From Paucisalibacillus globulus (GTDB lineage Bacteria; Bacillota; Bacilli; Bacillales; Amphibacillaceae), in NCBI RefSeq assembly GCF_900184735.1, contig NZ_LT855390.1, positions 1 to 55,634 of the forward strand: a DNA stretch of 55,634 nucleotides, read 5' to 3'. The position numbers and the translations under genes are program-made. Below, in pieces: positions 1 through 55,634 of the stretch. The notes under the pieces are model-generated. The model worked only from the letters and a program-made list of their open reading frames with translations. It was not told the DNA's origin and searched no databases. The number at the start of each line of letters is the position of its first letter. Positions within the stretch are counted from its first letter, which is position 1.

Positions 1-45
1 ACCGCCAAAATGGGTAAATCTAGTTTAGGAAATGGAAATGATTTC

Positions 46-95
46 AAAAAACTGGTTCCAAGCAATTTTCAATCGCTTAGAACCAGTTTTTTATT
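46..95 (+). terminator. Intrinsic terminator of an off-window gene
   Basis: A hairpin with arms AACTGGTTCCAAGC and GCTTAGAACCAGTT is followed by a T-rich run. No gene precedes it inside the window, so it probably ends a gene that lies to the left. It may work in both directions because the left arm begins with an A run. Confidence 0.65.
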
Positions 96-146
96 ACTTT
101 CTGGCTAGTTTTGTCCCAGCCTCTTTTGTTTAGGTGCCTGTGTTTA

Positions 147-253
147 GGTGCCTGTCACTCCCCGGAAAAGCTCGCTTTTTGTCGAACAAAAGTTGTTTGG
201 ATGCTTATATTAGACCATGTTCATTCGACAAAAAACGGGGAGTGACAGGCACC
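147..253. repeat. REP-like palindrome with GGTGCCTGTCAC ends
   Basis: The left arm begins GGTGCCTGTCACTCCCCG and the right arm ends CGGGGAGTGACAGGCACC, an exact reverse complement. A second inner pair, TTTTTGTCGAA and TTCGACAAAAA, continues the stem. The left end is preceded by a partial copy, TAGGTGCCTGTG, at about 131-142. Dispersed GTGACAGGCACC palindromes are common in Bacillaceae; a link to REP-associated transposases is inference, and no transposase gene is present here. Confidence 0.75.
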
Positions 254-346
254 AGTAGAAACAGGCACTAATAGAATAATAAAGATAGCAATACGATACG
301 ATTATCATTATAATAAGAGATAGATGAATGAAGAGGAGACTAAACT

Positions 347-520
347 ATGTCCGAGAAAAAGAAGCTTAGTACCAGAGAAATTGTACAACAACAGTTGGAG
401 CGTAAAAAGCAGGCTCAAGCAAATAATAAAAACTCTAAGCATGGTAATGGCTCAGCGAAGAATATGCAAAGCCAACTTGCGAAGAAACCAAGTATGACTC
501 GCCGTAAAATGGGCAGTTAA
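347..520 (+). CDS. Small basic protein of 57 residues, function unknown
   Basis: This reading frame starts at ATG 347 behind AGAGGAGA with good spacing and ends at TAA 518-520. The product is short, very rich in Lys, Gln, Asn and Ser, has no membrane segment or cysteine, and ends in a basic tail (TRRKMGS). Composition suggests a soluble, probably disordered, nucleic-acid-compatible protein. I do not recognise a named family. The clear ribosome binding site and the terminator downstream support a real monocistronic gene. Confidence 0.65.
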   Translation: MSEKKKLSTREIVQQQLERKKQAQANNKNSKHGNGSAKNMQSQLAKKPSMTRRKMGS

Positions 521-577
521 TCATTGATTTAAAAAAGCATCTTACTATCATAGTGGATCACTTTATATAACGGACTA

Positions 578-608
578 ATAGAGACATGGATTCATGTCTC
601 TATTTTGT
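578..608 (+). terminator. Intrinsic terminator after the 57-residue gene
   Basis: The perfect stem GAGACATG/CATGTCTC with an ATTT-rich tail lies about 60 bases after the stop of the small basic protein. Confidence 0.7.
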
Positions 609-708
609 TATTCTGTGTTAGCTCCCTCGTATAGAGGGCCTAAGTATTTATCTGAATTCTGAAGCTATAATCGGTTTAGGCAGTTGGGAAACCAAACTAA
701 ACATGCAA

Positions 709-1125
709 TTAATCATCTATCTCAGCCTTGCCTTCTTTCCGTAACTTTTGTAGAGATGTAAGCATGAGATTGATTTCTTCATCGGAGTGTCTTTCCCATG
801 AACCTAATTCCGCAATTATTTTCAATGGAGACTTGGATCGATAAGAACGTGTTGGGTTTCCGGGAAACCTTTTGTCTGTTAAGTTCGGATCATTTTCAAA
901 ATCCCCTAATGGTTCTACAATATAAATTCTTTCTTTTGAGCCAGAAGTTGCTAATTCTGCTCCCCATTTAGCAGCATCTAATGTTGCAGTAAAATAGATA
1001 TAGTTTGATCTTTTATCCTGGTAATTGGATACATACTTCGGTTCTAATAGCTCTCCAATTTTCAGTTCTGCTTTAGTACCATGAAAAAAAGGCCCTTTAT
1101 CTAAGACGTCTTTATTGTCGTTCAT
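709..1125 (-). CDS. arr: Rifampin ADP-ribosyltransferase (Arr family)
   Basis: Arr enzymes inactivate rifamycins by transferring ADP-ribose from NAD+ to the ansa-chain hydroxyl. The 138-residue product has normal family length and the family motifs in order: HGTKA at 15-19, YIYFTA at 42-47, AAKWGAELA at 51-59 and FPGNPTRSYRS at 87-97. By comparison with the Mycobacterium smegmatis enzyme, the likely active-site residues are His15, Tyr44 and Asp79. A GAGGTGT site precedes ATG 1125. It is monocistronic and divergent from the methyltransferase gene. An intrinsic resistance role in soil Bacillaceae is plausible; activity is inferred from motifs. Confidence 0.93.
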   Translation of the reverse strand: MNDNKDVLDKGPFFHGTKAELKIGELLEPKYVSNYQDKRSNYIYFTATLDAAKWGAELATSGSKERIYIVEPLGDFENDPNLTDKRFPGNPTRSYRSKSPLKIIAELGSWERHSDEEINLMLTSLQKLRKEGKAEIDD

Positions 1126-1213
1126 ACGGATACACCTCTTTTTAGATTTGTGTATAACAGTATAGTATGGGAATGATAAAAAAAGTAGTCTATAAATAAC
1201 TTATTAATAGTAG

Positions 1214-1219
1214 TATAAT
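1214..1219 (+). promoter_or_regulatory. Possible -10 box of an attenuated leader
   Basis: TATAAT occurs at 1214-1219, but only a poor -35 (TATAAA) sits 17 bases upstream. If used, transcription would run into the hairpin at 1261-1292 before reaching the methyltransferase gene, giving a leader of about 120 bases. Weak by itself; listed because the terminator otherwise has no gene to serve. Confidence 0.3.
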
Positions 1220-1260
1220 ATAAGTAGAGAGAATAATATCGAACTAACAAGAGTTACACA

Positions 1261-1294
1261 AGGTGATCCAGATCCAGGGGGTCACCTTTTTATT
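1261..1294 (+). terminator. Terminator in the leader of the methyltransferase operon
   Basis: The stem AGGTGATCC/GGGTCACCT is followed by TTTTATTTTT. No plus-strand gene ends upstream, since arr runs the other way, so the hairpin lies in the leader of the next operon and may be an attenuator. The same AGGTGA...TCACCT core recurs in the terminator at 44010. Confidence 0.65.
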
Positions 1295-1347
1295 TTTATC
1301 CAAAACATACCTATATAAAAGTGCTAATAAGGAAAAGGAGGAATGAA

Positions 1348-2226
1348 ATGGAGGAGTATTATTGGGATACCCAGCTGGAATATCTTAAAAGAACAAGAGA
1401 CTTATATTACAATGATGACTATCTGGAGTTTTTAGTAAAGAGCGTTTGGAAGATTTCAAAACCAGTGCATATGATTGATTTTGGTTGTGGTTTTGGCTAT
1501 CTGGGGCTTAAGTTATTACCCCTTTTACCAGAAGGATCGAAATATACAGGAATAGATAAAGGGCAACAACTTATTAATAAGGCGAAAGAGTATTTTCGTG
1601 ATTTTCCTTATGAAACGGAATTTTTTGTAGCGGATACAGAAGCGATTGAATTAGAGAGCAAGTATGATGTTGCAGTGTGCCATGCTTTTTTACTGCATAT
1701 GTCTAAATCCAAAAGTATGCTACAAAGAATGGTGGAATCTGTAGTTAACGATGGAAAAATAATATGCTTTGAACCTCACTGGATTTCTGGTATGTCTTCA
1801 TATGAGATTAGTGGATACAACCAGTCACAACTTGTTCCACTTGGAATTCTACAAAAATTATTTGAAGAGACATCCAGAGGTGGTAAGGATGGAAATGTTG
1901 GAGTGAAAGTGCCACAATACCTATCTGAACTGGGCGTCAAGAACATTGAGTGTAGAGTTAGTGATAAGGTTAACTTCCTCCATCCAGATAAAAATCAACA
2001 AGAAAAGGAACAATTATTTTCTTCACTTAAAGAAGAAGGAGTAGGTGCAAAGCCAGTAAATAAAGATCAGTTTATGGACAGTTTGATAAATTGTGGGGTT
2101 ACGTTTAAGCAAGCAGAGCAACAATATGAGGCTGAACTTTTATTTTCACAACTATTTAACATGGAGTCTTCTTTACTATACGCACCTAACATGAAAATAA
2201 CTTATGGAGAGATAAAAAGGAGGTAA
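1348..2226 (+). CDS. Class I SAM-dependent methyltransferase
   Basis: The 292-residue product carries the Rossmann SAM-binding motif DFGCGFGYLG at 44-53, an acidic ribose-binding position in YTGIDKG near 73, and the post-motif stretch YDVAVCHAFLLHMS typical of small-molecule methyltransferases. The frame is open from GTG 1321, but AAAGGAGG sits ideally before ATG 1348, so I place the start there. The substrate is unknown. It is followed closely by a nucleotidyltransferase gene and faces arr, a neighbourhood resembling antibiotic-modifying genes, but that role is inference. Confidence 0.85.
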   Translation: MEEYYWDTQLEYLKRTRDLYYNDDYLEFLVKSVWKISKPVHMIDFGCGFGYLGLKLLPLLPEGSKYTGIDKGQQLINKAKEYFRDFPYETEFFVADTEAIELESKYDVAVCHAFLLHMSKSKSMLQRMVESVVNDGKIICFEPHWISGMSSYEISGYNQSQLVPLGILQKLFEETSRGGKDGNVGVKVPQYLSELGVKNIECRVSDKVNFLHPDKNQQEKEQLFSSLKEEGVGAKPVNKDQFMDSLINCGVTFKQAEQQYEAELLFSQLFNMESSLLYAPNMKITYGEIKRR

Positions 2227-2318
2227 TTGAAATAGGGAATCTAAAAAAAGGTTATGGATTAGATTCTAATGGCTTTATTGTAAGTGATGTTCATAGAGAC
2301 AAGATTGAAGATGTCTAT

Positions 2319-3035
2319 ATGAGTTGCATTCGTGAAACTGTTGAGAGGTTAAGAAGTTTATTTCCCTTTGAGTTACATAGTGTTTATGTGTACGGTAGTG
2401 TGGCTAGAGGAGATGCGGTTGCAAAGAAATCTGATTTAGATCTTATCGCCATGTTCCATACCAAACTTAGTTCTGGTAAGTTAACGGAATTAAAGAATCT
2501 TGCAAGTGAACTTTCTTATAAGTATCAATCATTAGTACGAGAAGTGGGAATTGCTGTGGCATATTATGAAGATACGGTTGACCCTGCCAATTATTACGAA
2601 AATGCATTTATAAAGGAACTCAGTGTTTGTGTATATGGAGAGGATTTAGGTGTACGATTTGGTCCTTATAAACTGACATCAGAAATAGCTATTAGTTTTA
2701 ATGGCGATATTGAAGCAGCGCTTACTAGGACGATAAAGAGGATGGAATCGGCCTCTAAGGAAGAGTTTAAAACATACACTCAAGGCTTCGCACGTAAACT
2801 AATTCGGACCTACTATTCCATGGTTATGGTACGTTCTCAAGTGTGGTCGACACGACTTCACGAACAGACTGAAGTCGTTGTGCACCACTTTCCAGAAAAA
2901 GAATCTACTATTCGTACGTTACTAGATTGGATAGAAGACCCACCGATTGACCGTGAGACCGTTAGCCACCTGTTTATACGTGAAGGCAGATGGGCTAGTG
3001 AAAACTTTATAAAAGAAGCCAAAATTCAAGGTTAG
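2319..3035 (+). CDS. Nucleotidyltransferase-domain protein (aminoglycoside-NTase fold)
   Basis: Residues 26-42 carry the DNA polymerase beta-type signature GSVARGD-x5-KSDLDL, in which the two Asp of DLD bind metal. The C-terminal two thirds is helical, as in ANT- or KNTase-C-like proteins, so it could adenylylate a small molecule. ATG 2319 has no convincing ribosome binding site. The frame is open back to an AAGGAGG at 2216-2222, and the codon at ideal spacing is ATA 2232 rather than ATG, which would add 29 residues. The true start is uncertain. It overlaps the end of the methyltransferase operon. Confidence 0.8.
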   Translation: MSCIRETVERLRSLFPFELHSVYVYGSVARGDAVAKKSDLDLIAMFHTKLSSGKLTELKNLASELSYKYQSLVREVGIAVAYYEDTVDPANYYENAFIKELSVCVYGEDLGVRFGPYKLTSEIAISFNGDIEAALTRTIKRMESASKEEFKTYTQGFARKLIRTYYSMVMVRSQVWSTRLHEQTEVVVHHFPEKESTIRTLLDWIEDPPIDRETVSHLFIREGRWASENFIKEAKIQG

Positions 3036-3066
3036 CCAATTGGTTAAACTAGGCCCTTTCATCTGA

Positions 3067-3687
3067 TTAGATAAGATCCAATATTTCACTAGGCGTAGAC
3101 ACCTGATAATCTGGTTTTTCTTTCTTTACTACTTCAATAGAATCATAACCCCAACCAACCCAGATAATTTTTACTCCAGTTTTTTGACAAGCTAGAATGT
3201 CTCTTTGTTCATCACCGACATAGATTACTTCCGATGGGTTTAGGTTATGTTCTCGAAGATATCGGTTAAGAAGCTTATCTTTGCCAAGAATGCTACTGGA
3301 GCAAAGAACGTTATCGATACTTGTGATATTATTGCGCTTTAAAAAGCTTAGAATATTTTCTCGAGAATTAGAGGAGATAATACTAGTTTGGTAGCCTTTA
3401 TGATCAAGTTGATGCAGCATATCTTTGACACCATCGAATAACCTTAACTCATGTAATGATTTATGGTAAAGGTTGTATAACTTTGGTGCGATGATCGGCA
3501 CCTTATACATCGAAAAATCTAATTGTTTAATTCGTTGCTTAAGGGAAAGTTTCTTAAGGATCTCAACATCTGAAGGTTGAATCTCTTTTAAGTTATATTT
3601 CTTGGTAAGCGAATTCCAACTCGATACTAGAATTTCTAAGGAATCCACAAGAGTTCCATCAAAATCAAAAATAACATGTTTTATCAT
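3067..3687 (-). CDS. HAD-superfamily hydrolase (phosphoglycolate phosphatase-like)
   Basis: The 206-residue protein has all HAD motifs: DFDGTLVDS at 8-16 with the nucleophile and acid Asp, SSNS near 105 as motif II, a Lys in the KDKLL stretch near 137 as motif III, and GDEQRDILA near 158 as motif IV. A helical cap lies between motifs I and II, typical of PGP/beta-phosphoglucomutase-like subfamily I enzymes. The substrate cannot be told. GGAGTG precedes ATG 3687. It is convergent with the nucleotidyltransferase and separated from the uvsE operon by a terminator. Confidence 0.88.
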   Translation of the reverse strand: MIKHVIFDFDGTLVDSLEILVSSWNSLTKKYNLKEIQPSDVEILKKLSLKQRIKQLDFSMYKVPIIAPKLYNLYHKSLHELRLFDGVKDMLHQLDHKGYQTSIISSNSRENILSFLKRNNITSIDNVLCSSSILGKDKLLNRYLREHNLNPSEVIYVGDEQRDILACQKTGVKIIWVGWGYDSIEVVKKEKPDYQVSTPSEILDLI

Positions 3688-3716
3688 TTTACAAGCACTC
3701 CATTCAATTACATCAA

Positions 3717-3753
3717 AAGAAGGAGAATAATGATATCCGTCTCCTTCTTGTTT
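3717..3753 (-). terminator. Terminator of the uvsE operon
   Basis: The stem AAGAAGGAGA/TCTCCTTCTT, read on the minus strand, is followed by TTTTGAT. It lies between the stop of the second uvsE paralog and the HAD gene. Confidence 0.65.
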
Positions 3754-3794
3754 ACCTTACCATATATGTGAGTTATGCAAAATTGTTTACTGAC

Positions 3795-4760
3795 TTATTT
3801 GAGATAAAATGTGGAACCATCTTGTACGGTAACATCGTCACGTTTTTTCACTTCCTTCATCAATTGAAAAAGGGCCTTGTCCTTTTGCTTTGCCTCAATC
3901 ATACAGTCTAGTTGAGGAACTGATCCTTTTATCTCATTTAGAAAGCTGAAAAACATCTCAACATCGACAAAATCGGAATGATGGCGGAATTCTTTCTCAC
4001 TTTTTGGACTGGATATGTGCATTTTAATTGGAAGTGGTGAGTGCTCCCAGGTTTGAACAACAGAATCCCAATGCTGTTGCCAGTTCGAATCTTGATGATG
4101 AGCAAGATGATGATGATAATCGAAGACCAATGGGATATTAAGCTTCTGACAAAGGTAGAGCGTATCCTCTAATGTGAAAGAAGTATCATCATTTTCCAAC
4201 ATAATCATCTTTTGAATCCCTTTTGGAACATCCATCCAAGCATCGACAAATTGCTCCAATGATTTTTCTGTATCTTTATAGTTTCCACCAACATGCATGA
4301 CCGCCCGGTGCGTTGGGTCTATGCTCATTCCTTTTAGAATAAGATAGTGCATCTTTAAGGTTTGTAGGGAGTTTTTAAAGACCTCTTTCTTAGTAGAATT
4401 TAATAGTACAAAGTGGTCTGGATGGAAGTCCACTCTTACATCATGTTCCTTGATGAAATCCCCCAGTTCCCGAAGTGACTTCCTCAATGGCTTTATATAA
4501 TCCCAATCAGGTATTTCCTCATGATTGGCTAACGGTATTAATCGGGAGGTTAACCGGTAAAAATGTATTTCGGAAGCTACATTATGTTTTAATAACCGCA
4601 ATGTATTATGTAAGTTCGAAAGTGCAATCCGTTCCAACTTTCGAATAGCTGCATCTCGGTCCGTTAATTTTTGAAATTGGGCAAAGGTCATGGTCTGTGA
4701 TGGGGATGCATTTTGTAATTCCATACTCATCGCAACATAACCAAGTCTTACAAGTGTCAA
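3795..4760 (-). CDS. uvsE: UV DNA damage endonuclease paralog (UvsE/UvdE family), second copy
   Basis: UvdE enzymes nick DNA 5' to UV photoproducts and abasic sites using a metal centre in a TIM barrel. The family metal ligands appear in order: FHP, HVGG, LENDD, DYHHH, HISSPK, HHSDFVD and EAKQK. The protein is clearly diverged from its upstream neighbour. GGAGG at 4770-4774 is too close to TTG 4769 or ATG 4766, and TTG 4760 is 9 bases away and aligns with the family N-terminus (VRLGYVA), so I chose it. The gap to the upstream uvsE is about 19 bases, so the two are cotranscribed. Confidence 0.88.
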   Translation of the reverse strand: MTLVRLGYVAMSMELQNASPSQTMTFAQFQKLTDRDAAIRKLERIALSNLHNTLRLLKHNVASEIHFYRLTSRLIPLANHEEIPDWDYIKPLRKSLRELGDFIKEHDVRVDFHPDHFVLLNSTKKEVFKNSLQTLKMHYLILKGMSIDPTHRAVMHVGGNYKDTEKSLEQFVDAWMDVPKGIQKMIMLENDDTSFTLEDTLYLCQKLNIPLVFDYHHHLAHHQDSNWQQHWDSVVQTWEHSPLPIKMHISSPKSEKEFRHHSDFVDVEMFFSFLNEIKGSVPQLDCMIEAKQKDKALFQLMKEVKKRDDVTVQDGSTFYLK

Positions 4761-4779
4761 GGCCATCAACCTCCAGTTG

Positions 4780-5733
4780 TTAATACTCTACAGATGCCCC
4801 AGATAACCGTTTTACACCACGAATCTTCGCAATATCTTCCACCAATTGGAGCATGGCCAGGTTTTTCTGTTTTGCTTCGATCATGATGTCAAAATCTCGA
4901 TTCAATTCTTTAGCTATCTTTAAAAAAGGTTGGATAAACACCAAATCAACGTAATCGGCATGTGAACGAAAGGCTGATGCTGACTTTGGTGAAGATATAT
5001 GAACCTTTGGTGGGATGTCTCGATGGCTCCATGTGTTAAAAATTCGTTCTAAGTAATTCTCAAGCTCGACCTCCCCTTTATTCGCCATATAATGATGATA
5101 ATCCAGAGTCATGGGAACTTTCTCTTTCTCACTAGCCTCCAACGTTTCTTTTACATCATAGGTCTTATCATCATTTTCCAGTGTCATATAATACTGTACT
5201 TTATCCGGCAACTCTTTCAAATTCTCGTGAAAGCGTTCTAATGTCTGTACCTTATCTCCATATGCTCCACCAATATGGATGTTCATGATAGAGGTGTTAA
5301 GGACACCCATTGCTTCAAGCATACGGTAATGGTATTCCATATCCTGTACAGCGTTTTTGGTAACTTCTTTTCGTGGGCTTGTAAAAAGCGTATACTGCCC
5401 GGGATGGAAACTTGTTCGAATTTGATATTTTTTTATTAGCCTACCTAATTCCTTCCACTCCTCTTTAAACGGAGTAATATAGTCCCAGCCAGCCTCAGGA
5501 TGAGTTGCGAGAGGGGCAAGCATGCTTGAGAAGCGGTACAGCTCGATTTCATGGGCGATATTGTAGCAAAGTATTCGTTTCGTATGATGTAAATTTTGAG
5601 CGGTTACTGTTTTAAGGGTATCCAAACGTTCCTCCTTAGGGAGCTTGGAATACCGTGCGAAGGTTAATGTTTTAGAAGGACTTGCATCCCATAAGCCAAG
5701 TGCATTCGCAACATAGCCAAATCGTATCTTCAT
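4780..5733 (-). CDS. uvsE: UV DNA damage endonuclease (UvsE, YwjD-like)
   Basis: The 317-residue protein is of normal length and close to Bacillus UvsE/YwjD throughout. It begins RFGYVANALGLWDASPSKT and has the metal ligands FHPGQ, HIGGAYGDK, LENDDKTY, DYHHY, HISSPKS, RSHADYVD and EAKQK. It makes an incision beside UV lesions independently of nucleotide excision repair, and in sporeformers helps protect DNA during outgrowth. AAGGGG lies about 8 bases before ATG 5733. It is the first gene of a two-gene uvsE operon, which is unusual. Confidence 0.93.
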   Translation of the reverse strand: MKIRFGYVANALGLWDASPSKTLTFARYSKLPKEERLDTLKTVTAQNLHHTKRILCYNIAHEIELYRFSSMLAPLATHPEAGWDYITPFKEEWKELGRLIKKYQIRTSFHPGQYTLFTSPRKEVTKNAVQDMEYHYRMLEAMGVLNTSIMNIHIGGAYGDKVQTLERFHENLKELPDKVQYYMTLENDDKTYDVKETLEASEKEKVPMTLDYHHYMANKGEVELENYLERIFNTWSHRDIPPKVHISSPKSASAFRSHADYVDLVFIQPFLKIAKELNRDFDIMIEAKQKNLAMLQLVEDIAKIRGVKRLSGASVEY

Positions 5734-5758
5734 CTAGGCAGCCCCTTGATTTGGATGA

Positions 5759-5776
5759 TTGATAATGAATATCCTT
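5759..5776. promoter_or_regulatory. Possible Fur-type operator
   Basis: TGATAATGAATATCC matches the 7-1-7 Fur box TGATAATNATTATCA at 13 of 15 positions, with the left half perfect. It lies in the divergent space between uvsE and the DoxX-like gene. A chance match in AT-rich DNA is quite possible. Confidence 0.3.
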
Positions 5777-5904
5777 ATATTTTGTTAGCGAATAATTTCT
5801 TATACGTTGTTTCGCATTTCCTTTCTATAACTCGTAAAGGTCTGGAATAGTAACAGGGATTCAGTAAAGAATAAAATAAGTAATTTTGGAATGGAGGTTA
5901 ATAC

Positions 5905-6903
5905 ATGAAACAGAGAAAACTACCAGCATTATTAATAATATTTCTTATACTAATTCCATTAACTACTCAGGCTCATGTGAAGTGGTTTACAGAAGTAGTA
6001 CCACAGAAAGAATCGATAGAAAATATTCTCTCTCCGTTCTTTATGTTCGTTGCGTTGCTTGTTTCTGTGTTATTAGGTATCCTGCCTCAACTACTCCCTA
6101 AAATTATGGAAATCCCTTACGCGAAGAATGTTGATAAGAAGCTAGATAATTACCGGGTTTATTCAAGAGATATATTAAAATATGGAACAGCATTAGCATT
6201 AATTATTCAGGTTTTTTCTCATACGCTTTTTGCACCTGAGTTCGAGCTAGTAGAAACATGGGAGTACATAGTAGTTTGGGCTGCTATTATCCTGCTATTG
6301 ATCCCTTTCCACTATGCTACAAAGGTGGGAGCGTTTTTAGTGCTACTTCTATTTATTAATGTTGTAAATGATGTCGGTATCTTTCATATGCTTGATTATG
6401 GATTTTACTTGGCCATCATATTCGTATTAATTATAGGGAAAACAAAGTTGGAAAAGTGGGGGTTCCCTTTTCTTTATTTAGGAACAGGGCTATCACTTTG
6501 CTGGGTTGCGGTAGAGAAATGGGTCTACCCTTCGATGAGTCTAGATATTATTCATAATCATGGTGTTCCAACGTTTGGATTTCCACCAGAAGCATTCATC
6601 GTCTTAGCGGCATTTATCGAATTTGTAGTTGGATATTTATTAGTTGTTGGTGTATTAAATCGAATACTAGCGTTTGTTTTGACATTAATCTTTTTCTCCA
6701 CAACAATGCTGTTTGGTTATACGGAAATTATTGGACACTTCATGATTCATATTGTGTTAGTCATCTTTATCATTGAGGGGGTTTCGTTTTATAACCCACC
6801 TATTCGAATACATAAGTCCATTATTGATCAGGTAATCTTTGTATTCTTGAACTTCATCTTTGTTCTGGCAACATTTATCTTAATTTACTATAGATTTGCC
6901 TAG
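5905..6903 (+). CDS. DoxX-like polytopic membrane protein with AHVKWF N-terminus
   Basis: The 332-residue product starts at ATG 5905 behind GGAGGT. Residues 1-23 form a signal-like helix ending TTQA, so cleavage would leave His as the first residue of HVKWF. About eight further hydrophobic segments follow. The C-terminal half, with EKWVYP and IEFVVGYLLVVG, resembles DoxX/SURF4-type membrane proteins. HVKWF right after the signal is a recurring feature in this protein type, and an exposed N-terminal His could bind metal, which is inference. Function is unknown. Confidence 0.75.
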   Translation: MKQRKLPALLIIFLILIPLTTQAHVKWFTEVVPQKESIENILSPFFMFVALLVSVLLGILPQLLPKIMEIPYAKNVDKKLDNYRVYSRDILKYGTALALIIQVFSHTLFAPEFELVETWEYIVVWAAIILLLIPFHYATKVGAFLVLLLFINVVNDVGIFHMLDYGFYLAIIFVLIIGKTKLEKWGFPFLYLGTGLSLCWVAVEKWVYPSMSLDIIHNHGVPTFGFPPEAFIVLAAFIEFVVGYLLVVGVLNRILAFVLTLIFFSTTMLFGYTEIIGHFMIHIVLVIFIIEGVSFYNPPIRIHKSIIDQVIFVFLNFIFVLATFILIYYRFA

Positions 6904-7013
6904 TGTTGAAAGATAGTACCCGTTAAAACTGATCAATCAAATTGAAGCGCGTAGAGCAGTAATTGTTTAGAAAAGTGCAGGGTCTACCTGCCTATTGAAT
7001 AGCTGACTAAAGT

Positions 7014-7046
7014 CAGGGGCATTTCAAAAAAATGCCCCTGTTATTT
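7014..7046. terminator. Bidirectional terminator
   Basis: The stem CAGGGGCATTT/AAATGCCCCTG with an A-rich loop and a TTATTT tail lies between the DoxX-like gene and the convergent TetR gene. Confidence 0.75.
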
Positions 7047-7064
7047 AGTTTTTGAATGCCTTCT

Positions 7065-7640
7065 CTACCGGACACTATACATGCCTTTATTAACCAGGGT
7101 ATTGATTAACTGAGCCATTTCTCTAGGGGATTGTGTCATCCCATTTTCCATCCACATTTTGAGCACTTGAACACTGCCACTGACAATGAATGAGCTGATA
7201 TATGCTAATTTTTCTTTGTCAGAATCGTATACTTCCATCCAGTTCTTTATAATAAACCCTTGCGCAACATCCATCACTTTTCTGTGGAAAGAAGAATCTC
7301 CACTTTCATTTAGTAGAATCTGGCATTCCTCATGCTTTGTAGCAAAGTATGTCAATAGTCTTTCTGCCATGTGGATTGCTTCATCTTCATCTTCCTCTTG
7401 TACATTTAACTCACTTAAATATCGATTCAAATCGTCAATAAGTTCATTCTCAATTTGTGTGAGTAATGCATACTGATCTGTGTAATGAGCATAAAAGGTC
7501 GAGCGATTCACATCGGCTATCTGACAAATCTCTTTGACTGTAATTGAGGAAAGCGGCTTTTCCTTTAATAACTTCAATAAACTATCCTTTAGAACCATTC
7601 GTGTATATTTCTTTCTTCTATCCAATTTATCAGAAGCCAT
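7065..7640 (-). CDS. TetR-family repressor of the adjacent MMPL transporter
   Basis: The 191-residue protein has a typical TetR helix-turn-helix near residues 30-58 (SITVKEICQIADVNRSTFYAHY), followed by a helical effector domain resembling the TetR_C_8 type. AGGAGGAG precedes ATG 7640. It is divergent from the MMPL gene, with an inverted repeat over the shared promoter region at 7712-7745, so it most likely represses the transporter and itself until a hydrophobic ligand binds. The ligand is unknown. Confidence 0.88.
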   Translation of the reverse strand: MASDKLDRRKKYTRMVLKDSLLKLLKEKPLSSITVKEICQIADVNRSTFYAHYTDQYALLTQIENELIDDLNRYLSELNVQEEDEDEAIHMAERLLTYFATKHEECQILLNESGDSSFHRKVMDVAQGFIIKNWMEVYDSDKEKLAYISSFIVSGSVQVLKMWMENGMTQSPREMAQLINTLVNKGMYSVR

Positions 7641-7668
7641 GATTTACTCCTCCTAAAATTTTAGTAAT

Positions 7669-7693
7669 CCAACATGATTATATAAAGTGTTGG
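7669..7693. promoter_or_regulatory. Inverted repeat next to the tetR start
   Basis: CCAACA and TGTTGG flank 13 AT-rich bases just upstream of the TetR gene. This could be an operator half-site pair or a minor autoregulatory site. Confidence 0.3.
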
Positions 7694-7711
7694 GTAATGT
7701 ACTTAATTTAC

Positions 7712-7752
7712 AAAACTGTTTGTTGTAAAAACAACACCGTGTTTTATATAAT
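7712..7752 (+). promoter_or_regulatory. MMPL promoter with overlapping operator
   Basis: A sigma-A-like promoter has TTGTAA at 7723-7728, an 18-base spacer and TATAAT at 7747-7752. An inverted repeat with core TGTTGT-AAAA-ACAACA, extended imperfectly by AAAAC/GTTTT to 7712-7745, covers the -35 and spacer. This is where the divergent TetR protein would be expected to bind. Confidence 0.6.
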
Positions 7753-7829
7753 AATATAGTGGATTTTTTGTTTAGGCAAGAAGCATAGCTCTAGGCGCAC
7801 CTGCGCTTTTCGTAATGAAAGGGTGAATA

Positions 7830-9887
7830 ATGATAGATATTGCAGCACAGATCATAAAACATAAAAAGCCCATCGTGATTTCCTTTATTCTAGTTACATT
7901 AATCAGTGTTATTGCACAATTTGGCGTTTCTGTTAATTACAATATGGTTGATTATTTACCAGAAGATGCGCCATCAACTACAGCACTGGAACTGATGGAA
8001 CAGGAATTTGATGGGTCTGTTCCAAATACTAGAGTCATGGTAAGTGATGTGACGATACAAGAAGCACTGGACTATAAAGATAAATTAGATTCGATTGCTG
8101 GTGTTTCTGATGTAACCTGGTTGGATGACGCCATCGACATTAAGACACCTATCGAAATGGCCGATAAGGACACAGTCGAATCGTACTATAAAGATAATAA
8201 TGCCTTATTTACTTTCAGTGTTGCTTCAGGAGAAGAAGTGAAGGCAACAGATGCTATTTATGAACTGATTGGTGAAGAGGGTGCCATTTCTGGGGAAGCA
8301 TTAAATACCGCTACACAACAAAAGATGGCAGTGACGGAAACCATGTATGCAGCAGCATTATTGGTACCAATTATTGTTCTAATTTTAATTCTATCAACCA
8401 CGTCATGGATTGAACCGGTCTTCTTTTTAACCGCAATAGGTGTTTCAGTCCTTATTAACTTAGGGACCAATATTTTTCTCGGTGAAGTCTCCTTTGTTAC
8501 TCAGTCGGTTGCACCGATATTACAGCTCGCTGTTTCACTGGACTATGCAATCTTTCTCTTGCATAGCTTCTCCGATTACCGACAAAAGGTGGAAGATCCC
8601 AAAGAAGCAATGCGTTTGGCAATGAAGCGGTCCTTTCCGGCAATTATTGCCAGTGCATCCACTACCTTCTTTGGATTTATCGCTTTATCGTTTATGGAGT
8701 TTGAGATTGGTTCAGATTTAGGGCTTAATTTAGTAAAAGGTATTGTCTTAAGCTTTATCAGTGTAATGGTCTTCTTACCAGCTCTGACGTTAATGTTTTA
8801 CAAATGGATTGATAAAACACAGCATAAACCACTACTTCCTGCATTTAGAAATATTGGGAAGCGGGTCGTTAAGGTAAAGATACCAAGTTTACTGATTGTG
8901 TTTATTCTTATTGTTCCAGCATTCTTAGCGCAAGGTCAAACCAACTTTATTTATGGAATTGGTGAACAACCAGAATCAACTCGTGCTGGCAGTGATATTG
9001 TGAAGATTGAAGAGGTATTTGGTAAGAGTACCCAAATGGTACTACTTGTACCTAAAGGGGACTTAGGAAAAGAAGAGAATCTAGTTCAAGAATTAGAAGG
9101 ACTAAAGCCCGTAAAAAGTGTACTTTCTTATGTCAACACAGTAGGTGCCGCTATACCTCCAGAGTACTTGGAAGAGTCCATAACCGAACAATTCTTTTCA
9201 GATAATTATAGTCGAATCATTCTACAAACTAATACAAAAGCAGAGGGTGAGGAAGCCTTTGCATTTATTGAAGAAGTTCAGGCAATTGCAGAAGGCTATT
9301 ATGGTAATGAGGTCTATTCACTTGGAGAAGCTGTGACACTGTACGATATTAAGAATGTCGTCCAAAAGGATAATTCGATTGTTAATGTACTAACGGTTGT
9401 TACAATTGCTTTTGTGCTATTGATTACTTTTAAGTCCATCACATTCCCGCTCGTTCTGTTGCTTACAATACAGTCAGCGGTATGGATTAACTTATCGGTA
9501 CCATACTTTACGAATTCTTCTTTGGTTTTTGTAGGCTATTTGATCGTCAGTACGGTGCAACTTGCAGCAACAGTGGACTATGCAATACTATTGACCGAAG
9601 CATATAAAGAAAATCGAAAAGAAATGCCTGCCTTAAAAGCAATTAAAGTAACACTCGATGAGAAGATATTCTCGATTGCTATATCAGCTTCTATATTATC
9701 AAGTGTTGGTTTTATTCTATGGATTACATCCTCTAATCCGATTGTATCTTCTATTGGATTATTACTTGGAAGAGGTGCTTTACTGGCATTTATTATGGTC
9801 GTATTCTTATTACCGGCTATGCTAGTCGTGTTTGATAAAGTCATTGAAAAGACAACTTGGAAAGCAAACTACTATAAGGGGAAATGA
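7830..9887 (+). CDS. MMPL/RND-family transporter
   Basis: The 685-residue protein has the two-fold MMPL plan: one N-terminal helix, an extracytoplasmic domain of about 150 residues, five helices, then the same again. Conserved membrane motifs include QLAVSLDYAIFLLHSF and QLAATVDYAILLTEAY; their Asp-Tyr pairs are the probable proton-relay sites. It probably exports a hydrophobic compound or lipid. It overlaps the next gene by ATGA and is controlled by the divergent TetR gene. The substrate is unknown. Confidence 0.92.
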   Translation: MIDIAAQIIKHKKPIVISFILVTLISVIAQFGVSVNYNMVDYLPEDAPSTTALELMEQEFDGSVPNTRVMVSDVTIQEALDYKDKLDSIAGVSDVTWLDDAIDIKTPIEMADKDTVESYYKDNNALFTFSVASGEEVKATDAIYELIGEEGAISGEALNTATQQKMAVTETMYAAALLVPIIVLILILSTTSWIEPVFFLTAIGVSVLINLGTNIFLGEVSFVTQSVAPILQLAVSLDYAIFLLHSFSDYRQKVEDPKEAMRLAMKRSFPAIIASASTTFFGFIALSFMEFEIGSDLGLNLVKGIVLSFISVMVFLPALTLMFYKWIDKTQHKPLLPAFRNIGKRVVKVKIPSLLIVFILIVPAFLAQGQTNFIYGIGEQPESTRAGSDIVKIEEVFGKSTQMVLLVPKGDLGKEENLVQELEGLKPVKSVLSYVNTVGAAIPPEYLEESITEQFFSDNYSRIILQTNTKAEGEEAFAFIEEVQAIAEGYYGNEVYSLGEAVTLYDIKNVVQKDNSIVNVLTVVTIAFVLLITFKSITFPLVLLLTIQSAVWINLSVPYFTNSSLVFVGYLIVSTVQLAATVDYAILLTEAYKENRKEMPALKAIKVTLDEKIFSIAISASILSSVGFILWITSSNPIVSSIGLLLGRGALLAFIMVVFLLPAMLVVFDKVIEKTTWKANYYKGK

Positions 9888-11707
9888 TGATGAGGAGAAT
9901 GAAAAAGATACTATTTGTATTACTGGCTGTTATCCTTGTGTTGCCGTCATTTCTTGTAACTGCTAATACAAATGGCAGTAACTCAGATAATGATAAAGTC
10001 CAAGGAGAAGGAAAAATTGCTTCTAAGGATGAAGTCGTATACGCAACATTAGATGCAAGTGGGAAAGAACAAGATATATATGTCGTAAATTCATTCGATA
10101 TTACGAAAGCTGGTACAGTAACAGATTATGGTTTCTATTCCAACCTGAAGAACCTAACCGATTTAGATGAATTAGAACAAACGGACAATGCGGTTCAATT
10201 TACTGCATCTGAGGGCAAATTTTATTATCAAGGAAATATTAATGAAGCAACACTCCCTTGGGATATAAAGATTACTTATTTCTTAGATGGTAAGGAATTC
10301 TCTCCAGAGGAGTTAGCTGGGAAAGATGGCCAAGTTCAAATCCGAATGGAGACTAATGCCAATAAGCAGGCAAACCCAGTGTTTGGTGAAAACTATTTAT
10401 TGCAAATCTCCCTTGCCCTTAATTCAGATATCTATAGCAATATCCAAGCTGAAGACGGTATGATTGCAAATGCAGGAAAGAATAAGCAAGTAACGTTTAC
10501 GGTAATGCCAGAAGAGGAAGCCGTACTAGTGTTAGAAGCGGATGTCACAGAGTTTGAATTAGATGGTATAAACTTCACTGGAATTCCATCTACCATGCCT
10601 ATTGAAGCTCCAGACATGGATGAAATGACAGGTGATATAACCACATTATCTGAAGCAATAGCAGAAATAAATGATGGTGTTGGAGAATTAAATAATGGAG
10701 TCTCCGAACTAAATAGTGGTGTTACAGAATTAGTTGATGGATCGAAGCAATATCAAAATGGTATGGTATCACTTGATCAGTCTTCAGGTGAACTAATTAG
10801 TGGGTCAAAAGAGATCAATCAAGCATTAGAGATGTTGAATAACTCCCTCAACACGACTGAGGAACCGGAATTAAGTGGGATACAGGACTTAATGGGAGGA
10901 CTCAAGCAGCTATCAGATGGTCTTGGTGAGGCAGCTTCAGGATTGGAAATTCTTAAACAGAACTATGAAGACTTAATTCTACAATTAGATAACGCGATGA
11001 AGGCAATCCCAGCTTATGACATTACAGAACAAGATATACGTGATTTAGAATCCAGTAATGCAGATCAAGAAATTATACAACAACTTCTTGATACCTATGA
11101 AGCAGCAATGACTGCAAAAGAAACCTATGCAGTTGTTGGACCAGGTGTAAAAGGCCTGAATGAACAACTAGTACTTGTAGTTAAGTCGCTCAGAGAGATG
11201 GCGGCTAATGTAGACCTGATGAATGATGAGCTTGCTTCTTCTCTGGAAGAAAATGATATGGAAGGCTTAGTTGCACTGCAAGAAGGAATAGCAAAGTTAG
11301 CTGCTAATTATGATGCATTCCATTCTGGCTTACTAGGTTATACAGATGGTGTTAGTAAATTGTCTGACTCTTATCAAGAACTACACAATGGTATAACAGT
11401 ATTGTCTGGAGGAACTAGCGAACTGGAAAGTGGTGTTAGTGAGCTTCATGACGGGACAAATGAGTTACATGAATCAACTAGTAATCTACCAGAACAGATG
11501 ACAGAAGAAATTGATGGTATGATAGCGGAATATGATAAATCAGATTTCGAAGTGGTATCATTTGTCTCCAGTAAAAATGAAAAGGTAAATTCTGTACAGT
11601 TCGTCTTTAAAACAGAAAGCATAAAATACGAAGAACCAGAAGTTGTCGAAGAACCAATTGAAGAAGAAAAGGGGTTCTGGGATTTATTTTTGGATCTGTT
11701 TAGATAA
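9884..11707 (+). CDS. Exported heptad-repeat protein (YhgE/Pip-like), MMPL partner
   Basis: The 607-residue protein has a signal peptide (hydrophobic residues about 8-26) and an extracytoplasmic body. Repeats of the form LxxGVxxLxxG run from about residue 260 (GVGELNNGVSELNSGVTEL) and again near 500-540, the X-X-X-Leu-X-X-Gly heptads known from YhgE/Pip proteins. An acidic segment is followed by a hydrophobic tail (FWDLFLDLF). The start overlaps the MMPL stop, so the products probably work together as an envelope efflux or lipid-transport unit. Mechanism is unknown. Confidence 0.8.
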   Translation: MMMRRMKKILFVLLAVILVLPSFLVTANTNGSNSDNDKVQGEGKIASKDEVVYATLDASGKEQDIYVVNSFDITKAGTVTDYGFYSNLKNLTDLDELEQTDNAVQFTASEGKFYYQGNINEATLPWDIKITYFLDGKEFSPEELAGKDGQVQIRMETNANKQANPVFGENYLLQISLALNSDIYSNIQAEDGMIANAGKNKQVTFTVMPEEEAVLVLEADVTEFELDGINFTGIPSTMPIEAPDMDEMTGDITTLSEAIAEINDGVGELNNGVSELNSGVTELVDGSKQYQNGMVSLDQSSGELISGSKEINQALEMLNNSLNTTEEPELSGIQDLMGGLKQLSDGLGEAASGLEILKQNYEDLILQLDNAMKAIPAYDITEQDIRDLESSNADQEIIQQLLDTYEAAMTAKETYAVVGPGVKGLNEQLVLVVKSLREMAANVDLMNDELASSLEENDMEGLVALQEGIAKLAANYDAFHSGLLGYTDGVSKLSDSYQELHNGITVLSGGTSELESGVSELHDGTNELHESTSNLPEQMTEEIDGMIAEYDKSDFEVVSFVSSKNEKVNSVQFVFKTESIKYEEPEVVEEPIEEEKGFWDLFLDLFR

Positions 11708-11718
11708 GAAGGTAATGG

Positions 11719-11754
11719 AGGTGCCAGTCCTATCGGATTGGTACCTTTTTTCCT
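11719..11754 (+). terminator. Terminator of the MMPL operon (GGTACC-type family)
   Basis: The stem AGGTGCCAGTCC/GGATTGGTACCT is followed by TTTTTTCC. The same arm sequence recurs in the terminators at 20926 and 40949. Confidence 0.85.
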
Positions 11755-11905
11755 TTGTGTCTGTAGAGTACCCAATGAAAATATGAAACTTTTTATAATA
11801 GGAAAGAGTACTATAGTAAGAAGAACCGTTACTTTATCCTCATAAAAATTGAGCGGATTGAATAAAAAAAGAAAGATAAACTCAAACAGGAGAGAGGTGA
11901 GTTAG

Positions 11906-12571
11906 TTGACATATAAGCGGGTTTTCATGGTCTTTTTATGCTGTACACTATGTTACGGTTTATTGATGCAACTGGATGTAATAAAAAAGTTGGATCTTCT
12001 TGTTAATAAATGGTCCTATACCCTCTCCAATACCGTGACTGATGTTTTTTGGCGATTGTTTACTTGGTTAGGTGATACAGAAACACTAGCTCTTTTATCT
12101 GTATTGATGATTATATTTCTGTTTTTGCAAAAGAGAATTCAAGAAATGATACTATATATCTCCGTTATCACTTCAGGAGTGCTGATTACATTTCTTCTTA
12201 AAGTTATCATACAAAAGGAACGACCAGGAGAAGTCGAGTATATCGATTTCTTGGGGTTTGGTAAGGAGACAATTTCCTATAGTTTTCCAAGTGGGCATGC
12301 AGTAAAAAGTTTATTATTGTTTGGATTTCTAATCTGGATGATACGGAAAAACTATCTTAAGAACCAATACACCATAAGTTTAACATTACTTTTGCTAATA
12401 GGAATTATATTCTGTGGCATCGGACAGATTTTTCTCCATGAACATTATCTAAGCGATGTAATAGGTGGATATTTAATTGGTATTACAATTCATTCCTATT
12501 CATTATGGTTGTATTATTGGTGGAGAGAGAAACAGAAGCAATCTACTTTACCATATAGAAATGCACAGTAA
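11906..12571 (+). CDS. PAP2-family phosphatase, membrane
   Basis: The 221-residue protein has about six membrane helices and PAP2 motifs: KERPGE at 104-109, SFPSGHA at 126-132 and HEHYLSD at 178-184. Family members remove phosphate from lipid phosphates such as undecaprenyl pyrophosphate or phosphatidylglycerol phosphate. In motif 3 the usual Ser-Arg is Gly-Gln, at about 173-174, so the phosphate-binding Arg looks replaced. The start is TTG 11906, behind GAGAGGTG, because an in-frame stop excludes anything upstream. Confidence 0.85.
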   Translation: MTYKRVFMVFLCCTLCYGLLMQLDVIKKLDLLVNKWSYTLSNTVTDVFWRLFTWLGDTETLALLSVLMIIFLFLQKRIQEMILYISVITSGVLITFLLKVIIQKERPGEVEYIDFLGFGKETISYSFPSGHAVKSLLLFGFLIWMIRKNYLKNQYTISLTLLLLIGIIFCGIGQIFLHEHYLSDVIGGYLIGITIHSYSLWLYYWWREKQKQSTLPYRNAQ

Positions 12572-12579
12572 ATATCGGA

Positions 12580-12611
12580 CATGGAGGTGAGTGCCACCTC
12601 CATATTTTCTA
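12580..12611 (+). terminator. Terminator after the PAP2 gene
   Basis: The strong stem ATGGAGGTG/CACCTCCAT with the tail ATTTTCTATTTT directly follows the PAP2 gene. Confidence 0.8.
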
Positions 12612-12621
12612 TTTTAATAAA

Positions 12622-12639
12622 TTGTTAATAATTTAACAA
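12622..12639. promoter_or_regulatory. Inverted repeat upstream of the two-component operon
   Basis: TTGTTAA-TAAT-TTAACAA is a perfect 7-bp inverted repeat, followed by a further GTTAATTTAG half site. It lies 65 bases before the kinase gene and is a candidate binding site for its own response regulator. Confidence 0.4.
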
Positions 12640-12703
12640 GAGTTAATTTAGAAGTACACCGTAAAATAAAGATGGAGAACTCGGAAGATGGTGGTGAATA
12701 ATA

Positions 12704-13798
12704 ATGACCATTAAGAAACGTTTACTCATATCGAACATCGCTATGATTATTATACCTGTACTGTCATTTTTCGGTATCGAAATCATATTGGGTTATTTGA
12801 TGTTTTATATTTTTGATGGGATGACAGAAGGAGAAAAAATAAATATATTTCTTTCTACGAGATTGATTAGTTTATTAATTGTATTAATTCTTACCAATGG
12901 CCTATTAACCTACTTTGTTGCCAAAAGTATTATTAAACCAATTCAACAACTATCAATGGCTGCAAAGGAAATTGCCGGTGGAAATCTTGATTTTTCTGTA
13001 GAAGTAAAGGGAAGTGATGAAATTAGTCAATTAGCTTCATCATTTGAGACCATGCGTAAAAATCTAAAAGAAACAGAAGCCATTAATATCAACTATGAGA
13101 ATAATCGAAAAGAATTAATAGCCAGTATTTCACATGATCTAAAAACGCCAATTACTTCGATTAAGGGGTATGTAAACGGAATTCGAGATGGTGTTGCCAA
13201 TACTCCAGAAAAAATGGATAAATATATGGTAACGATTTCGAGGAAAGCAGATGAGTTAGATCATTTAATTGATGAACTATTTATGTATTCAAAACTCGAC
13301 TTGAATAAGGTACCATATCATTTAGAACGACTAGACCTCCATGCTTACCTAGATGATTATGTAGAGGAATTACGCTTCGATTTGCAAGGGAAAGGTGCCC
13401 TTATCCGATTCCATGTAGATGAACAAGAGGATTATCTGGTGAAAGCTGACCGTGAAAAGCTGAATCGAGTAATTGCGAATATAATAGTAAATAGTTTAAA
13501 GTATATGGATAAAAAGACACAAGAACTTGATGTATTCCTTTCCACTACTCCACAATTTATTCAAATTCAAATAAAAGATAATGGAAGCGGAATTAACACG
13601 CATGCACTTCCCCATATCTTTGATCAGTTTTACCGTACAGATGCATCAAGAAATTCCTCCACGGGTGGAAGTGGAATCGGATTAGCAATTGTTAAACGTA
13701 TAATAGAGGACCACGGTGGTAAGGTTTGGGCTGAAAGTGAAGAAGGAATTGGGACTAGTATATATGTTACACTTCCCAAAGTAGGTGAGGAATCATGA
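12704..13798 (+). CDS. Sensor histidine kinase
   Basis: The 364-residue membrane kinase has two transmembrane helices (about 8-36 and 53-73) with a very short external loop. It then has a HAMP domain (about 74-125), a HisKA domain with the phospho-acceptor His144 in SISHDLKTP, and a HATPase domain with the N box (NIIVNSLKY), DNGSGI and GGSGIGLAI. The short sensor loop suggests sensing of membrane or envelope state. Its stop overlaps the regulator start by ATGA. Confidence 0.93.
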   Translation: MTIKKRLLISNIAMIIIPVLSFFGIEIILGYLMFYIFDGMTEGEKINIFLSTRLISLLIVLILTNGLLTYFVAKSIIKPIQQLSMAAKEIAGGNLDFSVEVKGSDEISQLASSFETMRKNLKETEAININYENNRKELIASISHDLKTPITSIKGYVNGIRDGVANTPEKMDKYMVTISRKADELDHLIDELFMYSKLDLNKVPYHLERLDLHAYLDDYVEELRFDLQGKGALIRFHVDEQEDYLVKADREKLNRVIANIIVNSLKYMDKKTQELDVFLSTTPQFIQIQIKDNGSGINTHALPHIFDQFYRTDASRNSSTGGSGIGLAIVKRIIEDHGGKVWAESEEGIGTSIYVTLPKVGEES

Positions 13799-14478
13799 AA
13801 AAAATATTAATTATTGAAGATGAGACAAGCATTGCCGAATTGGAACGAGACTATCTTGAGGTTAACGGATTTGAAAGCATTATTGCATCTACAGGTGAAG
13901 AAGGGCTTCAAAAAGCACTGTCCGAAGATTATGATCTAATATTACTTGATCTTATGCTCCCAGGTATCGACGGATTTGAGTTATGTAAGCAAATTCGTAA
14001 AGTGCGTGACATTCCCATCTTAATGGTCACGGCAAGGAAAGCAGATATTGATATAATTCGTGGATTTGATCGCGGGGCAGATGACTATATTGAAAAGCCA
14101 TTTAATCCGAATGAGTTAGTTGCACGTGTAAAAGCGCACTTAGCTAGATATGAAAGACTTGTTAAACAACATCAACCAAAGAAGGAAATTCAGTTTAGAG
14201 GCCTATCTATTGATCAAAACGCACGTCAGGTATTTATTCATAACAAAGAGGTTCAATTAACGGCCAAGGAATTTGATTTATTATTGTTTCTAGCTATGAA
14301 CCCTAATCGGGTGTTTAGTAAAGATGATTTATTCGAACGTATTTGGGGTATTGATTCCGTTGGAGATATTTCCACCGTAACCGTGCATATACGAAAAATC
14401 AGAGAGAAGATTGAAGTTGACCCCTCTAATCCAGAGTTTATCGAAACCATTTGGGGTGTTGGGTATCGATTCAAGTAG
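13795..14478 (+). CDS. OmpR/PhoB-family response regulator
   Basis: The 227-residue protein has a receiver domain with Asp52 as phosphorylation site, an acidic pocket at Glu8-Asp9 and Lys101, followed by a winged-helix DNA-binding domain from about 130 (VQLTAKEFDLLLFLAMN ... IWGVGYRF). It is the partner of the kinase encoded just upstream through a 4-base overlap. Targets are unknown; the inverted repeat upstream of the operon is a candidate. Confidence 0.94.
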   Translation: MKKILIIEDETSIAELERDYLEVNGFESIIASTGEEGLQKALSEDYDLILLDLMLPGIDGFELCKQIRKVRDIPILMVTARKADIDIIRGFDRGADDYIEKPFNPNELVARVKAHLARYERLVKQHQPKKEIQFRGLSIDQNARQVFIHNKEVQLTAKEFDLLLFLAMNPNRVFSKDDLFERIWGIDSVGDISTVTVHIRKIREKIEVDPSNPEFIETIWGVGYRFK

Positions 14479-14612
14479 AGATTATCAATTTATTTATTTG
14501 TTTGCCTCCTCATGTTATAATGAGGAACTTGAGATAATAATAGCTTTTACTATTAATAGTACGGATGCCAAGAAAAGTCTCCGCCTATTGGTAAAATAGG
14601 GAGTGTAGGATA

Positions 14613-14822
14613 ATGAATAAACGATGGTCAATCGATAAAATCAAAGAATTTGTTGAGAAGAATTCAGATAGTAAGCTTCTTACGACAGAATATCATGGTT
14701 TTTCTCAAAAGTTATTGTTTAAATGTGCGTGTGGTAACAACTTTGAAAAAACGTTTAAGAAATTCAAAGATAACAAACAACGTAAATGTGAAGTGTGCCA
14801 ACCTCCAAAAGCATCACGCTAA
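14613..14822 (+). CDS. Small zinc-ribbon-like protein of 69 residues
   Basis: The protein has the Cys pattern Cys38-x-Cys40 and Cys59-x2-Cys62 around a basic stretch, which fits a small zinc ribbon. It is preceded by GGAGTGTAGGA and followed by a terminator, so the gene looks real and monocistronic. Function is unknown; nucleic-acid binding is a reasonable guess because of the basic surface. Confidence 0.65.
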   Translation: MNKRWSIDKIKEFVEKNSDSKLLTTEYHGFSQKLLFKCACGNNFEKTFKKFKDNKQRKCEVCQPPKASR

Positions 14823-14835
14823 TGATATGCAAATA

Positions 14836-14880
14836 ACAAAAGTGCCTTTTTCCATAAGGAGAAATTGGCACTTTTATTAT
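14836..14880 (+). terminator. Terminator after the zinc-ribbon gene
   Basis: AAAAGTGCC and GGCACTTTT form a stem followed by ATTAT, 20 bases after the stop. Confidence 0.7.
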
Positions 14881-14922
14881 GCTAGAATATAGAATGGAAT
14901 TATTGTTTCCAATACAATGGAT

Positions 14923-15410
14923 AGAAACTGCGCGGTAACCACTGCTAATCTCCCAAATAATTAATGGGTATAGTGGTATGATTCCGCTCCGGCAGAATAC
15001 TCCGCTTTCCGCGGGCCCGGCCTCAGCCTCCTCGAGGAAAGTTCGCCTCTGCGGGGTCTTCGGACACGTGCTATTCCCGTAGGACAAGGAAGGCTTCGGC
15101 AGCATAATCATCGCACGAAGAAAATTGCTCTTTATTTTCGAGGAGTCTCCGTATTCTGCCTGCGCTAGTTTAGGTTTTCTATTTATAGATAGTTGTTGCA
15201 TTATGTTTTTTTGATATGAATACTGTTAATATATAACATTCTAATCCAGCGAAGGAAATACACGGAGACTCCTGCGGGAGGATAGGCATCGGTGAGACCC
15301 CGCAGTGCGATAGCGCGAGGAGGCTCACCAGCCGCCCGCGGAAAGCGGAGTGTATTTCCGTAGCGGGTATGATGCTCTATCCAAAATGCTTATCTTACAG
15401 CACAGTTTCT
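14923..15410. mobile_element. Composite MITE-like repeat, copy 1
   Basis: The ends are inverted: AGAAACTGCGC on the left and CACAGTTTCT on the right. Inside are two palindromic modules in opposite orientation. The left (about 14985-15172) begins CGGCAGAATACTCCGC and ends GTATTCTGCCTGCGC; the right (about 15246-15375) begins GCGAAGGAAATACACGG and ends GTGTATTTCCGTAGCG. The GC content is far above the flanks, and no credible gene lies inside. Compared with copy 2, both arms lack a matched 60-base insertion. This fills the gap between the zinc-ribbon and map genes. Confidence 0.75.
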
Positions 15411-15480
15411 ATAAAACGTGTATTAATGCAAACTAAATTTACGAAGACGGATAGTCTAATCTAAATTATATTAAAAGTGA

Positions 15481-16233
<753 letters not shown>

Positions 16234-16282
16234 GAGAAAATAATAGTAATAGGGAATGGTGATTTTTTTTCACTTTAATGAA

Positions 16283-16320
16283 AAGCACGAAGAATGTTTT
16301 CAAATATATCTTCGTGCTCC
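16283..16320. terminator. Bidirectional terminator between convergent genes
   Basis: The stem AGCACGAAGA/TCTTCGTGCT is followed on the minus strand by TTTCATT. It serves the ECF operon and possibly map. Confidence 0.65.
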
Positions 16321-16332
16321 CATTATATTTAT

Positions 16333-16626
16333 TTAAGGAAAGGGATTAATTGTCCAGGATAACATAAACATCACGATTAAAAAGAATCCTAAATAAATAC
16401 CTAAGCTTAGACCCCATAAGCCAAGGGACCTGCTATTTTTATTTATGGTTGAGATTATTCCAAAGGCCAAAGTAATACATAACCAAAGCGAGATGTTACT
16501 TCCTATTGGTACATTTAATCCCCATAATAGTGATAGGTTAAGAAACACCAAGGAAATAAGCCCCGTAATTATGCTTAACCAGCCCATCCACAGGAACACT
16601 CGTTGTTTTACCGTTGCCAATTCCAT
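16333..16626 (-). CDS. Small membrane protein, third gene of the ECF operon
   Basis: The 97-residue protein has three hydrophobic segments and no recognised family. Its start overlaps the end of the anti-sigma gene by 19 bases, so it belongs to the sigma operon and may assist the anti-sigma factor or be an effector of the regulon. No catalytic motif is seen. Confidence 0.65.
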   Translation of the reverse strand: MELATVKQRVFLWMGWLSIITGLISLVFLNLSLLWGLNVPIGSNISLWLCITLAFGIISTINKNSRSLGLWGLSLGIYLGFFLIVMFMLSWTINPFP

Positions 16627-17591
16627 AATTTCACCTCACCAAGTTTTATATGACGTACTATTTCCGAATTCTTTAATTCCTCAATTTCACTCTTTGGCCC
16701 AGTGACCACCACACCATAAGTTTTAAATCCATTTTTCTCTATATAATCAATCCGTTCTTCTAATTCAAGGTTTTTATGGGGGGAGACTTCAACAGCTATG
16801 TCTTCATAAGGCTTGAGTTCTTTTAACATAGTTAGAAATGTTTCTTCATGTGAAACTGAATCTCGAAATGGAGACCAGTTTGTTTGGTCTGGCTGAACAG
16901 GATATCCGATTGGGGAGACAACGTCTCCATCCTTGCTTAGCATAGTTTCTTCTGTTCCTGTATAGATTGCTGCCCAAGTCAGATCTATATTGCTCATCGA
17001 ATTTTCTACTTGATCAACTGAATATAAATCTGTTAAAGAGATATATGCCTCAACTACAGTTTCCTCTGGTAAACCGGAAAGCACACGCCACTCCTTTTCA
17101 CTATTGAATTCTACTAGCTGTTTTGGATGTGCTAACCACTGGTTAGTTTCAGTCGGGTATTTAGGGTATATCTTATCTAAATGAGAATAAGTTCTATTTT
17201 TTACTAGGTCATTGAAAATAAACTGTAACTCATAATCTTTTGCTGGATAAAATTCATCACCAATCTGTTTGTGTTGTTCGAATGTTAAGTTCATGGAGAA
17301 AAGGGAAAAATTCATATCAAATTCCATTTCTTCTAAAGTAGTATTTGGTTCCGTAATATAGAGAGTTTTACTTGTGACATCCATCAAGGTAGTTGATTTA
17401 GTTCCAAATGCATAGTAGGCATACGTCATCATATAGCAGGTTGGAACGATTAATAGGAGTACGGTTAAGGTGGAAAGTATTAACCTCCATTTGGATGATT
17501 TAATTGCACGTTTTAGGGTTTGTGGCCCTTTTTTAGTTTGTTCTAACCCATCTTCTTTAGCTTTTTGGATTAATTTTTCATATGGATTCAT
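16608..17591 (-). CDS. Anti-sigma factor with sigma-regulator N- and C-terminal domains
   Basis: The 327-residue protein has a short cytoplasmic N-terminus (about 1-40) that would hold the sigma factor, one membrane helix (about 35-60) and a large external domain. It resembles the Sigma_reg_N/Sigma_reg_C architecture found beside ECF sigma genes in Bacillus. GGAGG precedes ATG 17591, and the start lies within the end of the sigma gene. It would release the sigma factor on an envelope signal, which is unknown. Confidence 0.82.
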   Translation of the reverse strand: MNPYEKLIQKAKEDGLEQTKKGPQTLKRAIKSSKWRLILSTLTVLLLIVPTCYMMTYAYYAFGTKSTTLMDVTSKTLYITEPNTTLEEMEFDMNFSLFSMNLTFEQHKQIGDEFYPAKDYELQFIFNDLVKNRTYSHLDKIYPKYPTETNQWLAHPKQLVEFNSEKEWRVLSGLPEETVVEAYISLTDLYSVDQVENSMSNIDLTWAAIYTGTEETMLSKDGDVVSPIGYPVQPDQTNWSPFRDSVSHEETFLTMLKELKPYEDIAVEVSPHKNLELEERIDYIEKNGFKTYGVVVTGPKSEIEELKNSEIVRHIKLGEVKLWNWQR

Positions 17592-18069
17592 TTGTTTCCT
17601 CCTTTGTTAATATTTCTCTCATCTTTTTTCTTCCCCGTGTTAAATGGCTTTTTAAAGTATTTAATTTTAGATTTAAGATATTTGCTGCTTGCTGATATGT
17701 ACAATCGTGTAAGTCACAAAGTAGTATAGCTTGTTTCTCTATCGGTTTAATATGATCTAAGTATCGCAATAACTCCATGAACGAGTCTTTTTGAACCATA
17801 ACATCTTCAGGATTGTTCCAATCAACCTGGTTAATTTCTTCGGACACTACATTCCTTTTTTCTTTTCTGATACGATCAACAAAAGTATGATAACCAACCT
17901 TAAATAGCCACGGCTTAATTTCCTTAATATCGTGTGTTAATAACATTAAGTGGGCTTTAGTAAAGGTTTCTTGAACCAAATCCTCTGCTTCAGAATGGTT
18001 TCGTGTTAAGGAGAATAAATAGCGATATAAGTCATGAAAGTACGTTAAGTATATTTGTTCAAGTTCCAT
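17578..18069 (-). CDS. ECF-type RNA polymerase sigma factor
   Basis: The 163-residue protein has sigma region 2 (YLFSLTRNHSEAEDLVQETF, about 17-36) and region 4 (LCDLHDCTYQQAANIL, with the helix-turn-helix about 118-145). It lacks regions 1 and 3, as expected for the ECF class. The open frame reaches GTG 18072, but ATG 18069 has better spacing to AAAGGTGGG. It is coupled to the anti-sigma gene by overlap and is probably autoregulated through the promoter at 18094-18119. Confidence 0.92.
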   Translation of the reverse strand: MELEQIYLTYFHDLYRYLFSLTRNHSEAEDLVQETFTKAHLMLLTHDIKEIKPWLFKVGYHTFVDRIRKEKRNVVSEEINQVDWNNPEDVMVQKDSFMELLRYLDHIKPIEKQAILLCDLHDCTYQQAANILNLKLNTLKSHLTRGRKKMREILTKEETNESI

Positions 18070-18093
18070 CACTTCCCACCTTTCATTCTACCC

Positions 18094-18119
18094 ACGTTTA
18101 ACAACTCTAAAAAGTTGCA
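18094..18119 (-). promoter_or_regulatory. Predicted ECF-sigma autoregulatory promoter
   Basis: On the minus strand TGCAAC (18119-18114) is followed by 17 bases and CGTG. This matches the AAC-N16/17-CGT pattern of Bacillus ECF promoters. It lies immediately upstream of the sigma gene and gives a short 5' leader. Confidence 0.6.
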
Positions 18120-18242
18120 GAAACAGGCAAAAATCTTCAACGGTAATTTTCGATAGTTGATATAAATTATACTAGTAAACTAGTTTTATTTCATTTTGAT
18201 GAAAAAACATCGGGAATCACTGATTTAAGACCTTTTTAAAGC

Positions 18243-18265
18243 ATTCTTAATAAATCGTTAAGAAT
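18243..18265. promoter_or_regulatory. Inverted repeat ATTCTTAA-N7-TTAAGAAT
   Basis: A perfect 8-bp inverted repeat lies about 65 bases before the DUF6220-like gene. It could be an operator; no regulator gene is adjacent. Confidence 0.35.
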
Positions 18266-18331
18266 TAACTAAGAGTCTGTTTAGAAAGAGATTGTAATCT
18301 ATATGTAGCGAAAGAAAAGGAGTTGTTGAAA

Positions 18332-18748
18332 GTGAAAAAACAATCACTTACAAACGTTAATAAACTAGGAAGATTACTATATCTCATTCTCATAATGGTC
18401 TTCTTTTTATCCATTATCACTCAGTTCTTTTTGGCAGGATTATCCATATTTGTAAACCCGGTTAATTGGGTAAAGCATACAACTTTTATCCATTTGTTTG
18501 GCTTTAACATCCCTGTAATCTTACTTTTACTCGCATATATTGGGAAGCTTCCTAGATGGGCATATTGGCATATTTTTGGTCTCTTAGTTGGGGTATTTGG
18601 AATGTACTTTACCGCCAATATTACTGCCATCTATTCTTGGGTGGGTGCCCTACATCCAATCATTGCCATCATATTATTTGGAATCTGCTATCAAGCAATT
18701 ATGAAGACAACTAAATTGATTTTTAACAAACAGAAGGAGGAAAAGTAA
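18332..18748 (+). CDS. DUF6220-like membrane protein
   Basis: The protein of about 138 residues has four membrane helices and the pattern HLFGFNIPVILLLLAY...HPIIAIILFG, resembling the DUF6220 family of small membrane proteins with spaced His residues. In-frame TTG codons exist at 18323 and 18326, but AAAGGAG is best spaced for GTG 18332. It is followed after one base by another small membrane protein gene, so the two form an operon. Function is unknown. Confidence 0.7.
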   Translation: MKKQSLTNVNKLGRLLYLILIMVFFLSIITQFFLAGLSIFVNPVNWVKHTTFIHLFGFNIPVILLLLAYIGKLPRWAYWHIFGLLVGVFGMYFTANITAIYSWVGALHPIIAIILFGICYQAIMKTTKLIFNKQKEEK

Positions 18749-18749
18749 C

Positions 18750-18947
18750 ATGAGAACATTTATCGCAATCATTGTTGGACTTATCGGAGGTTTTATCTTA
18801 GGAATTGCTTTATCAAGCATTATTGGGGTCACTGGAATTATGTTTTTGGATAAACCAATTGGGATTAAATATTTATCCTACTATACAGCAGTAACCTGTG
18901 CCATTGTTGTACCGATAATAGATTCTAAAAGAAGTGTATCGAGGTAA
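18750..18947 (+). CDS. Small two-helix membrane protein (DUF5957-like)
   Basis: The 65-residue protein has two hydrophobic helices, the first with Gly repeats (GLIGGFILGIAL). It resembles the DUF5957 family, whose role is unknown. GGAGG lies 9 bases before ATG 18750, immediately after the DUF6220-like gene. A terminator follows. Confidence 0.65.
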   Translation: MRTFIAIIVGLIGGFILGIALSSIIGVTGIMFLDKPIGIKYLSYYTAVTCAIVVPIIDSKRSVSR

Positions 18948-18979
18948 ATTGTTTTAGTTTTCATTGGGACTGAAAGAAG

Positions 18980-19007
18980 GAGCTTATTTATAAGCTCTCT
19001 TTTTTTT
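18980..19007 (+). terminator. Terminator after the small membrane-protein operon
   Basis: GAGCTTA/TAAGCTC forms a stem followed by CTTTTTTTT. Confidence 0.8.
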
Positions 19008-19395
19008 GCCAAATGGATTATCCCTTCTGGAAAGCACGGATAATAAATTTACAATTGTAATCATTGAAAAATGTTATGATTAACCTAGATTATAATAAAC
19101 GGAAAAAGTACTAACAATATGATGGCTTAAATTATGACCCGGGATGAAGGCGTATCATGATTATGCCAACTCATCCGTTTTACCCCTAAAAAACGATATC
19201 AATCTATCATTAAATACCGTCCAAACTTTTAAAACCCATATACCTCTATATCAATTAGCTACCAAGTAATTACTCCAGAATCTTAATCCGAATAAAAAAT
19301 GAATACAATATTCCTCTAAAAGGGATAAATCTGCTTTATCTTAATTTAAGTCAATGTAAGGATGATGTTTAAAAGTAAATTAATATAAAGATGGA
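19008..19395. other. Gene-free AT-rich gap
   Basis: About 390 bases separate the terminator from the next gene. I find no credible reading frame, repeat or hairpin. It presumably contains the promoter of the oxidoreductase/DinB operon, but no convincing -35/-10 pair stands out. Confidence 0.4.
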
Positions 19396-19410
19396 ATGAG
19401 GAGGATGGAG

Positions 19411-20382
19411 ATGAAGGCAATCATTTCAAGTAAATACGGGGGTCCTGAGACCTTGGAAATACAAGAAGTAGCAACACCAGAGCCTAAACCAGATGAAGTA
19501 TTGGTAAAGGTTTGTGCAGCTTCTATTAATTTTGGAAATATCGTGTTACTAAGAGGAAAACCAGCGGTAGCAAGATTGGTGTACGGGCTTAGGAAACCAA
19601 AATACCCAATTCCAGGTGGCGACATCTCAGGAATAGTTGAGGCTGTAGGCAATAAAGTAACAGCGTTCAACATTGGTGATGAAGTATATGGAGACCTTTC
19701 CAGTAGTGGATGGGGTGCTTTTGCTGAGTATGTTACAGTTCCAGAAAAGGCAATCGCACATAAACCTAGTAATCTATCGTTTGAGGAAGCGGCGGCAGTA
19801 CCAATGGCGGGAGTTTCGGCTTTACAAGCCATACGTAAGGTTGGAAAAGATATTGCTGGTCATAAGGTTCTAATTCAGGGGGCGTCAGGTGGGGTAGGTA
19901 CGTTTGCACTCCAAATTGCTAAAAGCTATGGTGCCGAGGTAACAGCAGTGGTTAGTACGAGAAACGTTACGAATGCATACGAGCTTGGTGCTGACCATGT
20001 TATAGATTACAAAAAGGAGAAGCTAAACAGTCACGCTCAATTGTATGATCTCATCATTGGTGTAAATGGCTCCCACTCTATATCAACTTATAAACATATT
20101 TTGACCACTAATGGAATAGTTGTTTATATAGGAGGTTCAAACAGCCAACTATATGAAACGATGTTGTTTGGCCCACTGGTTTCGATTACAGGAAAGAAAA
20201 AAATCTATCCATTTATGCAACAAGCAAATCAACAAGATTTGGTGTTGATGAAAGAGTTGATAGAAGCGGGGAAAGTAAGGCCATTTATTGATAGAAGGTA
20301 TTCATTACGTGAGGTTCCAGAAGCATTTACGTATTTTGAAGAAGGGCATTCTCAAGGAAAGGTTGTAATATCGATACCATAA
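19411..20382 (+). CDS. NAD(P)H:quinone oxidoreductase-type MDR enzyme
   Basis: The protein of about 323 residues belongs to the medium-chain dehydrogenase/reductase superfamily. It has an N-terminal GroES-like domain (MKAIISSKYGGPE) and a Rossmann domain with GASGGVGTFALQIAKSYGA near 148-166. The zinc-ligand cysteines of alcohol dehydrogenases are not seen, which fits the quinone-reductase branch. ATG 19411 follows GAGGAGG with correct spacing and matches the usual family start. It is 12 bases from a DinB gene, probably the same operon. Confidence 0.88.
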   Translation: MKAIISSKYGGPETLEIQEVATPEPKPDEVLVKVCAASINFGNIVLLRGKPAVARLVYGLRKPKYPIPGGDISGIVEAVGNKVTAFNIGDEVYGDLSSSGWGAFAEYVTVPEKAIAHKPSNLSFEEAAAVPMAGVSALQAIRKVGKDIAGHKVLIQGASGGVGTFALQIAKSYGAEVTAVVSTRNVTNAYELGADHVIDYKKEKLNSHAQLYDLIIGVNGSHSISTYKHILTTNGIVVYIGGSNSQLYETMLFGPLVSITGKKKIYPFMQQANQQDLVLMKELIEAGKVRPFIDRRYSLREVPEAFTYFEEGHSQGKVVISIP

Positions 20383-20394
20383 AGGGGGATTGTG

Positions 20395-20904
20395 ATGGAA
20401 AGTATTATTACGAGAAACTTTAAGGAAACACGTGAAGAGCTAATTAATCTGATCAAAGGATTAAATAATGAAGAACTTAACACTAAGGTCAGTGAAGAAC
20501 GCTGGAGTATTGGTCAAATATGCCATCATTTAGCTTTAGTAGAATTAGCCACCGTGAAGGCGGTGAAGTGGGGGCTAAAAGAAGAGAAAGACACGAAGAC
20601 AGATCCAAAAGATATTAGTGACATATTAAATCGGAATAGGAAATTTACAGCGCCTAAAGTGGTAGAACCTGGAGGGGGGCCATTTGAAGTTCTGGAAATA
20701 GTGGAGATATTAACTAACGCCAGGAAACAATTATTGAAGACTGTTGAAGATTTAGGAGATTCTAAAGCATTAACTGAAAAGTCAGTAGTCCACCCAGCTT
20801 TTGGACTACTACCTTTATTTCAATGGGTGGAAGCAGTTCCATTACATGAGAAGCGACATTTGGAACAAATAAAAGAAGTCCTCACAACGAACACTACCCC
20901 TTAG
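20395..20904 (+). CDS. DinB/YfiT-family protein
   Basis: The protein of about 169 residues is a DinB-type four-helix bundle with the family metal-site His in WSIGQICHHLALVE and in HEKRHLEQ near the C-terminus. Known members are metal-dependent enzymes, including thiol S-transferases, but many are uncharacterised. ATG 20395 follows AAAGGGGG. It shares an operon with the quinone-oxidoreductase gene, suggesting a detoxification unit; that is inference. Confidence 0.85.
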   Translation: MESIITRNFKETREELINLIKGLNNEELNTKVSEERWSIGQICHHLALVELATVKAVKWGLKEEKDTKTDPKDISDILNRNRKFTAPKVVEPGGGPFEVLEIVEILTNARKQLLKTVEDLGDSKALTEKSVVHPAFGLLPLFQWVEAVPLHEKRHLEQIKEVLTTNTTP

Positions 20905-20925
20905 AATTAGTAATGAAATGTAAAG

Positions 20926-20955
20926 AAGGTACCAGTCCTGGATTGGTACCTTTTC
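20926..20955. terminator. Terminator (GGTACC-type family)
   Basis: AAGGTACCAGTCC/GGATTGGTACCTT forms a strong stem with a TTTT tail. It is nearly the same as those at 11719 and 40949. It lies between convergent genes. Confidence 0.8.
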
Positions 20956-20960
20956 ATAAT

Positions 20961-22175
20961 TTAATCCGTTTTATGGTAATTCCTTGTCATGTTAAACAAT
21001 GATGTAACAAAGGAATAACCTGTGAATTGTGGGGTTAGGAATTTGCTTGATTCCATGAGACGGACTTTAACTGTATCTGGAGTATATGGAGGTGAGGCTT
21101 GTAGTAATAAGGCTACTATTCCGGAAACTATTCCAGTAGCCATCGATGTTCCTGTTAGTGTGAAATAGTGGGGACCAACTTTGTTTTGTGGCTGTTGAAT
21201 AGTTGTTGTGGAGTTTGGCGATTGTAAGGATATAATGTTTGTCCCAGGTACAGCGATATCAGGCTTAATGAATCCATCTAATGTTGGTTTGCTACTCGTG
21301 TACTCACCAGGAGTATCATCTTGTTCGTGGATAGTATTCCTATCGTTTGTTGCACCAACCGTTAAGATAATAGGATCATATCCCGGAGTGTCAATCGTTC
21401 CGTTTGGGCCTGAATTTCCTGCAGCTGCCACTACAACAATACCGGCACGCCAGGCTTTTTCGCATGCAAGGGCGAGAGGATCATTGACATAGGAGGTGGT
21501 TGGTGGTGCTCCGAGAGAAAGATTAATTACACGAATTCCAAATCTAGAACGATTTTCTATTGACCAATTGATACCTGCAATAACATTCGATAACAGACCA
21601 TTACCTTGACTATCTAGTACTTTTACTCCAACAACATTTGCTTCTGGAGCAATTCCACTGTAATTCCCACCCGAAGCAGAGCCATTTCCAGCTATAGCGC
21701 CTGCTACATGAGTTCCATGTCCATTGTCATCGTAAGGGGTAGTTCGGCTATTTACAAAATCTTGAAATCCAACAATTCGGTTTGTAGGATAGGTCAAATC
21801 ATAGTGTGGAAAAATTCCTGTATCAATGACTGAAACGGTAATTCCTTTCCCTGTAAGACCATGGAATTGATTTGTATGTTTTGCACCAATGGTTGCTGTT
21901 GCCACATTAAGATTAGAGCGAACTGAGTAATCGGGACAAATATATTCTACATCACTGTGTTCCATGAGGTGCCGAATGGTTTTAGGGCAGAAACGGCCAG
22001 TAATCTGGTGTATCTCTCTTAAATGATAAGTTGGTTGATCAGTACGTTGTAACGGACATAGTTCTGAAACATGTGTAGCTTTACACTTATTATTTAAGAC
22101 AATAACAACTCCCAGTTGATCATGATCATCCATTTCATTTAACATGGTCGTTATTTCCAAATTTGTTTTTTTCAT
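20961..22175 (-). CDS. Subtilisin-like serine protease (S8 family), no signal peptide
   Basis: The 404-residue protein has an I9-like propeptide (about 1-85) and a subtilase domain with the triad Asp118 (VSVIDTG), His153 (NGHGTHVAG) and Ser344 (GTSMATG), and AAAGNSGPNG as oxyanion region. AAAGGAGA is ideally placed for ATG 22175. A longer frame would add a hydrophobic stretch but has no ribosome site, so the product appears to lack a signal peptide. It lies next to the spore-glycan operon after a terminator, so a role in processing spore-surface proteins is possible. Confidence 0.9.
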   Translation of the reverse strand: MKKTNLEITTMLNEMDDHDQLGVVIVLNNKCKATHVSELCPLQRTDQPTYHLREIHQITGRFCPKTIRHLMEHSDVEYICPDYSVRSNLNVATATIGAKHTNQFHGLTGKGITVSVIDTGIFPHYDLTYPTNRIVGFQDFVNSRTTPYDDNGHGTHVAGAIAGNGSASGGNYSGIAPEANVVGVKVLDSQGNGLLSNVIAGINWSIENRSRFGIRVINLSLGAPPTTSYVNDPLALACEKAWRAGIVVVAAAGNSGPNGTIDTPGYDPIILTVGATNDRNTIHEQDDTPGEYTSSKPTLDGFIKPDIAVPGTNIISLQSPNSTTTIQQPQNKVGPHYFTLTGTSMATGIVSGIVALLLQASPPYTPDTVKVRLMESSKFLTPQFTGYSFVTSLFNMTRNYHKTD

Positions 22176-22212
22176 CGATATACTATCTCCTTTATAATAA
22201 CGAATTAGATAG

Positions 22213-22251
22213 AAAATAAGAAGACAACAAGGAGTAATCACTTGCTGTCTT
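22213..22251 (-). terminator. Terminator of the cysC-sat operon
   Basis: On the minus strand AAGACAGCAAG/CTTGTTGTCTT forms a stem followed by CTTATTTTC. It separates the spore-surface protein gene from the S8 protease gene. Confidence 0.65.
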
Positions 22252-22257
22252 TACTTT

Positions 22258-22662
22258 TTAAAACGTATAGGATTCTCCTGAAAATATAACTGGACCACTT
22301 ACAATTGCATCTCCAAGCAGACCTTCTACTGCAACTGTAACAGAATACCCATGGTATCCAGGGGGGACATTCGTATCGACAACATGGAAAGATATATTTT
22401 GGTTTTGGTTCAGTGTAATAAGCACTTGTTGTCTCACCGTTGCAATAACCTCTGAATTATCTCGAATAACTCGAAAAATTAATGTAGGACTCAGTAGTGT
22501 TGCCTGAATACCGATAGTCGCATTTAGAAATACCCTGTTAGGATTGTTCGGTACAGCTATACCGAAAGCGGCAAGTCTAACAGGTGTGTCAGCTACATTG
22601 ACACTAAAAGGGGAATTGCCATTTGAAGGCACACTAGAACCGACAGAAACAAGAGTGGCCAT
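22258..22662 (-). CDS. Spore-surface-type beta-sandwich protein (ExsC-like)
   Basis: The protein of about 134 residues has no cysteine or signal peptide and alternates short hydrophobic strands, ending in AIVSGPVIFSGESYTF. The strand pattern (FLNATIGIQA, LIFRVIRD, ISFHVVD, YSVTVAVEG) resembles small exosporium proteins such as ExsC; this is a family-level guess from sequence appearance. ATG 22662 follows GGAGGTGATG. It is the last gene of the cysC-sat operon and could be a structural carrier or neighbour of the glycan. Confidence 0.6.
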   Translation of the reverse strand: MATLVSVGSSVPSNGNSPFSVNVADTPVRLAAFGIAVPNNPNRVFLNATIGIQATLLSPTLIFRVIRDNSEVIATVRQQVLITLNQNQNISFHVVDTNVPPGYHGYSVTVAVEGLLGDAIVSGPVIFSGESYTF

Positions 22663-22726
22663 TTCATCACCTCCTCCCAATTAATCATTACAGAAAAGTA
22701 ATGAAAGATATCGAATCAAAAAATAC

Positions 22727-23869
22727 TTATTCGTACTTTTTTAATTCTGAGCGTAATAATTCAACTACTTCTGGCCGACTAAATTGTGGTGGTGGTAAAA
22801 TACCATTTCGTAGCATTTCCCTAACCTTCGTACCAGAAAGATATAAATGAAATTCTGTATGATGGGGGCAAGTTTTAGAAGTGGCCATGTTTTCACAAAT
22901 CCTACAATAAAAACTATGTTCAAATGGTAAGATTTTAATTTCAATTTCATTTGGATGAAAATTAGAAAAGATCTGCTGTGCCTCGTATGTTCCATAATAA
23001 TTACCGACTCCTGCATGATCCCGACCCACTATGAAATGGGTGCAGCCATAATTTTGCCGGACAAGCGCATGGAAAACAGCTTCTCTTGGCCCAGCATAAC
23101 GCATCGCAGCAGGAAATACCGATAGAAATACACGGTCTTTCGGATAATACTTGTTCAATAATACTTTATAGCTATTCATTCTGATAACTGCAGGAATATC
23201 ATCGGACTTTGTTTCTCCTACTAAAGGATTGATAAATAAGCCATCGACGGTTTCTAAGGCTGTTTTTTGTATATATTCATGAGCTCGGTGGATAGGATTT
23301 CTTGTTTGAAAACCTACTACGGTTTTCCAATTATTATGATGAAATGTTTTTCTTGTTTCGAGTGGGGTTTTATAGTCATGAATAATTTCAGGGATTTTCG
23401 GTGGGGCTTTTACTAGTGTGATAGGGCCGGCTAAATAAATATTTGGACGTTCCATCATTTTTTTGATACCTGGATGATTGGAATCAGTAGTTGAATAAAC
23501 AGCTTTAGCTTCTACAACCTTATTGACCTTGTAAATTTCTTCAAGCTGTATAATTCCGTAAATTTCGTTCTGATATTTTAGTTTAACGGTTTCTCCTATT
23601 TCAAGCGTATTTGCGATCACTTCAGGTACAGGAAGTGTAATGGGAATCGTCCACACCAACCCATTCGATAACCGCATCTTATCTAATACAGATAGATAAT
23701 CCGTTTCTTTCATAAATCCGTTTAGTGGGCTATACGTACCATTAGCAATAAGTTCGAGATCGGAGAGGGCCATCGCGTCAATTTCAACCTCTTTATCTAT
23801 ATCTTTCGTATTTAAGTTTACATCTACTCTGTTTATAAGAAATCCACCATGAGGTTTTATAAGTGTCAA
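22727..23869 (-). CDS. sat: Sulfate adenylyltransferase (ATP sulfurylase)
   Basis: The enzyme makes adenosine phosphosulfate from ATP and sulfate. The product, about 380 residues, has the nucleotide motif [10 protein letters not shown] near 188-197 and GRDHAGVG near 282-289, plus a Cys/His cluster (CRICE, CPHH) typical of this bacterial form. The frame opens at TTG 23887, but AAAGGTGG fits TTG 23869, giving MTLIKPHGG as in Bacillus Sat. It follows cysC closely. The absence of sulfite or PAPS reductase genes argues that its product feeds sulfotransfer rather than cysteine synthesis. Confidence 0.93.
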
Positions 23870-23883
23870 ATCGAATCCACCTT

Positions 23884-24501
23884 TCAAATCTGGTTTAGTT
23901 TAACTTGTTTCAATAAAAATGAAACTAGTTTTTGAACAGATTGTTCTATTGAAAGTTCACTAGTATCTATCGTTATATCTGGATTTTTTGGTTCTTCGTA
24001 AGCTTGGTCAATTCCTGTGAACTCTTTGATTGCTCCTTTTCTCGCTTTATTATAAAGACCCTTTGGATCACGCTTTTCACATTCCTCAAGGGTACACTTC
24101 ACGTATACCTCAATAAATTCATCAGAATTAAAAATAACTCTAGCATTTTGCCTATCTTCTTCAAATGGTGAAATTAGTGCCGCTATGACCACTAATCCTG
24201 CATCAACCAAAATTTTACCAATTTCTGCTGTTATTCTATTATTTTCTCTTCGATCCTCAACAGAAAATGATAGATTTTTATTGATGCCTTTCCTAAGATT
24301 ATCTCCATCCAAAATATAAACACTTATTTCCCTATTCATTAATTCACGTTGAAGTCTATCTGCAATCGTAGATTTTCCAGATCCCGATAGACCTGTGAAC
24401 CATAACATGACACTTTTATGCCCGTGTAACTTATTTCTGTCTTCCTTTGTAATGGTCGATCGTTGGTAAAAGATATTATCATCGCTATTATTGTCTGGCA
24501 T
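23884..24501 (-). CDS. cysC: Adenylylsulfate kinase (APS kinase)
   Basis: The protein of about 205 residues phosphorylates APS to PAPS, the universal sulfate donor. The P-loop GLSGSGKST sits near 37-45, followed by the family motifs DGDNLR and [13 protein letters not shown]-like residues and [23 protein letters not shown] 24501 is better spaced from AAAGG than ATG 24510. It is the first gene of the cysC-sat operon, with a sigma-K-like promoter upstream, divergent from the amino-sugar genes. Confidence 0.94.
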
Positions 24502-24610
24502 ATATATCATCCTTTATTTTTAGTTAATAGAAAATGCCTTAACTATTGAATAGTAAATTACTAATATAATGATCCATTCAAATCAAAGGTCATTTTTTCT
24601 CGGGTCCCTA

Positions 24611-24637
24611 TACTTTATGTCGATATATAGTGTTTGT
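24611..24637 (-). promoter_or_regulatory. Sigma-K-like promoter of the cysC-sat operon
   Basis: On the minus strand AC (24637-24636), a 16-base spacer and CATAAAGTA fit the sigma-K consensus AC-N16/17-CATANNNTA. It would give a leader of about 100 bases before cysC. Confidence 0.55.
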
Positions 24638-24727
24638 ATATTGTAGTTGCCTTATATGACACCTATTTAGTCTAGTTATTTCAATCATTTTATATAGTCT
24701 TTTTGCTAAAATAAAAGATTTGCCTAA

Positions 24728-24755
24728 ACCATTAAAATCAATGGAGCATAAGGTA
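24728..24755 (+). promoter_or_regulatory. Sigma-K-like promoter of the amino-sugar/sulfotransferase operon
   Basis: AC (24728-24729), 17 bases and CATAAGGTA match the sigma-K consensus exactly. It lies about 40 bases before the 2-epimerase start. Confidence 0.6.
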
Positions 24756-24796
24756 TGTAACAGAATGACACTAAAAAAAGATTAGGAGCTTTGTAT

Positions 24797-25888
24797 ATGA
24801 AAATAATGACAATTCTTGGAACAAGGCCGGAAATCATAAGGTTAAGCATCATTATTAAAAAACTAGATAAACTTGCTGATAAACATATACTCGTTCATAC
24901 TGGCCAAAACTTCACCGAGAGTTTAAGTGATTTGTTTTTTAAGGAGTTAAAATTACGCAAACCGGATTTTATAATTCTTAACGAGCAGCATACGTTAGGA
25001 GAACAGTTATCCGCCATCTATAAAGGGTTAGAGCAGATTCTCTTGAAAGAGAAACCCGATAAAGTTCTTGTCCTAGGTGATACAAACAGTGGGTTAAGTT
25101 CAATTCTAGTAGAACGAATGGGTATTCCTGTCATTCATATGGAAGCTGGTAATCGGTGCTTTGATTTAGAGGTACCTGAAGAAAAAAACCGAAAAGTTAT
25201 TGATGCAATCTCCAGCTTTAATCTCCCTTATACACCCCAAAGCAAAGAAAATCTATTAAAAGAAGGTATAGCCAGTCACCGCATTATTATTTCTGGAAAT
25301 CCCATCAATGAGATTCTGCAATATTATAATGAAGAAATAGAAAAAAGCAGCATTCTTGAACAATTAGGACTAAATAAAGAAGAGTATTTTTTATTAACTG
25401 TACACCGTGCAGAGAATGTAGATCATGAATCCAGACTGAAGGAAATTCTGAAAGGTATCAATAACATAGCGGATTCCTATCAGAAACGAATTATTTGTAG
25501 TATCCACCCCAGAACAAAGTCGCGTATTGACCAGTCATCTTTTATGAATATGCATCCAAAAGTTGAATTCTACGACCCATTTGGCTTTTTTGATTTTGTT
25601 AAACTTGAGAAAAATGCATTATGTGTTTTAACAGACAGTGGAACAGTTCAAGAAGAATGTTGTTTATTTCATGTACCTACTGTTACTATCCGAAAAACTA
25701 CGGAACGTCCTGAAACGGTAGAGTGTGGAAGTAATGTTGTTTCAGGTATCCATGCTAAACAAATGATAGATTGTGTTGATGTCATGCTTAACATGCCTAC
25801 TACTTGGGAAATACCAGAGGGTTATCAATATAACAATGTTTCAGATCGAGTAATTAAAGTGATATTCGGAGGAATGGAAAATGTTTAA
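24797..25888 (+). CDS. UDP-sugar 2-epimerase (FnlC/CapG/WbjD-like)
   Basis: The 363-residue protein has the WecB-type epimerase fold: GTRPEIIR at 7-14, HTGQNF, and a C-terminal SGTVQEEC. The stretch HMEAGNRCFDLEVPEEKNRK is characteristic of the branch acting on UDP-2-acetamido-2,6-dideoxy-L-hexoses rather than plain UDP-GlcNAc. ATG 24797 follows AGGAG. The next two genes are a 4,6-dehydratase and an RmlD-type reductase, so the three probably make an N-acetyl-L-deoxyhexosamine nucleotide such as L-QuiNAc or L-FucNAc; the exact sugar is uncertain. Confidence 0.85.
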   Translation: MKIMTILGTRPEIIRLSIIIKKLDKLADKHILVHTGQNFTESLSDLFFKELKLRKPDFIILNEQHTLGEQLSAIYKGLEQILLKEKPDKVLVLGDTNSGLSSILVERMGIPVIHMEAGNRCFDLEVPEEKNRKVIDAISSFNLPYTPQSKENLLKEGIASHRIIISGNPINEILQYYNEEIEKSSILEQLGLNKEEYFLLTVHRAENVDHESRLKEILKGINNIADSYQKRIICSIHPRTKSRIDQSSFMNMHPKVEFYDPFGFFDFVKLEKNALCVLTDSGTVQEECCLFHVPTVTIRKTTERPETVECGSNVVSGIHAKQMIDCVDVMLNMPTTWEIPEGYQYNNVSDRVIKVIFGGMENV

Positions 25889-26867
25889 AAATAAAACTAT
25901 TTTAGTTACAGGTGGAACTGGTTCTTGGGGATATGAATTAGTAAGACAATTACTGGAATTCAACCCAAAGAAAATTAGAATTTTTTCACGAAATGAATCC
26001 AATCAATTTACAATGAGACAAGAGTTTGATAATAATCCTCGATTGGATTTTATTATTGGCGACATTAGAGAAAAAGAAGAACTGTTAGACGCATGTCAAG
26101 GTGTTGATTATATTTTCCACTTAGCTGCACTAAAGCACGTGCCGGTATGTGAGAACCAGCCATTAGAGGCACTAAAGACAAATGTCAATGGAACACAACA
26201 TGTTATTGATGCAGCTATCGCTTGTCATGTGAGTACCGTCGTATATATATCAACTGACAAGGCATCAAATCCATCCAATTTTTATGGGCTATCGAAAGCC
26301 ATGGGTGAAAGGCTAATCATTCATGCCAATACATTGACTGAAGATACAAGGTTTGTATGTATCCGAGGTGGGAATGTTTTGGGAACAAACGGTAGTGTTA
26401 TTCATGTGTTTAAAAAACAAATTCAAGATAAAGGGAAAATTGGTATAACAGACATGAATATGACTAGATTCTTTTTAACTTTAGAAGAGGCTATTAAACT
26501 AGTTTTTAAAGCTACACGTGAGAGTGTGGGTGGAGAAATTTTTGTGATGAAGATGCCAGCCTTCAAAATAATAGATTTAGCACATGTATTAATCGAGGAA
26601 ACAGGAAAGGAAGATGTTGATATAGAAAACCTAGGGGTCAGACCTGGTGAAAAGATTCATGAACTATTACTTTCCGAGTATGAAAGCAAAAACACAATTG
26701 TCTATGATGAAGAGTATTTCGTTATATTGCCAGCCATTCATATTCAAGGGATTACCGAAAAATATGCTGATTATAAACCTGCTAATCTCATTAACTATAA
26801 TTCAAGTAAAGAATTATTGAACAAGGAAGAGATTAGAGCAATGCTCAAGAAAGGTAGGTTTATATAA
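25881..26867 (+). CDS. UDP-GlcNAc 4,6-dehydratase-like SDR (FlaA1/CapE type)
   Basis: The 328-residue protein has the nucleotide motif GGTGSWG at 11-17, the active-site group STDKAS at 124-129 and YGLSK at 135-139, as in short 4,6-dehydratases related to FlaA1/PseB and CapE. These convert UDP-GlcNAc to a 4-keto-6-deoxy sugar, often with 5-epimerisation. It retains Tyr in YxxxK. It overlaps the preceding epimerase gene by 8 bases and the following reductase gene by one base, so the three are tightly coupled. Confidence 0.87.
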   Translation: MFKNKTILVTGGTGSWGYELVRQLLEFNPKKIRIFSRNESNQFTMRQEFDNNPRLDFIIGDIREKEELLDACQGVDYIFHLAALKHVPVCENQPLEALKTNVNGTQHVIDAAIACHVSTVVYISTDKASNPSNFYGLSKAMGERLIIHANTLTEDTRFVCIRGGNVLGTNGSVIHVFKKQIQDKGKIGITDMNMTRFFLTLEEAIKLVFKATRESVGGEIFVMKMPAFKIIDLAHVLIEETGKEDVDIENLGVRPGEKIHELLLSEYESKNTIVYDEEYFVILPAIHIQGITEKYADYKPANLINYNSSKELLNKEEIRAMLKKGRFI

Positions 26868-27706
26868 TGAGGTTATTGATATTGGGTGGTGAAGGTATGG
26901 CAGGGCATATGTTGGTGTCATATTTTCAAAGCAAGAAAGAGTACACTGTTTATTACACATCCAGGAATCCTCAGAATCGGGATGCGATATATTTAGATGT
27001 GACCAATCAAGCTAGGCTTGAGGAAATAATAGAAGAGTTAGAGCCTGATATTATTATCAATTGTGTAGGTCTATTAAACCAAAAGGCAGAGGAGAATCCT
27101 CAATTAGCTTTTCAGATTAATAGTATTCTACCGCATCAGCTAGCAAAACTTGCAGATAGACATAATGGGAAGCTAATTCATATTAGTACAGATTGTGTAT
27201 TTTCAGGTAGTAAAGGAAATTATACCGAGAGTGATTCACCTGATGGTACCTCCGTTTATGCTCACACCAAAAAAACTGGGGAGATAATCGATGGTAAACA
27301 TTTAACTATTCGAACTTCCATTATTGGTCCCGAATTAAAAGAAGATGGAATTGGATTGTTCTTATGGTTTATGAAGCAGAGAGGCGAAATTAATGGATAC
27401 GATAAAGTATTTTGGAATGGAGTGACAACCCTTGAACTCGCAAAGGCAGTTGAGAGTTTTATAAAAGCGGAGGTTAAGGGGCTTTATCATTTGGGAATGG
27501 AGGATAAGATTTCAAAGTACGAACTTTTAAAGTTGATGCAGGTTATCTTTCAGAAGGAAGACGTTACGATAATACCCTATTCCCAAGTTGTGATGGACCG
27601 GACAATTAAGAATACTAGAAAGGACTTTGTTTATCATCCTCCCAAATATGAAATTATGTTAACGGAACTTAGAGATTGGATGGATGACAATGAAGAGTCA
27701 GCCTAA
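26867..27706 (+). CDS. RmlD-like sugar-nucleotide reductase
   Basis: The 279-residue SDR has GGEGMAGHM at 7-15, INCVGLLNQ, STDCVFSG and YAHTKKTGE, as in dTDP-4-dehydrorhamnose reductases and WbvR-like enzymes. In this context it would reduce the 4-keto group made by the upstream dehydratase. The lack of the C-terminal cupin domain of CapF favours an L-RhaNAc/L-QuiNAc-type route over L-FucNAc; that is inference. Start ATG 26867 overlaps the previous stop (TAATG). Confidence 0.85.
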   Translation: MRLLILGGEGMAGHMLVSYFQSKKEYTVYYTSRNPQNRDAIYLDVTNQARLEEIIEELEPDIIINCVGLLNQKAEENPQLAFQINSILPHQLAKLADRHNGKLIHISTDCVFSGSKGNYTESDSPDGTSVYAHTKKTGEIIDGKHLTIRTSIIGPELKEDGIGLFLWFMKQRGEINGYDKVFWNGVTTLELAKAVESFIKAEVKGLYHLGMEDKISKYELLKLMQVIFQKEDVTIIPYSQVVMDRTIKNTRKDFVYHPPKYEIMLTELRDWMDDNEESA

Positions 27707-28586
27707 GCTGTTAATTACCGGTGCTGCAGGATTTACAGGAAGGCATGCCTGTCAGTTTTTCGATAAAAATGGTTATGAGGTAATTGGTGTGGTCAGATCC
27801 CTCGATAATCATCTTGCCAATAAGTCAACAGTTCCTTGCAATTTGGTAAAAAAAGATGAAGTGTTTGACGTTGTCAAGCAAGTCAAACCAGATTATGTTC
27901 TTCATTTAGCTGCTAAAAATCACGTAGGTGCATCCTGGACAGATCCAGTCCAAACAGTCGAAACAAATGTATTATCAACCCTATATTTAGTAGAGGCCAT
28001 ACGGCACGTAAATCCAGACTGCACTATGATTACAGTAGGATCAGTTTTGCAATATGACCCACAAAATATCAATACCCTAACTCACCCCTATAGTCTCAGT
28101 AAAACACTTCAAAGTATCATCTCTCAAGCATGGGAATCCCTGTATAAAGTAAATATTATATCAGCTAAACCATCAAACCTTATTGGACCAGGACAATCAA
28201 ATGGTATTTGTTCCATTCTAGCTAAAAAAGTGGCTGGAATGGAACAATTGAAAGAAGATAGCAAAATAGAAATCTCTAATTTAAAAGCTAGGAGGGACTT
28301 TCTAGATGTTAGAGATGCTGTGAGGGGATATGATTTTCTATTTAGATTCGGAAATAGTGGCGAAGAATATGAAATTGCTTCAGGCGTTACACATTCTTTA
28401 GAGGACGTTATTCATTTTCTCAGCCAACTATCAAAAGTTGAATTTACAGTCCGTGCACAAAGTAATGAGGTGAGCGATTACTACAAGGGAAACACTGAAA
28501 AAATTTCTCAACTTGGTTGGCGGCCCCAAATATCGTTTAATCAATCATTATCAGATATTCTTAACTATTACCGTAAATTACCTTAG
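27684..28586 (+). CDS. NAD-dependent epimerase/dehydratase (GDP-6-deoxyhexose-reductase-like)
   Basis: The 300-residue SDR has TGAAGFTGRHA near 11-21, HLAAKNHVGASWTDP and the active-site group HPYSLSKTLQ, resembling the GDP-mannose 4,6-dehydratase/RMD branch. It ends in a typical WRPQISFNQSLSDIL tail. It may make a second deoxy sugar of the glycan. The start overlaps the preceding gene by 23 bases; ATG 27690 is an alternative. The exact substrate cannot be assigned. Confidence 0.82.
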   Translation: MTMKSQPKLLITGAAGFTGRHACQFFDKNGYEVIGVVRSLDNHLANKSTVPCNLVKKDEVFDVVKQVKPDYVLHLAAKNHVGASWTDPVQTVETNVLSTLYLVEAIRHVNPDCTMITVGSVLQYDPQNINTLTHPYSLSKTLQSIISQAWESLYKVNIISAKPSNLIGPGQSNGICSILAKKVAGMEQLKEDSKIEISNLKARRDFLDVRDAVRGYDFLFRFGNSGEEYEIASGVTHSLEDVIHFLSQLSKVEFTVRAQSNEVSDYYKGNTEKISQLGWRPQISFNQSLSDILNYYRKLP

Positions 28587-28623
28587 AAGAAAGTAAAAAT
28601 AACGCAAATAGGAGTTGGTTTAA

Positions 28624-29412
28624 TTGAACAAAGAGCTATTACTAAAGAATTTGATTAAAACAAGGATGCCTAATTACCATAAAGACTTCCCAATTATTCT
28701 TTATTGGAGTCAGAAAAGTGGCTGTACGACTTTGTTAAAATGGTTTTTTGAACAGTTAGGAATACTGGAAGAAGCAATGAAATATAGCCCATGGATACAT
28801 TACTATGAATCACAGGTTTATAAAAATGGTACTTATCCTGAAGAGCTTATAGAACATATTCTTTCAGGTCAAAAGGATTCCTATAAACTGGTTCGTAATC
28901 CTTATAAAAGGGCTGTTAGTCAATTTCTAATCTTTCCGACAACAAGAGGCTTACCTGAATGGGAAAGAGAATGGGAGCAAATACGTGAGTTTTTCTATGG
29001 TGATAAAGCCAGTAAGCGAGGAATTACATTTAAACAATTTTTGATTTATGTCAGAGACTACCCAGGAGTAATTGATGATCACCTCAAGCCTCAATATCTG
29101 GATGGTGAAGAGAATTTTGTTCAGGACTATATTTATCTAGAACGCTTCTCAACTCAAATTAAGCAAATAGAAAAAAAATATGGCTTGAAAACATTGGATA
29201 TCTCTCAACTATCCAAATCTCCCCACCACTATTCTGAAAATATGAAACTACAAGGTAACTTTGCAAACTTTGAGGTCGTCATCGATACATTCGAGAAATA
29301 TAAACAGTTTCCAACTTATGAGAGCTTCTATAATGAGGAAACCCTATCTTTAGTTAATAGTATCTATCAAAAGGACTTTGAGGTTTATGGATATAAGATG
29401 AATAGTCTATGA
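28624..29412 (+). CDS. Carbohydrate sulfotransferase (Sulfotransfer_2 type)
   Basis: The 262-residue cytoplasmic protein has the 5'-phosphosulfate-binding loop WSQKSGCTTLLKW at 28-40 and the 3'-phosphate loop KLVRNPYKRAVSQF at 88-101, the two PAPS-binding signatures of the sulfotransferase family. It would transfer sulfate from PAPS to a sugar. PAPS would come from the divergent cysC-sat genes. It begins at TTG 28624 behind TAGGAG and lies between sugar-nucleotide and glycosyltransferase genes, so the acceptor is probably the locus glycan. Acceptor position is unknown. Confidence 0.87.
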   Translation: MNKELLLKNLIKTRMPNYHKDFPIILYWSQKSGCTTLLKWFFEQLGILEEAMKYSPWIHYYESQVYKNGTYPEELIEHILSGQKDSYKLVRNPYKRAVSQFLIFPTTRGLPEWEREWEQIREFFYGDKASKRGITFKQFLIYVRDYPGVIDDHLKPQYLDGEENFVQDYIYLERFSTQIKQIEKKYGLKTLDISQLSKSPHHYSENMKLQGNFANFEVVIDTFEKYKQFPTYESFYNEETLSLVNSIYQKDFEVYGYKMNSL

Positions 29413-29426
29413 AAGGAGTTTTGGAA

Positions 29427-30164
29427 TTGGTAAATAACATTCCTCTAGTTACAATCATCATCCCCTTTTATAATTGCAACTTTATTAGCCACGCAATAAA
29501 TAGTGTATTACGGCAAACTTATAAGCAGATAGAAATTATTCTAGTAAATGATGGGTCTTCAGAAGAATATAAAAATCAATTAAATCCTTATCTTTCAAAA
29601 ATAACTTATATAGAACAAACAAACCAAGGGGTTGCAGCAGCTTTAAATCAAGGCTTAAAACATGCAAATGGAGATTATGTTGCCTGGCTTAGTTCAGATG
29701 ATCTTTTTGATAATAAAAAGATTGAAGTACAACTCGAGTACATGCTTGAGGATCAACTTGATATTAGTTTTACCAATTTTAATCACATTAACGAAAATGG
29801 ACTAATTACCAACCATAATGTAGGAAAAGTATTTGCTAATCCATTAGATGTGGTGGAAACAATGAAAAGTTTTTGTCCAATCAACGGATGTACCGTGATG
29901 ATGTCCAGAAAAGTTTGGGAAACTGTAGGAGATTTTGATGTGAAACTCAAGTATGTCCAGGATTATGATTATTGGATTAGGACATCATTCCAATTTCCCA
30001 TTCATTACCTCCATTCGACATTGACCAATTATAGAGTTCATAGGAATATGGGAACTAAAAAACATTATAAAGATCAGATGAAAGAATTCTATCATATAAG
30101 AGAAAAATATAGAGTAGAACTAGATTTATTACTATCCAGATTGAGGGGAGAGTCTGATGTTTAA
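29427..30164 (+). CDS. GT2 glycosyltransferase (SpsA-like)
   Basis: The protein of about 245 residues has the GT-A fold elements VTIIIPFYN, LVNDGSS, NGDYVAWLSSDD with the metal-binding Asp pair, and a catalytic-region GDFDVKLKYVQDYDYWIR. It resembles SpsA of the B. subtilis spore polysaccharide locus. The frame opens at ATG 29409 inside the sulfotransferase end, but AAAGGAG fits TTG 29427. It overlaps the following glycosyltransferase gene by 8 bases. Confidence 0.9.
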   Translation: MVNNIPLVTIIIPFYNCNFISHAINSVLRQTYKQIEIILVNDGSSEEYKNQLNPYLSKITYIEQTNQGVAAALNQGLKHANGDYVAWLSSDDLFDNKKIEVQLEYMLEDQLDISFTNFNHINENGLITNHNVGKVFANPLDVVETMKSFCPINGCTVMMSRKVWETVGDFDVKLKYVQDYDYWIRTSFQFPIHYLHSTLTNYRVHRNMGTKKHYKDQMKEFYHIREKYRVELDLLLSRLRGESDV

Positions 30165-31902
30165 TCATCCTTTTGTATTTAAAGGGGATGAGTATATATC
30201 ATATTCCCAAATTGACAAAGAATGTAAGAACAGTTTTACCTATCAAGTTTGCATTTTACCTGACCCTGCAATCGTAACAGAGAATTTCTCCTTTCTGATT
30301 GCACCTGATTTTGTTGAGACGGGCTCCTCAGTAGTTGGGATAGGGATGAATGGCCATGAAATTAGGATTATCGAATACGACGGAATAGATTATCACACCA
30401 TATTAGTAGTCCATGTAGATGTCTCAGATTGGAATGATTTAGTCCTCGTGTACAAAAATAAAAAACCTTTATTATATATCAATGGCAGGCTTATTGCAGA
30501 GGGGAATCCAAGTCCATTTCACGATGTGTATCCTTCTAGTAGAATAGGAGGAAATGAAAAAGGAGAATGCTTTCGCGGAAAAATACAATCTATTAAACTG
30601 TGGAACGAAAGTCTAACTCATCAAACTATTCTTCATCTAGAAGAGAGTAATCAAATTGATGATGGAAGAATTATATGGGGAAAGAACTTTTTAAATGGAC
30701 GAACATACCAAAATGGTGAATTTTTTTCTCCTAAAGCCACCGTTATAATGCCAACTTTTAATAAAAGTGAGGAAATACTATTGACGCTTTATTCCCTAGA
30801 ATGTCAGAGCTTCAACAAAAGCGAGTTTGAGGTTATTATTTGTGATGATGGTTCAGGGGATAATACATTAAATATGATTAGAGATCATACTTTTTCGTTT
30901 TCAATAACCTATATACGTTCAAATGAAAACATTGGCAGGCCAAATATGAGGAATTTGGGACTTAAATTAGCTACTGGGGATGTAATTATATTTTTGGATG
31001 CTGAAATCCTAGTTAAACCAGACTTTATTGCTCGGCATTATCATGCTCATCTGCAGAACAATCGATTAGTTGTTAGTGGCAGTTTAGTGTTACATGGAGT
31101 CTATACCAAGTTTCATCCTGAATTTAATCAGGATCAAATTAAACAACTCGAACAGATACTCCAAAATAATCAACATAAACATTATAATCTTCAAGAGATT
31201 ATAAAAGATAACAAAGTGTTTACGTTTTTAACGAAAGAAAATGTGTTAGAACAATCCTATACTCATTACTCATTTGAAAAGTCATTTGCCCAAATCTACC
31301 GAGATAATTTATTTAAATACTATGGGAATGATTTAAAAGGCTTTCACTTTCCATGGATTCTCTTCTGTACTGGAAATGTTTCAGTCAGAGCTAGAGGGTT
31401 TCAGGAAGTTGGATTATTTGAAGAGTTCCCGGGGTATGGTTGGGATGATAATGAAATGGGGTACCGATTCTATAAGAAAGGGTATTCGTTTCTCAATCAT
31501 ACGAATTTGATAAGTTTTCACCAAGAGCATCCTGTGGCATCCTCGAACTCCAACGATGCGGTAAGAAACTTTGTTAGAATGTTTAATAAGTATCAAGAAA
31601 TTGAAATGAGAATTTTTGCTTTGAATTTTGTAGGAATTGAATTATATCCATTAAACAATCTACTAATTGCCTTTCTAACATTAGAAAACAAATACCCGAC
31701 TCGGTTTCTAAACTTTAAAGAGCTTTATTACTATTTGCTGGAGTCTATAGCTCAAAAACTTTGGGTGGGTGAAGAGATGACTAAACTTGCTAAAGGTTGT
31801 CCAACTATTCGAGCCCTTGCAGAAAAGGAATGCGAAGAGCTTTTGCAATTAGAAGAATTTAGACCATTAGCTAATAATTTTAAATATCTAATGGATTTAT
31901 AA
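30157..31902 (+). CDS. Fusion of LamG-like lectin domain and GT2 glycosyltransferase
   Basis: The 581-residue protein has two parts. Residues 1-170 form a LamG/concanavalin-like beta-sandwich (WNDLVLVYKNKKPLLYING, SSRIGG, FRGKIQSIKLWN). Residues about 194-480 form a GT2 domain (ATVIMPTFNKSEEILL, ICDDGSGDNT, GDVIIFLDAE as the DxD region, GYGWDDNEMGYRF as acceptor-base region). A helical tail follows. No signal peptide is seen, so the lectin domain would work in the cytoplasm, probably holding the growing glycan. It is the last gene of the sulfotransferase operon. Confidence 0.85.
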   Translation: MFNHPFVFKGDEYISYSQIDKECKNSFTYQVCILPDPAIVTENFSFLIAPDFVETGSSVVGIGMNGHEIRIIEYDGIDYHTILVVHVDVSDWNDLVLVYKNKKPLLYINGRLIAEGNPSPFHDVYPSSRIGGNEKGECFRGKIQSIKLWNESLTHQTILHLEESNQIDDGRIIWGKNFLNGRTYQNGEFFSPKATVIMPTFNKSEEILLTLYSLECQSFNKSEFEVIICDDGSGDNTLNMIRDHTFSFSITYIRSNENIGRPNMRNLGLKLATGDVIIFLDAEILVKPDFIARHYHAHLQNNRLVVSGSLVLHGVYTKFHPEFNQDQIKQLEQILQNNQHKHYNLQEIIKDNKVFTFLTKENVLEQSYTHYSFEKSFAQIYRDNLFKYYGNDLKGFHFPWILFCTGNVSVRARGFQEVGLFEEFPGYGWDDNEMGYRFYKKGYSFLNHTNLISFHQEHPVASSNSNDAVRNFVRMFNKYQEIEMRIFALNFVGIELYPLNNLLIAFLTLENKYPTRFLNFKELYYYLLESIAQKLWVGEEMTKLAKGCPTIRALAEKECEELLQLEEFRPLANNFKYLMDL

Positions 31903-31936
31903 TAATAGTCCAATTGGTTAGTAATACACGGTTGAT

Positions 31937-32457
31937 AGAAACTGTCGATAACCCCTGTCAAATAATGAGTGTAGTATTAATATACCGCTCCGGCAGAATA
32001 CTCCGCTTTTACTGTCAGCACAGGGGCGACATCTGCTCGAAAAGACCGTCGCAGTGTCTACCTTGCCGCGGGCCCGGCCTCAGCCTCCTCGAGGGAAGTT
32101 CGCCTCTGCGGGGTCTTCGGACACGTGCTTTTCCCGCAGGAGTCTCCGTATTCTGCCTGCGCTAGTTTAGCTTACTGGTTTTTGTTTGTTATTGAATCAT
32201 GTTATTGGTTTAAGAGATTCTAAAAGCTTTTTAATTGTTACTAGCGAAGGAAATACACGGAGACTCCTGCGGGAGGATAGGCATCGGTGAGACCCCTAAA
32301 GAAGTAAGCGCGAGGAGGCTCACCAGCCGCCCGCGGCAAGGTAGACACTGTGAGGTACTCTCGAACAGATGTCGCCCCTGTGCTGACAGTAAAAGCGGAG
32401 TGTATTTCCGTAGCGGGTATGATGCTCCCCAAAAAGAATACTAGCCGCACAGTTTCT
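31937..32457. mobile_element. Composite MITE-like repeat, copy 2, with extended arms
   Basis: The ends AGAAACTG and CAGTTTCT are perfect inverted repeats. The two inner palindromic modules match copy 1, but each carries an extra segment of about 60 bases beginning TTTACTGTCAGCACAGGG on the left and ending CCCTGTGCTGACAGTAAA on the right. It lacks the 60-base piece after GTGC that copies 1 and 3 carry in the left module. Open frames inside are by-products of GC-rich palindromes. It fills the gap between convergent glycosyltransferase operons. Confidence 0.78.
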
Positions 32458-32508
32458 AATAAATTATGTATTTAAAGAAGCATATGTATTAAAAACAGCT
32501 AAATGATC

Positions 32509-32555
32509 AAAAGCAGCGTGATTGAAGATTAGAAATCTACGCTGCTTTTAACTGT
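32509..32555 (-). terminator. Terminator of the coiled-coil/GT operon
   Basis: AAAAGCAGCG/CGCTGCTTTT forms a perfect stem just after the GT4 stop. The A-rich and T-rich ends make it effective in both directions. Confidence 0.75.
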
Positions 32556-32573
32556 TTTTCATGCTTGTGATCG

Positions 32574-33641
32574 TTAAGTTAGATTGCTAATCATTTTCCT
32601 GAATTCTGAACTATACGTATCCATACTAAATTCCCTCTTTACATGATGGACTGCTTCTGTACGGATGTGATCTCGTAAAACTTGATTGGACATTAAATCC
32701 TTTGCTTCTATAAATGCCTCTGAAATATTTCCAAGATTATAGTATTTGCCGGTTTGGTTATGAATGATGGAATTACTAACACCATCTGATCTGGTTGACA
32801 AAACCGGGCATTTGCAGCTCATAGCTTCAACAATGGCGTAGCCAAATCCCTCGGTAATGGATGTGGAACATAATAAACCACCTGAGTCTCCAATAAAGGA
32901 AAAATATTTGGGCATTTCTTCATGGGGGATGTTGGAAAGAAGTTTGATATTGTTTTCTAGGTTTAGTTCTGCTAAAACCCGATAGAATTTTTCTCTTTCT
33001 ATAGGTGAAGACAACGTTGGGTCTTCGAAAATATATAATTGAATAGTAGGGTTGTATTCATGAATTAGCTTATGTCCAATTTGCAAAAATTCATGCCAAT
33101 TCTTGTTTTCTTCAATTCTACCAATCCAAGCTATTTTAGGATTTTTACCAGGAGCCATATATCGATAACCAAAATGTTCTGTATCTATACAATTATTCAT
33201 GACGAATGTTGGAGGTAAGTCCGAAATGGTCTCGAGAATGGATAGGATATGTGGTGTTTTCGATACTAATATGGCGTCGGCGTTTTTTGAAATGAATGGT
33301 GATATTCTTGGGAGTTCGATTTTGGCTGTTTCCTCTTTCCCTAGGCCCTGTATTTCATAAATTAATAGACCTTTGTATCCTAAATTTTTGAATCTAGATA
33401 GTCCATGAAAGTCAGAAGTGATGACAATCGCTGTATAATCTCCATCTTGAATTATACGTCTAATTTCATGGTCACTATTTGTTATAAAGATGCGTCCTTC
33501 ATGGTGATTGACTAAATCTCGCTTTTTCTCATAATACAAAAAATCGCAATTAATTCCTCTTTTTTTTAGAGCAATTGCTCTTTGACGGTTTAACGTTTCT
33601 ACTCCACCGCTTGGGAGATAATAAACAAATAGGATATTCAT
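32574..33641 (-). CDS. GT4-family glycosyltransferase
   Basis: The 355-residue protein has a GT-B fold with an N-terminal GGVETL loop, the nucleotide-binding IAWIGRIEENKNW near 170, and the catalytic E-x7-E motif in EGFGYAIVEAM. It uses a nucleotide sugar to extend a glycan on the cytoplasmic side. It is third in a minus-strand operon after the coiled-coil and GT2 genes, convergent with the sulfotransferase operon. The sugar is unknown. Confidence 0.9.
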   Translation of the reverse strand: MNILFVYYLPSGGVETLNRQRAIALKKRGINCDFLYYEKKRDLVNHHEGRIFITNSDHEIRRIIQDGDYTAIVITSDFHGLSRFKNLGYKGLLIYEIQGLGKEETAKIELPRISPFISKNADAILVSKTPHILSILETISDLPPTFVMNNCIDTEHFGYRYMAPGKNPKIAWIGRIEENKNWHEFLQIGHKLIHEYNPTIQLYIFEDPTLSSPIEREKFYRVLAELNLENNIKLLSNIPHEEMPKYFSFIGDSGGLLCSTSITEGFGYAIVEAMSCKCPVLSTRSDGVSNSIIHNQTGKYYNLGNISEAFIEAKDLMSNQVLRDHIRTEAVHHVKREFSMDTYSSEFRKMISNLT

Positions 33642-33686
33642 GCCTTTTCCTCCTGAATCCTGAGCTTATTTCATGAAAAATGAGTA

Positions 33687-34553
33687 TTAAAAATTAATCC
33701 CAAATCTTTGGAAGTACCAGTCATCTGATTTTTTTCGCCTCTGGAAATAATCTCTTCTCTGTTCTAAAGCACCATCTTCAAGCACAAGTCCTTCTATTTC
33801 CCTAACCCTAGAATGAATAATTAATTTTCTGCACTGTTGAATTCGTTCCAAATTAAAATGCGAATAGGCTAATTTAAGAATATTGTAGTAGAAGTCACTG
33901 TATTGTACCTTGTAGGGGTGTTGATTTCTGAATAAATGAAGGATCTTTACAGTCGGCACAACGTGACATTGATAACCAAATAACCATAATTTAATAGAGA
34001 ATTCTACATCTTCATGCCCCCATGTTTTAAACCCCTTTTCAAAACCACCAACGTTTTTGAAAACGTTCATGCTAATTGCCAAACAGGCTCCAGGTAAGAT
34101 AGCAACTTCACTGATTTCATCCTTTATAGTATTCCATTTAATAGTAAAATTTGGGTTAAGGCTTTGCCCATAACCAAAGAATTGATCATTATCAAATGCT
34201 CCGATAGCAGGAGAAACAGCATCACTTAAACCAGATAATAGAGGTTCCAAAAGATGATCAATCCACCAGTCTTGAAATTTCAGATGGGCATCGCAAAACA
34301 CTAGGTAATCCCCAGAAGCATGAGCGGCACCTAAATTCCTAGCATTAGCTGCCCCGATTCCTTCTGTTTGAATGAGGGTTACTTCATCATTCTTATTATA
34401 ATTAGCTAAAAAGTCACAGCAATGATCTTCTGAGGCATCATTGATAACAATTACTTCAAGCGTATAGTTTGTTTTTTGGGCAAATAGGGAGTCCAACGTA
34501 TTTTTAAGGTTTTCCCCCTCATTTTTAACGGGGAAAATGATGGAAACCTTCAC
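33687..34553 (-). CDS. GT2 glycosyltransferase with GalNAc-T-like DxH motif
   Basis: The 288-residue protein has SIIFPVKNEG, VINDASEDH, and CDAHLKFQDWW, where the metal site is Asp-Ala-His rather than DxD. This DxH form and GGFEKGFKTWGHEDVE match polypeptide GalNAc-transferase-type GT2/GT27 catalytic domains. It may therefore attach the first sugar to a protein, which is inference. It lies 8 bases after the coiled-coil gene on the same operon. Confidence 0.87.
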   Translation of the reverse strand: MKVSIIFPVKNEGENLKNTLDSLFAQKTNYTLEVIVINDASEDHCCDFLANYNKNDEVTLIQTEGIGAANARNLGAAHASGDYLVFCDAHLKFQDWWIDHLLEPLLSGLSDAVSPAIGAFDNDQFFGYGQSLNPNFTIKWNTIKDEISEVAILPGACLAISMNVFKNVGGFEKGFKTWGHEDVEFSIKLWLFGYQCHVVPTVKILHLFRNQHPYKVQYSDFYYNILKLAYSHFNLERIQQCRKLIIHSRVREIEGLVLEDGALEQRRDYFQRRKKSDDWYFQRFGINF

Positions 34554-34561
34554 GGGTAAAA

Positions 34562-35830
34562 TTACCTCCTTAGTTTTTTAAATGGATCAACTGCTGTACC
34601 ACCGGAATGAAGGGGATTTAGGTTAGAGAAATCGCCTGGATTTGATTGATAGTGAGATTTTGACAAAGAGGGAGAGCTGTTTTCATGACCTTGTTTTAAA
34701 GTGGTTGGTGCAGTATTGGAAGATAATTTTTGCCAGTTATGATTTGGATTTTGATGTTGTGGATTTAAACGATGGTTCTGTCTATTTTCTTGAACCTCTA
34801 TTTTATTTTGTTTTTGTTTAATTAAATCATAAGGAAACTGAAATTTTGGTGCTTCATTAGCTGTTTTTTGAGGTAGCTTGATTTTCTGCTTCGAATCATT
34901 AAGAGATGCTTCTAATTGTTTATGCATGTTTTCTTGTTCTTTTAGCTTTACTTTCAGTTGTTCAATCTCATCAGATAACTTCACTTTTTCCTGTTTATAC
35001 ATTTCCAGCTGTTGTTTCGTATCCTTTATTACATCCTTAAATTCATCTACCTGTTTCCTAAATGATTTTTCCTTTTCAATCCCTTCTAGGTTTAATTGTT
35101 GCACTTCATTTCTTAATATCTCTTTTTCATTTAGTAAATTTTCAACCTTTTGAGCAAACTGGAGTTCCTTTTCTTTGCTACTGTCCATTAACTCCTTCGT
35201 ACGTTGTTGGTAAGATTGCTCCTTTTCCTTAAAGTCCTTAACCTTATCTCGTAATAATTGGAGCTCCTTTTCGTTGGATTTCTCTTTCTCGATTGGGATT
35301 GTCTGAAGGCGGGAAATTTCTTGATTGAGCTGCTGCTCTTTTTCTTTATATTGGCCAATAGTTTCCTGTAGTTGTTGTATTTCTTGATTCTGAAGCTTCT
35401 CTTTTTCTTGTAACTGCTCCAGTTCTTGCTGGAAGGATTCCTCTTTTTCTTTTAAGAGGGATTTTAGACTTTCTATTTCCCGGTAAGATTTTCCTGACCT
35501 TTCACTACGACGATTATTGGGTTTGCTTTCTAACCTTTCATATAGTTCTTGGAATCTTGACTGCTTTTTTTCAATGCTCTTCAATCTTTTTCTTTGCAAC
35601 TCATTTTCCAATACTAGATTTGCATTGGATTCTTCCAGTTTGGAAATGATATGTGATTTATTCCTGAGTTTTTTCTCGATTTTAGTATTCTTATCAGCGA
35701 TTTCATTTATTTTTTCATATTCTCTCTTATATCTTTCCGTTTCTCTTCTAAATTTATCTACCTCAGCTTTTAAATGGCTAATCATTTCCTCCATTTCGAC
35801 TGCAGTCGGATAATCCTTATCATATTTCAT
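34562..35830 (-). CDS. Long coiled-coil protein with Asn/Gln/Pro-rich tail
   Basis: The 422-residue protein is an almost continuous coiled coil from about 8 to 320, rich in Glu, Lys and Gln. It is followed by a low-complexity tail rich in Asn, Gln, His, Pro and Ser, ending DPFKKLRR. It has no signal peptide, membrane segment or cysteine. It is first in an operon with two glycosyltransferase genes and could be a scaffold or coat component, or itself a glycosylation substrate because of the Ser/Thr-rich tail. No family recognised. Confidence 0.75.
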   Translation of the reverse strand: MKYDKDYPTAVEMEEMISHLKAEVDKFRRETERYKREYEKINEIADKNTKIEKKLRNKSHIISKLEESNANLVLENELQRKRLKSIEKKQSRFQELYERLESKPNNRRSERSGKSYREIESLKSLLKEKEESFQQELEQLQEKEKLQNQEIQQLQETIGQYKEKEQQLNQEISRLQTIPIEKEKSNEKELQLLRDKVKDFKEKEQSYQQRTKELMDSSKEKELQFAQKVENLLNEKEILRNEVQQLNLEGIEKEKSFRKQVDEFKDVIKDTKQQLEMYKQEKVKLSDEIEQLKVKLKEQENMHKQLEASLNDSKQKIKLPQKTANEAPKFQFPYDLIKQKQNKIEVQENRQNHRLNPQHQNPNHNWQKLSSNTAPTTLKQGHENSSPSLSKSHYQSNPGDFSNLNPLHSGGTAVDPFKKLRR

Positions 35831-36029
35831 AGATTCAGCCCCATTACTTTTATATTTCCTAACATTTAAAACACATCCTTCAATATTAATAATATGATAA
35901 TTATATAACTATGCCATGCAGTTAGAACTAGCGCTCCAAGCTATTAAGAATGTAGTATCCTTCTTAAAATATGCTTATATATACTAAACAGTGAGGGCCC
36001 TTTATCTAGAAAAGCCCCTTGAATTGTTA

Positions 36030-36057
36030 ACATTTGGCGATATATTTTCATAGAATA
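36030..36057 (+). promoter_or_regulatory. Sigma-K-like promoter of the 432-residue gene
   Basis: AC (36030-36031), 17 bases and CATAGAATA fit the sigma-K consensus exactly. It lies about 48 bases before the start codon. Confidence 0.55.
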
Positions 36058-36104
36058 ATTATGTATAAGATAAGGTATTTATCATATACATTGGAGGTGT
36101 AAGA

Positions 36105-37403
36105 ATGGACCTTTATCTAGGTGACAGCAGAGTTTGTACCATACCGGATGAGTCATTTCCTGCTATCTATTACTGTTTTCTTGAGTTAGGCTTTCAGATA
36201 GAAATGAATAGGACGGATAGAAGAGTTACCGTACTTCCGGGTTTAAATAATAAAATCATTCAATTAAAAAAGGATCAATTATTAAAGACTACGTTACGAA
36301 GAGAAAAATTTGAGGATCAACTGCTTCAATATATTGAAAAAAGCTTATCGAGTTGCGGTGTTCAATTAGCAGATTCAGAATCTGAACAGGCAGAGCTCAC
36401 TTTTTCCATAACCGCCAGTCAAATACAATATATAAATCAGCCTATTTTAGAAATCTACTATGATAAGGGCGATGTTGAGGAAGAATGGATTAAATATATA
36501 AAGGTAGAATGCCAGAAGTTGAATATAAAGTTTTCCATGTACAAGTTAGCAAATAATAAAGACTATCAAACTGTGAAGGTGCATGTTATGTATCCAGAAG
36601 TGATAGAGGATACCTTTTGGGAAAGTATAGGCGAAAATATAGCATGTATGCTTTCAATTGGCTTAATTAGTAAACTTCGAAAGAGTTATCATTTATCTCT
36701 ATTATCGATTTTCCCATTAGAAGTATTTTTAAAAGATTTCATACAATCAGGGAATTATCAGCTAGTAGAGTCAAATAAACAAACAAATCTAGTAGAAGAC
36801 GGAATAGAAACCATAGATGATCAAATAGATAGCGTAGAAAAAGAAAAGAATCAATTAAATTATGGGATAGATACTCTAGCTGATGAATCACCATCTCAAC
36901 TTGAAGAATCTATTAAACAAGATAATCGCTCAGATGCTGAAGCATTCTTTGACTATCATTTATTAATAGATGATACCAATAAGAAAAGTCCGAAAATATT
37001 TGGTAGTTTAACTATAAAAAATACTGGACTAGAATCTTTAAAAAACCCAATAATTTGTTTTCGAATGACCCCCGCCGGTAGCGTTGGCATTATAGGTCAA
37101 ATTCTGCAACCTAATACGATCCAAACACAAGGAGTTCAAACTGCAGAAGGACCAAAAGGTTGGCGATATATGAACGAAGATTGGCAGAATGAAGCAGATG
37201 AAAAGGGGGAAGTATGGGTCTGCCCCGTTCATGAAATAAATACCGATCCAGGAGAGTATATTCAATTGCCAAATATTCAAATGACTGTAAAAAGTCTGGA
37301 GGAAGTCAAAAATATTAAAGTTGAAGCCTTTATTTTTTTTGTTGAGCATGGCCTGGAAATCGCAGCAAATAATAAGATATCGTTATTATTAAATAGAGGT
37401 TAG
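36105..37403 (+). CDS. 432-residue protein of unknown function, probably sporulation-expressed
   Basis: ATG 36105 follows GGAGGTG. Residues about 1-215 form an alpha/beta region beginning with YLGDSRVCTIPDES. A Glu/Asp-rich linker (about 220-280) follows, then a C-terminal beta-rich region (PKIFGSLTIKNTGLESLKNP..., about 290-432) that looks like an Ig-like or immunoglobulin-type sandwich. There is no signal peptide or membrane helix. A sigma-K-like promoter upstream and the glycan genes around it point to a mother-cell spore-coat role. Family not recognised. Confidence 0.7.
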   Translation: MDLYLGDSRVCTIPDESFPAIYYCFLELGFQIEMNRTDRRVTVLPGLNNKIIQLKKDQLLKTTLRREKFEDQLLQYIEKSLSSCGVQLADSESEQAELTFSITASQIQYINQPILEIYYDKGDVEEEWIKYIKVECQKLNIKFSMYKLANNKDYQTVKVHVMYPEVIEDTFWESIGENIACMLSIGLISKLRKSYHLSLLSIFPLEVFLKDFIQSGNYQLVESNKQTNLVEDGIETIDDQIDSVEKEKNQLNYGIDTLADESPSQLEESIKQDNRSDAEAFFDYHLLIDDTNKKSPKIFGSLTIKNTGLESLKNPIICFRMTPAGSVGIIGQILQPNTIQTQGVQTAEGPKGWRYMNEDWQNEADEKGEVWVCPVHEINTDPGEYIQLPNIQMTVKSLEEVKNIKVEAFIFFVEHGLEIAANNKISLLLNRG

Positions 37404-37426
37404 GTCAATCAATTGATATTACTAAA

Positions 37427-37456
37427 CCCGGGGTATGGATAATCCCATACCTCGGG
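37427..37456. terminator. Strong hairpin between convergent genes
   Basis: CCCGGGGTATGG/CCATACCTCGGG forms a GC-rich stem with one mismatch and a short loop. It separates the 432-residue gene from the M67 gene. The U-tract is poor, but the position fits a bidirectional terminator. Confidence 0.6.
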
Positions 37457-37467
37457 AAAGAATGTTA

Positions 37468-37902
37468 TTACTTTTTCAATTTGATAACTAAAGAGTTTAC
37501 TTGATTTTGTTCCATTTTATATGCTTTTATATCCGGAACTTGGTTTTGTAAGGAAACAATTACATGGCTTAATTCGGGGTAATTGTTGTAGTGTATATCT
37601 CCTCTGGAAGGAATAGCAGGTGCAGTGGGATGAGAATGATATATTGCCAAGACATTTTCATTCTTCATCGAAATTAAATGGAATACCTTCTTTATTTCGC
37701 TCAATGACATGGAAAAGGAGACCGTGCTCTGATCTATATTTTTCATTGGCCATATGGTGCAGATTATTCCGTCCTTTCCAGACAATAGACCACAAGCTTC
37801 TAAAGGAGATTCCTTCTTACAATGGTAGATTAACTGATTATAAACATGATTTGTGAAAAAAATAGTATGATGTCTTTTAGCGTTTTTAGCTACCTTTTCC
37901 AC
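37468..37902 (-). CDS. JAMM/Mov34 (M67) metallopeptidase
   Basis: The 144-residue protein has the zinc site Glu35 (PLEACGLLSG), His89 and His91 in HSHP, Ser99 and Asp102, the complete JAMM motif. Bacterial M67 enzymes cut isopeptide or C-terminal tails of sulfur-carrier-like proteins. No ThiS/MoaD-like gene is nearby. GTG 37902 overlaps the small upstream gene by 17 bases, suggesting translational coupling. With spore-surface genes around, it may mature a coat protein; the substrate is unknown. Confidence 0.85.
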   Translation of the reverse strand: MEKVAKNAKRHHTIFFTNHVYNQLIYHCKKESPLEACGLLSGKDGIICTIWPMKNIDQSTVSFSMSLSEIKKVFHLISMKNENVLAIYHSHPTAPAIPSRGDIHYNNYPELSHVIVSLQNQVPDIKAYKMEQNQVNSLVIKLKK

Positions 37903-38029
37903 AACAGCTTTTTTTAATGGGAGTTTGGACTTTTATTTTAGCAGGATTAACCCTTTGACTCTTATTCGTTTTAAGGTTAGACATTCCTAATTTTTTTCTT
38001 ACCTTTTTGGTTAACTTTCTATTATTCAT
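37886..38029 (-). CDS. 47-residue basic protein with C-terminal CCGKGS
   Basis: The frame starts at ATG 38029, preceded by GGAGATGG, and ends TAA at 37886. The product is strongly basic (KLTKKVRKKLG), with a double Cys and a Gly-rich tail KKSCCGKGS. It overlaps the M67 gene by 17 bases. A tail ending in Gly-containing residues next to a JAMM peptidase makes it a possible substrate or carrier, but it is too short for a ubiquitin fold. No family recognised. Confidence 0.55.
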   Translation of the reverse strand: MNNRKLTKKVRKKLGMSNLKTNKSQRVNPAKIKVQTPIKKSCCGKGS

Positions 38030-38096
38030 ATATAACCATCTCCTTGGCATTATCCATTTCGCCTTGATGTTTCTTGGATTAGATGACTTTCAAGTA

Positions 38097-38125
38097 AACC
38101 AGGAAGAAGAAAGTTCTTTTCCTGG
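38097..38125 (-). terminator. Hairpin after the Cys-rich spore-surface gene
   Basis: ACCAGGAA and TTCCTGGT form a stem around an AAGAAC/GTTCTT-like inner part, followed by TTTACTT on the minus strand. Confidence 0.45.
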
Positions 38126-38167
38126 TATGACACTAAATTAATGATGGAGAAGATACTTTCTTCTATA

Positions 38168-39316
38168 TTAAAAGTTGTTACAAGGTTCAACTTCTACCTC
38201 AAGATCTAAATACGTAGCCTCATTTAGAGCAATTGTAACGATAGCAGTTGGACTTGTTATTGTTAAGGTTACACTGTCACCATTCGGATCAGAATCTGTC
38301 ATTCTTAGAGTAAATGTTGCGTTTTCCGTTGTTCCTCTTGAAGGTGAGAATGTTCCGTTTCCTGTTATGCTTAATCCGTTAGTTCCTACAGGTGTCGGTT
38401 GATTAAAATCGGTAGCTCTAAATCTGAAGCTTTGATCTCGCTCATCGTCAATTGTACCGGTTGGAGTTGGGCCTGGTGTATCAAGGAATTCAACAAGGAT
38501 ACTGCTTTCAGATAGTCTACATTCATCCCCAATTAATGCGGTGAAATTAAGCTCTCCAGTTGGAGTAGTTGTAAACACCTGTCTTGCGGCTACACCGCCA
38601 ACTGCTTCAGCACCTTCGATATAACTAATTGTAGCTGTTCCTGTATATTCCGCAGCCCCTTGAACGGTAGTTGTTGGTGCAGGGAAGAATGTTGGACATT
38701 GCGGTGGGTATGTTGGATACGGACAATCAGCTTCTTGGCTTTCGATAGGAATAATTTCACGAGGACCACAAAATCTTGCTTGAACTTCTAATGCAACATC
38801 AGCTTCTACACGAACTGACGGACAAAGAACAACATCAAGTACTACAATATTACCTAGCATTTGGTTTAATAACACATTACATTGTACTTGATAGATTTGA
38901 CAGTTGATTTCTGTGCCTTCAGGGAAGCAGAGGATTACGTCCTCTACATAGTTGACAGAACTTACAAAGTTACATCCTGGTAACGGTACCCCATTACATA
39001 AGAATTCTACCCTAACTTGAACTTGAAATGCTAAAGTCACAATCTGTGCTCCAGGTACACCAATATCAGTAGGGACTGCTCCTACTAAATCACAACTCCT
39101 GCTATCTAAAACTTCTGAGCAAGTAGCGGTAATTACATTACCCTCTGCACGGCAGGCTTCAATTTGTTCTAGACATTCTGGTGGAATTGTAACATTTGTT
39201 CTTTCACGATTGGTAAGTGTAACCCAGTCATAAATTTTGGTTACGCTTATACATTCAGGACCAACCGGATTAGGGTCAACTTGTTGACCTCTGATTGTTT
39301 TAATGTTTCTTGACAT
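38168..39316 (-). CDS. Cys-rich, spore-surface-like structural protein
   Basis: The 382-residue protein has about 16 Cys, most in the N-terminal 220 residues, in spaced single Cys (PECISV, PPECLEQ, EACRAE, ATCSEV, RSCDL). The C-terminal 170 residues are Thr/Gly/Pro-rich beta repeats without Cys apart from two positions. There is no signal peptide, and AAAGGAAAGG precedes ATG 39316. The make-up resembles disulfide-crosslinked coat or exosporium proteins of sporeformers. A weak sigma-K -10 with one mismatch (CATATGATG) lies upstream. No named family recognised. Confidence 0.65.
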   Translation of the reverse strand: MSRNIKTIRGQQVDPNPVGPECISVTKIYDWVTLTNRERTNVTIPPECLEQIEACRAEGNVITATCSEVLDSRSCDLVGAVPTDIGVPGAQIVTLAFQVQVRVEFLCNGVPLPGCNFVSSVNYVEDVILCFPEGTEINCQIYQVQCNVLLNQMLGNIVVLDVVLCPSVRVEADVALEVQARFCGPREIIPIESQEADCPYPTYPPQCPTFFPAPTTTVQGAAEYTGTATISYIEGAEAVGGVAARQVFTTTPTGELNFTALIGDECRLSESSILVEFLDTPGPTPTGTIDDERDQSFRFRATDFNQPTPVGTNGLSITGNGTFSPSRGTTENATFTLRMTDSDPNGDSVTLTITSPTAIVTIALNEATYLDLEVEVEPCNNF

Positions 39317-39946
39317 AAAACACCTTTCCTTTCTTTAAGTTCTAGTATTTAAATTCCATAACATCATATGAGGTAGTCATATTAAAGGCTACAAATATAC
39401 TAATAAATAGGCTTAATACAGGCTACTACCATAAGGTGAATAAAAGAGTTACTAGTAAACACCTAGAATTAGAATAGTACTAAAAAATAGTCAAAAAACA
39501 TCATCTCAATGACGCGGGAACTCGATTGGGCTTATGAAAAAATAGGTTGATTTATACCTAAAAACCCATTGTGGCTTAGTGTGATACTGGCAGAAAAAGG
39601 GCGATTCTTTTTGGAATAAAAGAACCGACCCCCTAAACTTCCTACTAATCCACTTATCTTTAAATAGGCTCTTAGTCCTATTAACTGCAACCCTATCTTG
39701 AGTGAACATTAAAATAATTGAAAATGACTATCAAATTGTTTGTCAGTTGATAGTCATTTTTAGAATAGTATCGTATCGAAAAGACTATAGAAATCAAATC
39801 CTAAAGACCAAGAATTTATCGTCACCTTGGGGGCTGGGATTATACCTCAGCATTTTTTGTGTTAAAAATGGAAGAAATAATACCATGATAGTGCTATAAT
39901 AAAAAATAAGTTGTTTTGAATTTTCAAACATTAGGTGGTCGTTAAG
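39317..39946. other. Gene-poor gap of about 620 bases
   Basis: It contains a hairpin at 39719-39762, a weak second stem near 39832-39860 (GCTGGG...CTCAGC then TTTTTT), and TATAAT at 39895-39900 before the LCP gene. A 67-codon minus-strand frame at 39506-39709 lacks a ribosome site and resembles no family. I see no confident gene. Confidence 0.4.
39719..39762. terminator. Long hairpin with AATGACTATCAA arms
   Basis: AAAATGACTATCAA/TTGATAGTCATTTT forms a stem followed by TAG. It is symmetrical, with A and T runs on both sides, so it could stop transcription both ways. Confidence 0.55.
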
Positions 39947-40888
39947 ATGTCTAAATCTCAGCTAACAGAAATAAAACCAAAACGTATGGGGTCTAAAATA
40001 ATTCTAGGAGTGACACTATTACTAATATTTTTTATTGGTGGGTATGTGCTTAACATATACAATGGCGTGAAGGAAACGATTAATGCGCAAATGTATCAAC
40101 CAGTACCATCGATTGATCAAATCCAATCAGAGAAGAAAATTGCTAATAAAGAGCCAATCAATTTTTTACTATTAGGTATAAACAAGCAATATGGGGGTAA
40201 AGGGACTGCAGAAACGCTCCTCGTTTTATCCTTGGATCCTAAGACAGAATCTCTGAATCTAATCACTATTCCTAGAGATACACGAGCAGAAATAGTTGGA
40301 AAAGGAACAGAGGACCGAATCAATAAAGCCTATTCTCACGGTGAAGCTGATATGGCCATTGCATCCGTTGAAAATCTACTGGGTATGGAACTGGATTATT
40401 ATATTCAACTCAATCTTGCTGGAGTAAGCGACCTAATCGATGGACTTGGTGGAATTACGATTAACAATGAACTAGACATTGATATAGAAGAACTAGACAT
40501 CAAACTAACACCTGGAGAACTACACTTAAGTGGTACACAAGCATACCGCTATGTCGAGATGCTCGCAAATTACGAAGGTGATGAAATAGACTTTACGGCA
40601 ATACAGGATGAGATTTTTGGAGCCATCATCCAAAAAAGTACTACCTCCATTACGATTAATAAACTAGAAACCTTCGCAGATTTTCTCGGAGACAATCTAA
40701 CAACTAATCTTGATTTTCAAAATATAGAATATCTACTACAAAATTACACCGCAGTACAGAATAATGTCACTCAGTATGTGCTAGATGGTCGTAAAGAGAT
40801 AATCGATGATATGAACTACTTCATTGTTCCAGAAGAGGAAATTAAGAAGGTACAACAGATGATAGAGGAAGAAGATTTAGAGATTTAA
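39947..40888 (+). CDS. LytR-CpsA-Psr (LCP) family protein with altered active site
   Basis: The protein of about 313 residues has one membrane anchor (about 17-36) and an LCP domain from about 70. LCP enzymes attach wall glycans to peptidoglycan. ITIPRDT (107-112) and RINKAYSHGE are kept, but the usual acidic residue after LLLG is Asn79, SDT is AET (88-90), and the Arg-rich loop is DEIDFTAIQ (212-220), without the two Arg. Catalysis may be lost or changed. ATG 39947 follows TAGGTGG; GTG 39935 is an upstream alternative. Confidence 0.85.
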   Translation: MSKSQLTEIKPKRMGSKIILGVTLLLIFFIGGYVLNIYNGVKETINAQMYQPVPSIDQIQSEKKIANKEPINFLLLGINKQYGGKGTAETLLVLSLDPKTESLNLITIPRDTRAEIVGKGTEDRINKAYSHGEADMAIASVENLLGMELDYYIQLNLAGVSDLIDGLGGITINNELDIDIEELDIKLTPGELHLSGTQAYRYVEMLANYEGDEIDFTAIQDEIFGAIIQKSTTSITINKLETFADFLGDNLTTNLDFQNIEYLLQNYTAVQNNVTQYVLDGRKEIIDDMNYFIVPEEEIKKVQQMIEEEDLEI

Positions 40889-40948
40889 ATTAAAATGAGA
40901 TTTATATTAAAATGTATGAAGTTTAAATAGGATGCATTGTTGAAAATA

Positions 40949-40980
40949 AAAGGTACCAGTCCAGGGGATTGGTACCTTTT
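40949..40980 (+). terminator. Terminator of the LCP gene (GGTACC-type family)
   Basis: AAGGTACCAGTCC/GGATTGGTACCTT with TTTT tail, near-identical to those at 11719 and 20926. Confidence 0.85.
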
Positions 40981-41008
40981 GTTATGGAGTTGGGCCTTAT
41001 ACGTCATG

Positions 41009-41216
41009 CTGAACTAGGTTTCTTTGTGAAATGACGAATGGGCAGTCCCTAAACATTATTTCGGACTTGGATTCTTTGTGAAATGACAAATGAGAAGCCC
41101 ATGTACATCATTTTGAACTCAGTTTCGTTTAATAAAGATAAATGAGCCTGTTTTATACTTTGTTTTGAGCTTAGGTTATTCTTGAAATGATTAATTACAA
41201 GACTCTATAAATCATT
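41009..41216. repeat. Four degenerate 52-bp tandem repeats
   Basis: Four units begin at 41009, 41061, 41113 and 41165, each exactly 52 bases and ending ATT or GTT. Shared elements include TTCTTTGTGAAATGA at position 12 or so (41020, 41072; diverged in units 3 and 4) and ACATCATT at the end. The GAAATGA block recurs at 41028, 41080 and 41184. A partial unit may precede them. They lie in a gene-free gap between the LCP terminator and the YusW-like gene. Confidence 0.7.
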
Positions 41217-41270
41217 CTATCCTTATCACCCTAACAAAATGATGTTCAACATACAAAGGCCACTCAAATA

Positions 41271-41801
41271 CTACTGGTTATACTCTTTTTCTGTTCCATC
41301 GGTAAATTTTATCTCAAGTTCTAGTTTTGTAAAGTCGTTATTTAAGTCAAATGCAGTCAACACTTCGGATATTACGGCTTCATTTTCCGTATTTTGATCA
41401 AATGTTAACTCTTCAAATATTGGTCTAAGCTTTTCAAATGCCTCATCACCGCTTAAACGCTCGTCGTTGACTGTATCCTTATACTCGGCCTCCATACCAT
41501 CATTTTCATTCTCATAATCCACATCAATCTCTTTGTTATCCTGATAATCAATATCTAAATCGAAACTAGTGAAATTAAACAATGGATCATCTTGACCGCT
41601 TTGATCGTCTTGAACATCTTGATTCTGATTATCATCGCTTGTATCATCACTTGCATTATTATTGTTATTATTATTTTCATTTTCATTCTCTACCGGTGCG
41701 TTGTTAGGAGGATCTGTTACATTATCCTCATCATTATTGCACCCTTGTAGCACTAGTAGGATTGCCATTGAATAGAATAAAACCTTAAATATTTTCATCA
41801 T
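41271..41801 (-). CDS. YusW-like lipoprotein
   Basis: The 176-residue protein has a lipobox (LVLQGC, Cys21), then an Asn/Asp-rich linker with a run of seven Asn. It ends in a C-terminal domain matching YusW-like proteins (FDLDIDYQDNKEIDVDYEN..., DEAFEKLRPIFEEL, LELEIKFTDGT). It would be membrane-anchored outside the cell. The function of YusW is unknown. AAGGAGGA precedes ATG 41801/41798. It is a single gene. Confidence 0.82.
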   Translation of the reverse strand: MMKIFKVLFYSMAILLVLQGCNNDEDNVTDPPNNAPVENENENNNNNNNASDDTSDDNQNQDVQDDQSGQDDPLFNFTSFDLDIDYQDNKEIDVDYENENDGMEAEYKDTVNDERLSGDEAFEKLRPIFEELTFDQNTENEAVISEVLTAFDLNNDFTKLELEIKFTDGTEKEYNQ

Positions 41802-41920
41802 TTTCCTCCTTTTATAGAATAGCTTCTCCAGAAAACAACAAAATCATAAATAAAAATTAATAGAAATAAGCAATCGCTAGTAGTCGGTTAAGCATAGATT
41901 ATCAATTTTATAAAAGCAAA

Positions 41921-41951
41921 TTGACGTTAATAGTAAATACTTTGCTATAAT
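41921..41951 (+). promoter_or_regulatory. Possible sigma-A promoter of the phosphoesterase operon
   Basis: TTGACG and TATAAT are both good boxes but separated by 19 bases, slightly long. It lies about 90 bases before the metallophosphoesterase gene. Confidence 0.4.
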
Positions 41952-42041
41952 GTAAAATACCAAGAAAAAGATGAATTCTGTATACTCTGACGTATTTTGG
42001 GGGATGTTGGTTGAAGAATTTCTAGGACGGGATGGAATATT

Positions 42042-42899
42042 ATGCGTAATATGATAGGGAAGATGAAAAAGAAGGTAAAAACTTCTAGAAGTTTTCTTTT
42101 AGGTTCTGGTTTTTTATTTGTTGGTTCACTGGTGAAAGCTTATATTGATACGAACATTTTCAAAGTTAATTACGTTCCATTTCAAACAAGAAAAATCCCC
42201 AAGGGCACTAGTTTTTCTATTTTACAAGTAACCGATGTTCATAATAAATTTTTTGGTCATCGCAATAAAAAATTGATTGCAACAATTGAGAATTTAAATG
42301 CTGATTTTATTGTAATAACCGGGGATCTAATCAATAGAGGTACAAATGATTTTACCAACATCTTTTCTTTCGTTACAGAAATCGTAAAGGTAAACCAAAA
42401 TGTATTTTATGTAACGGGAAACCATGAACTGGGAAATGAAAATGTAGAGGTGTTTTTGAGGGGACTTAGTGAGTGCGGTGTTAAACTCCTTAGAAATCAA
42501 AACATGCCAATTTCAATAGGCGAATCAGTTATTAATCTTGTAGGAATTGATAATGAATCCACTAATGATGAGGATCTTGATCTAGCATTTAGAGATATAA
42601 ATAATGAAAGATATACAGTATTGCTTTCACATTCGCCCAGTGTGGTAGAAAATTATGCTGCTATTCCAGCTGACTTGATATTGAGTGGACATACGCATGG
42701 GGGACAGGTAAGATTTCCATTCATTGGGGCTATTGTTGGACCAGACAATAGTTATTTTCCTGAATTAGATAAAGGAATATTTGAATTTGGTGATGAGCAG
42801 TATTTGTATATTGATAGTGGGCTTGGAACAACAGGGTATCCAGTTAGATTTATGAATCAAAGTCAGGTTAGTTTCATTGAGGTAAGAGGGGAAGGATAA
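42042..42899 (+). CDS. Calcineurin-type metallophosphoesterase (YkuE-like)
   Basis: The 285-residue protein has an N-terminal hydrophobic segment (about 18-34) and the phosphoesterase signatures in order: TDVHN, GDLINR, GNHE, LSHSP and GHTHGGQVR. Related YkuE/YpbG proteins are membrane-linked or secreted phosphodiesterases acting on lipid or nucleotide substrates. No clear ribosome site fits ATG 42042 (GGGATGG is nearby). It is 8 bases from a membrane protein gene, so they form an operon. Confidence 0.88.
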   Translation: MRNMIGKMKKKVKTSRSFLLGSGFLFVGSLVKAYIDTNIFKVNYVPFQTRKIPKGTSFSILQVTDVHNKFFGHRNKKLIATIENLNADFIVITGDLINRGTNDFTNIFSFVTEIVKVNQNVFYVTGNHELGNENVEVFLRGLSECGVKLLRNQNMPISIGESVINLVGIDNESTNDEDLDLAFRDINNERYTVLLSHSPSVVENYAAIPADLILSGHTHGGQVRFPFIGAIVGPDNSYFPELDKGIFEFGDEQYLYIDSGLGTTGYPVRFMNQSQVSFIEVRGEG

Positions 42900-42907
42900 T
42901 AGTCTTC

Positions 42908-43372
42908 ATGGATAAGAATACAAATGGTACACAATGGAATATACAGGAAGTTAAACGTTTAAAAAAGAAGCAACTAGTTCAAAACAATATAGTAATGCTG
43001 CTATTATTCGTGCTGTTTAGTTATCTTGCAATAATCGGAAATCCTTCTGCCCTATTTGGAGTATTTTGTTTACTTTTATGGATAATTTCTGCTATTACGT
43101 TTTATAGCCTAAAGACTAGAAAACCTATTGGTACAAAGACAAGTAGATATATACAAGTATTTGATAGAAATCGTTTGGGTGATAAACGTTGGAAACGAAG
43201 AAAGATAATTGAATTTATAATCATCATTATTATTAGTATTCTGATAACAATTTTAATAATTGTTATGGATATTAGCGCAGTAAGTTTTGATTTTCCTATG
43301 AATGCAATCCCATTTATTGGGGCTTGGGTAGGCTATAATATAGGAGAGGTTTTCGGAATGAAAAGTTTGTAA
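42908..43372 (+). CDS. Membrane protein of unknown function, 154 residues
   Basis: The protein has three or four hydrophobic segments (about 28-46, 49-67, 100-123, 134-148) with a basic loop TKTSRYIQVFDRNRLGDKRWKRRK. It is second in the phosphoesterase operon, with GGGGAAGG before ATG 42908. No family recognised. Confidence 0.65.
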   Translation: MDKNTNGTQWNIQEVKRLKKKQLVQNNIVMLLLFVLFSYLAIIGNPSALFGVFCLLLWIISAITFYSLKTRKPIGTKTSRYIQVFDRNRLGDKRWKRRKIIEFIIIIIISILITILIIVMDISAVSFDFPMNAIPFIGAWVGYNIGEVFGMKSL

Positions 43373-43407
43373 GGCAAACCGAAAACTCTTAACAAGGCGG
43401 TGGAATC

Positions 43408-43986
43408 TTGGAAAATACTTTAATAATGAAGACAGATACATCCGTTTCTTTGAACTTTTTAATTTACATACAAAATATTTACCTAAATCAACATGAATCT
43501 GAAGTAGGAAAAAGATTTCCTTATTTGCCAATTAGAATAACATTCATGGAAGAATTTGAATCGAATTTTAAAGAGCTGTGGAATGAGATTTCACAACGGA
43601 TAGCAGATGATCATATAGTAGACGGAAGAATATTTTATGAAAACCATGATATGTTTTGTCAGAAATTATTCATTAAGGACAATAATAGTTTAAAGGATTT
43701 TAATGAGGTTTATCATACATTCAAAGTATGGTGGAATAGTTTTGCAGGTCATTTTACCATGGGACGGTCTATAGATGAGGTAGGGCAGAGTTTATATTCA
43801 GAGTTGGGAGCTTTATTAGTACAAAAAGGAATAAAACCACAAAAGGAATTAACGATTAATCTAATTTATGATGAATGTTTAGTAGCCAACACAGAAGCCA
43901 CTCCATATTTTGCTATTTTACCGATTAGAGATTTCTTTGTTAAATACAAAGAATTAGTACCGAGATTAGAGGCTTGTATTGACTAA
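43408..43986 (+). CDS. Hypothetical protein of 192 residues
   Basis: The protein begins at TTG 43408 behind AAGGCGGTGG. It is soluble and mixed alpha/beta, with no signal peptide and no recognised motif; ATG 43426 is a possible internal start. It follows the membrane protein gene by 35 bases, so it is probably the last gene of the operon. Function is unknown. Confidence 0.55.
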   Translation: MENTLIMKTDTSVSLNFLIYIQNIYLNQHESEVGKRFPYLPIRITFMEEFESNFKELWNEISQRIADDHIVDGRIFYENHDMFCQKLFIKDNNSLKDFNEVYHTFKVWWNSFAGHFTMGRSIDEVGQSLYSELGALLVQKGIKPQKELTINLIYDECLVANTEATPYFAILPIRDFFVKYKELVPRLEACID

Positions 43987-44009
43987 ACTAATTGGTGTAA
44001 TTGTGTTAT

Positions 44010-44040
44010 AAGGTGATTCATTTGGGTCACCTTGTTTTTT
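44010..44040 (+). terminator. Terminator of the phosphoesterase operon
   Basis: AAGGTGA/TCACCTT with GTTTTTT tail. The same AGGTGA...TCACCT core is in the leader hairpin at 1261. Confidence 0.8.
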
Positions 44041-44070
44041 ATTGTTAGATTGTTAGTGTAATCATTGATT

Positions 44071-44507
44071 AGAAAATGTGTGGTAACTACTCCTAAAATA
44101 TATGAGTATAGTGGTATGCCACCGCTCCGGCAGAATACTCCGCTTTTACTGTCAGCACAGGGGCGACATCTGCTCGAAAAGACCGTCGCAGTGTCTACCT
44201 TGCCGCGGGCACGGCCTCAGCCTCCTCGAGGAAAGTACACCTCTCTAGGGGTCTTCGGACACGTGCTATTCCCGTAGGATAAGGAATGCTTCGTCAGCGA
44301 AATCATCGCACGAAGAAAATTGTTCTTTATTTTCGAGGAGTCTCCGTATTCTGCCTGCGCTAGTTTGGGTCTTCTAACTTTAAGTTAGAAAGTAATTATT
44401 TTGTTGATTTTAATTGCCTATATTTTTTTCACTCAATACTAGCGGAGTGTATTTCCGAAGCGGGGAAGTTGCGCTATCCATAATACTTACTTACCGCGCA
44501 GTTACTT
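44071..44507. mobile_element. Composite MITE-like repeat, copy 3, right arm truncated
   Basis: The left end AGAAAATGTGTGGTAA and right end TTACCGCGCAGTT are diverged inverted repeats. The left module carries both the TTTACTGTCAGCACAGGG extension of copy 2 and the CGCACGAAGAAAATT segment of copy 1. The right module is reduced to about 40 bases (GCGGAGTGTATTTCCG...). No gene is inside. It fills the gap between the phosphoesterase operon and the YbaK gene. Confidence 0.72.
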
Positions 44508-44577
44508 CATACGGTGAATAAATGCAACTAACATTTTGTAACTATACTATCCGATAAAATCAACTCTGTAAGGCTAT

Positions 44578-45093
44578 TTAAACTTGATCACTAACTACAA
44601 CACTATCCTCAGATTGAGCTTCTTCCCATCCTTTACAAACATCCACCCAATTTTTTGCATAAGAAAACTTAAATAATTCATCACAGGTCAACTCGATTGC
44701 TGAGTTAGTGCTCCCACATGCTGGAAAGACTTTTTCAAAACGTTTCATTGATACGTCCAGATAAACATCCAATTCATTGGCCAAACCGAATGGACAAACT
44801 CCACCAATAGGATGTCCTGTCTGTTCCAACACTTCATCAGGTGAAAGCATTCTAGCTTTGAAGTTGAATGTTTGGCGGAATTTCTTATTATCAATTTTTG
44901 CATCACCAGCAGCAACAACTAGAATAGCGCTATCTCCTTCCCCTCTGAACGAAAGGGTCTTCGCAATTTGGGCTGGCTTTACCCCAATCGTATTTGCAGC
45001 CTCTTGAACCGTGGCACTTGAGGTATCAAACTCCATAATATCGTGCTCACGATTCCACTGTTTAAAATGGGCTTTAACACTCTCTAATGACAA
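44578..45093 (-). CDS. YbaK/EbsC-family aminoacyl-tRNA deacylase
   Basis: The 171-residue protein matches the YbaK/ProX fold: TVQEAANTIGVKPAQIAKTLSFR, ILVVAAGDAKIDNKKF, the conserved Lys in DNKK, and GGVCPFGL. Family members hydrolyse mischarged tRNAs such as Cys-tRNA(Pro); B. subtilis YwhH is a probable relative. AAGGATGAG precedes ATG 45093. It is a single gene. Confidence 0.88.
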   Translation of the reverse strand: MSLESVKAHFKQWNREHDIMEFDTSSATVQEAANTIGVKPAQIAKTLSFRGEGDSAILVVAAGDAKIDNKKFRQTFNFKARMLSPDEVLEQTGHPIGGVCPFGLANELDVYLDVSMKRFEKVFPACGSTNSAIELTCDELFKFSYAKNWVDVCKGWEEAQSEDSVVVSDQV

Positions 45094-45227
45094 TTTAACT
45101 CATCCTTTCCAAGTATATTAAGAGGAATCATAGCATGGTTTTAGTGGGGAAAACAATTATTAAGTTTAAAATAATTAAAAATTTGGTAATTTCTATAATT
45201 TGTTGTTATGAATAGTCGAGTAGGTAT

Positions 45228-45250
45228 GCCAAGGGACCTGTCCCCATGGC
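45228..45250. repeat. Small REP-like palindrome with GGGACCTGTCCC core
   Basis: GCCAAGGGAC-CT-GTCCCCATGGC is a compact palindrome. Its GGGACCTGTCCC core resembles dispersed palindromes seen in Bacillaceae and is similar in type to that at 147-253. Confidence 0.5.
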
Positions 45251-45325
45251 AACCTGAGCAACCTGCCCAAACATAGCCCAAGCTAGACGAATATCCTATT
45301 GGTGAAGAGAGAGGAGAGGGTTCTA

Positions 45326-45703
45326 ATGAATCAACATAATCAATTGAATCAGGCATTGGAGCGCGATATAAAAGGACAATGCCAGCAGTATATGAACTAT
45401 CATGTTGTTGCACAAATGAATGATGGGACACAGTTTGATGGTATTATTGAGGGAATGGATGATCATGGTGTAACCATGTTAATTCCGGAAGATGTGGATC
45501 CACAACAAATGGGGGAAATTAGAGATAATAGACAATTTGGCTATGGTTATGGCTACGATGATTATGATGGTTATGGTCAGCCACGTAGAAGAAGATTTCG
45601 CAGGTACCGTAGACAACAATTCCCATTCGGTCTATTAACTAGACTCTTCCTTTATCCATACTACTCACCACTTCCTTACTACCCATTCTATCCTGGATAT
45701 TAA
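45326..45703 (+). CDS. Sm-like-domain protein with Arg-rich and Pro/Tyr-rich tail
   Basis: The protein of about 125 residues has a small beta-barrel-like part (YHVVAQMNDGTQFDGIIEGMDDHGVTMLIPED), as seen in Sm/LSM-like proteins. A Gly/Tyr-rich stretch, an Arg cluster (RRRRFRRYRR) and a hydrophobic Tyr/Pro end follow. The frame opens at 45299, but ATG 45326 follows GGAGAGGG. Such proteins occur in Bacillaceae with unknown role, perhaps spore-associated. A terminator follows. Confidence 0.65.
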   Translation: MNQHNQLNQALERDIKGQCQQYMNYHVVAQMNDGTQFDGIIEGMDDHGVTMLIPEDVDPQQMGEIRDNRQFGYGYGYDDYDGYGQPRRRRFRRYRRQQFPFGLLTRLFLYPYYSPLPYYPFYPGY

Positions 45704-45736
45704 TTCAATAATAATAGAATAGAAATAGAAAATAAG

Positions 45737-45770
45737 AAGTCGACACCTTTTAGTGGTTTCGACTTTTTGT
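45737..45770 (+). terminator. Terminator after the Sm-like gene
   Basis: AAGTCGACACC/GGTTTCGACTT forms an imperfect stem followed by TTTG. Confidence 0.65.
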
Positions 45771-45846
45771 TATTCAAGGTATAGGCTTTTTCCTAGTATT
45801 TTAGTAAAATAGAACTTTGTCATTTTGTTTTATAGGAGAGATTATA

Positions 45847-46974
45847 TTGACTAGGAAAACCTATTTTTATAAATTCTTAGAACCTTTATCAAAAGAATTA
45901 GCAACAATTGCACGCGAATTGGAGAATAGTATTTTTACAAGTCCACGTACCATGCTTACCCATGCTAGAACATTTATGGAGGCAATAGTGGATAAAGTGT
46001 TAGTTACGGAACATATGTCATTCGAAACATATACTTCGTTACTAGACAAGCTGGATATTCTGGATGAACAAGGAATTATCACAAGAGAGGTAAGAGATGC
46101 TCTCCATCTAATTCGTAAAAATGGAAATCTAGCTGCACATGATGTGCGACCATTCCGATATTCGGAAGCATTATTATCTTGGGAATCTCTACATACTATT
46201 GTTTCTTGGTATGTAGAGGTCTATGGACCACTTGAGATGAAGACTCCGGACTATCGTGATCCGGAGCCCAGTGTACAAGAAGCATATGATATGACGGAGT
46301 TACAAATTCGCTTTGAAAATATGGAAAAGTTATTTAAAAATTCCTTCCAGAAATTTTTAATGCAAACTCCTGAAGACACGGAAGTTGCAGCCACGGTCCA
46401 GGAGGCAGTAGGTTCACAAGAAGAGGAAAGTATCATTCCTGGTATGACTACTATTAGAACCATACATTACGGGACAGAGTCGATACAAGTACCACATTTT
46501 TTAAGAGATGCTTTTTTATTACCGCAACGGTTTGAAAAGTCTGAGCTGTTCTTGATTCGTCTCGGTGGGGAACAACAGGCCCGTATCATGAGCGAATTGC
46601 CGGAAAACCTAGAAGGTCTTCATACGTATGTAAAGCGATATAACGATACAAATGATAGAAATTTGTTTGAAGAGTTAAAGACGTTTATTGAAGAAGAGAA
46701 AAAGCGTCGAGAAATAAAACTAAAAAGACCTGGAGAACTATTTTTATTTTACAAAGCAGACTATATGATTATTACCGAGAAATTATCGCAAGTTCCACTG
46801 GATAAAAATGAGTTTGAAGGTATACCAAGTCTATTAAGGCAATTGAATGAATTTGGAATTGAGTATGTAGGGCAGTTGCCACAAGAACTAGTTACCTTAG
46901 CAAAATATCGTAATGTAGGAATTGGTACCGTGGAGAAGTTGTTTGAACAGTTAAAACGCAGGGTGAGGCATTAG
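45847..46974 (+). CDS. DUF4145 protein with helix-hairpin C-terminus
   Basis: The protein of about 375 residues begins at TTG 45847 behind TAGGAGAG. The N-terminal region (ARTFMEAIVDKVL..., LLDKLDILDEQGIITREVRDALHLIRKNGNLAAHD) is of DUF4145 type, seen in restriction and other defence proteins and in stand-alone ones. The C-terminus (LPQELVTLAKYRNVGIGTVEKLFEQL) resembles the RNA polymerase alpha C-terminal helix-hairpin fold. There is no nuclease motif. Function is unknown. Confidence 0.7.
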   Translation: MTRKTYFYKFLEPLSKELATIARELENSIFTSPRTMLTHARTFMEAIVDKVLVTEHMSFETYTSLLDKLDILDEQGIITREVRDALHLIRKNGNLAAHDVRPFRYSEALLSWESLHTIVSWYVEVYGPLEMKTPDYRDPEPSVQEAYDMTELQIRFENMEKLFKNSFQKFLMQTPEDTEVAATVQEAVGSQEEESIIPGMTTIRTIHYGTESIQVPHFLRDAFLLPQRFEKSELFLIRLGGEQQARIMSELPENLEGLHTYVKRYNDTNDRNLFEELKTFIEEEKKRREIKLKRPGELFLFYKADYMIITEKLSQVPLDKNEFEGIPSLLRQLNEFGIEYVGQLPQELVTLAKYRNVGIGTVEKLFEQLKRRVRH

Positions 46975-46991
46975 GATATGTTCTTTCGTAA

Positions 46992-47020
46992 TTGAAAGAA
47001 ATATATTAATCGTGTATGAT
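46992..47020 (+). promoter_or_regulatory. Sigma-A promoter of the peroxidase operon
   Basis: TTGAAA (46992-46997), a 17-base spacer and TATGAT (47015-47020), with the start of transcription inside the OhrR-type operator. Confidence 0.7.
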
Positions 47021-47039
47021 TAAATCGTACACGATTAAT
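47005..47039. promoter_or_regulatory. OhrR-type operator
   Basis: A near-perfect inverted repeat has outer arms ATTAATCGTGTA and TACACGATTAAT with GATTAAATCG in the middle. It resembles the B. subtilis ohrA operator, built from TACAATTAAATTGTA units. It covers the -10 of the peroxidase promoter, so binding would block transcription. Confidence 0.7.
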
Positions 47040-47055
47040 ATGAGGAGGAATCATA

Positions 47056-47532
47056 ATGACTACTGTTTATGACTTTACCGTTAAGAAGGCAAATGGATCT
47101 GAACAATCATTAAAAGACTTTGAAGGAAAACCGCTTATTATTGTGAACACTGCTAGTAAATGTGGATTAGTGGATCAGTTTAAAGAACTACAAGAATTAT
47201 ATGATAAGTACCGAGATCAAGGGTTAATGATTTTAGGGTTCCCTTGTAGTCAATTTAACAATCAGGAATTTGATAATATCGAGCAAACTACTGAATTTTG
47301 TCAATTAAATTATGGGGTAACATTTCCTATGTATGGGAAAATTGATGTAAATGGAGAACATGAGGAACCTTTATTCGGTTATTTGAAATCTGCAAAAGGT
47401 GGTTTCCTCTCCAAAGATATCAAATGGAATTTCACAAAATTCTTAGTTGACCGTAATGGACAGATAGTGGAACGCTATGCACCAACTACAAAACCAGAGA
47501 AAATGGAAAAAGATATTCAAAAGTTATTGTAA
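47056..47532 (+). CDS. Glutathione peroxidase-family thiol peroxidase
   Basis: The 158-residue protein reduces peroxides. It has the catalytic Cys36 in TASKCGL, the Gln region GFPCSQFNNQE near 70-80 and KWNFTKFLVD near 124-133. In bacteria without glutathione the reductant is probably thioredoxin or bacillithiol. GAGGAGG precedes ATG 47056. It is cotranscribed with an OhrR-type gene 12 bases downstream and controlled by the operator at 47005. Confidence 0.93.
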   Translation: MTTVYDFTVKKANGSEQSLKDFEGKPLIIVNTASKCGLVDQFKELQELYDKYRDQGLMILGFPCSQFNNQEFDNIEQTTEFCQLNYGVTFPMYGKIDVNGEHEEPLFGYLKSAKGGFLSKDIKWNFTKFLVDRNGQIVERYAPTTKPEKMEKDIQKLL

Positions 47533-47544
47533 TGTAATCGGGGG

Positions 47545-47985
47545 ATGAGTTCATTGGAAGACTTTTTAACATTAGACAATCAACTTTGTTTTGCCATTTA
47601 TGAAACGAACAGTCAATTTACCAAACTATATTCAAACGTACTTCATCCCTTTGGTATCACCTATCCACAATACTTAGTCTTATTAGCCTTATGGGAAAAA
47701 GACGGGCTTACCGTCAAAGAATTAGGCGACAGATTGAATTTAGGTACCGGTACGTTAACACCAATGCTAAAACGAATGGAAGCAAATGGTTGGGTGAAAA
47801 AAGAGCGAGCCTCTCATGACGAGCGAAAGGTTTGTGTTTTTACTCAACCAAAAGCAAAGAAAGAAAAAAAATCAATTAATGAAGCCATTACAAAAGAAGT
47901 GTTATCTTGCAACATTGAATTAGCGGAATATGAACAACTGTTACAGCAACTGAGAGTCTTGCAAGGAAAGTTAATGAATAGATAA
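47545..47985 (+). CDS. OhrR-type organic peroxide sensor (MarR family)
   Basis: The 146-residue winged-helix protein has Cys15 (DNQLCFAIYE) with Tyr29 and Tyr40, the same positions as the reactive Cys and its hydrogen-bond Tyr pair in B. subtilis OhrR. The DNA-binding region is LTVKELGDRLNLGTGTLTPM. Oxidation of Cys15 by organic peroxide should release it from the operator upstream of the peroxidase gene. It thus autoregulates the operon. Here the peroxidase replaces the usual ohr gene. Confidence 0.9.
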   Translation: MSSLEDFLTLDNQLCFAIYETNSQFTKLYSNVLHPFGITYPQYLVLLALWEKDGLTVKELGDRLNLGTGTLTPMLKRMEANGWVKKERASHDERKVCVFTQPKAKKEKKSINEAITKEVLSCNIELAEYEQLLQQLRVLQGKLMNR

Positions 47986-48046
47986 CAATTTATAGTACGG
48001 GCTATTATATGTGTTACTGCTTCTTTTTTACAGGCTCCTTTAAAAT

Positions 48047-48088
48047 AAAAATGTCCATTCCTTTACTTAACGAGGAATGGACATTTCT
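48047..48088. terminator. Bidirectional terminator
   Basis: AAATGTCCATTCC/GGAATGGACATTT forms a strong stem between the regulator gene and the convergent CMD gene. Confidence 0.8.
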
Positions 48089-48101
48089 TAGTTGTTCAGT
48101 A

Positions 48102-48743
48102 TTATTCTTGATAACTGTTAATCATATTGGACATATGTGCGTACGAACCACCAGCACGCAATGCCGATGACACCATAATAGCTTCTGCTAATTCTTCACT
48201 AGTTACCCCATGACGGCTGGCATTCTTCGTATGGACGTCAATACAATAAGGGCATTGTGTAGCAGTTGCAACTGCGACTGCAATGATTTCTTTAAACTTA
48301 GTACTTAGCTTACCAGGTTTAGTTGCAGCAGCACTGAATGCTTGGTATCCTTTGAATCCAGCACTAGCAAAATTCCCTAATTGCCCTAAACTCTTTAAGT
48401 TGGACCGGTTATATAATGAATCCGATGCTTCCTTTTCATTTGCGTTATGAACATGAGTACTGTGTGTGACTGCTCCACCAGCTTCGACTGCTGCAGTTAC
48501 AAATACAGCCTCCGCTAATTCCTCTAATGTTGCACCTGCTTTTTTCGCTTTTTTTGTATGTGAATCAATACAGTACGGACACTGTGTAACATGTGTGATT
48601 GCAACTGCAATGATTTCTTTCTCTTTTTGGTTCAGTGCTCCATCTTGAAAGACGGCTGCGTTAAATTCATTAAAAGCCTGTAATTGTTCTGGAGCTAGAT
48701 CCTTAAGTTGGGCTAAATGTTTGGTGTGTTCTTTGGAATACAA
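48102..48743 (-). CDS. Tandem carboxymuconolactone-decarboxylase (CMD/AhpD-like) protein
   Basis: The protein of about 213 residues has two CMD domains, each with the redox pair CPYCIDxHTK and a following His/Glu relay (EELAEAV, EELAEAI), as in AhpD-type alkylhydroperoxidases. The frame extends to 48812, but AAGGGAG fits TTG 48743. The gene is near the peroxidase/OhrR operon and next to a TetR gene, so an oxidative or electrophile response role is likely. The repeat of the domain in one chain is seen in other Bacillaceae. Confidence 0.85.
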   Translation of the reverse strand: MYSKEHTKHLAQLKDLAPEQLQAFNEFNAAVFQDGALNQKEKEIIAVAITHVTQCPYCIDSHTKKAKKAGATLEELAEAVFVTAAVEAGGAVTHSTHVHNANEKEASDSLYNRSNLKSLGQLGNFASAGFKGYQAFSAAATKPGKLSTKFKEIIAVAVATATQCPYCIDVHTKNASRHGVTSEELAEAIMVSSALRAGGSYAHMSNMINSYQE

Positions 48744-48895
48744 GTTCAAATCTCCCTTCAAGTATTGGAAATATCCTGCATGATACAAGCTTGTACAGCT
48801 TAATGGTAACACGTAAAATTAACTATTATAAACTTAGTGCTTATAAAACATGTTCCCCATAAAAGAGAGTATTAAACGAAATCTATTATAAAAAA

Positions 48896-49495
48896 CTACT
48901 TCTCTCCAACATACTTTACCGCTGCCATATGAGTACGTGATAACTTAATGACCTCTTCGATAAATTCTTCCTGAGATGCTGTGAAACCTGTACTAATCCA
49001 ATGCAACAAAAGCCCATAAAAACCATAAGCGGTGTAACGTGTAAAGAAATCCATGTCCACTGGCATATTGTTGATCGTTTTAAACCGGAACTTCTCTTGA
49101 TAGATTTTCAAGATTGTTTGCGGAAATTTCGTATGCAATTCCGGAAGGGTATCTTGATAGGTAATCAACTCAAAAAAGTTCCGATTCTCATAGATATAGG
49201 AAATAATTTCAAATGACCTGGCGTTTAACTTTAGTGTATTGACCTTTTTAATTCTTTCATATGGTTTTGCAACGGCTTCTTCTAAACCATTAAGCATGGA
49301 ATCTAGTAAATCCTCTGCTAAATAGAATTTATCATGATAATGGATATAAAAGGTACTTCGATTATATTTGGAATGGTTCACAATATCTTTGACGGTAACA
49401 GCTTGGAAACCTTTTTCTTTAATTAAGTCAATGAGAGCTAGTTGTAAGTGTTCTTTTGTTCGATTCTTTCGTGGCGTAATAGTTTTTTCCACCAT
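48896..49495 (-). CDS. TetR-family regulator
   Basis: The 199-residue protein has an N-terminal helix-turn-helix (VTVKDIVNHSKYNRSTFYIHY, about 36-56) and a C-terminal domain of TetR_C_8 type. It is divergent from the SDR gene and may control it, the neighbouring CMD gene and itself. The inverted repeat at 49543-49571 in the shared intergenic space is a candidate operator. Confidence 0.87.
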   Translation of the reverse strand: MVEKTITPRKNRTKEHLQLALIDLIKEKGFQAVTVKDIVNHSKYNRSTFYIHYHDKFYLAEDLLDSMLNGLEEAVAKPYERIKKVNTLKLNARSFEIISYIYENRNFFELITYQDTLPELHTKFPQTILKIYQEKFRFKTINNMPVDMDFFTRYTAYGFYGLLLHWISTGFTASQEEFIEEVIKLSRTHMAAVKYVGEK

Positions 49496-49542
49496 CCTAG
49501 ATCCCTCCAGATGTATACATTTTGTGAATTAAAAGTGTAAGT

Positions 49543-49571
49543 AATAGACAGACATAATCATAGTGTCTATT
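49543..49571. promoter_or_regulatory. Candidate TetR operator
   Basis: AATAGACA and TGTCTATT form a perfect 8-bp inverted repeat around 13 bases, with a further TAGACAG half just to the right. It lies between the TetR and SDR genes. Confidence 0.5.
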
Positions 49572-49691
49572 AAGTAGACAGTACCCACTTTTTTAATGAT
49601 TGGATTCTCCTTGAACCGGTAATACAATAAGAATGTAAACCTTTTCAATAGTAATTGGTATCATATATATTATAACAGGGGGAATAGACAA

Positions 49692-50429
49692 ATGGGTAAA
49701 TTACAAGATAAAGTAGCAGTTATCACGGGTGGAGTATCTGGTATTGGTGCTGCAACAGCACGTTTATTTGCATCTGAAGGGGCAAAATTAGTATTAGTAG
49801 ATTTCAATGAAGAAAAAGGTGCTGCTTTTGAAGCTGAATTAAAGTCAGAAGGAACAGAAGCTTTATTCGTAAGAGCAGATGTTACGAGTGAAGATGATGT
49901 GAAAAATATTTATGAAACAGCAGTATCTAAATTCGGTAAAGTAGATATTTTATTCAATAATGCTGGAATTGGTAATGTAAAGCCAACTGAAGAATTAACT
50001 TATGCAGAATGGAGAAAAATTGTAGAAGTTGACTTAGATGGCGTATTCTTAGTTGCACAAGGTGCAATCAGAGAATTCTTGAAAGCCGATGGTGGTGTTA
50101 TTGTTAATACTGCTTCCATGTACGGTTGGGTTGGAGCACCTGGTAGTGCAGCATATAATGCAGCAAAAGCCGGTGTCGTGAACTTAACTCGTTCTCTTGG
50201 ACTAGAATATGCAGAACGTAATATTCGTGTAAATGCATTATGCCCAGGATTCATTGAAACACCAATCCTAGGGGAAACAGATAGAGAATTCTTAACAAAC
50301 GCAACACCAATGAAACGTCTAGGTAAACCAGAAGAAATGGCAAAAGCTGTCCTGTTCATGGCTAGTGATGATTCTAGCTTCATGACTGGTAACTCTCTAA
50401 TCGTTGATGGTGGATATACTGCTCAATAA
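49692..50429 (+). CDS. Short-chain dehydrogenase/reductase
   Basis: The 245-residue SDR has the cofactor loop TGGVSGIG at 12-19, NNAG at 89-92 and catalytic Ser142, Tyr155 and Lys159. Asp37 after the second strand favours NAD+ over NADP+. It resembles glucose-1-dehydrogenase or 3-oxoacyl reductase-type enzymes; the substrate is unknown. GGGGGA precedes ATG 49692. It is divergent from a TetR gene, its likely regulator. Confidence 0.92.
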   Translation: MGKLQDKVAVITGGVSGIGAATARLFASEGAKLVLVDFNEEKGAAFEAELKSEGTEALFVRADVTSEDDVKNIYETAVSKFGKVDILFNNAGIGNVKPTEELTYAEWRKIVEVDLDGVFLVAQGAIREFLKADGGVIVNTASMYGWVGAPGSAAYNAAKAGVVNLTRSLGLEYAERNIRVNALCPGFIETPILGETDREFLTNATPMKRLGKPEEMAKAVLFMASDDSSFMTGNSLIVDGGYTAQ

Positions 50430-50441
50430 TAGGTGAAATAG

Positions 50442-50482
50442 AAGAACCCATTTTGAACGTTGTTCAGAATGGGTTCTTTTTG
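50442..50482 (+). terminator. Terminator of the SDR gene
   Basis: AGAACCCATTTTGAAC/GTTCAGAATGGGTTCT forms a long stem with a TTTT tail. It is related to the terminator at 53373 (shared CCATTTTGAAC...GTTCAGA). Confidence 0.85.
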
Positions 50483-50600
50483 TGTGAAAATAATCTCCTT
50501 ATATCCTCATAGAGATGCGCCCTAACATTATTAAGGAGCGTTTATTTTTTTTAGTTATCAGCCATAATGGTAAGGAATACGTTAGGGAAGTGGTAAGAAG

Positions 50601-51314
50601 ATGGAATTATCAGAGTTAATCTTTCGGATAGCAATAAGCTTTCTAGTTCTTTTTACAGTAGCTAGGATTCTAGGTCGAAAAGAGATTAGTCAGATGACCT
50701 TTTTTAATTTCATTTCGGCAATATCAATTGGATCCATTGCTGCAAATCTAGTAGCAAATTCAAATCTTAGTATCCAAAATGGGATTATTGCTTTAGTCGG
50801 TTGGGGAGTATTCACCATATTAATGGATATGATTGATATTAAATCAAAAGCATTACGAAAAGTGGTGACGGGTGACCCAACCATAATCATAAAAGAAGGA
50901 AAGATTGTTCATAAGGCTCTCCGTTCTAGTAGATTAGATTTGGATTCTTTAACTGCAATGTTGAGACAAAAAAACATTTTTTCCATTGCGGACGTTGACT
51001 ATGCTATTTTTGAAACAGATGGAAAACTCTCTGTATTACCTAAAGAACCGAAAAAGCCGTTAACAAAATCAGATATGAACGTACCAAATACACCAAAAGT
51101 ATATCCCATTCCAACCGAGGTCATATCAGATGGTAAAGTCCTCACATCAAACCTACATAAGCTAAGACTTGATTTGAACTGGCTAAATCAGCAATTAAAC
51201 TACCAAAATATTAATAATGCCTCTGAAGTACTCTACGCCCAAGTCCAGACTGACGGAACGTTGTATATAGCTATAAAAGGGGATGCGCTATCTAAAGATA
51301 GGAAAGACGCATAG
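50601..51314 (+). CDS. DUF421 membrane protein (YetF-like)
   Basis: The 237-residue protein has three N-terminal membrane helices (about 5-25, 33-52, 60-78) followed by a soluble DUF421 domain with RLDLDSLTAMLRQKNIFSIADVDYAIFETDGKLSV and a second similar half. YetF-type proteins are spore- or stress-related membrane proteins of unknown biochemical role. The C-terminus keeps the YetF_C-type region. Weak ribosome site (GGGAAGTGG). Confidence 0.88.
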   Translation: MELSELIFRIAISFLVLFTVARILGRKEISQMTFFNFISAISIGSIAANLVANSNLSIQNGIIALVGWGVFTILMDMIDIKSKALRKVVTGDPTIIIKEGKIVHKALRSSRLDLDSLTAMLRQKNIFSIADVDYAIFETDGKLSVLPKEPKKPLTKSDMNVPNTPKVYPIPTEVISDGKVLTSNLHKLRLDLNWLNQQLNYQNINNASEVLYAQVQTDGTLYIAIKGDALSKDRKDA

Positions 51315-51333
51315 ATTCTCTTAAATATAATAA

Positions 51334-51708
51334 GCCTGGTTCTATCATGACCTAGGATGGGAAGAAACAGACCATGGCTATGTGGATTATGCCGTGTTTA
51401 AAACAGTTGGAGTACTATTATCCCTCTATCCGATTGAGAGATTAGCAAATGGTACGGGATTAGACATTATTACATCAAAATATGTTTTTAAAGGTGTTAC
51501 CCTTGCAATTAATGTGGACGAACCTGATCAAGTTGATTCCATAATTGAAAAGGTTAGAAATGTAGGTGGGACCATTTTAAGTGAACCAAATGACGCATTT
51601 TGGGGTGGGCGCTCTGCTTCTTTTGCAGACCCAGAGAATAATATTTGGGAGGTTGCTTTCAACCCAGATTCAACATTTGATGAAAGAGGGGCAATGTTAA
51701 CTATATGA
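51334..51708 (+). pseudogene. 5'-truncated VOC (glyoxalase-like) enzyme remnant
   Basis: The frame from 51334 reads AWFYHDLGWEETDHGYVDYAVFKT and continues to TGA 51708, matching a VOC dioxygenase-fold protein that lacks the first 15-20 residues, including the first metal ligand strand. It is preceded by an in-frame TAA and no ribosome site, and it directly follows the DUF421 gene. A short translated product from GTG 51382 is possible but would be incomplete. Probably a decayed gene after an upstream deletion. Confidence 0.65.
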
Positions 51709-51855
51709 AAAAATGATTCTAAATACCCTTCCTCATGTATTTTAAATGGATAATAATTGAGTATATTGGCCCTACAGGGAGATTTATGTAATAACCTGGA
51801 AAATAAACTACATAATATGTCCATAAAAAAATTGTGACATAGGAGGGGAGTTAAC

Positions 51856-52710
51856 TTGAAGAAGTTATTATATCCAATTCTACTAAGCCTACTCATGGCA
51901 TTATTTCTGAATCCATTTTTCCAGCCTCAACAGGCATTTGGAGAACCTAACTATACGGATATTGCTTCTACAGACCTGGTGGTTGAGGATGCTGACGAGG
52001 GATTTTTAGAAGATATCTCGAGTTGGTTTGATGGTTTGTGGGAGAATATTGATGATGCGATAGATGGTGTCAAAGAAGCGTTCGGTGAGATATTCGATTT
52101 TATTGGCGACCTAATTGGGTCTATTGATGAAGCAATAGCAGTATTTACAGAGGACACGAGTGAAGAGGAAGCAATAAATAATCTCAACGATACTCTTGAC
52201 CAGGCGGAAGAATTTATAGAGGATATAAAGAATATCCCTCTTGAGCCAAAGGAAAATATTGTATACCGTGTAATACGTGAGGACGAGGATCCAGATAAGG
52301 GTATATTTGCAAAAGCACCGGAAAGAGAAGAAATCACAATAGCAGGTCATGTCAACAATGGAAGTCGGCCTGGTTTTAAAGGATCGAAATATATTTCCAC
52401 AACAAAGAGCTTCCAAGTAGCATTCGAAAATGCAACGAAGAATATTAATGATGGAAATAGTTCACAGGATCTCAGAATTATACAAATAGATTTGAATAAG
52501 GTAACGAATAAGTATTATGATTTAACAGATCCGGAAACTCAAGATAAATACTTAGTAAGCAAAGCAGGAAAGCCTTGGCAAAGGGTAAGGAATTATGCGA
52601 ATAAATCCCAGGAATTGTTGATTGAATACTCCATCCCTAAAGAAGCCATCACCATACTTGGTAGACCTTCCGAATTTTTGGGTGATATTGGTCCTGGAGA
52701 ATCGAAATAG
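51856..52710 (+). CDS. Secreted ADP-ribosyltransferase-like toxin
   Basis: TTG 51856 follows GGAGGGG. Residues 1-29 are a signal peptide ending QQAFG. Residues about 50-125 are acidic amphipathic helices (WFDGLWENIDDAIDG..., IFDFIGDLIGSIDEA). The C-terminal domain (about 134-270) has VYRVIR (Arg138), KYISTTKS (Ser181-Thr-Thr) and SQELLIEY (Glu253/Glu257), the R-S-E order of cholera-toxin-like ADP-ribosyltransferases. The next gene is probably its immunity protein. Target and activity are unproven. Confidence 0.65.
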   Translation: MKKLLYPILLSLLMALFLNPFFQPQQAFGEPNYTDIASTDLVVEDADEGFLEDISSWFDGLWENIDDAIDGVKEAFGEIFDFIGDLIGSIDEAIAVFTEDTSEEEAINNLNDTLDQAEEFIEDIKNIPLEPKENIVYRVIREDEDPDKGIFAKAPEREEITIAGHVNNGSRPGFKGSKYISTTKSFQVAFENATKNINDGNSSQDLRIIQIDLNKVTNKYYDLTDPETQDKYLVSKAGKPWQRVRNYANKSQELLIEYSIPKEAITILGRPSEFLGDIGPGESK

Positions 52711-52724
52711 GAGTGTTTAACGTC

Positions 52725-53345
52725 ATGAATGAGTCCGTTTTGATGGAGGAATTTATTGAGTCAGAAATAAATATGCTTACGGAACTTCGTATGGGCAATG
52801 GCCTAGACCGCAGTGAATATGAGAAATGTATCCAAACATTTAAAGATTTAAGTTCCTGGTGGAAAAAGGAAGACTCTATTCCAGAGGAAGCAGTTCTTAC
52901 CATAATGGAAATCTATGCTGAACTCTATCTGTTTGCAGGTAATTATAAGGATGATGAAAAGGAAGCGATAATCGAAGCAGCAGAACATTTTAAAAAGATG
53001 AGAGAACAGTTCCTTTCGAATGAGGTCATGCAGGAGCACGATCAAGATAGTTTAATACGAAACTTAGTGAAAGCGATCGGGGAAAATAATGGTTTCTTCG
53101 TTCAGTTGGAACAAGGGAAAGGGATGAATGAAGAACAATTCGAAAAGATATTCCTCGAACTTGAGCATGTTACTAATGAAATTAGCACTTGGGAAAGGAT
53201 TCCAAAGTCGATTGTTACCTTACTTATTTCCTTTTATGAAATGACTTTATATGTGGATAAATATAAGTATGACTTCAACATGCCATTAGAAGCAGACAAG
53301 ATTTATGATGCTTATGAGAGAGTATTTGCACAAATAGCTGGATAA
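52725..53345 (+). CDS. Putative immunity protein, internally duplicated
   Basis: The protein of about 206 residues is all-helical, acidic and cytoplasmic. Two halves resemble each other: GNGLDRSEYEKCIQTFKDL and the following IPEEAVLTIMEIYAELYL match GKGMNEEQFEKIFLELEHV and IPKSIVTLLISFYEMTLY. It starts 14 bases after the toxin stop (AGGAG before ATG 52725; GTG 52713 possible). Gene order toxin-immunity and acidic helical make-up suggest it neutralises the toxin inside the producer. No named family recognised. Confidence 0.55.
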   Translation: MNESVLMEEFIESEINMLTELRMGNGLDRSEYEKCIQTFKDLSSWWKKEDSIPEEAVLTIMEIYAELYLFAGNYKDDEKEAIIEAAEHFKKMREQFLSNEVMQEHDQDSLIRNLVKAIGENNGFFVQLEQGKGMNEEQFEKIFLELEHVTNEISTWERIPKSIVTLLISFYEMTLYVDKYKYDFNMPLEADKIYDAYERVFAQIAG

Positions 53346-53372
53346 AAGTTGAATAGGACCGATTACTAAGTA

Positions 53373-53410
53373 AAATCCATTTTGAACAATAGTTCAGAGT
53401 GGATTTTTTT
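53373..53410 (+). terminator. Terminator of the toxin/immunity operon
   Basis: AAATCCATTTTGAAC/GTTCAGAGTGGATTT forms a stem with a T run. It is related to the terminator at 50442. Confidence 0.8.
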
Positions 53411-53549
53411 GTTGAATAGTAAATGTAAATGATGTATTGGTTAATATTTACAATATATTTTCGGTGAAATGGAATAAAAATTTATTGCAAAACGATAAAT
53501 AACCTGTTAAAATAAATTTCGTAAACAAGTTATGTGTGAGGTGTTTTAT

Positions 53550-54026
53550 ATGAAACGAGGTTCAACCCTCTTTTTAAAATTAGCTCTAATTATTGTAGGA
53601 ATTCCGGTTCTTGTATTGGCTGTTGTTGGAGGAATATGGTTATTAAATAATCCCGCAAATCCAGACTTTGCCCATATTCTATATCCTATTGTTGGTGGTA
53701 TGTATGTATCCATAATACCGTTCTATATGGCATTCTATCAGGCGTTTAAACTATTAAACTATATAGACAGAAATCAAGCTTTCTCACAAATTTCTGTTGA
53801 TGCTTTAACGAAAATCAAGTATAGTGCTATTATATTCAGTATTGTGTACGTAGCAATTATTCCATTTGTTTATATCATAGCTGAACTTGATGATGCCCCA
53901 GGTCTTATCATAATCGGAGCGATGCCTATATTTGCTTCCTTGGTAATTGCAGTATTTGCTGCTGTTCTCCAGAAGCTATTACAAGAGGCAATCAATATTA
54001 AATCAGAAAACGATTTAACGGTCTGA
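53550..54026 (+). CDS. DUF2975 membrane protein
   Basis: The protein of about 158 residues has four membrane helices and matches DUF2975 (YoaS-like): an N-terminal hydrophobic helix, FYMAFYQAFKLLNYIDRNQAFS between helices 2 and 3, and the LLQEAINIKSENDLTV end. ATG 53550 follows GTGAGGTG. It is followed at 10 bases by an XRE regulator gene, the usual pairing in Firmicutes. Function is unknown; a signal-responsive membrane partner of the regulator is likely. Confidence 0.85.
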   Translation: MKRGSTLFLKLALIIVGIPVLVLAVVGGIWLLNNPANPDFAHILYPIVGGMYVSIIPFYMAFYQAFKLLNYIDRNQAFSQISVDALTKIKYSAIIFSIVYVAIIPFVYIIAELDDAPGLIIIGAMPIFASLVIAVFAAVLQKLLQEAINIKSENDLTV

Positions 54027-54036
54027 GGTGAATACA

Positions 54037-54261
54037 ATGGCTATTATTATTAATATAGATGTAATGTTAGCAAAACGAAAAATGAGCGTAACAGAACTTT
54101 CCGAGAGAGTCGGAATCACAATGGCGAATCTTTCCATTCTAAAAAACGGCAAAGCGAAAGCAATCCGGTTATCAACGTTAGAAGGAATTTGTAAAGCGCT
54201 AGATTGTCAGCCTGGGGATCTTTTAGAATATAGAAGTGACGAAGACAACCAAGGCAAGTAA
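54037..54261 (+). CDS. XRE-family regulator (YozG-like)
   Basis: The protein of about 74 residues is a single Cro/C1-type helix-turn-helix (MSVTELSERVGITMANLSILKNGKA...LSTLEGICKALDCQPGDLLEY) with no other domain. GAGGTG precedes ATG 54037. It is cotranscribed with a DUF2975 gene, as in the yoaS-yozG pair of B. subtilis. Confidence 0.9.
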   Translation: MAIIINIDVMLAKRKMSVTELSERVGITMANLSILKNGKAKAIRLSTLEGICKALDCQPGDLLEYRSDEDNQGK

Positions 54262-54308
54262 CTAATCCAATACAAAATACTATACTAAAAGAATCTGAGG
54301 TGGGGACC

Positions 54309-54881
54309 ATGGTAGGAGAAAAGAAGATTTATATTCTTTTAACAGATACAGGAACTGCATTTACAAGATTGATAAAGTCCTATACGAAGAAACCCTATAA
54401 TCATGCCTCCATCTCCTTTGATGCTGATTTAAGGGAAGTCTATAGTTTTGGGAGAAAGACACCAAAAAACCCATTTATTGGGGGATTTGTTAGAGAGGAT
54501 ATTCAATCTGTCTTATTTAAGCAAGCCGATTGTGCAATATATTCGTTAACCATTTCAGAAGAAGACTTTCAAAAGATGCATCGATTTATCCAATTAATTG
54601 AGTCCAATAAAGATTATTACCGATATAATTTAATTGGATTATTCGGTGTCATGGTTAAAAAGCCGATTAAAAGAAAGAATGCATTCTTCTGTTCTCAATT
54701 TGTTGCATCTGTTTTAAAGGAAAGTAATACGATTAATTTTGAAAAAGATGTATGCTTGGTTCAACCAAATGATATACTCGGAGTAGCTGATTTCGAATTG
54801 GTTTATGAAGGTAGATTGAGAGATTATCAACAAGGGGCTATTGGTGAGAGAGTTCATACTTCTCTTCCTGTAGTTTTATAA
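54309..54881 (+). CDS. Permuted NlpC/P60 (papain-like) protein
   Basis: The protein of about 190 residues has His32 in PYNHASISFD and Cys128 in AFFCSQFVA, so the catalytic His precedes the Cys. This fits the circularly permuted NlpC/P60 group (YiiX/YycO-like). There is no signal peptide, so it acts in the cytoplasm, perhaps on lipids or acyl-thioesters. ATG 54309 follows GAGGTGGGG. It is a single gene after the DUF2975/XRE pair. Confidence 0.82.
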   Translation: MVGEKKIYILLTDTGTAFTRLIKSYTKKPYNHASISFDADLREVYSFGRKTPKNPFIGGFVREDIQSVLFKQADCAIYSLTISEEDFQKMHRFIQLIESNKDYYRYNLIGLFGVMVKKPIKRKNAFFCSQFVASVLKESNTINFEKDVCLVQPNDILGVADFELVYEGRLRDYQQGAIGERVHTSLPVVL

Positions 54882-54902
54882 AGAGTTTGTAATCATACTA
54901 AT

Positions 54903-54946
54903 AAGAGCGAGAAGTCCATTAGATGACTTCCCGCTCTTTTTTTATC
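54903..54946. terminator. Bidirectional terminator
   Basis: AAGAGCGAGAAGTC/GACTTCCCGCTCTT with a long T run. It lies between convergent genes. Confidence 0.85.
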
Positions 54947-54954
54947 TTTTAAGG

Positions 54955-55417
54955 TCAACTAGTTAGGCTGCCTAAACTTCTAATATCCACATTTCCACCA
55001 GAAAGTACACAGACTACTTTCTTATCCTGAACTCCTAATTTCTTACTCATCGCTGCAGCGACTGTAACAGCACTGGATGGTTCAATAAGTTGTTTCATTC
55101 TTTCTAGGACAACTTTCTGTGCCAACCTAATTTCTTCCTCCGAAACAAGTACTAGGTCATCCAAGTATTTTTGGACGACAGGAAATGTTATGTGACCAGG
55201 ATGACTTGTTCTGAGGCCATCTGCAATGGTTGTGGTTACTGGTATGGAAGTTATTTTACCATGTTGTAAAGATAGATAGGTGTCATGGGCAGTCTCTGGT
55301 TCTACTCCAATCACTTTTACCTTAGGTTTCTTTTGTTTAACGGCAGTGAGTATGCCAGATATTAACCCACCACCTCCAATTGGAACCACGATTACGTCTG
55401 TATCATCTAATTGCTGT
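54955..55417 (-). pseudogene. Truncated threonine dehydratase-like PLP enzyme
   Basis: The C-terminal half is intact: VPIGGGGLISG (phosphate-binding Gly loop), EPETAHD, and VCVLSGGN (cofactor-binding Ser/Gly). The N-terminal part with the PLP Lys is absent. Upstream the frame reads QQLDDTDVIVVPIG and then meets TGA at about 55420, after which the sequence is unrelated. This is the remnant of a catabolic threonine/serine dehydratase broken by deletion or rearrangement at the junction near 55418. Confidence 0.75.
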
Positions 55418-55469
55418 CACTTTGAACGGTATTTTGCGCATATTTTAAATACTATTTTGCACGAGATGA

Positions 55470-55508
55470 AATATAAAAATCTATCTTCATGTAAAAGATA
55501 GATTTTAA
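55470..55508 (-). terminator. Terminator after the edge gene
   Basis: AAAATCTATCTT/AAGATAGATTTT forms a stem directly after the stop of the partial gene at the right edge. Confidence 0.75.
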
Positions 55509-55511
55509 TAA

Positions 55512-55634
55512 TTACTTGATTCCGATAACTAAACTGTCTCGTGCAGCTTCAACAACTTCTGTTGTAATGGTTTCAAGATTATTAATTTCAAGTATCCTTT
55601 CAATCTGGGTGAAGAGTCTTTGTATAAGCCTGAA
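55512..55634 (-). CDS. C-terminal end of an unidentified gene (partial)
   Basis: The last 40 codons of a frame that enters from the right edge end at TAA 55512-55514. The sequence (FRLIQRLFTQIERILEINN..., EVVEAARDSLVIGIK) is helical, without a recognisable motif. A terminator follows it. It is too short to name. Confidence 0.5.
   Translation of the reverse strand, partial: FRLIQRLFTQIERILEINNLETITTEVVEAARDSLVIGIK

Follow-up and report, generated by a model that had tools for sequence, protein, structure and literature searches.

Organization of the locus

The locus spans positions 20961–39316 of the window, a 55,634-nucleotide stretch of the Paucisalibacillus globulus genome, and comprises sat-cysC, CapE/CapG-like amino-sugar genes, a PF03567 sulfotransferase, four glycosyltransferases and a BMQ_0737-family coat protein. 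The genes named in an earlier sequence-only reading of positions 22258–35830, which proposed a sigma-K-controlled locus for a sulfated spore-surface glycan, lie where that reading had placed them, and the Pfam assignments agree. The host is a spore-forming bacterium of soil type, and the cluster is also found in several relatives.

On the minus strand, on one side of a divergent promoter as had been described, are cysC, encoding APS kinase (23884–24510; Pfam APS_kinase 7.9e-64, NCBIfam apsK above cut-off), and sat, encoding ATP sulfurylase (22727–23887; Pfam ATP-sulfurylase 3.2e-97). The operon they form is real but longer than first drawn, continuing past the gene of a 140-aa protein (spo140; 22258–22680, minus strand) into an S8 subtilase (20961–22241, minus strand; Peptidase_S8 6.2e-52) that ends at 20961. 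The subtilase, which probably starts at an internal ATG like its counterpart in the relative L007, is kept downstream of spo140 in L015, L032 and L086. The 140-aa protein is present and conserved in three relatives (57–80%), but the label 'spore-surface-type' given to it is unproven, because no Pfam or NCBIfam family matched; a spore-surface role is suspected. A genuine member of a spore-coat family, the BMQ_0737-family morphogenetic protein p382 (38168–39316, minus strand; NF052457 118.8 bits, cut-off 71), sits 2.3 kb outside the interval first considered.

The plus-strand operon on the other side of the promoter begins with the four expected sugar enzymes: a UDP-sugar 2-epimerase (24791–25888; Epimerase_2 5.5e-88), a UDP-GlcNAc 4,6-dehydratase of CapE/PseB type (25881–26867; Polysacc_synt_2 1.9e-100), an RmlD-family 4-keto reductase (26867–27706; RmlD_sub_bind 3.3e-33, with PDB matches of RmlD type) and an additional SDR-family NDP-sugar enzyme, an epimerase/reductase (27684–28586; Epimerase 1.2e-44). 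These are followed by the predicted PAPS-dependent sulfotransferase (28624–29412) and by the two GT2 enzymes previously noted, one a GT2 glycosyltransferase (29409–30164; GT2 1.1e-32, PDB matches including chondroitin synthase and SpsA) and the other a LamG-GT2 fusion (30157–31902; GT2 1.8e-24, Laminin_G_3 1.3e-7).

The further operon on the opposite strand is likewise as reported, with a 422-aa coiled-coil protein (34562–35830, minus strand), a GT2 glycosyltransferase with a Glyco_transf_7C stretch (33687–34553, minus strand; Pfam) and a GT4 glycosyltransferase (32574–33641, minus strand; Glycos_transf_1). The coiled-coil protein, which matches no Pfam family and keeps its position in L012, L015 and L032, may serve as a scaffold. 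Beyond it are a 432-aa protein that travels with BMQ_0737 (36105–37403, plus strand; no Pfam or NCBIfam family; tblastn partners in L012, L015, L018, L032, L049–L052 and L057) and a JAB/MPN metallopeptidase-like protein (37468–37902, minus strand; Prok-JAB).

The sulfotransferase

The sulfotransferase matches Pfam Sulfotransfer_2 (PF03567; 2.6e-8, 34.8 bits against a cut-off of 22) and carries both PAPS loops claimed for it, PKSGCT and RNPYxRxxS, which we take to be the 5'-PSB and 3'-PB. Across 25 aligned homologues, residues K31, G33, C34, T35, R91, P93, R96 and S99 are invariant, and P30 is replaced by Q in some; L024, whose sulfotransferase range contains a stop, was omitted from this alignment (A2), its genome still being counted. 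The AlphaFold2 model (pLDDT 91.4) has a sulfotransferase-like fold: all matches belong to the sulfotransferase superfamily, with moderate structural scores, and the top Foldseek match is heparan sulfate 3-O-sulfotransferase (E 3e-3). This divergent branch of the family is present in 20 of 397 Bacillales genomes, three of the 20 being fragments or weak matches. For the acceptor, it is the operon context that points to a carbohydrate.

Sulfate activation and the probable fate of PAPS

That the locus has no PAPS reductase gene holds beyond the window: a profile search of the whole host genome for PF01507 gave 0 matches, with all 14 of 14 controls detected, and the only sulfite-reductase-type match is a 216-aa single-domain ORF. 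Apart from the cysC of the locus, the genome encodes no APS kinase; a second PF01583 match (21.2 bits) was rejected as a shikimate kinase (146.8 bits). A second ATP sulfurylase (579 aa) has no kinase domain by Pfam. The locus gene is also the sole PF03567 sulfotransferase, and PF00685 members are absent from the genome. Because there is no PAPS reductase and the sole APS kinase and sole sulfotransferase both lie in the locus, PAPS in this genome is most likely spent on sulfate transfer, not on reduction, as judged from gene content.

Among the 24 sulfotransferase-bearing genomes, six lack a PAPS reductase scoring above 150 bits, and none was found in Paucisalibacillus EB02 (G007/G064), nor in Lentibacillus sediminis (G011/G068), where a match of 22.0 bits falls below cut-off. 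The Lentibacillus cluster has the order sulfotransferase-cysQ-cysC-permease-sat, with CysQ, a PAP phosphatase, at 281 bits (cut-off 229) and a sulfate-type CitMHS/Na_sulph_symp permease; the presence of CysQ in this operon also speaks for sulfotransfer. In the tree, the cluster cysC of the window, Paucisalibacillus, Perspicuibacillus, Cytobacillus, Alkalihalobacterium and Bacillus J33 form one clade (100/99), separate from the assimilatory cysC copies of four of its genomes.

Sugar-nucleotide pathway

The closest solved relative of the 2-epimerase is CapG (PDB entry 7ya2, 3.6e-95, best of 24), and the dehydratase matches PseB (2gn4, 1.3e-74) and CapE (3vvb, 2.8e-62), the PseB and FnlA models matching it below cut-off. 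The pair typical of CapEFG, a CapG-type 2-epimerase and a CapE-type dehydratase, is thus present. A CapF-type reductase with a cupin domain was not found; the locus enzyme is a 279-aa RmlD-only protein to which the WbjC-type model NF047837 gives no match. Because the reductase lacks the cupin domain, the predicted product leans towards the L-QuiNAc type over L-FucNAc. The NDP-sugar genes and glycosyltransferases are co-conserved with the cluster in relatives, which supports the proposed amino-sugar glycan, with the glycan as the putative acceptor. Simple hydropathy analysis gives at most one transmembrane stretch in each of 18 locus proteins, and the cluster holds no polytopic flippase or polymerase of an exported Wzx/Wzy polysaccharide.

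Sigma-K-type promoters

The sigma-K consensus was taken to be AC at −35 and CATAnnnTA at −10. All four divergent promoters of the locus fit AC-N15..17-CATAnnnTA; for the sigma-K regulon, the published gap is 14–16 between a 5-nt and a 10-nt element (PMC517825). The promoter of cysC-sat (approximately 24614–24638, minus strand) has the −10 element CATAAAGTA, kept in L015 and L032. That of the sugar/sulfotransferase operon (24728–24755, plus strand), with the −10 element CATAAGGTA, matches the consensus, the full match being kept in L015 and L032 and the −10 visible in L012. The promoter of the coil-GT2-GT4 operon (approximately 35967–35994, minus strand) is kept in L015 and L032, and that of the 432-aa gene (36030–36057, plus strand) matches the consensus. 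No full match lies upstream of the BMQ_0737 gene.

Of the 157 upstream regions on the 246-kb contig, only six contain a full match, and the divergent promoters of the locus account for four of the six. In 2000 dinucleotide shuffles the four never matched together, each alone doing so in 2–5%. Sigma-K-type matches, seen in 11 of 16 genomes and including sat of all four Fictibacillus, are enriched at cluster genes (26/84 upstream regions, against 3/85 for the remaining genes in those stretches; Fisher 1.2e-6). The sigma-K control proposed earlier is thereby strengthened at the level of promoter motifs, which suggest expression of the locus in the mother cell at the sigma-K stage.

Conservation and linkage to a spore-coat protein

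All 24 sulfotransferase-bearing genomes have both APS kinase and SpoIVA. The co-occurrence with PAPS genes and sporulation genes that had been anticipated therefore extends to every genome for APS kinase and SpoIVA, but close linkage to cysC does not: cysC lies within 30 kb of the sulfotransferase in 13 of 24 genomes (expected 0.55; species not independent). Where BMQ_0737 is present, it lies within 20 kb in 13 of 17 genomes (expected 0.2; species not independent). A Myxococcales MAG match (L033), which tblastn gave as two pieces in different frames, was excluded from all counts; its other ORFs look unlike Bacillales genes by eye. A Cys-rich Fictibacillus protein near the sulfotransferase (L026:16377-16739), CotZ-like by eye, was not used as evidence because it has no Pfam, NCBIfam or PDB match.

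A proposed sulfated spore-surface glycan

The best explanation, to which we assign a probability of roughly three in four, is a sigma-K-timed locus for a sulfated spore-surface glycan. It draws on the enzyme families, cofactor loops, missing reducing route, promoter enrichment and linkage described above, and the sulfotransfer, sporulation and glycan steps of the original proposal are each supported independently. Expression, the sugar made, the acceptor and the location are predictions from these features. Late in sporulation, sigma-K RNA polymerase in the mother cell would transcribe the four divergent units. PAPS would be made from sulfate by Sat and CysC, while the CapE, RmlD-like and CapG-like enzymes and the further SDR would convert UDP-GlcNAc to a 2-acetamido-2,6-dideoxy-L-sugar nucleotide (L-FucNAc or L-QuiNAc type). 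The four cytosolic glycosyltransferases would build the glycan in the mother-cell cytoplasm. Since this is the compartment that the spore surface faces, the pathway can do without a flippase or polymerase. The sulfotransferase would then move sulfate from PAPS onto the glycan, whose final place would be the outermost layer, the one that the BMQ_0737-family protein helps to build.

Sulfated polysaccharides might instead belong to an extracellular or capsular layer of growing cells, unconnected with spores. Modules of sat, permease, cysC and cysQ that lack the locus-type sulfotransferase do lie beside a capE-like gene in four genomes (G036, G037, G016 and G008), adjoining PF00685 sulfotransferases in G036 and G016 and, in G037 (L082), with a 9-TM export-like protein nearby. 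For the window, however, this is unlikely, because the locus has no polytopic membrane protein and its promoters are of enriched sigma-K type; the BMQ_0737 linkage also speaks against it. About as improbable is that the enzyme sulfates a spore-surface protein (at tyrosine or another protein-bound site) or a small molecule, the glycan itself being unsulfated: the sulfotransferase gene lies between sugar-nucleotide and glycosyltransferase genes in one operon, it changes place elsewhere yet remains with GT4/GT2 genes in many loci, and the first Foldseek match is to a heparan sulfate enzyme.

The PAPS genes could also serve spore sulfolactate, with the glycan genes mere neighbours. The cluster sat-cysC likewise looks sigma-K controlled, and in one study the B. 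subtilis yitBA-yisZ operon is on late in development, with an inferred role in phosphosulfolactate synthesis (PMC517825). Sulfolactate requires sulfite and therefore PAPS reductase, which was not found in the host, Paucisalibacillus EB02 or Lentibacillus sediminis, and sat-cysC travels with the sulfotransferase and glycosyltransferases. This explanation is rejected for the host genome, where the reductase that a sulfate-assimilation or sulfolactate operon needs was not found, and is very improbable overall.

Beyond the host, and with less confidence though still on the favourable side, we propose that many Bacillales possess a dedicated sigma-K-timed sulfation system (sulfate permease, Sat, paralogous CysC, sulfotransferases and CysQ) whose sole purpose would be to decorate the outermost glycan of the spore with sulfate esters. 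The spores would thereby gain a heparin-like surface that is permanently anionic, and in some lineages the system would be the only use of PAPS in the genome. How spores adhere, wet and spread depends on their surface glycans, whose chemistry has been worked out for few species. If the sulfated-glycan reading is true, such a glycan would carry a strong, pH-independent negative charge, and PAPS would take part in development in cells unable to reduce it; in genomes like that of the host, 35S from sulfate in the spore surface could not have come via PAPS reduction. The orphan gene pair recurring with the cluster (the BMQ_0737 and 432-aa families) would also gain a likely role.

Comparison with known systems

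Among the open-licence PMC papers listed, none describes sulfation of spores in its title or abstract opening; older or subscription papers may do so. Late-sporulation synthesis of PAPS has a precedent, not raised in the sequence-only reading, that lowers the novelty of the locus: B. subtilis yitBA-yisZ/yitCD, of which yitBA-yisZ presumably encodes PAPS reductase, Sat and APS kinase. Its activated-sulfate genes are on late in sporulation (PMC517825), as is predicted here; that route reduces PAPS, whereas the host genome has no PAPS reductase and the cluster has a sulfotransferase.

Sigma-K spore-surface glycan loci are likewise a known kind. The B. subtilis sps/crust genes share with the locus a spore-surface glycan pathway, a CapE/PseB-family dehydratase (SpsM), a GT2 enzyme (SpsA), mother-cell expression (predicted for the locus) and sugars made without export. 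The sps genes make rhamnose and legionaminic acid, and the consulted part of that account mentions neither PAPS genes nor a sulfotransferase (PMC7439481); the locus, in contrast, has a CapG-like branch and putative sulfation. With the CapE-CapF-CapG/FnlABC pathway to UDP-L-FucNAc it shares the 4,6-dehydratase and CapG-like 2-epimerase, but its reductase lacks the cupin part of CapF and it has an additional SDR.

The sulfotransferase resembles the PF03567 carbohydrate sulfotransferases in its family match and both PAPS loops, but represents a divergent Bacillales branch to which no PDB sequence matches at E ≤ 1 in a profile search. Finally, p382 belongs to the same family (NF052457) as BMQ_0737 of Priestia (Bacillus) megaterium, a protein reported in the outermost spore layers (PMC4656864); p382, at 382 aa, exceeds the 199-position family model in length and lies within a putative sulfation cluster.

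Locus organization and predicted product

The window is the first stretch of contig C7 in the 3.92-Mb P. globulus genome (G000); among named relatives, Paucisalibacillus sp. EB02 is the closest to this genome. Positions 20961–39316 hold four transcription units arranged as two divergent pairs. Unit 1 (minus strand) comprises cysC, sat and genes for a 140-aa protein and an S8 subtilase, and unit 2 (plus strand) encodes a CapG-like 2-epimerase, a CapE/PseB-like dehydratase, a cupin-less RmlD-like reductase, another SDR, the PF03567 PAPS-dependent sulfotransferase (ST; 28624–29412), a GT2 and a LamG-GT2. Unit 3 (minus) encodes a coiled-coil protein, a GT2 and a GT4; unit 4 (plus) encodes a 432-aa protein (36105–37403), beyond which the minus strand encodes a JAB-like protein and a spore coat protein of the BMQ_0737 family (38168–39316). 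The 432-aa family has no known domain and is found again next to BMQ_0737 and sat–cysC in several genera. Between convergent units lies a GC-rich imperfect palindromic element of ~445 bp (31986–32430), portions of which are repeated at four more contig sites (near 15005–15377, 44123–44366 and 198861, and at the contig end).

Because the 2-epimerase is nearest to CapG, the product likely contains a 2-acetamido-2,6-dideoxy-L-sugar. Unlike CapF, the reductase has no cupin part, which tips the prediction towards an L-QuiNAc/L-RhaNAc-type branch. The locus encodes no polytopic protein, as expected if the glycan is built in the mother-cell cytoplasm.

Fate of PAPS

The absence of a PAPS reductase, noted in the sequence-only reading, extends to the whole genome: PF01507 has no match in G000, with all 14 control genomes positive. 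The single PF03567 match is ST, and the other sulfotransferase family searched, PF00685, has none. APS kinase (PF01583) matches the window CysC (215 bits) and one further protein (21.2 bits), which was rejected as a second APS kinase, being a shikimate kinase. Among 61 relatives, G000 included, APS kinase (>200 bits) occurs in 35 and PAPS reductase (>150 bits) in 28. ST is present in four of the seven with kinase and no reductase (G000, G007, G011, G055), in two of the 28 that have kinase and reductase (G013, G056) and in none of the 26 without the kinase. PAPS reductase above 150 bits is missing from 6 of 24 ST-bearing genomes (G000, G064, G068, G079, G082, G083). The Lentibacillus cluster contains a CitMHS/Na_sulph_symp permease and CysQ (TIGR01331, 281 bits; cut-off 229), the phosphatase that clears the PAP left behind by sulfotransfer. 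From gene content, PAPS in P. globulus is most likely used for sulfotransfer.

Contig C16 of G000 also encodes an ATP sulfurylase of 579 aa (L046, 4824–6563) that carries a C-terminal extension and lacks an APS kinase domain, a type present in several genus relatives without cysC. At four loci in genomes without window-type ST (L081, L082, L084, L085), a sat–permease–cysC–cysQ module lies next to capE-like genes, with a PF00685 sulfotransferase (145–149 bits) nearby in L081 and L084, a setting that probably reflects another sulfated glycan.

Linkage across genomes

A single scan covering 84,980 genomes of named species yielded 24 ST loci; removing a Myxococcales MAG and adding G000 gave a 24-genome set. 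SpoIVA is present in 24/24 of these, most relatives being spore formers regardless, and all 24 have an APS kinase. cysC lies within 30 kb of ST in only 13 (window, L012, L015, L017, L019, L021, L024, L025, L026, L028, L029, L031, L032; 0.55 expected), these genomes not being independent, as four are Fictibacillus. In the same non-independent set, BMQ_0737 is present in 17 genomes, within 20 kb of ST in 13 (0.2 expected) and near a cysC in three more (G069, G076, G082), Gracilibacillus G065 being the exception. The EB02 ST is 87% identical to that of the window.

The Fictibacillus order is 432-aa–BMQ_0737–cysC–sat–GT2s–SDR–RmlD-like–CapE–CapG-like–GT4–GT2. Bacillus Marseille-Q3570 keeps the same cluster with ST located elsewhere, and Halalkalibacter urbisdiaboli has a cluster of five sulfotransferases from two families that also includes a BMQ_0737 protein (L018, 5815–11534). 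A 43% ST relative occurs on Priestia megaterium plasmids (3 of 72,556 plasmid records), in the one region examined (L087, NZ_CP085418.1) among YjcZ and YheC/D sporulation-type genes. Five tandem BMQ_0737-family genes adjoin the ST region of Alkalihalobacterium elongatum (G066, C22, 130132–135412). The Myxococcales MAG contig (L033) ends in a frame-broken ST relative (48% in the best piece), which may reflect transfer, contamination or chance.

The window CysC would be a kinase dedicated to the cluster. A phylogeny of 34 CysC proteins places it in one clade (support 100/99) with those from the clusters of Paucisalibacillus, Perspicuibacillus, Cytobacillus, Alkalihalobacterium and Bacillus J33, separately from the assimilatory CysC of the last four; the CysC proteins of the Fictibacillus clusters make up a clade of their own. 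On this tree the cluster label requires 4 changes, versus 11.0 in shuffles (0/500 as low). Several further cluster copies sit on long branches and are placed with uncertainty, which makes recruitment of cysC to clusters more than once likely.

Promoters and comparison with known spore-surface loci

The sigma-K pattern AC-N15..17-CATAnnnTA, its spacing set after the window promoter regions had already been inspected, matches six of the 157 regions upstream of genes on the 246-kb contig, four of them those of cysC, the 2-epimerase, coiled-coil and 432-aa genes (Fisher 6e-7; all four at once in 0/2000 shuffles). This spacing is in keeping with the 14–16 gap between the two blocks of the published sigma-K motif (PMC517825). 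Across 17 stretches from 16 genomes, matches lie upstream of 26/84 cluster genes, including sat in all four Fictibacillus genomes, versus 3/85 other genes (Fisher 1.2e-6), with none in five genomes (L019, L055, L056, L057, L080). An earlier, broader count gave 6/24 for leader regions of the ST operon proper.

A literature search of open-licence full texts found no sulfated spore glycan. The B. subtilis spore crust contains rhamnose, quinovose, glucosamine, galactose and legionaminic acid (PMC7439481), and expression of activated-sulfate genes late in sporulation is already on record for sulfolactate (PMC517825). The locus would belong with already known sigma-K spore-surface glycan loci, to which it adds a predicted sulfate on the spore.
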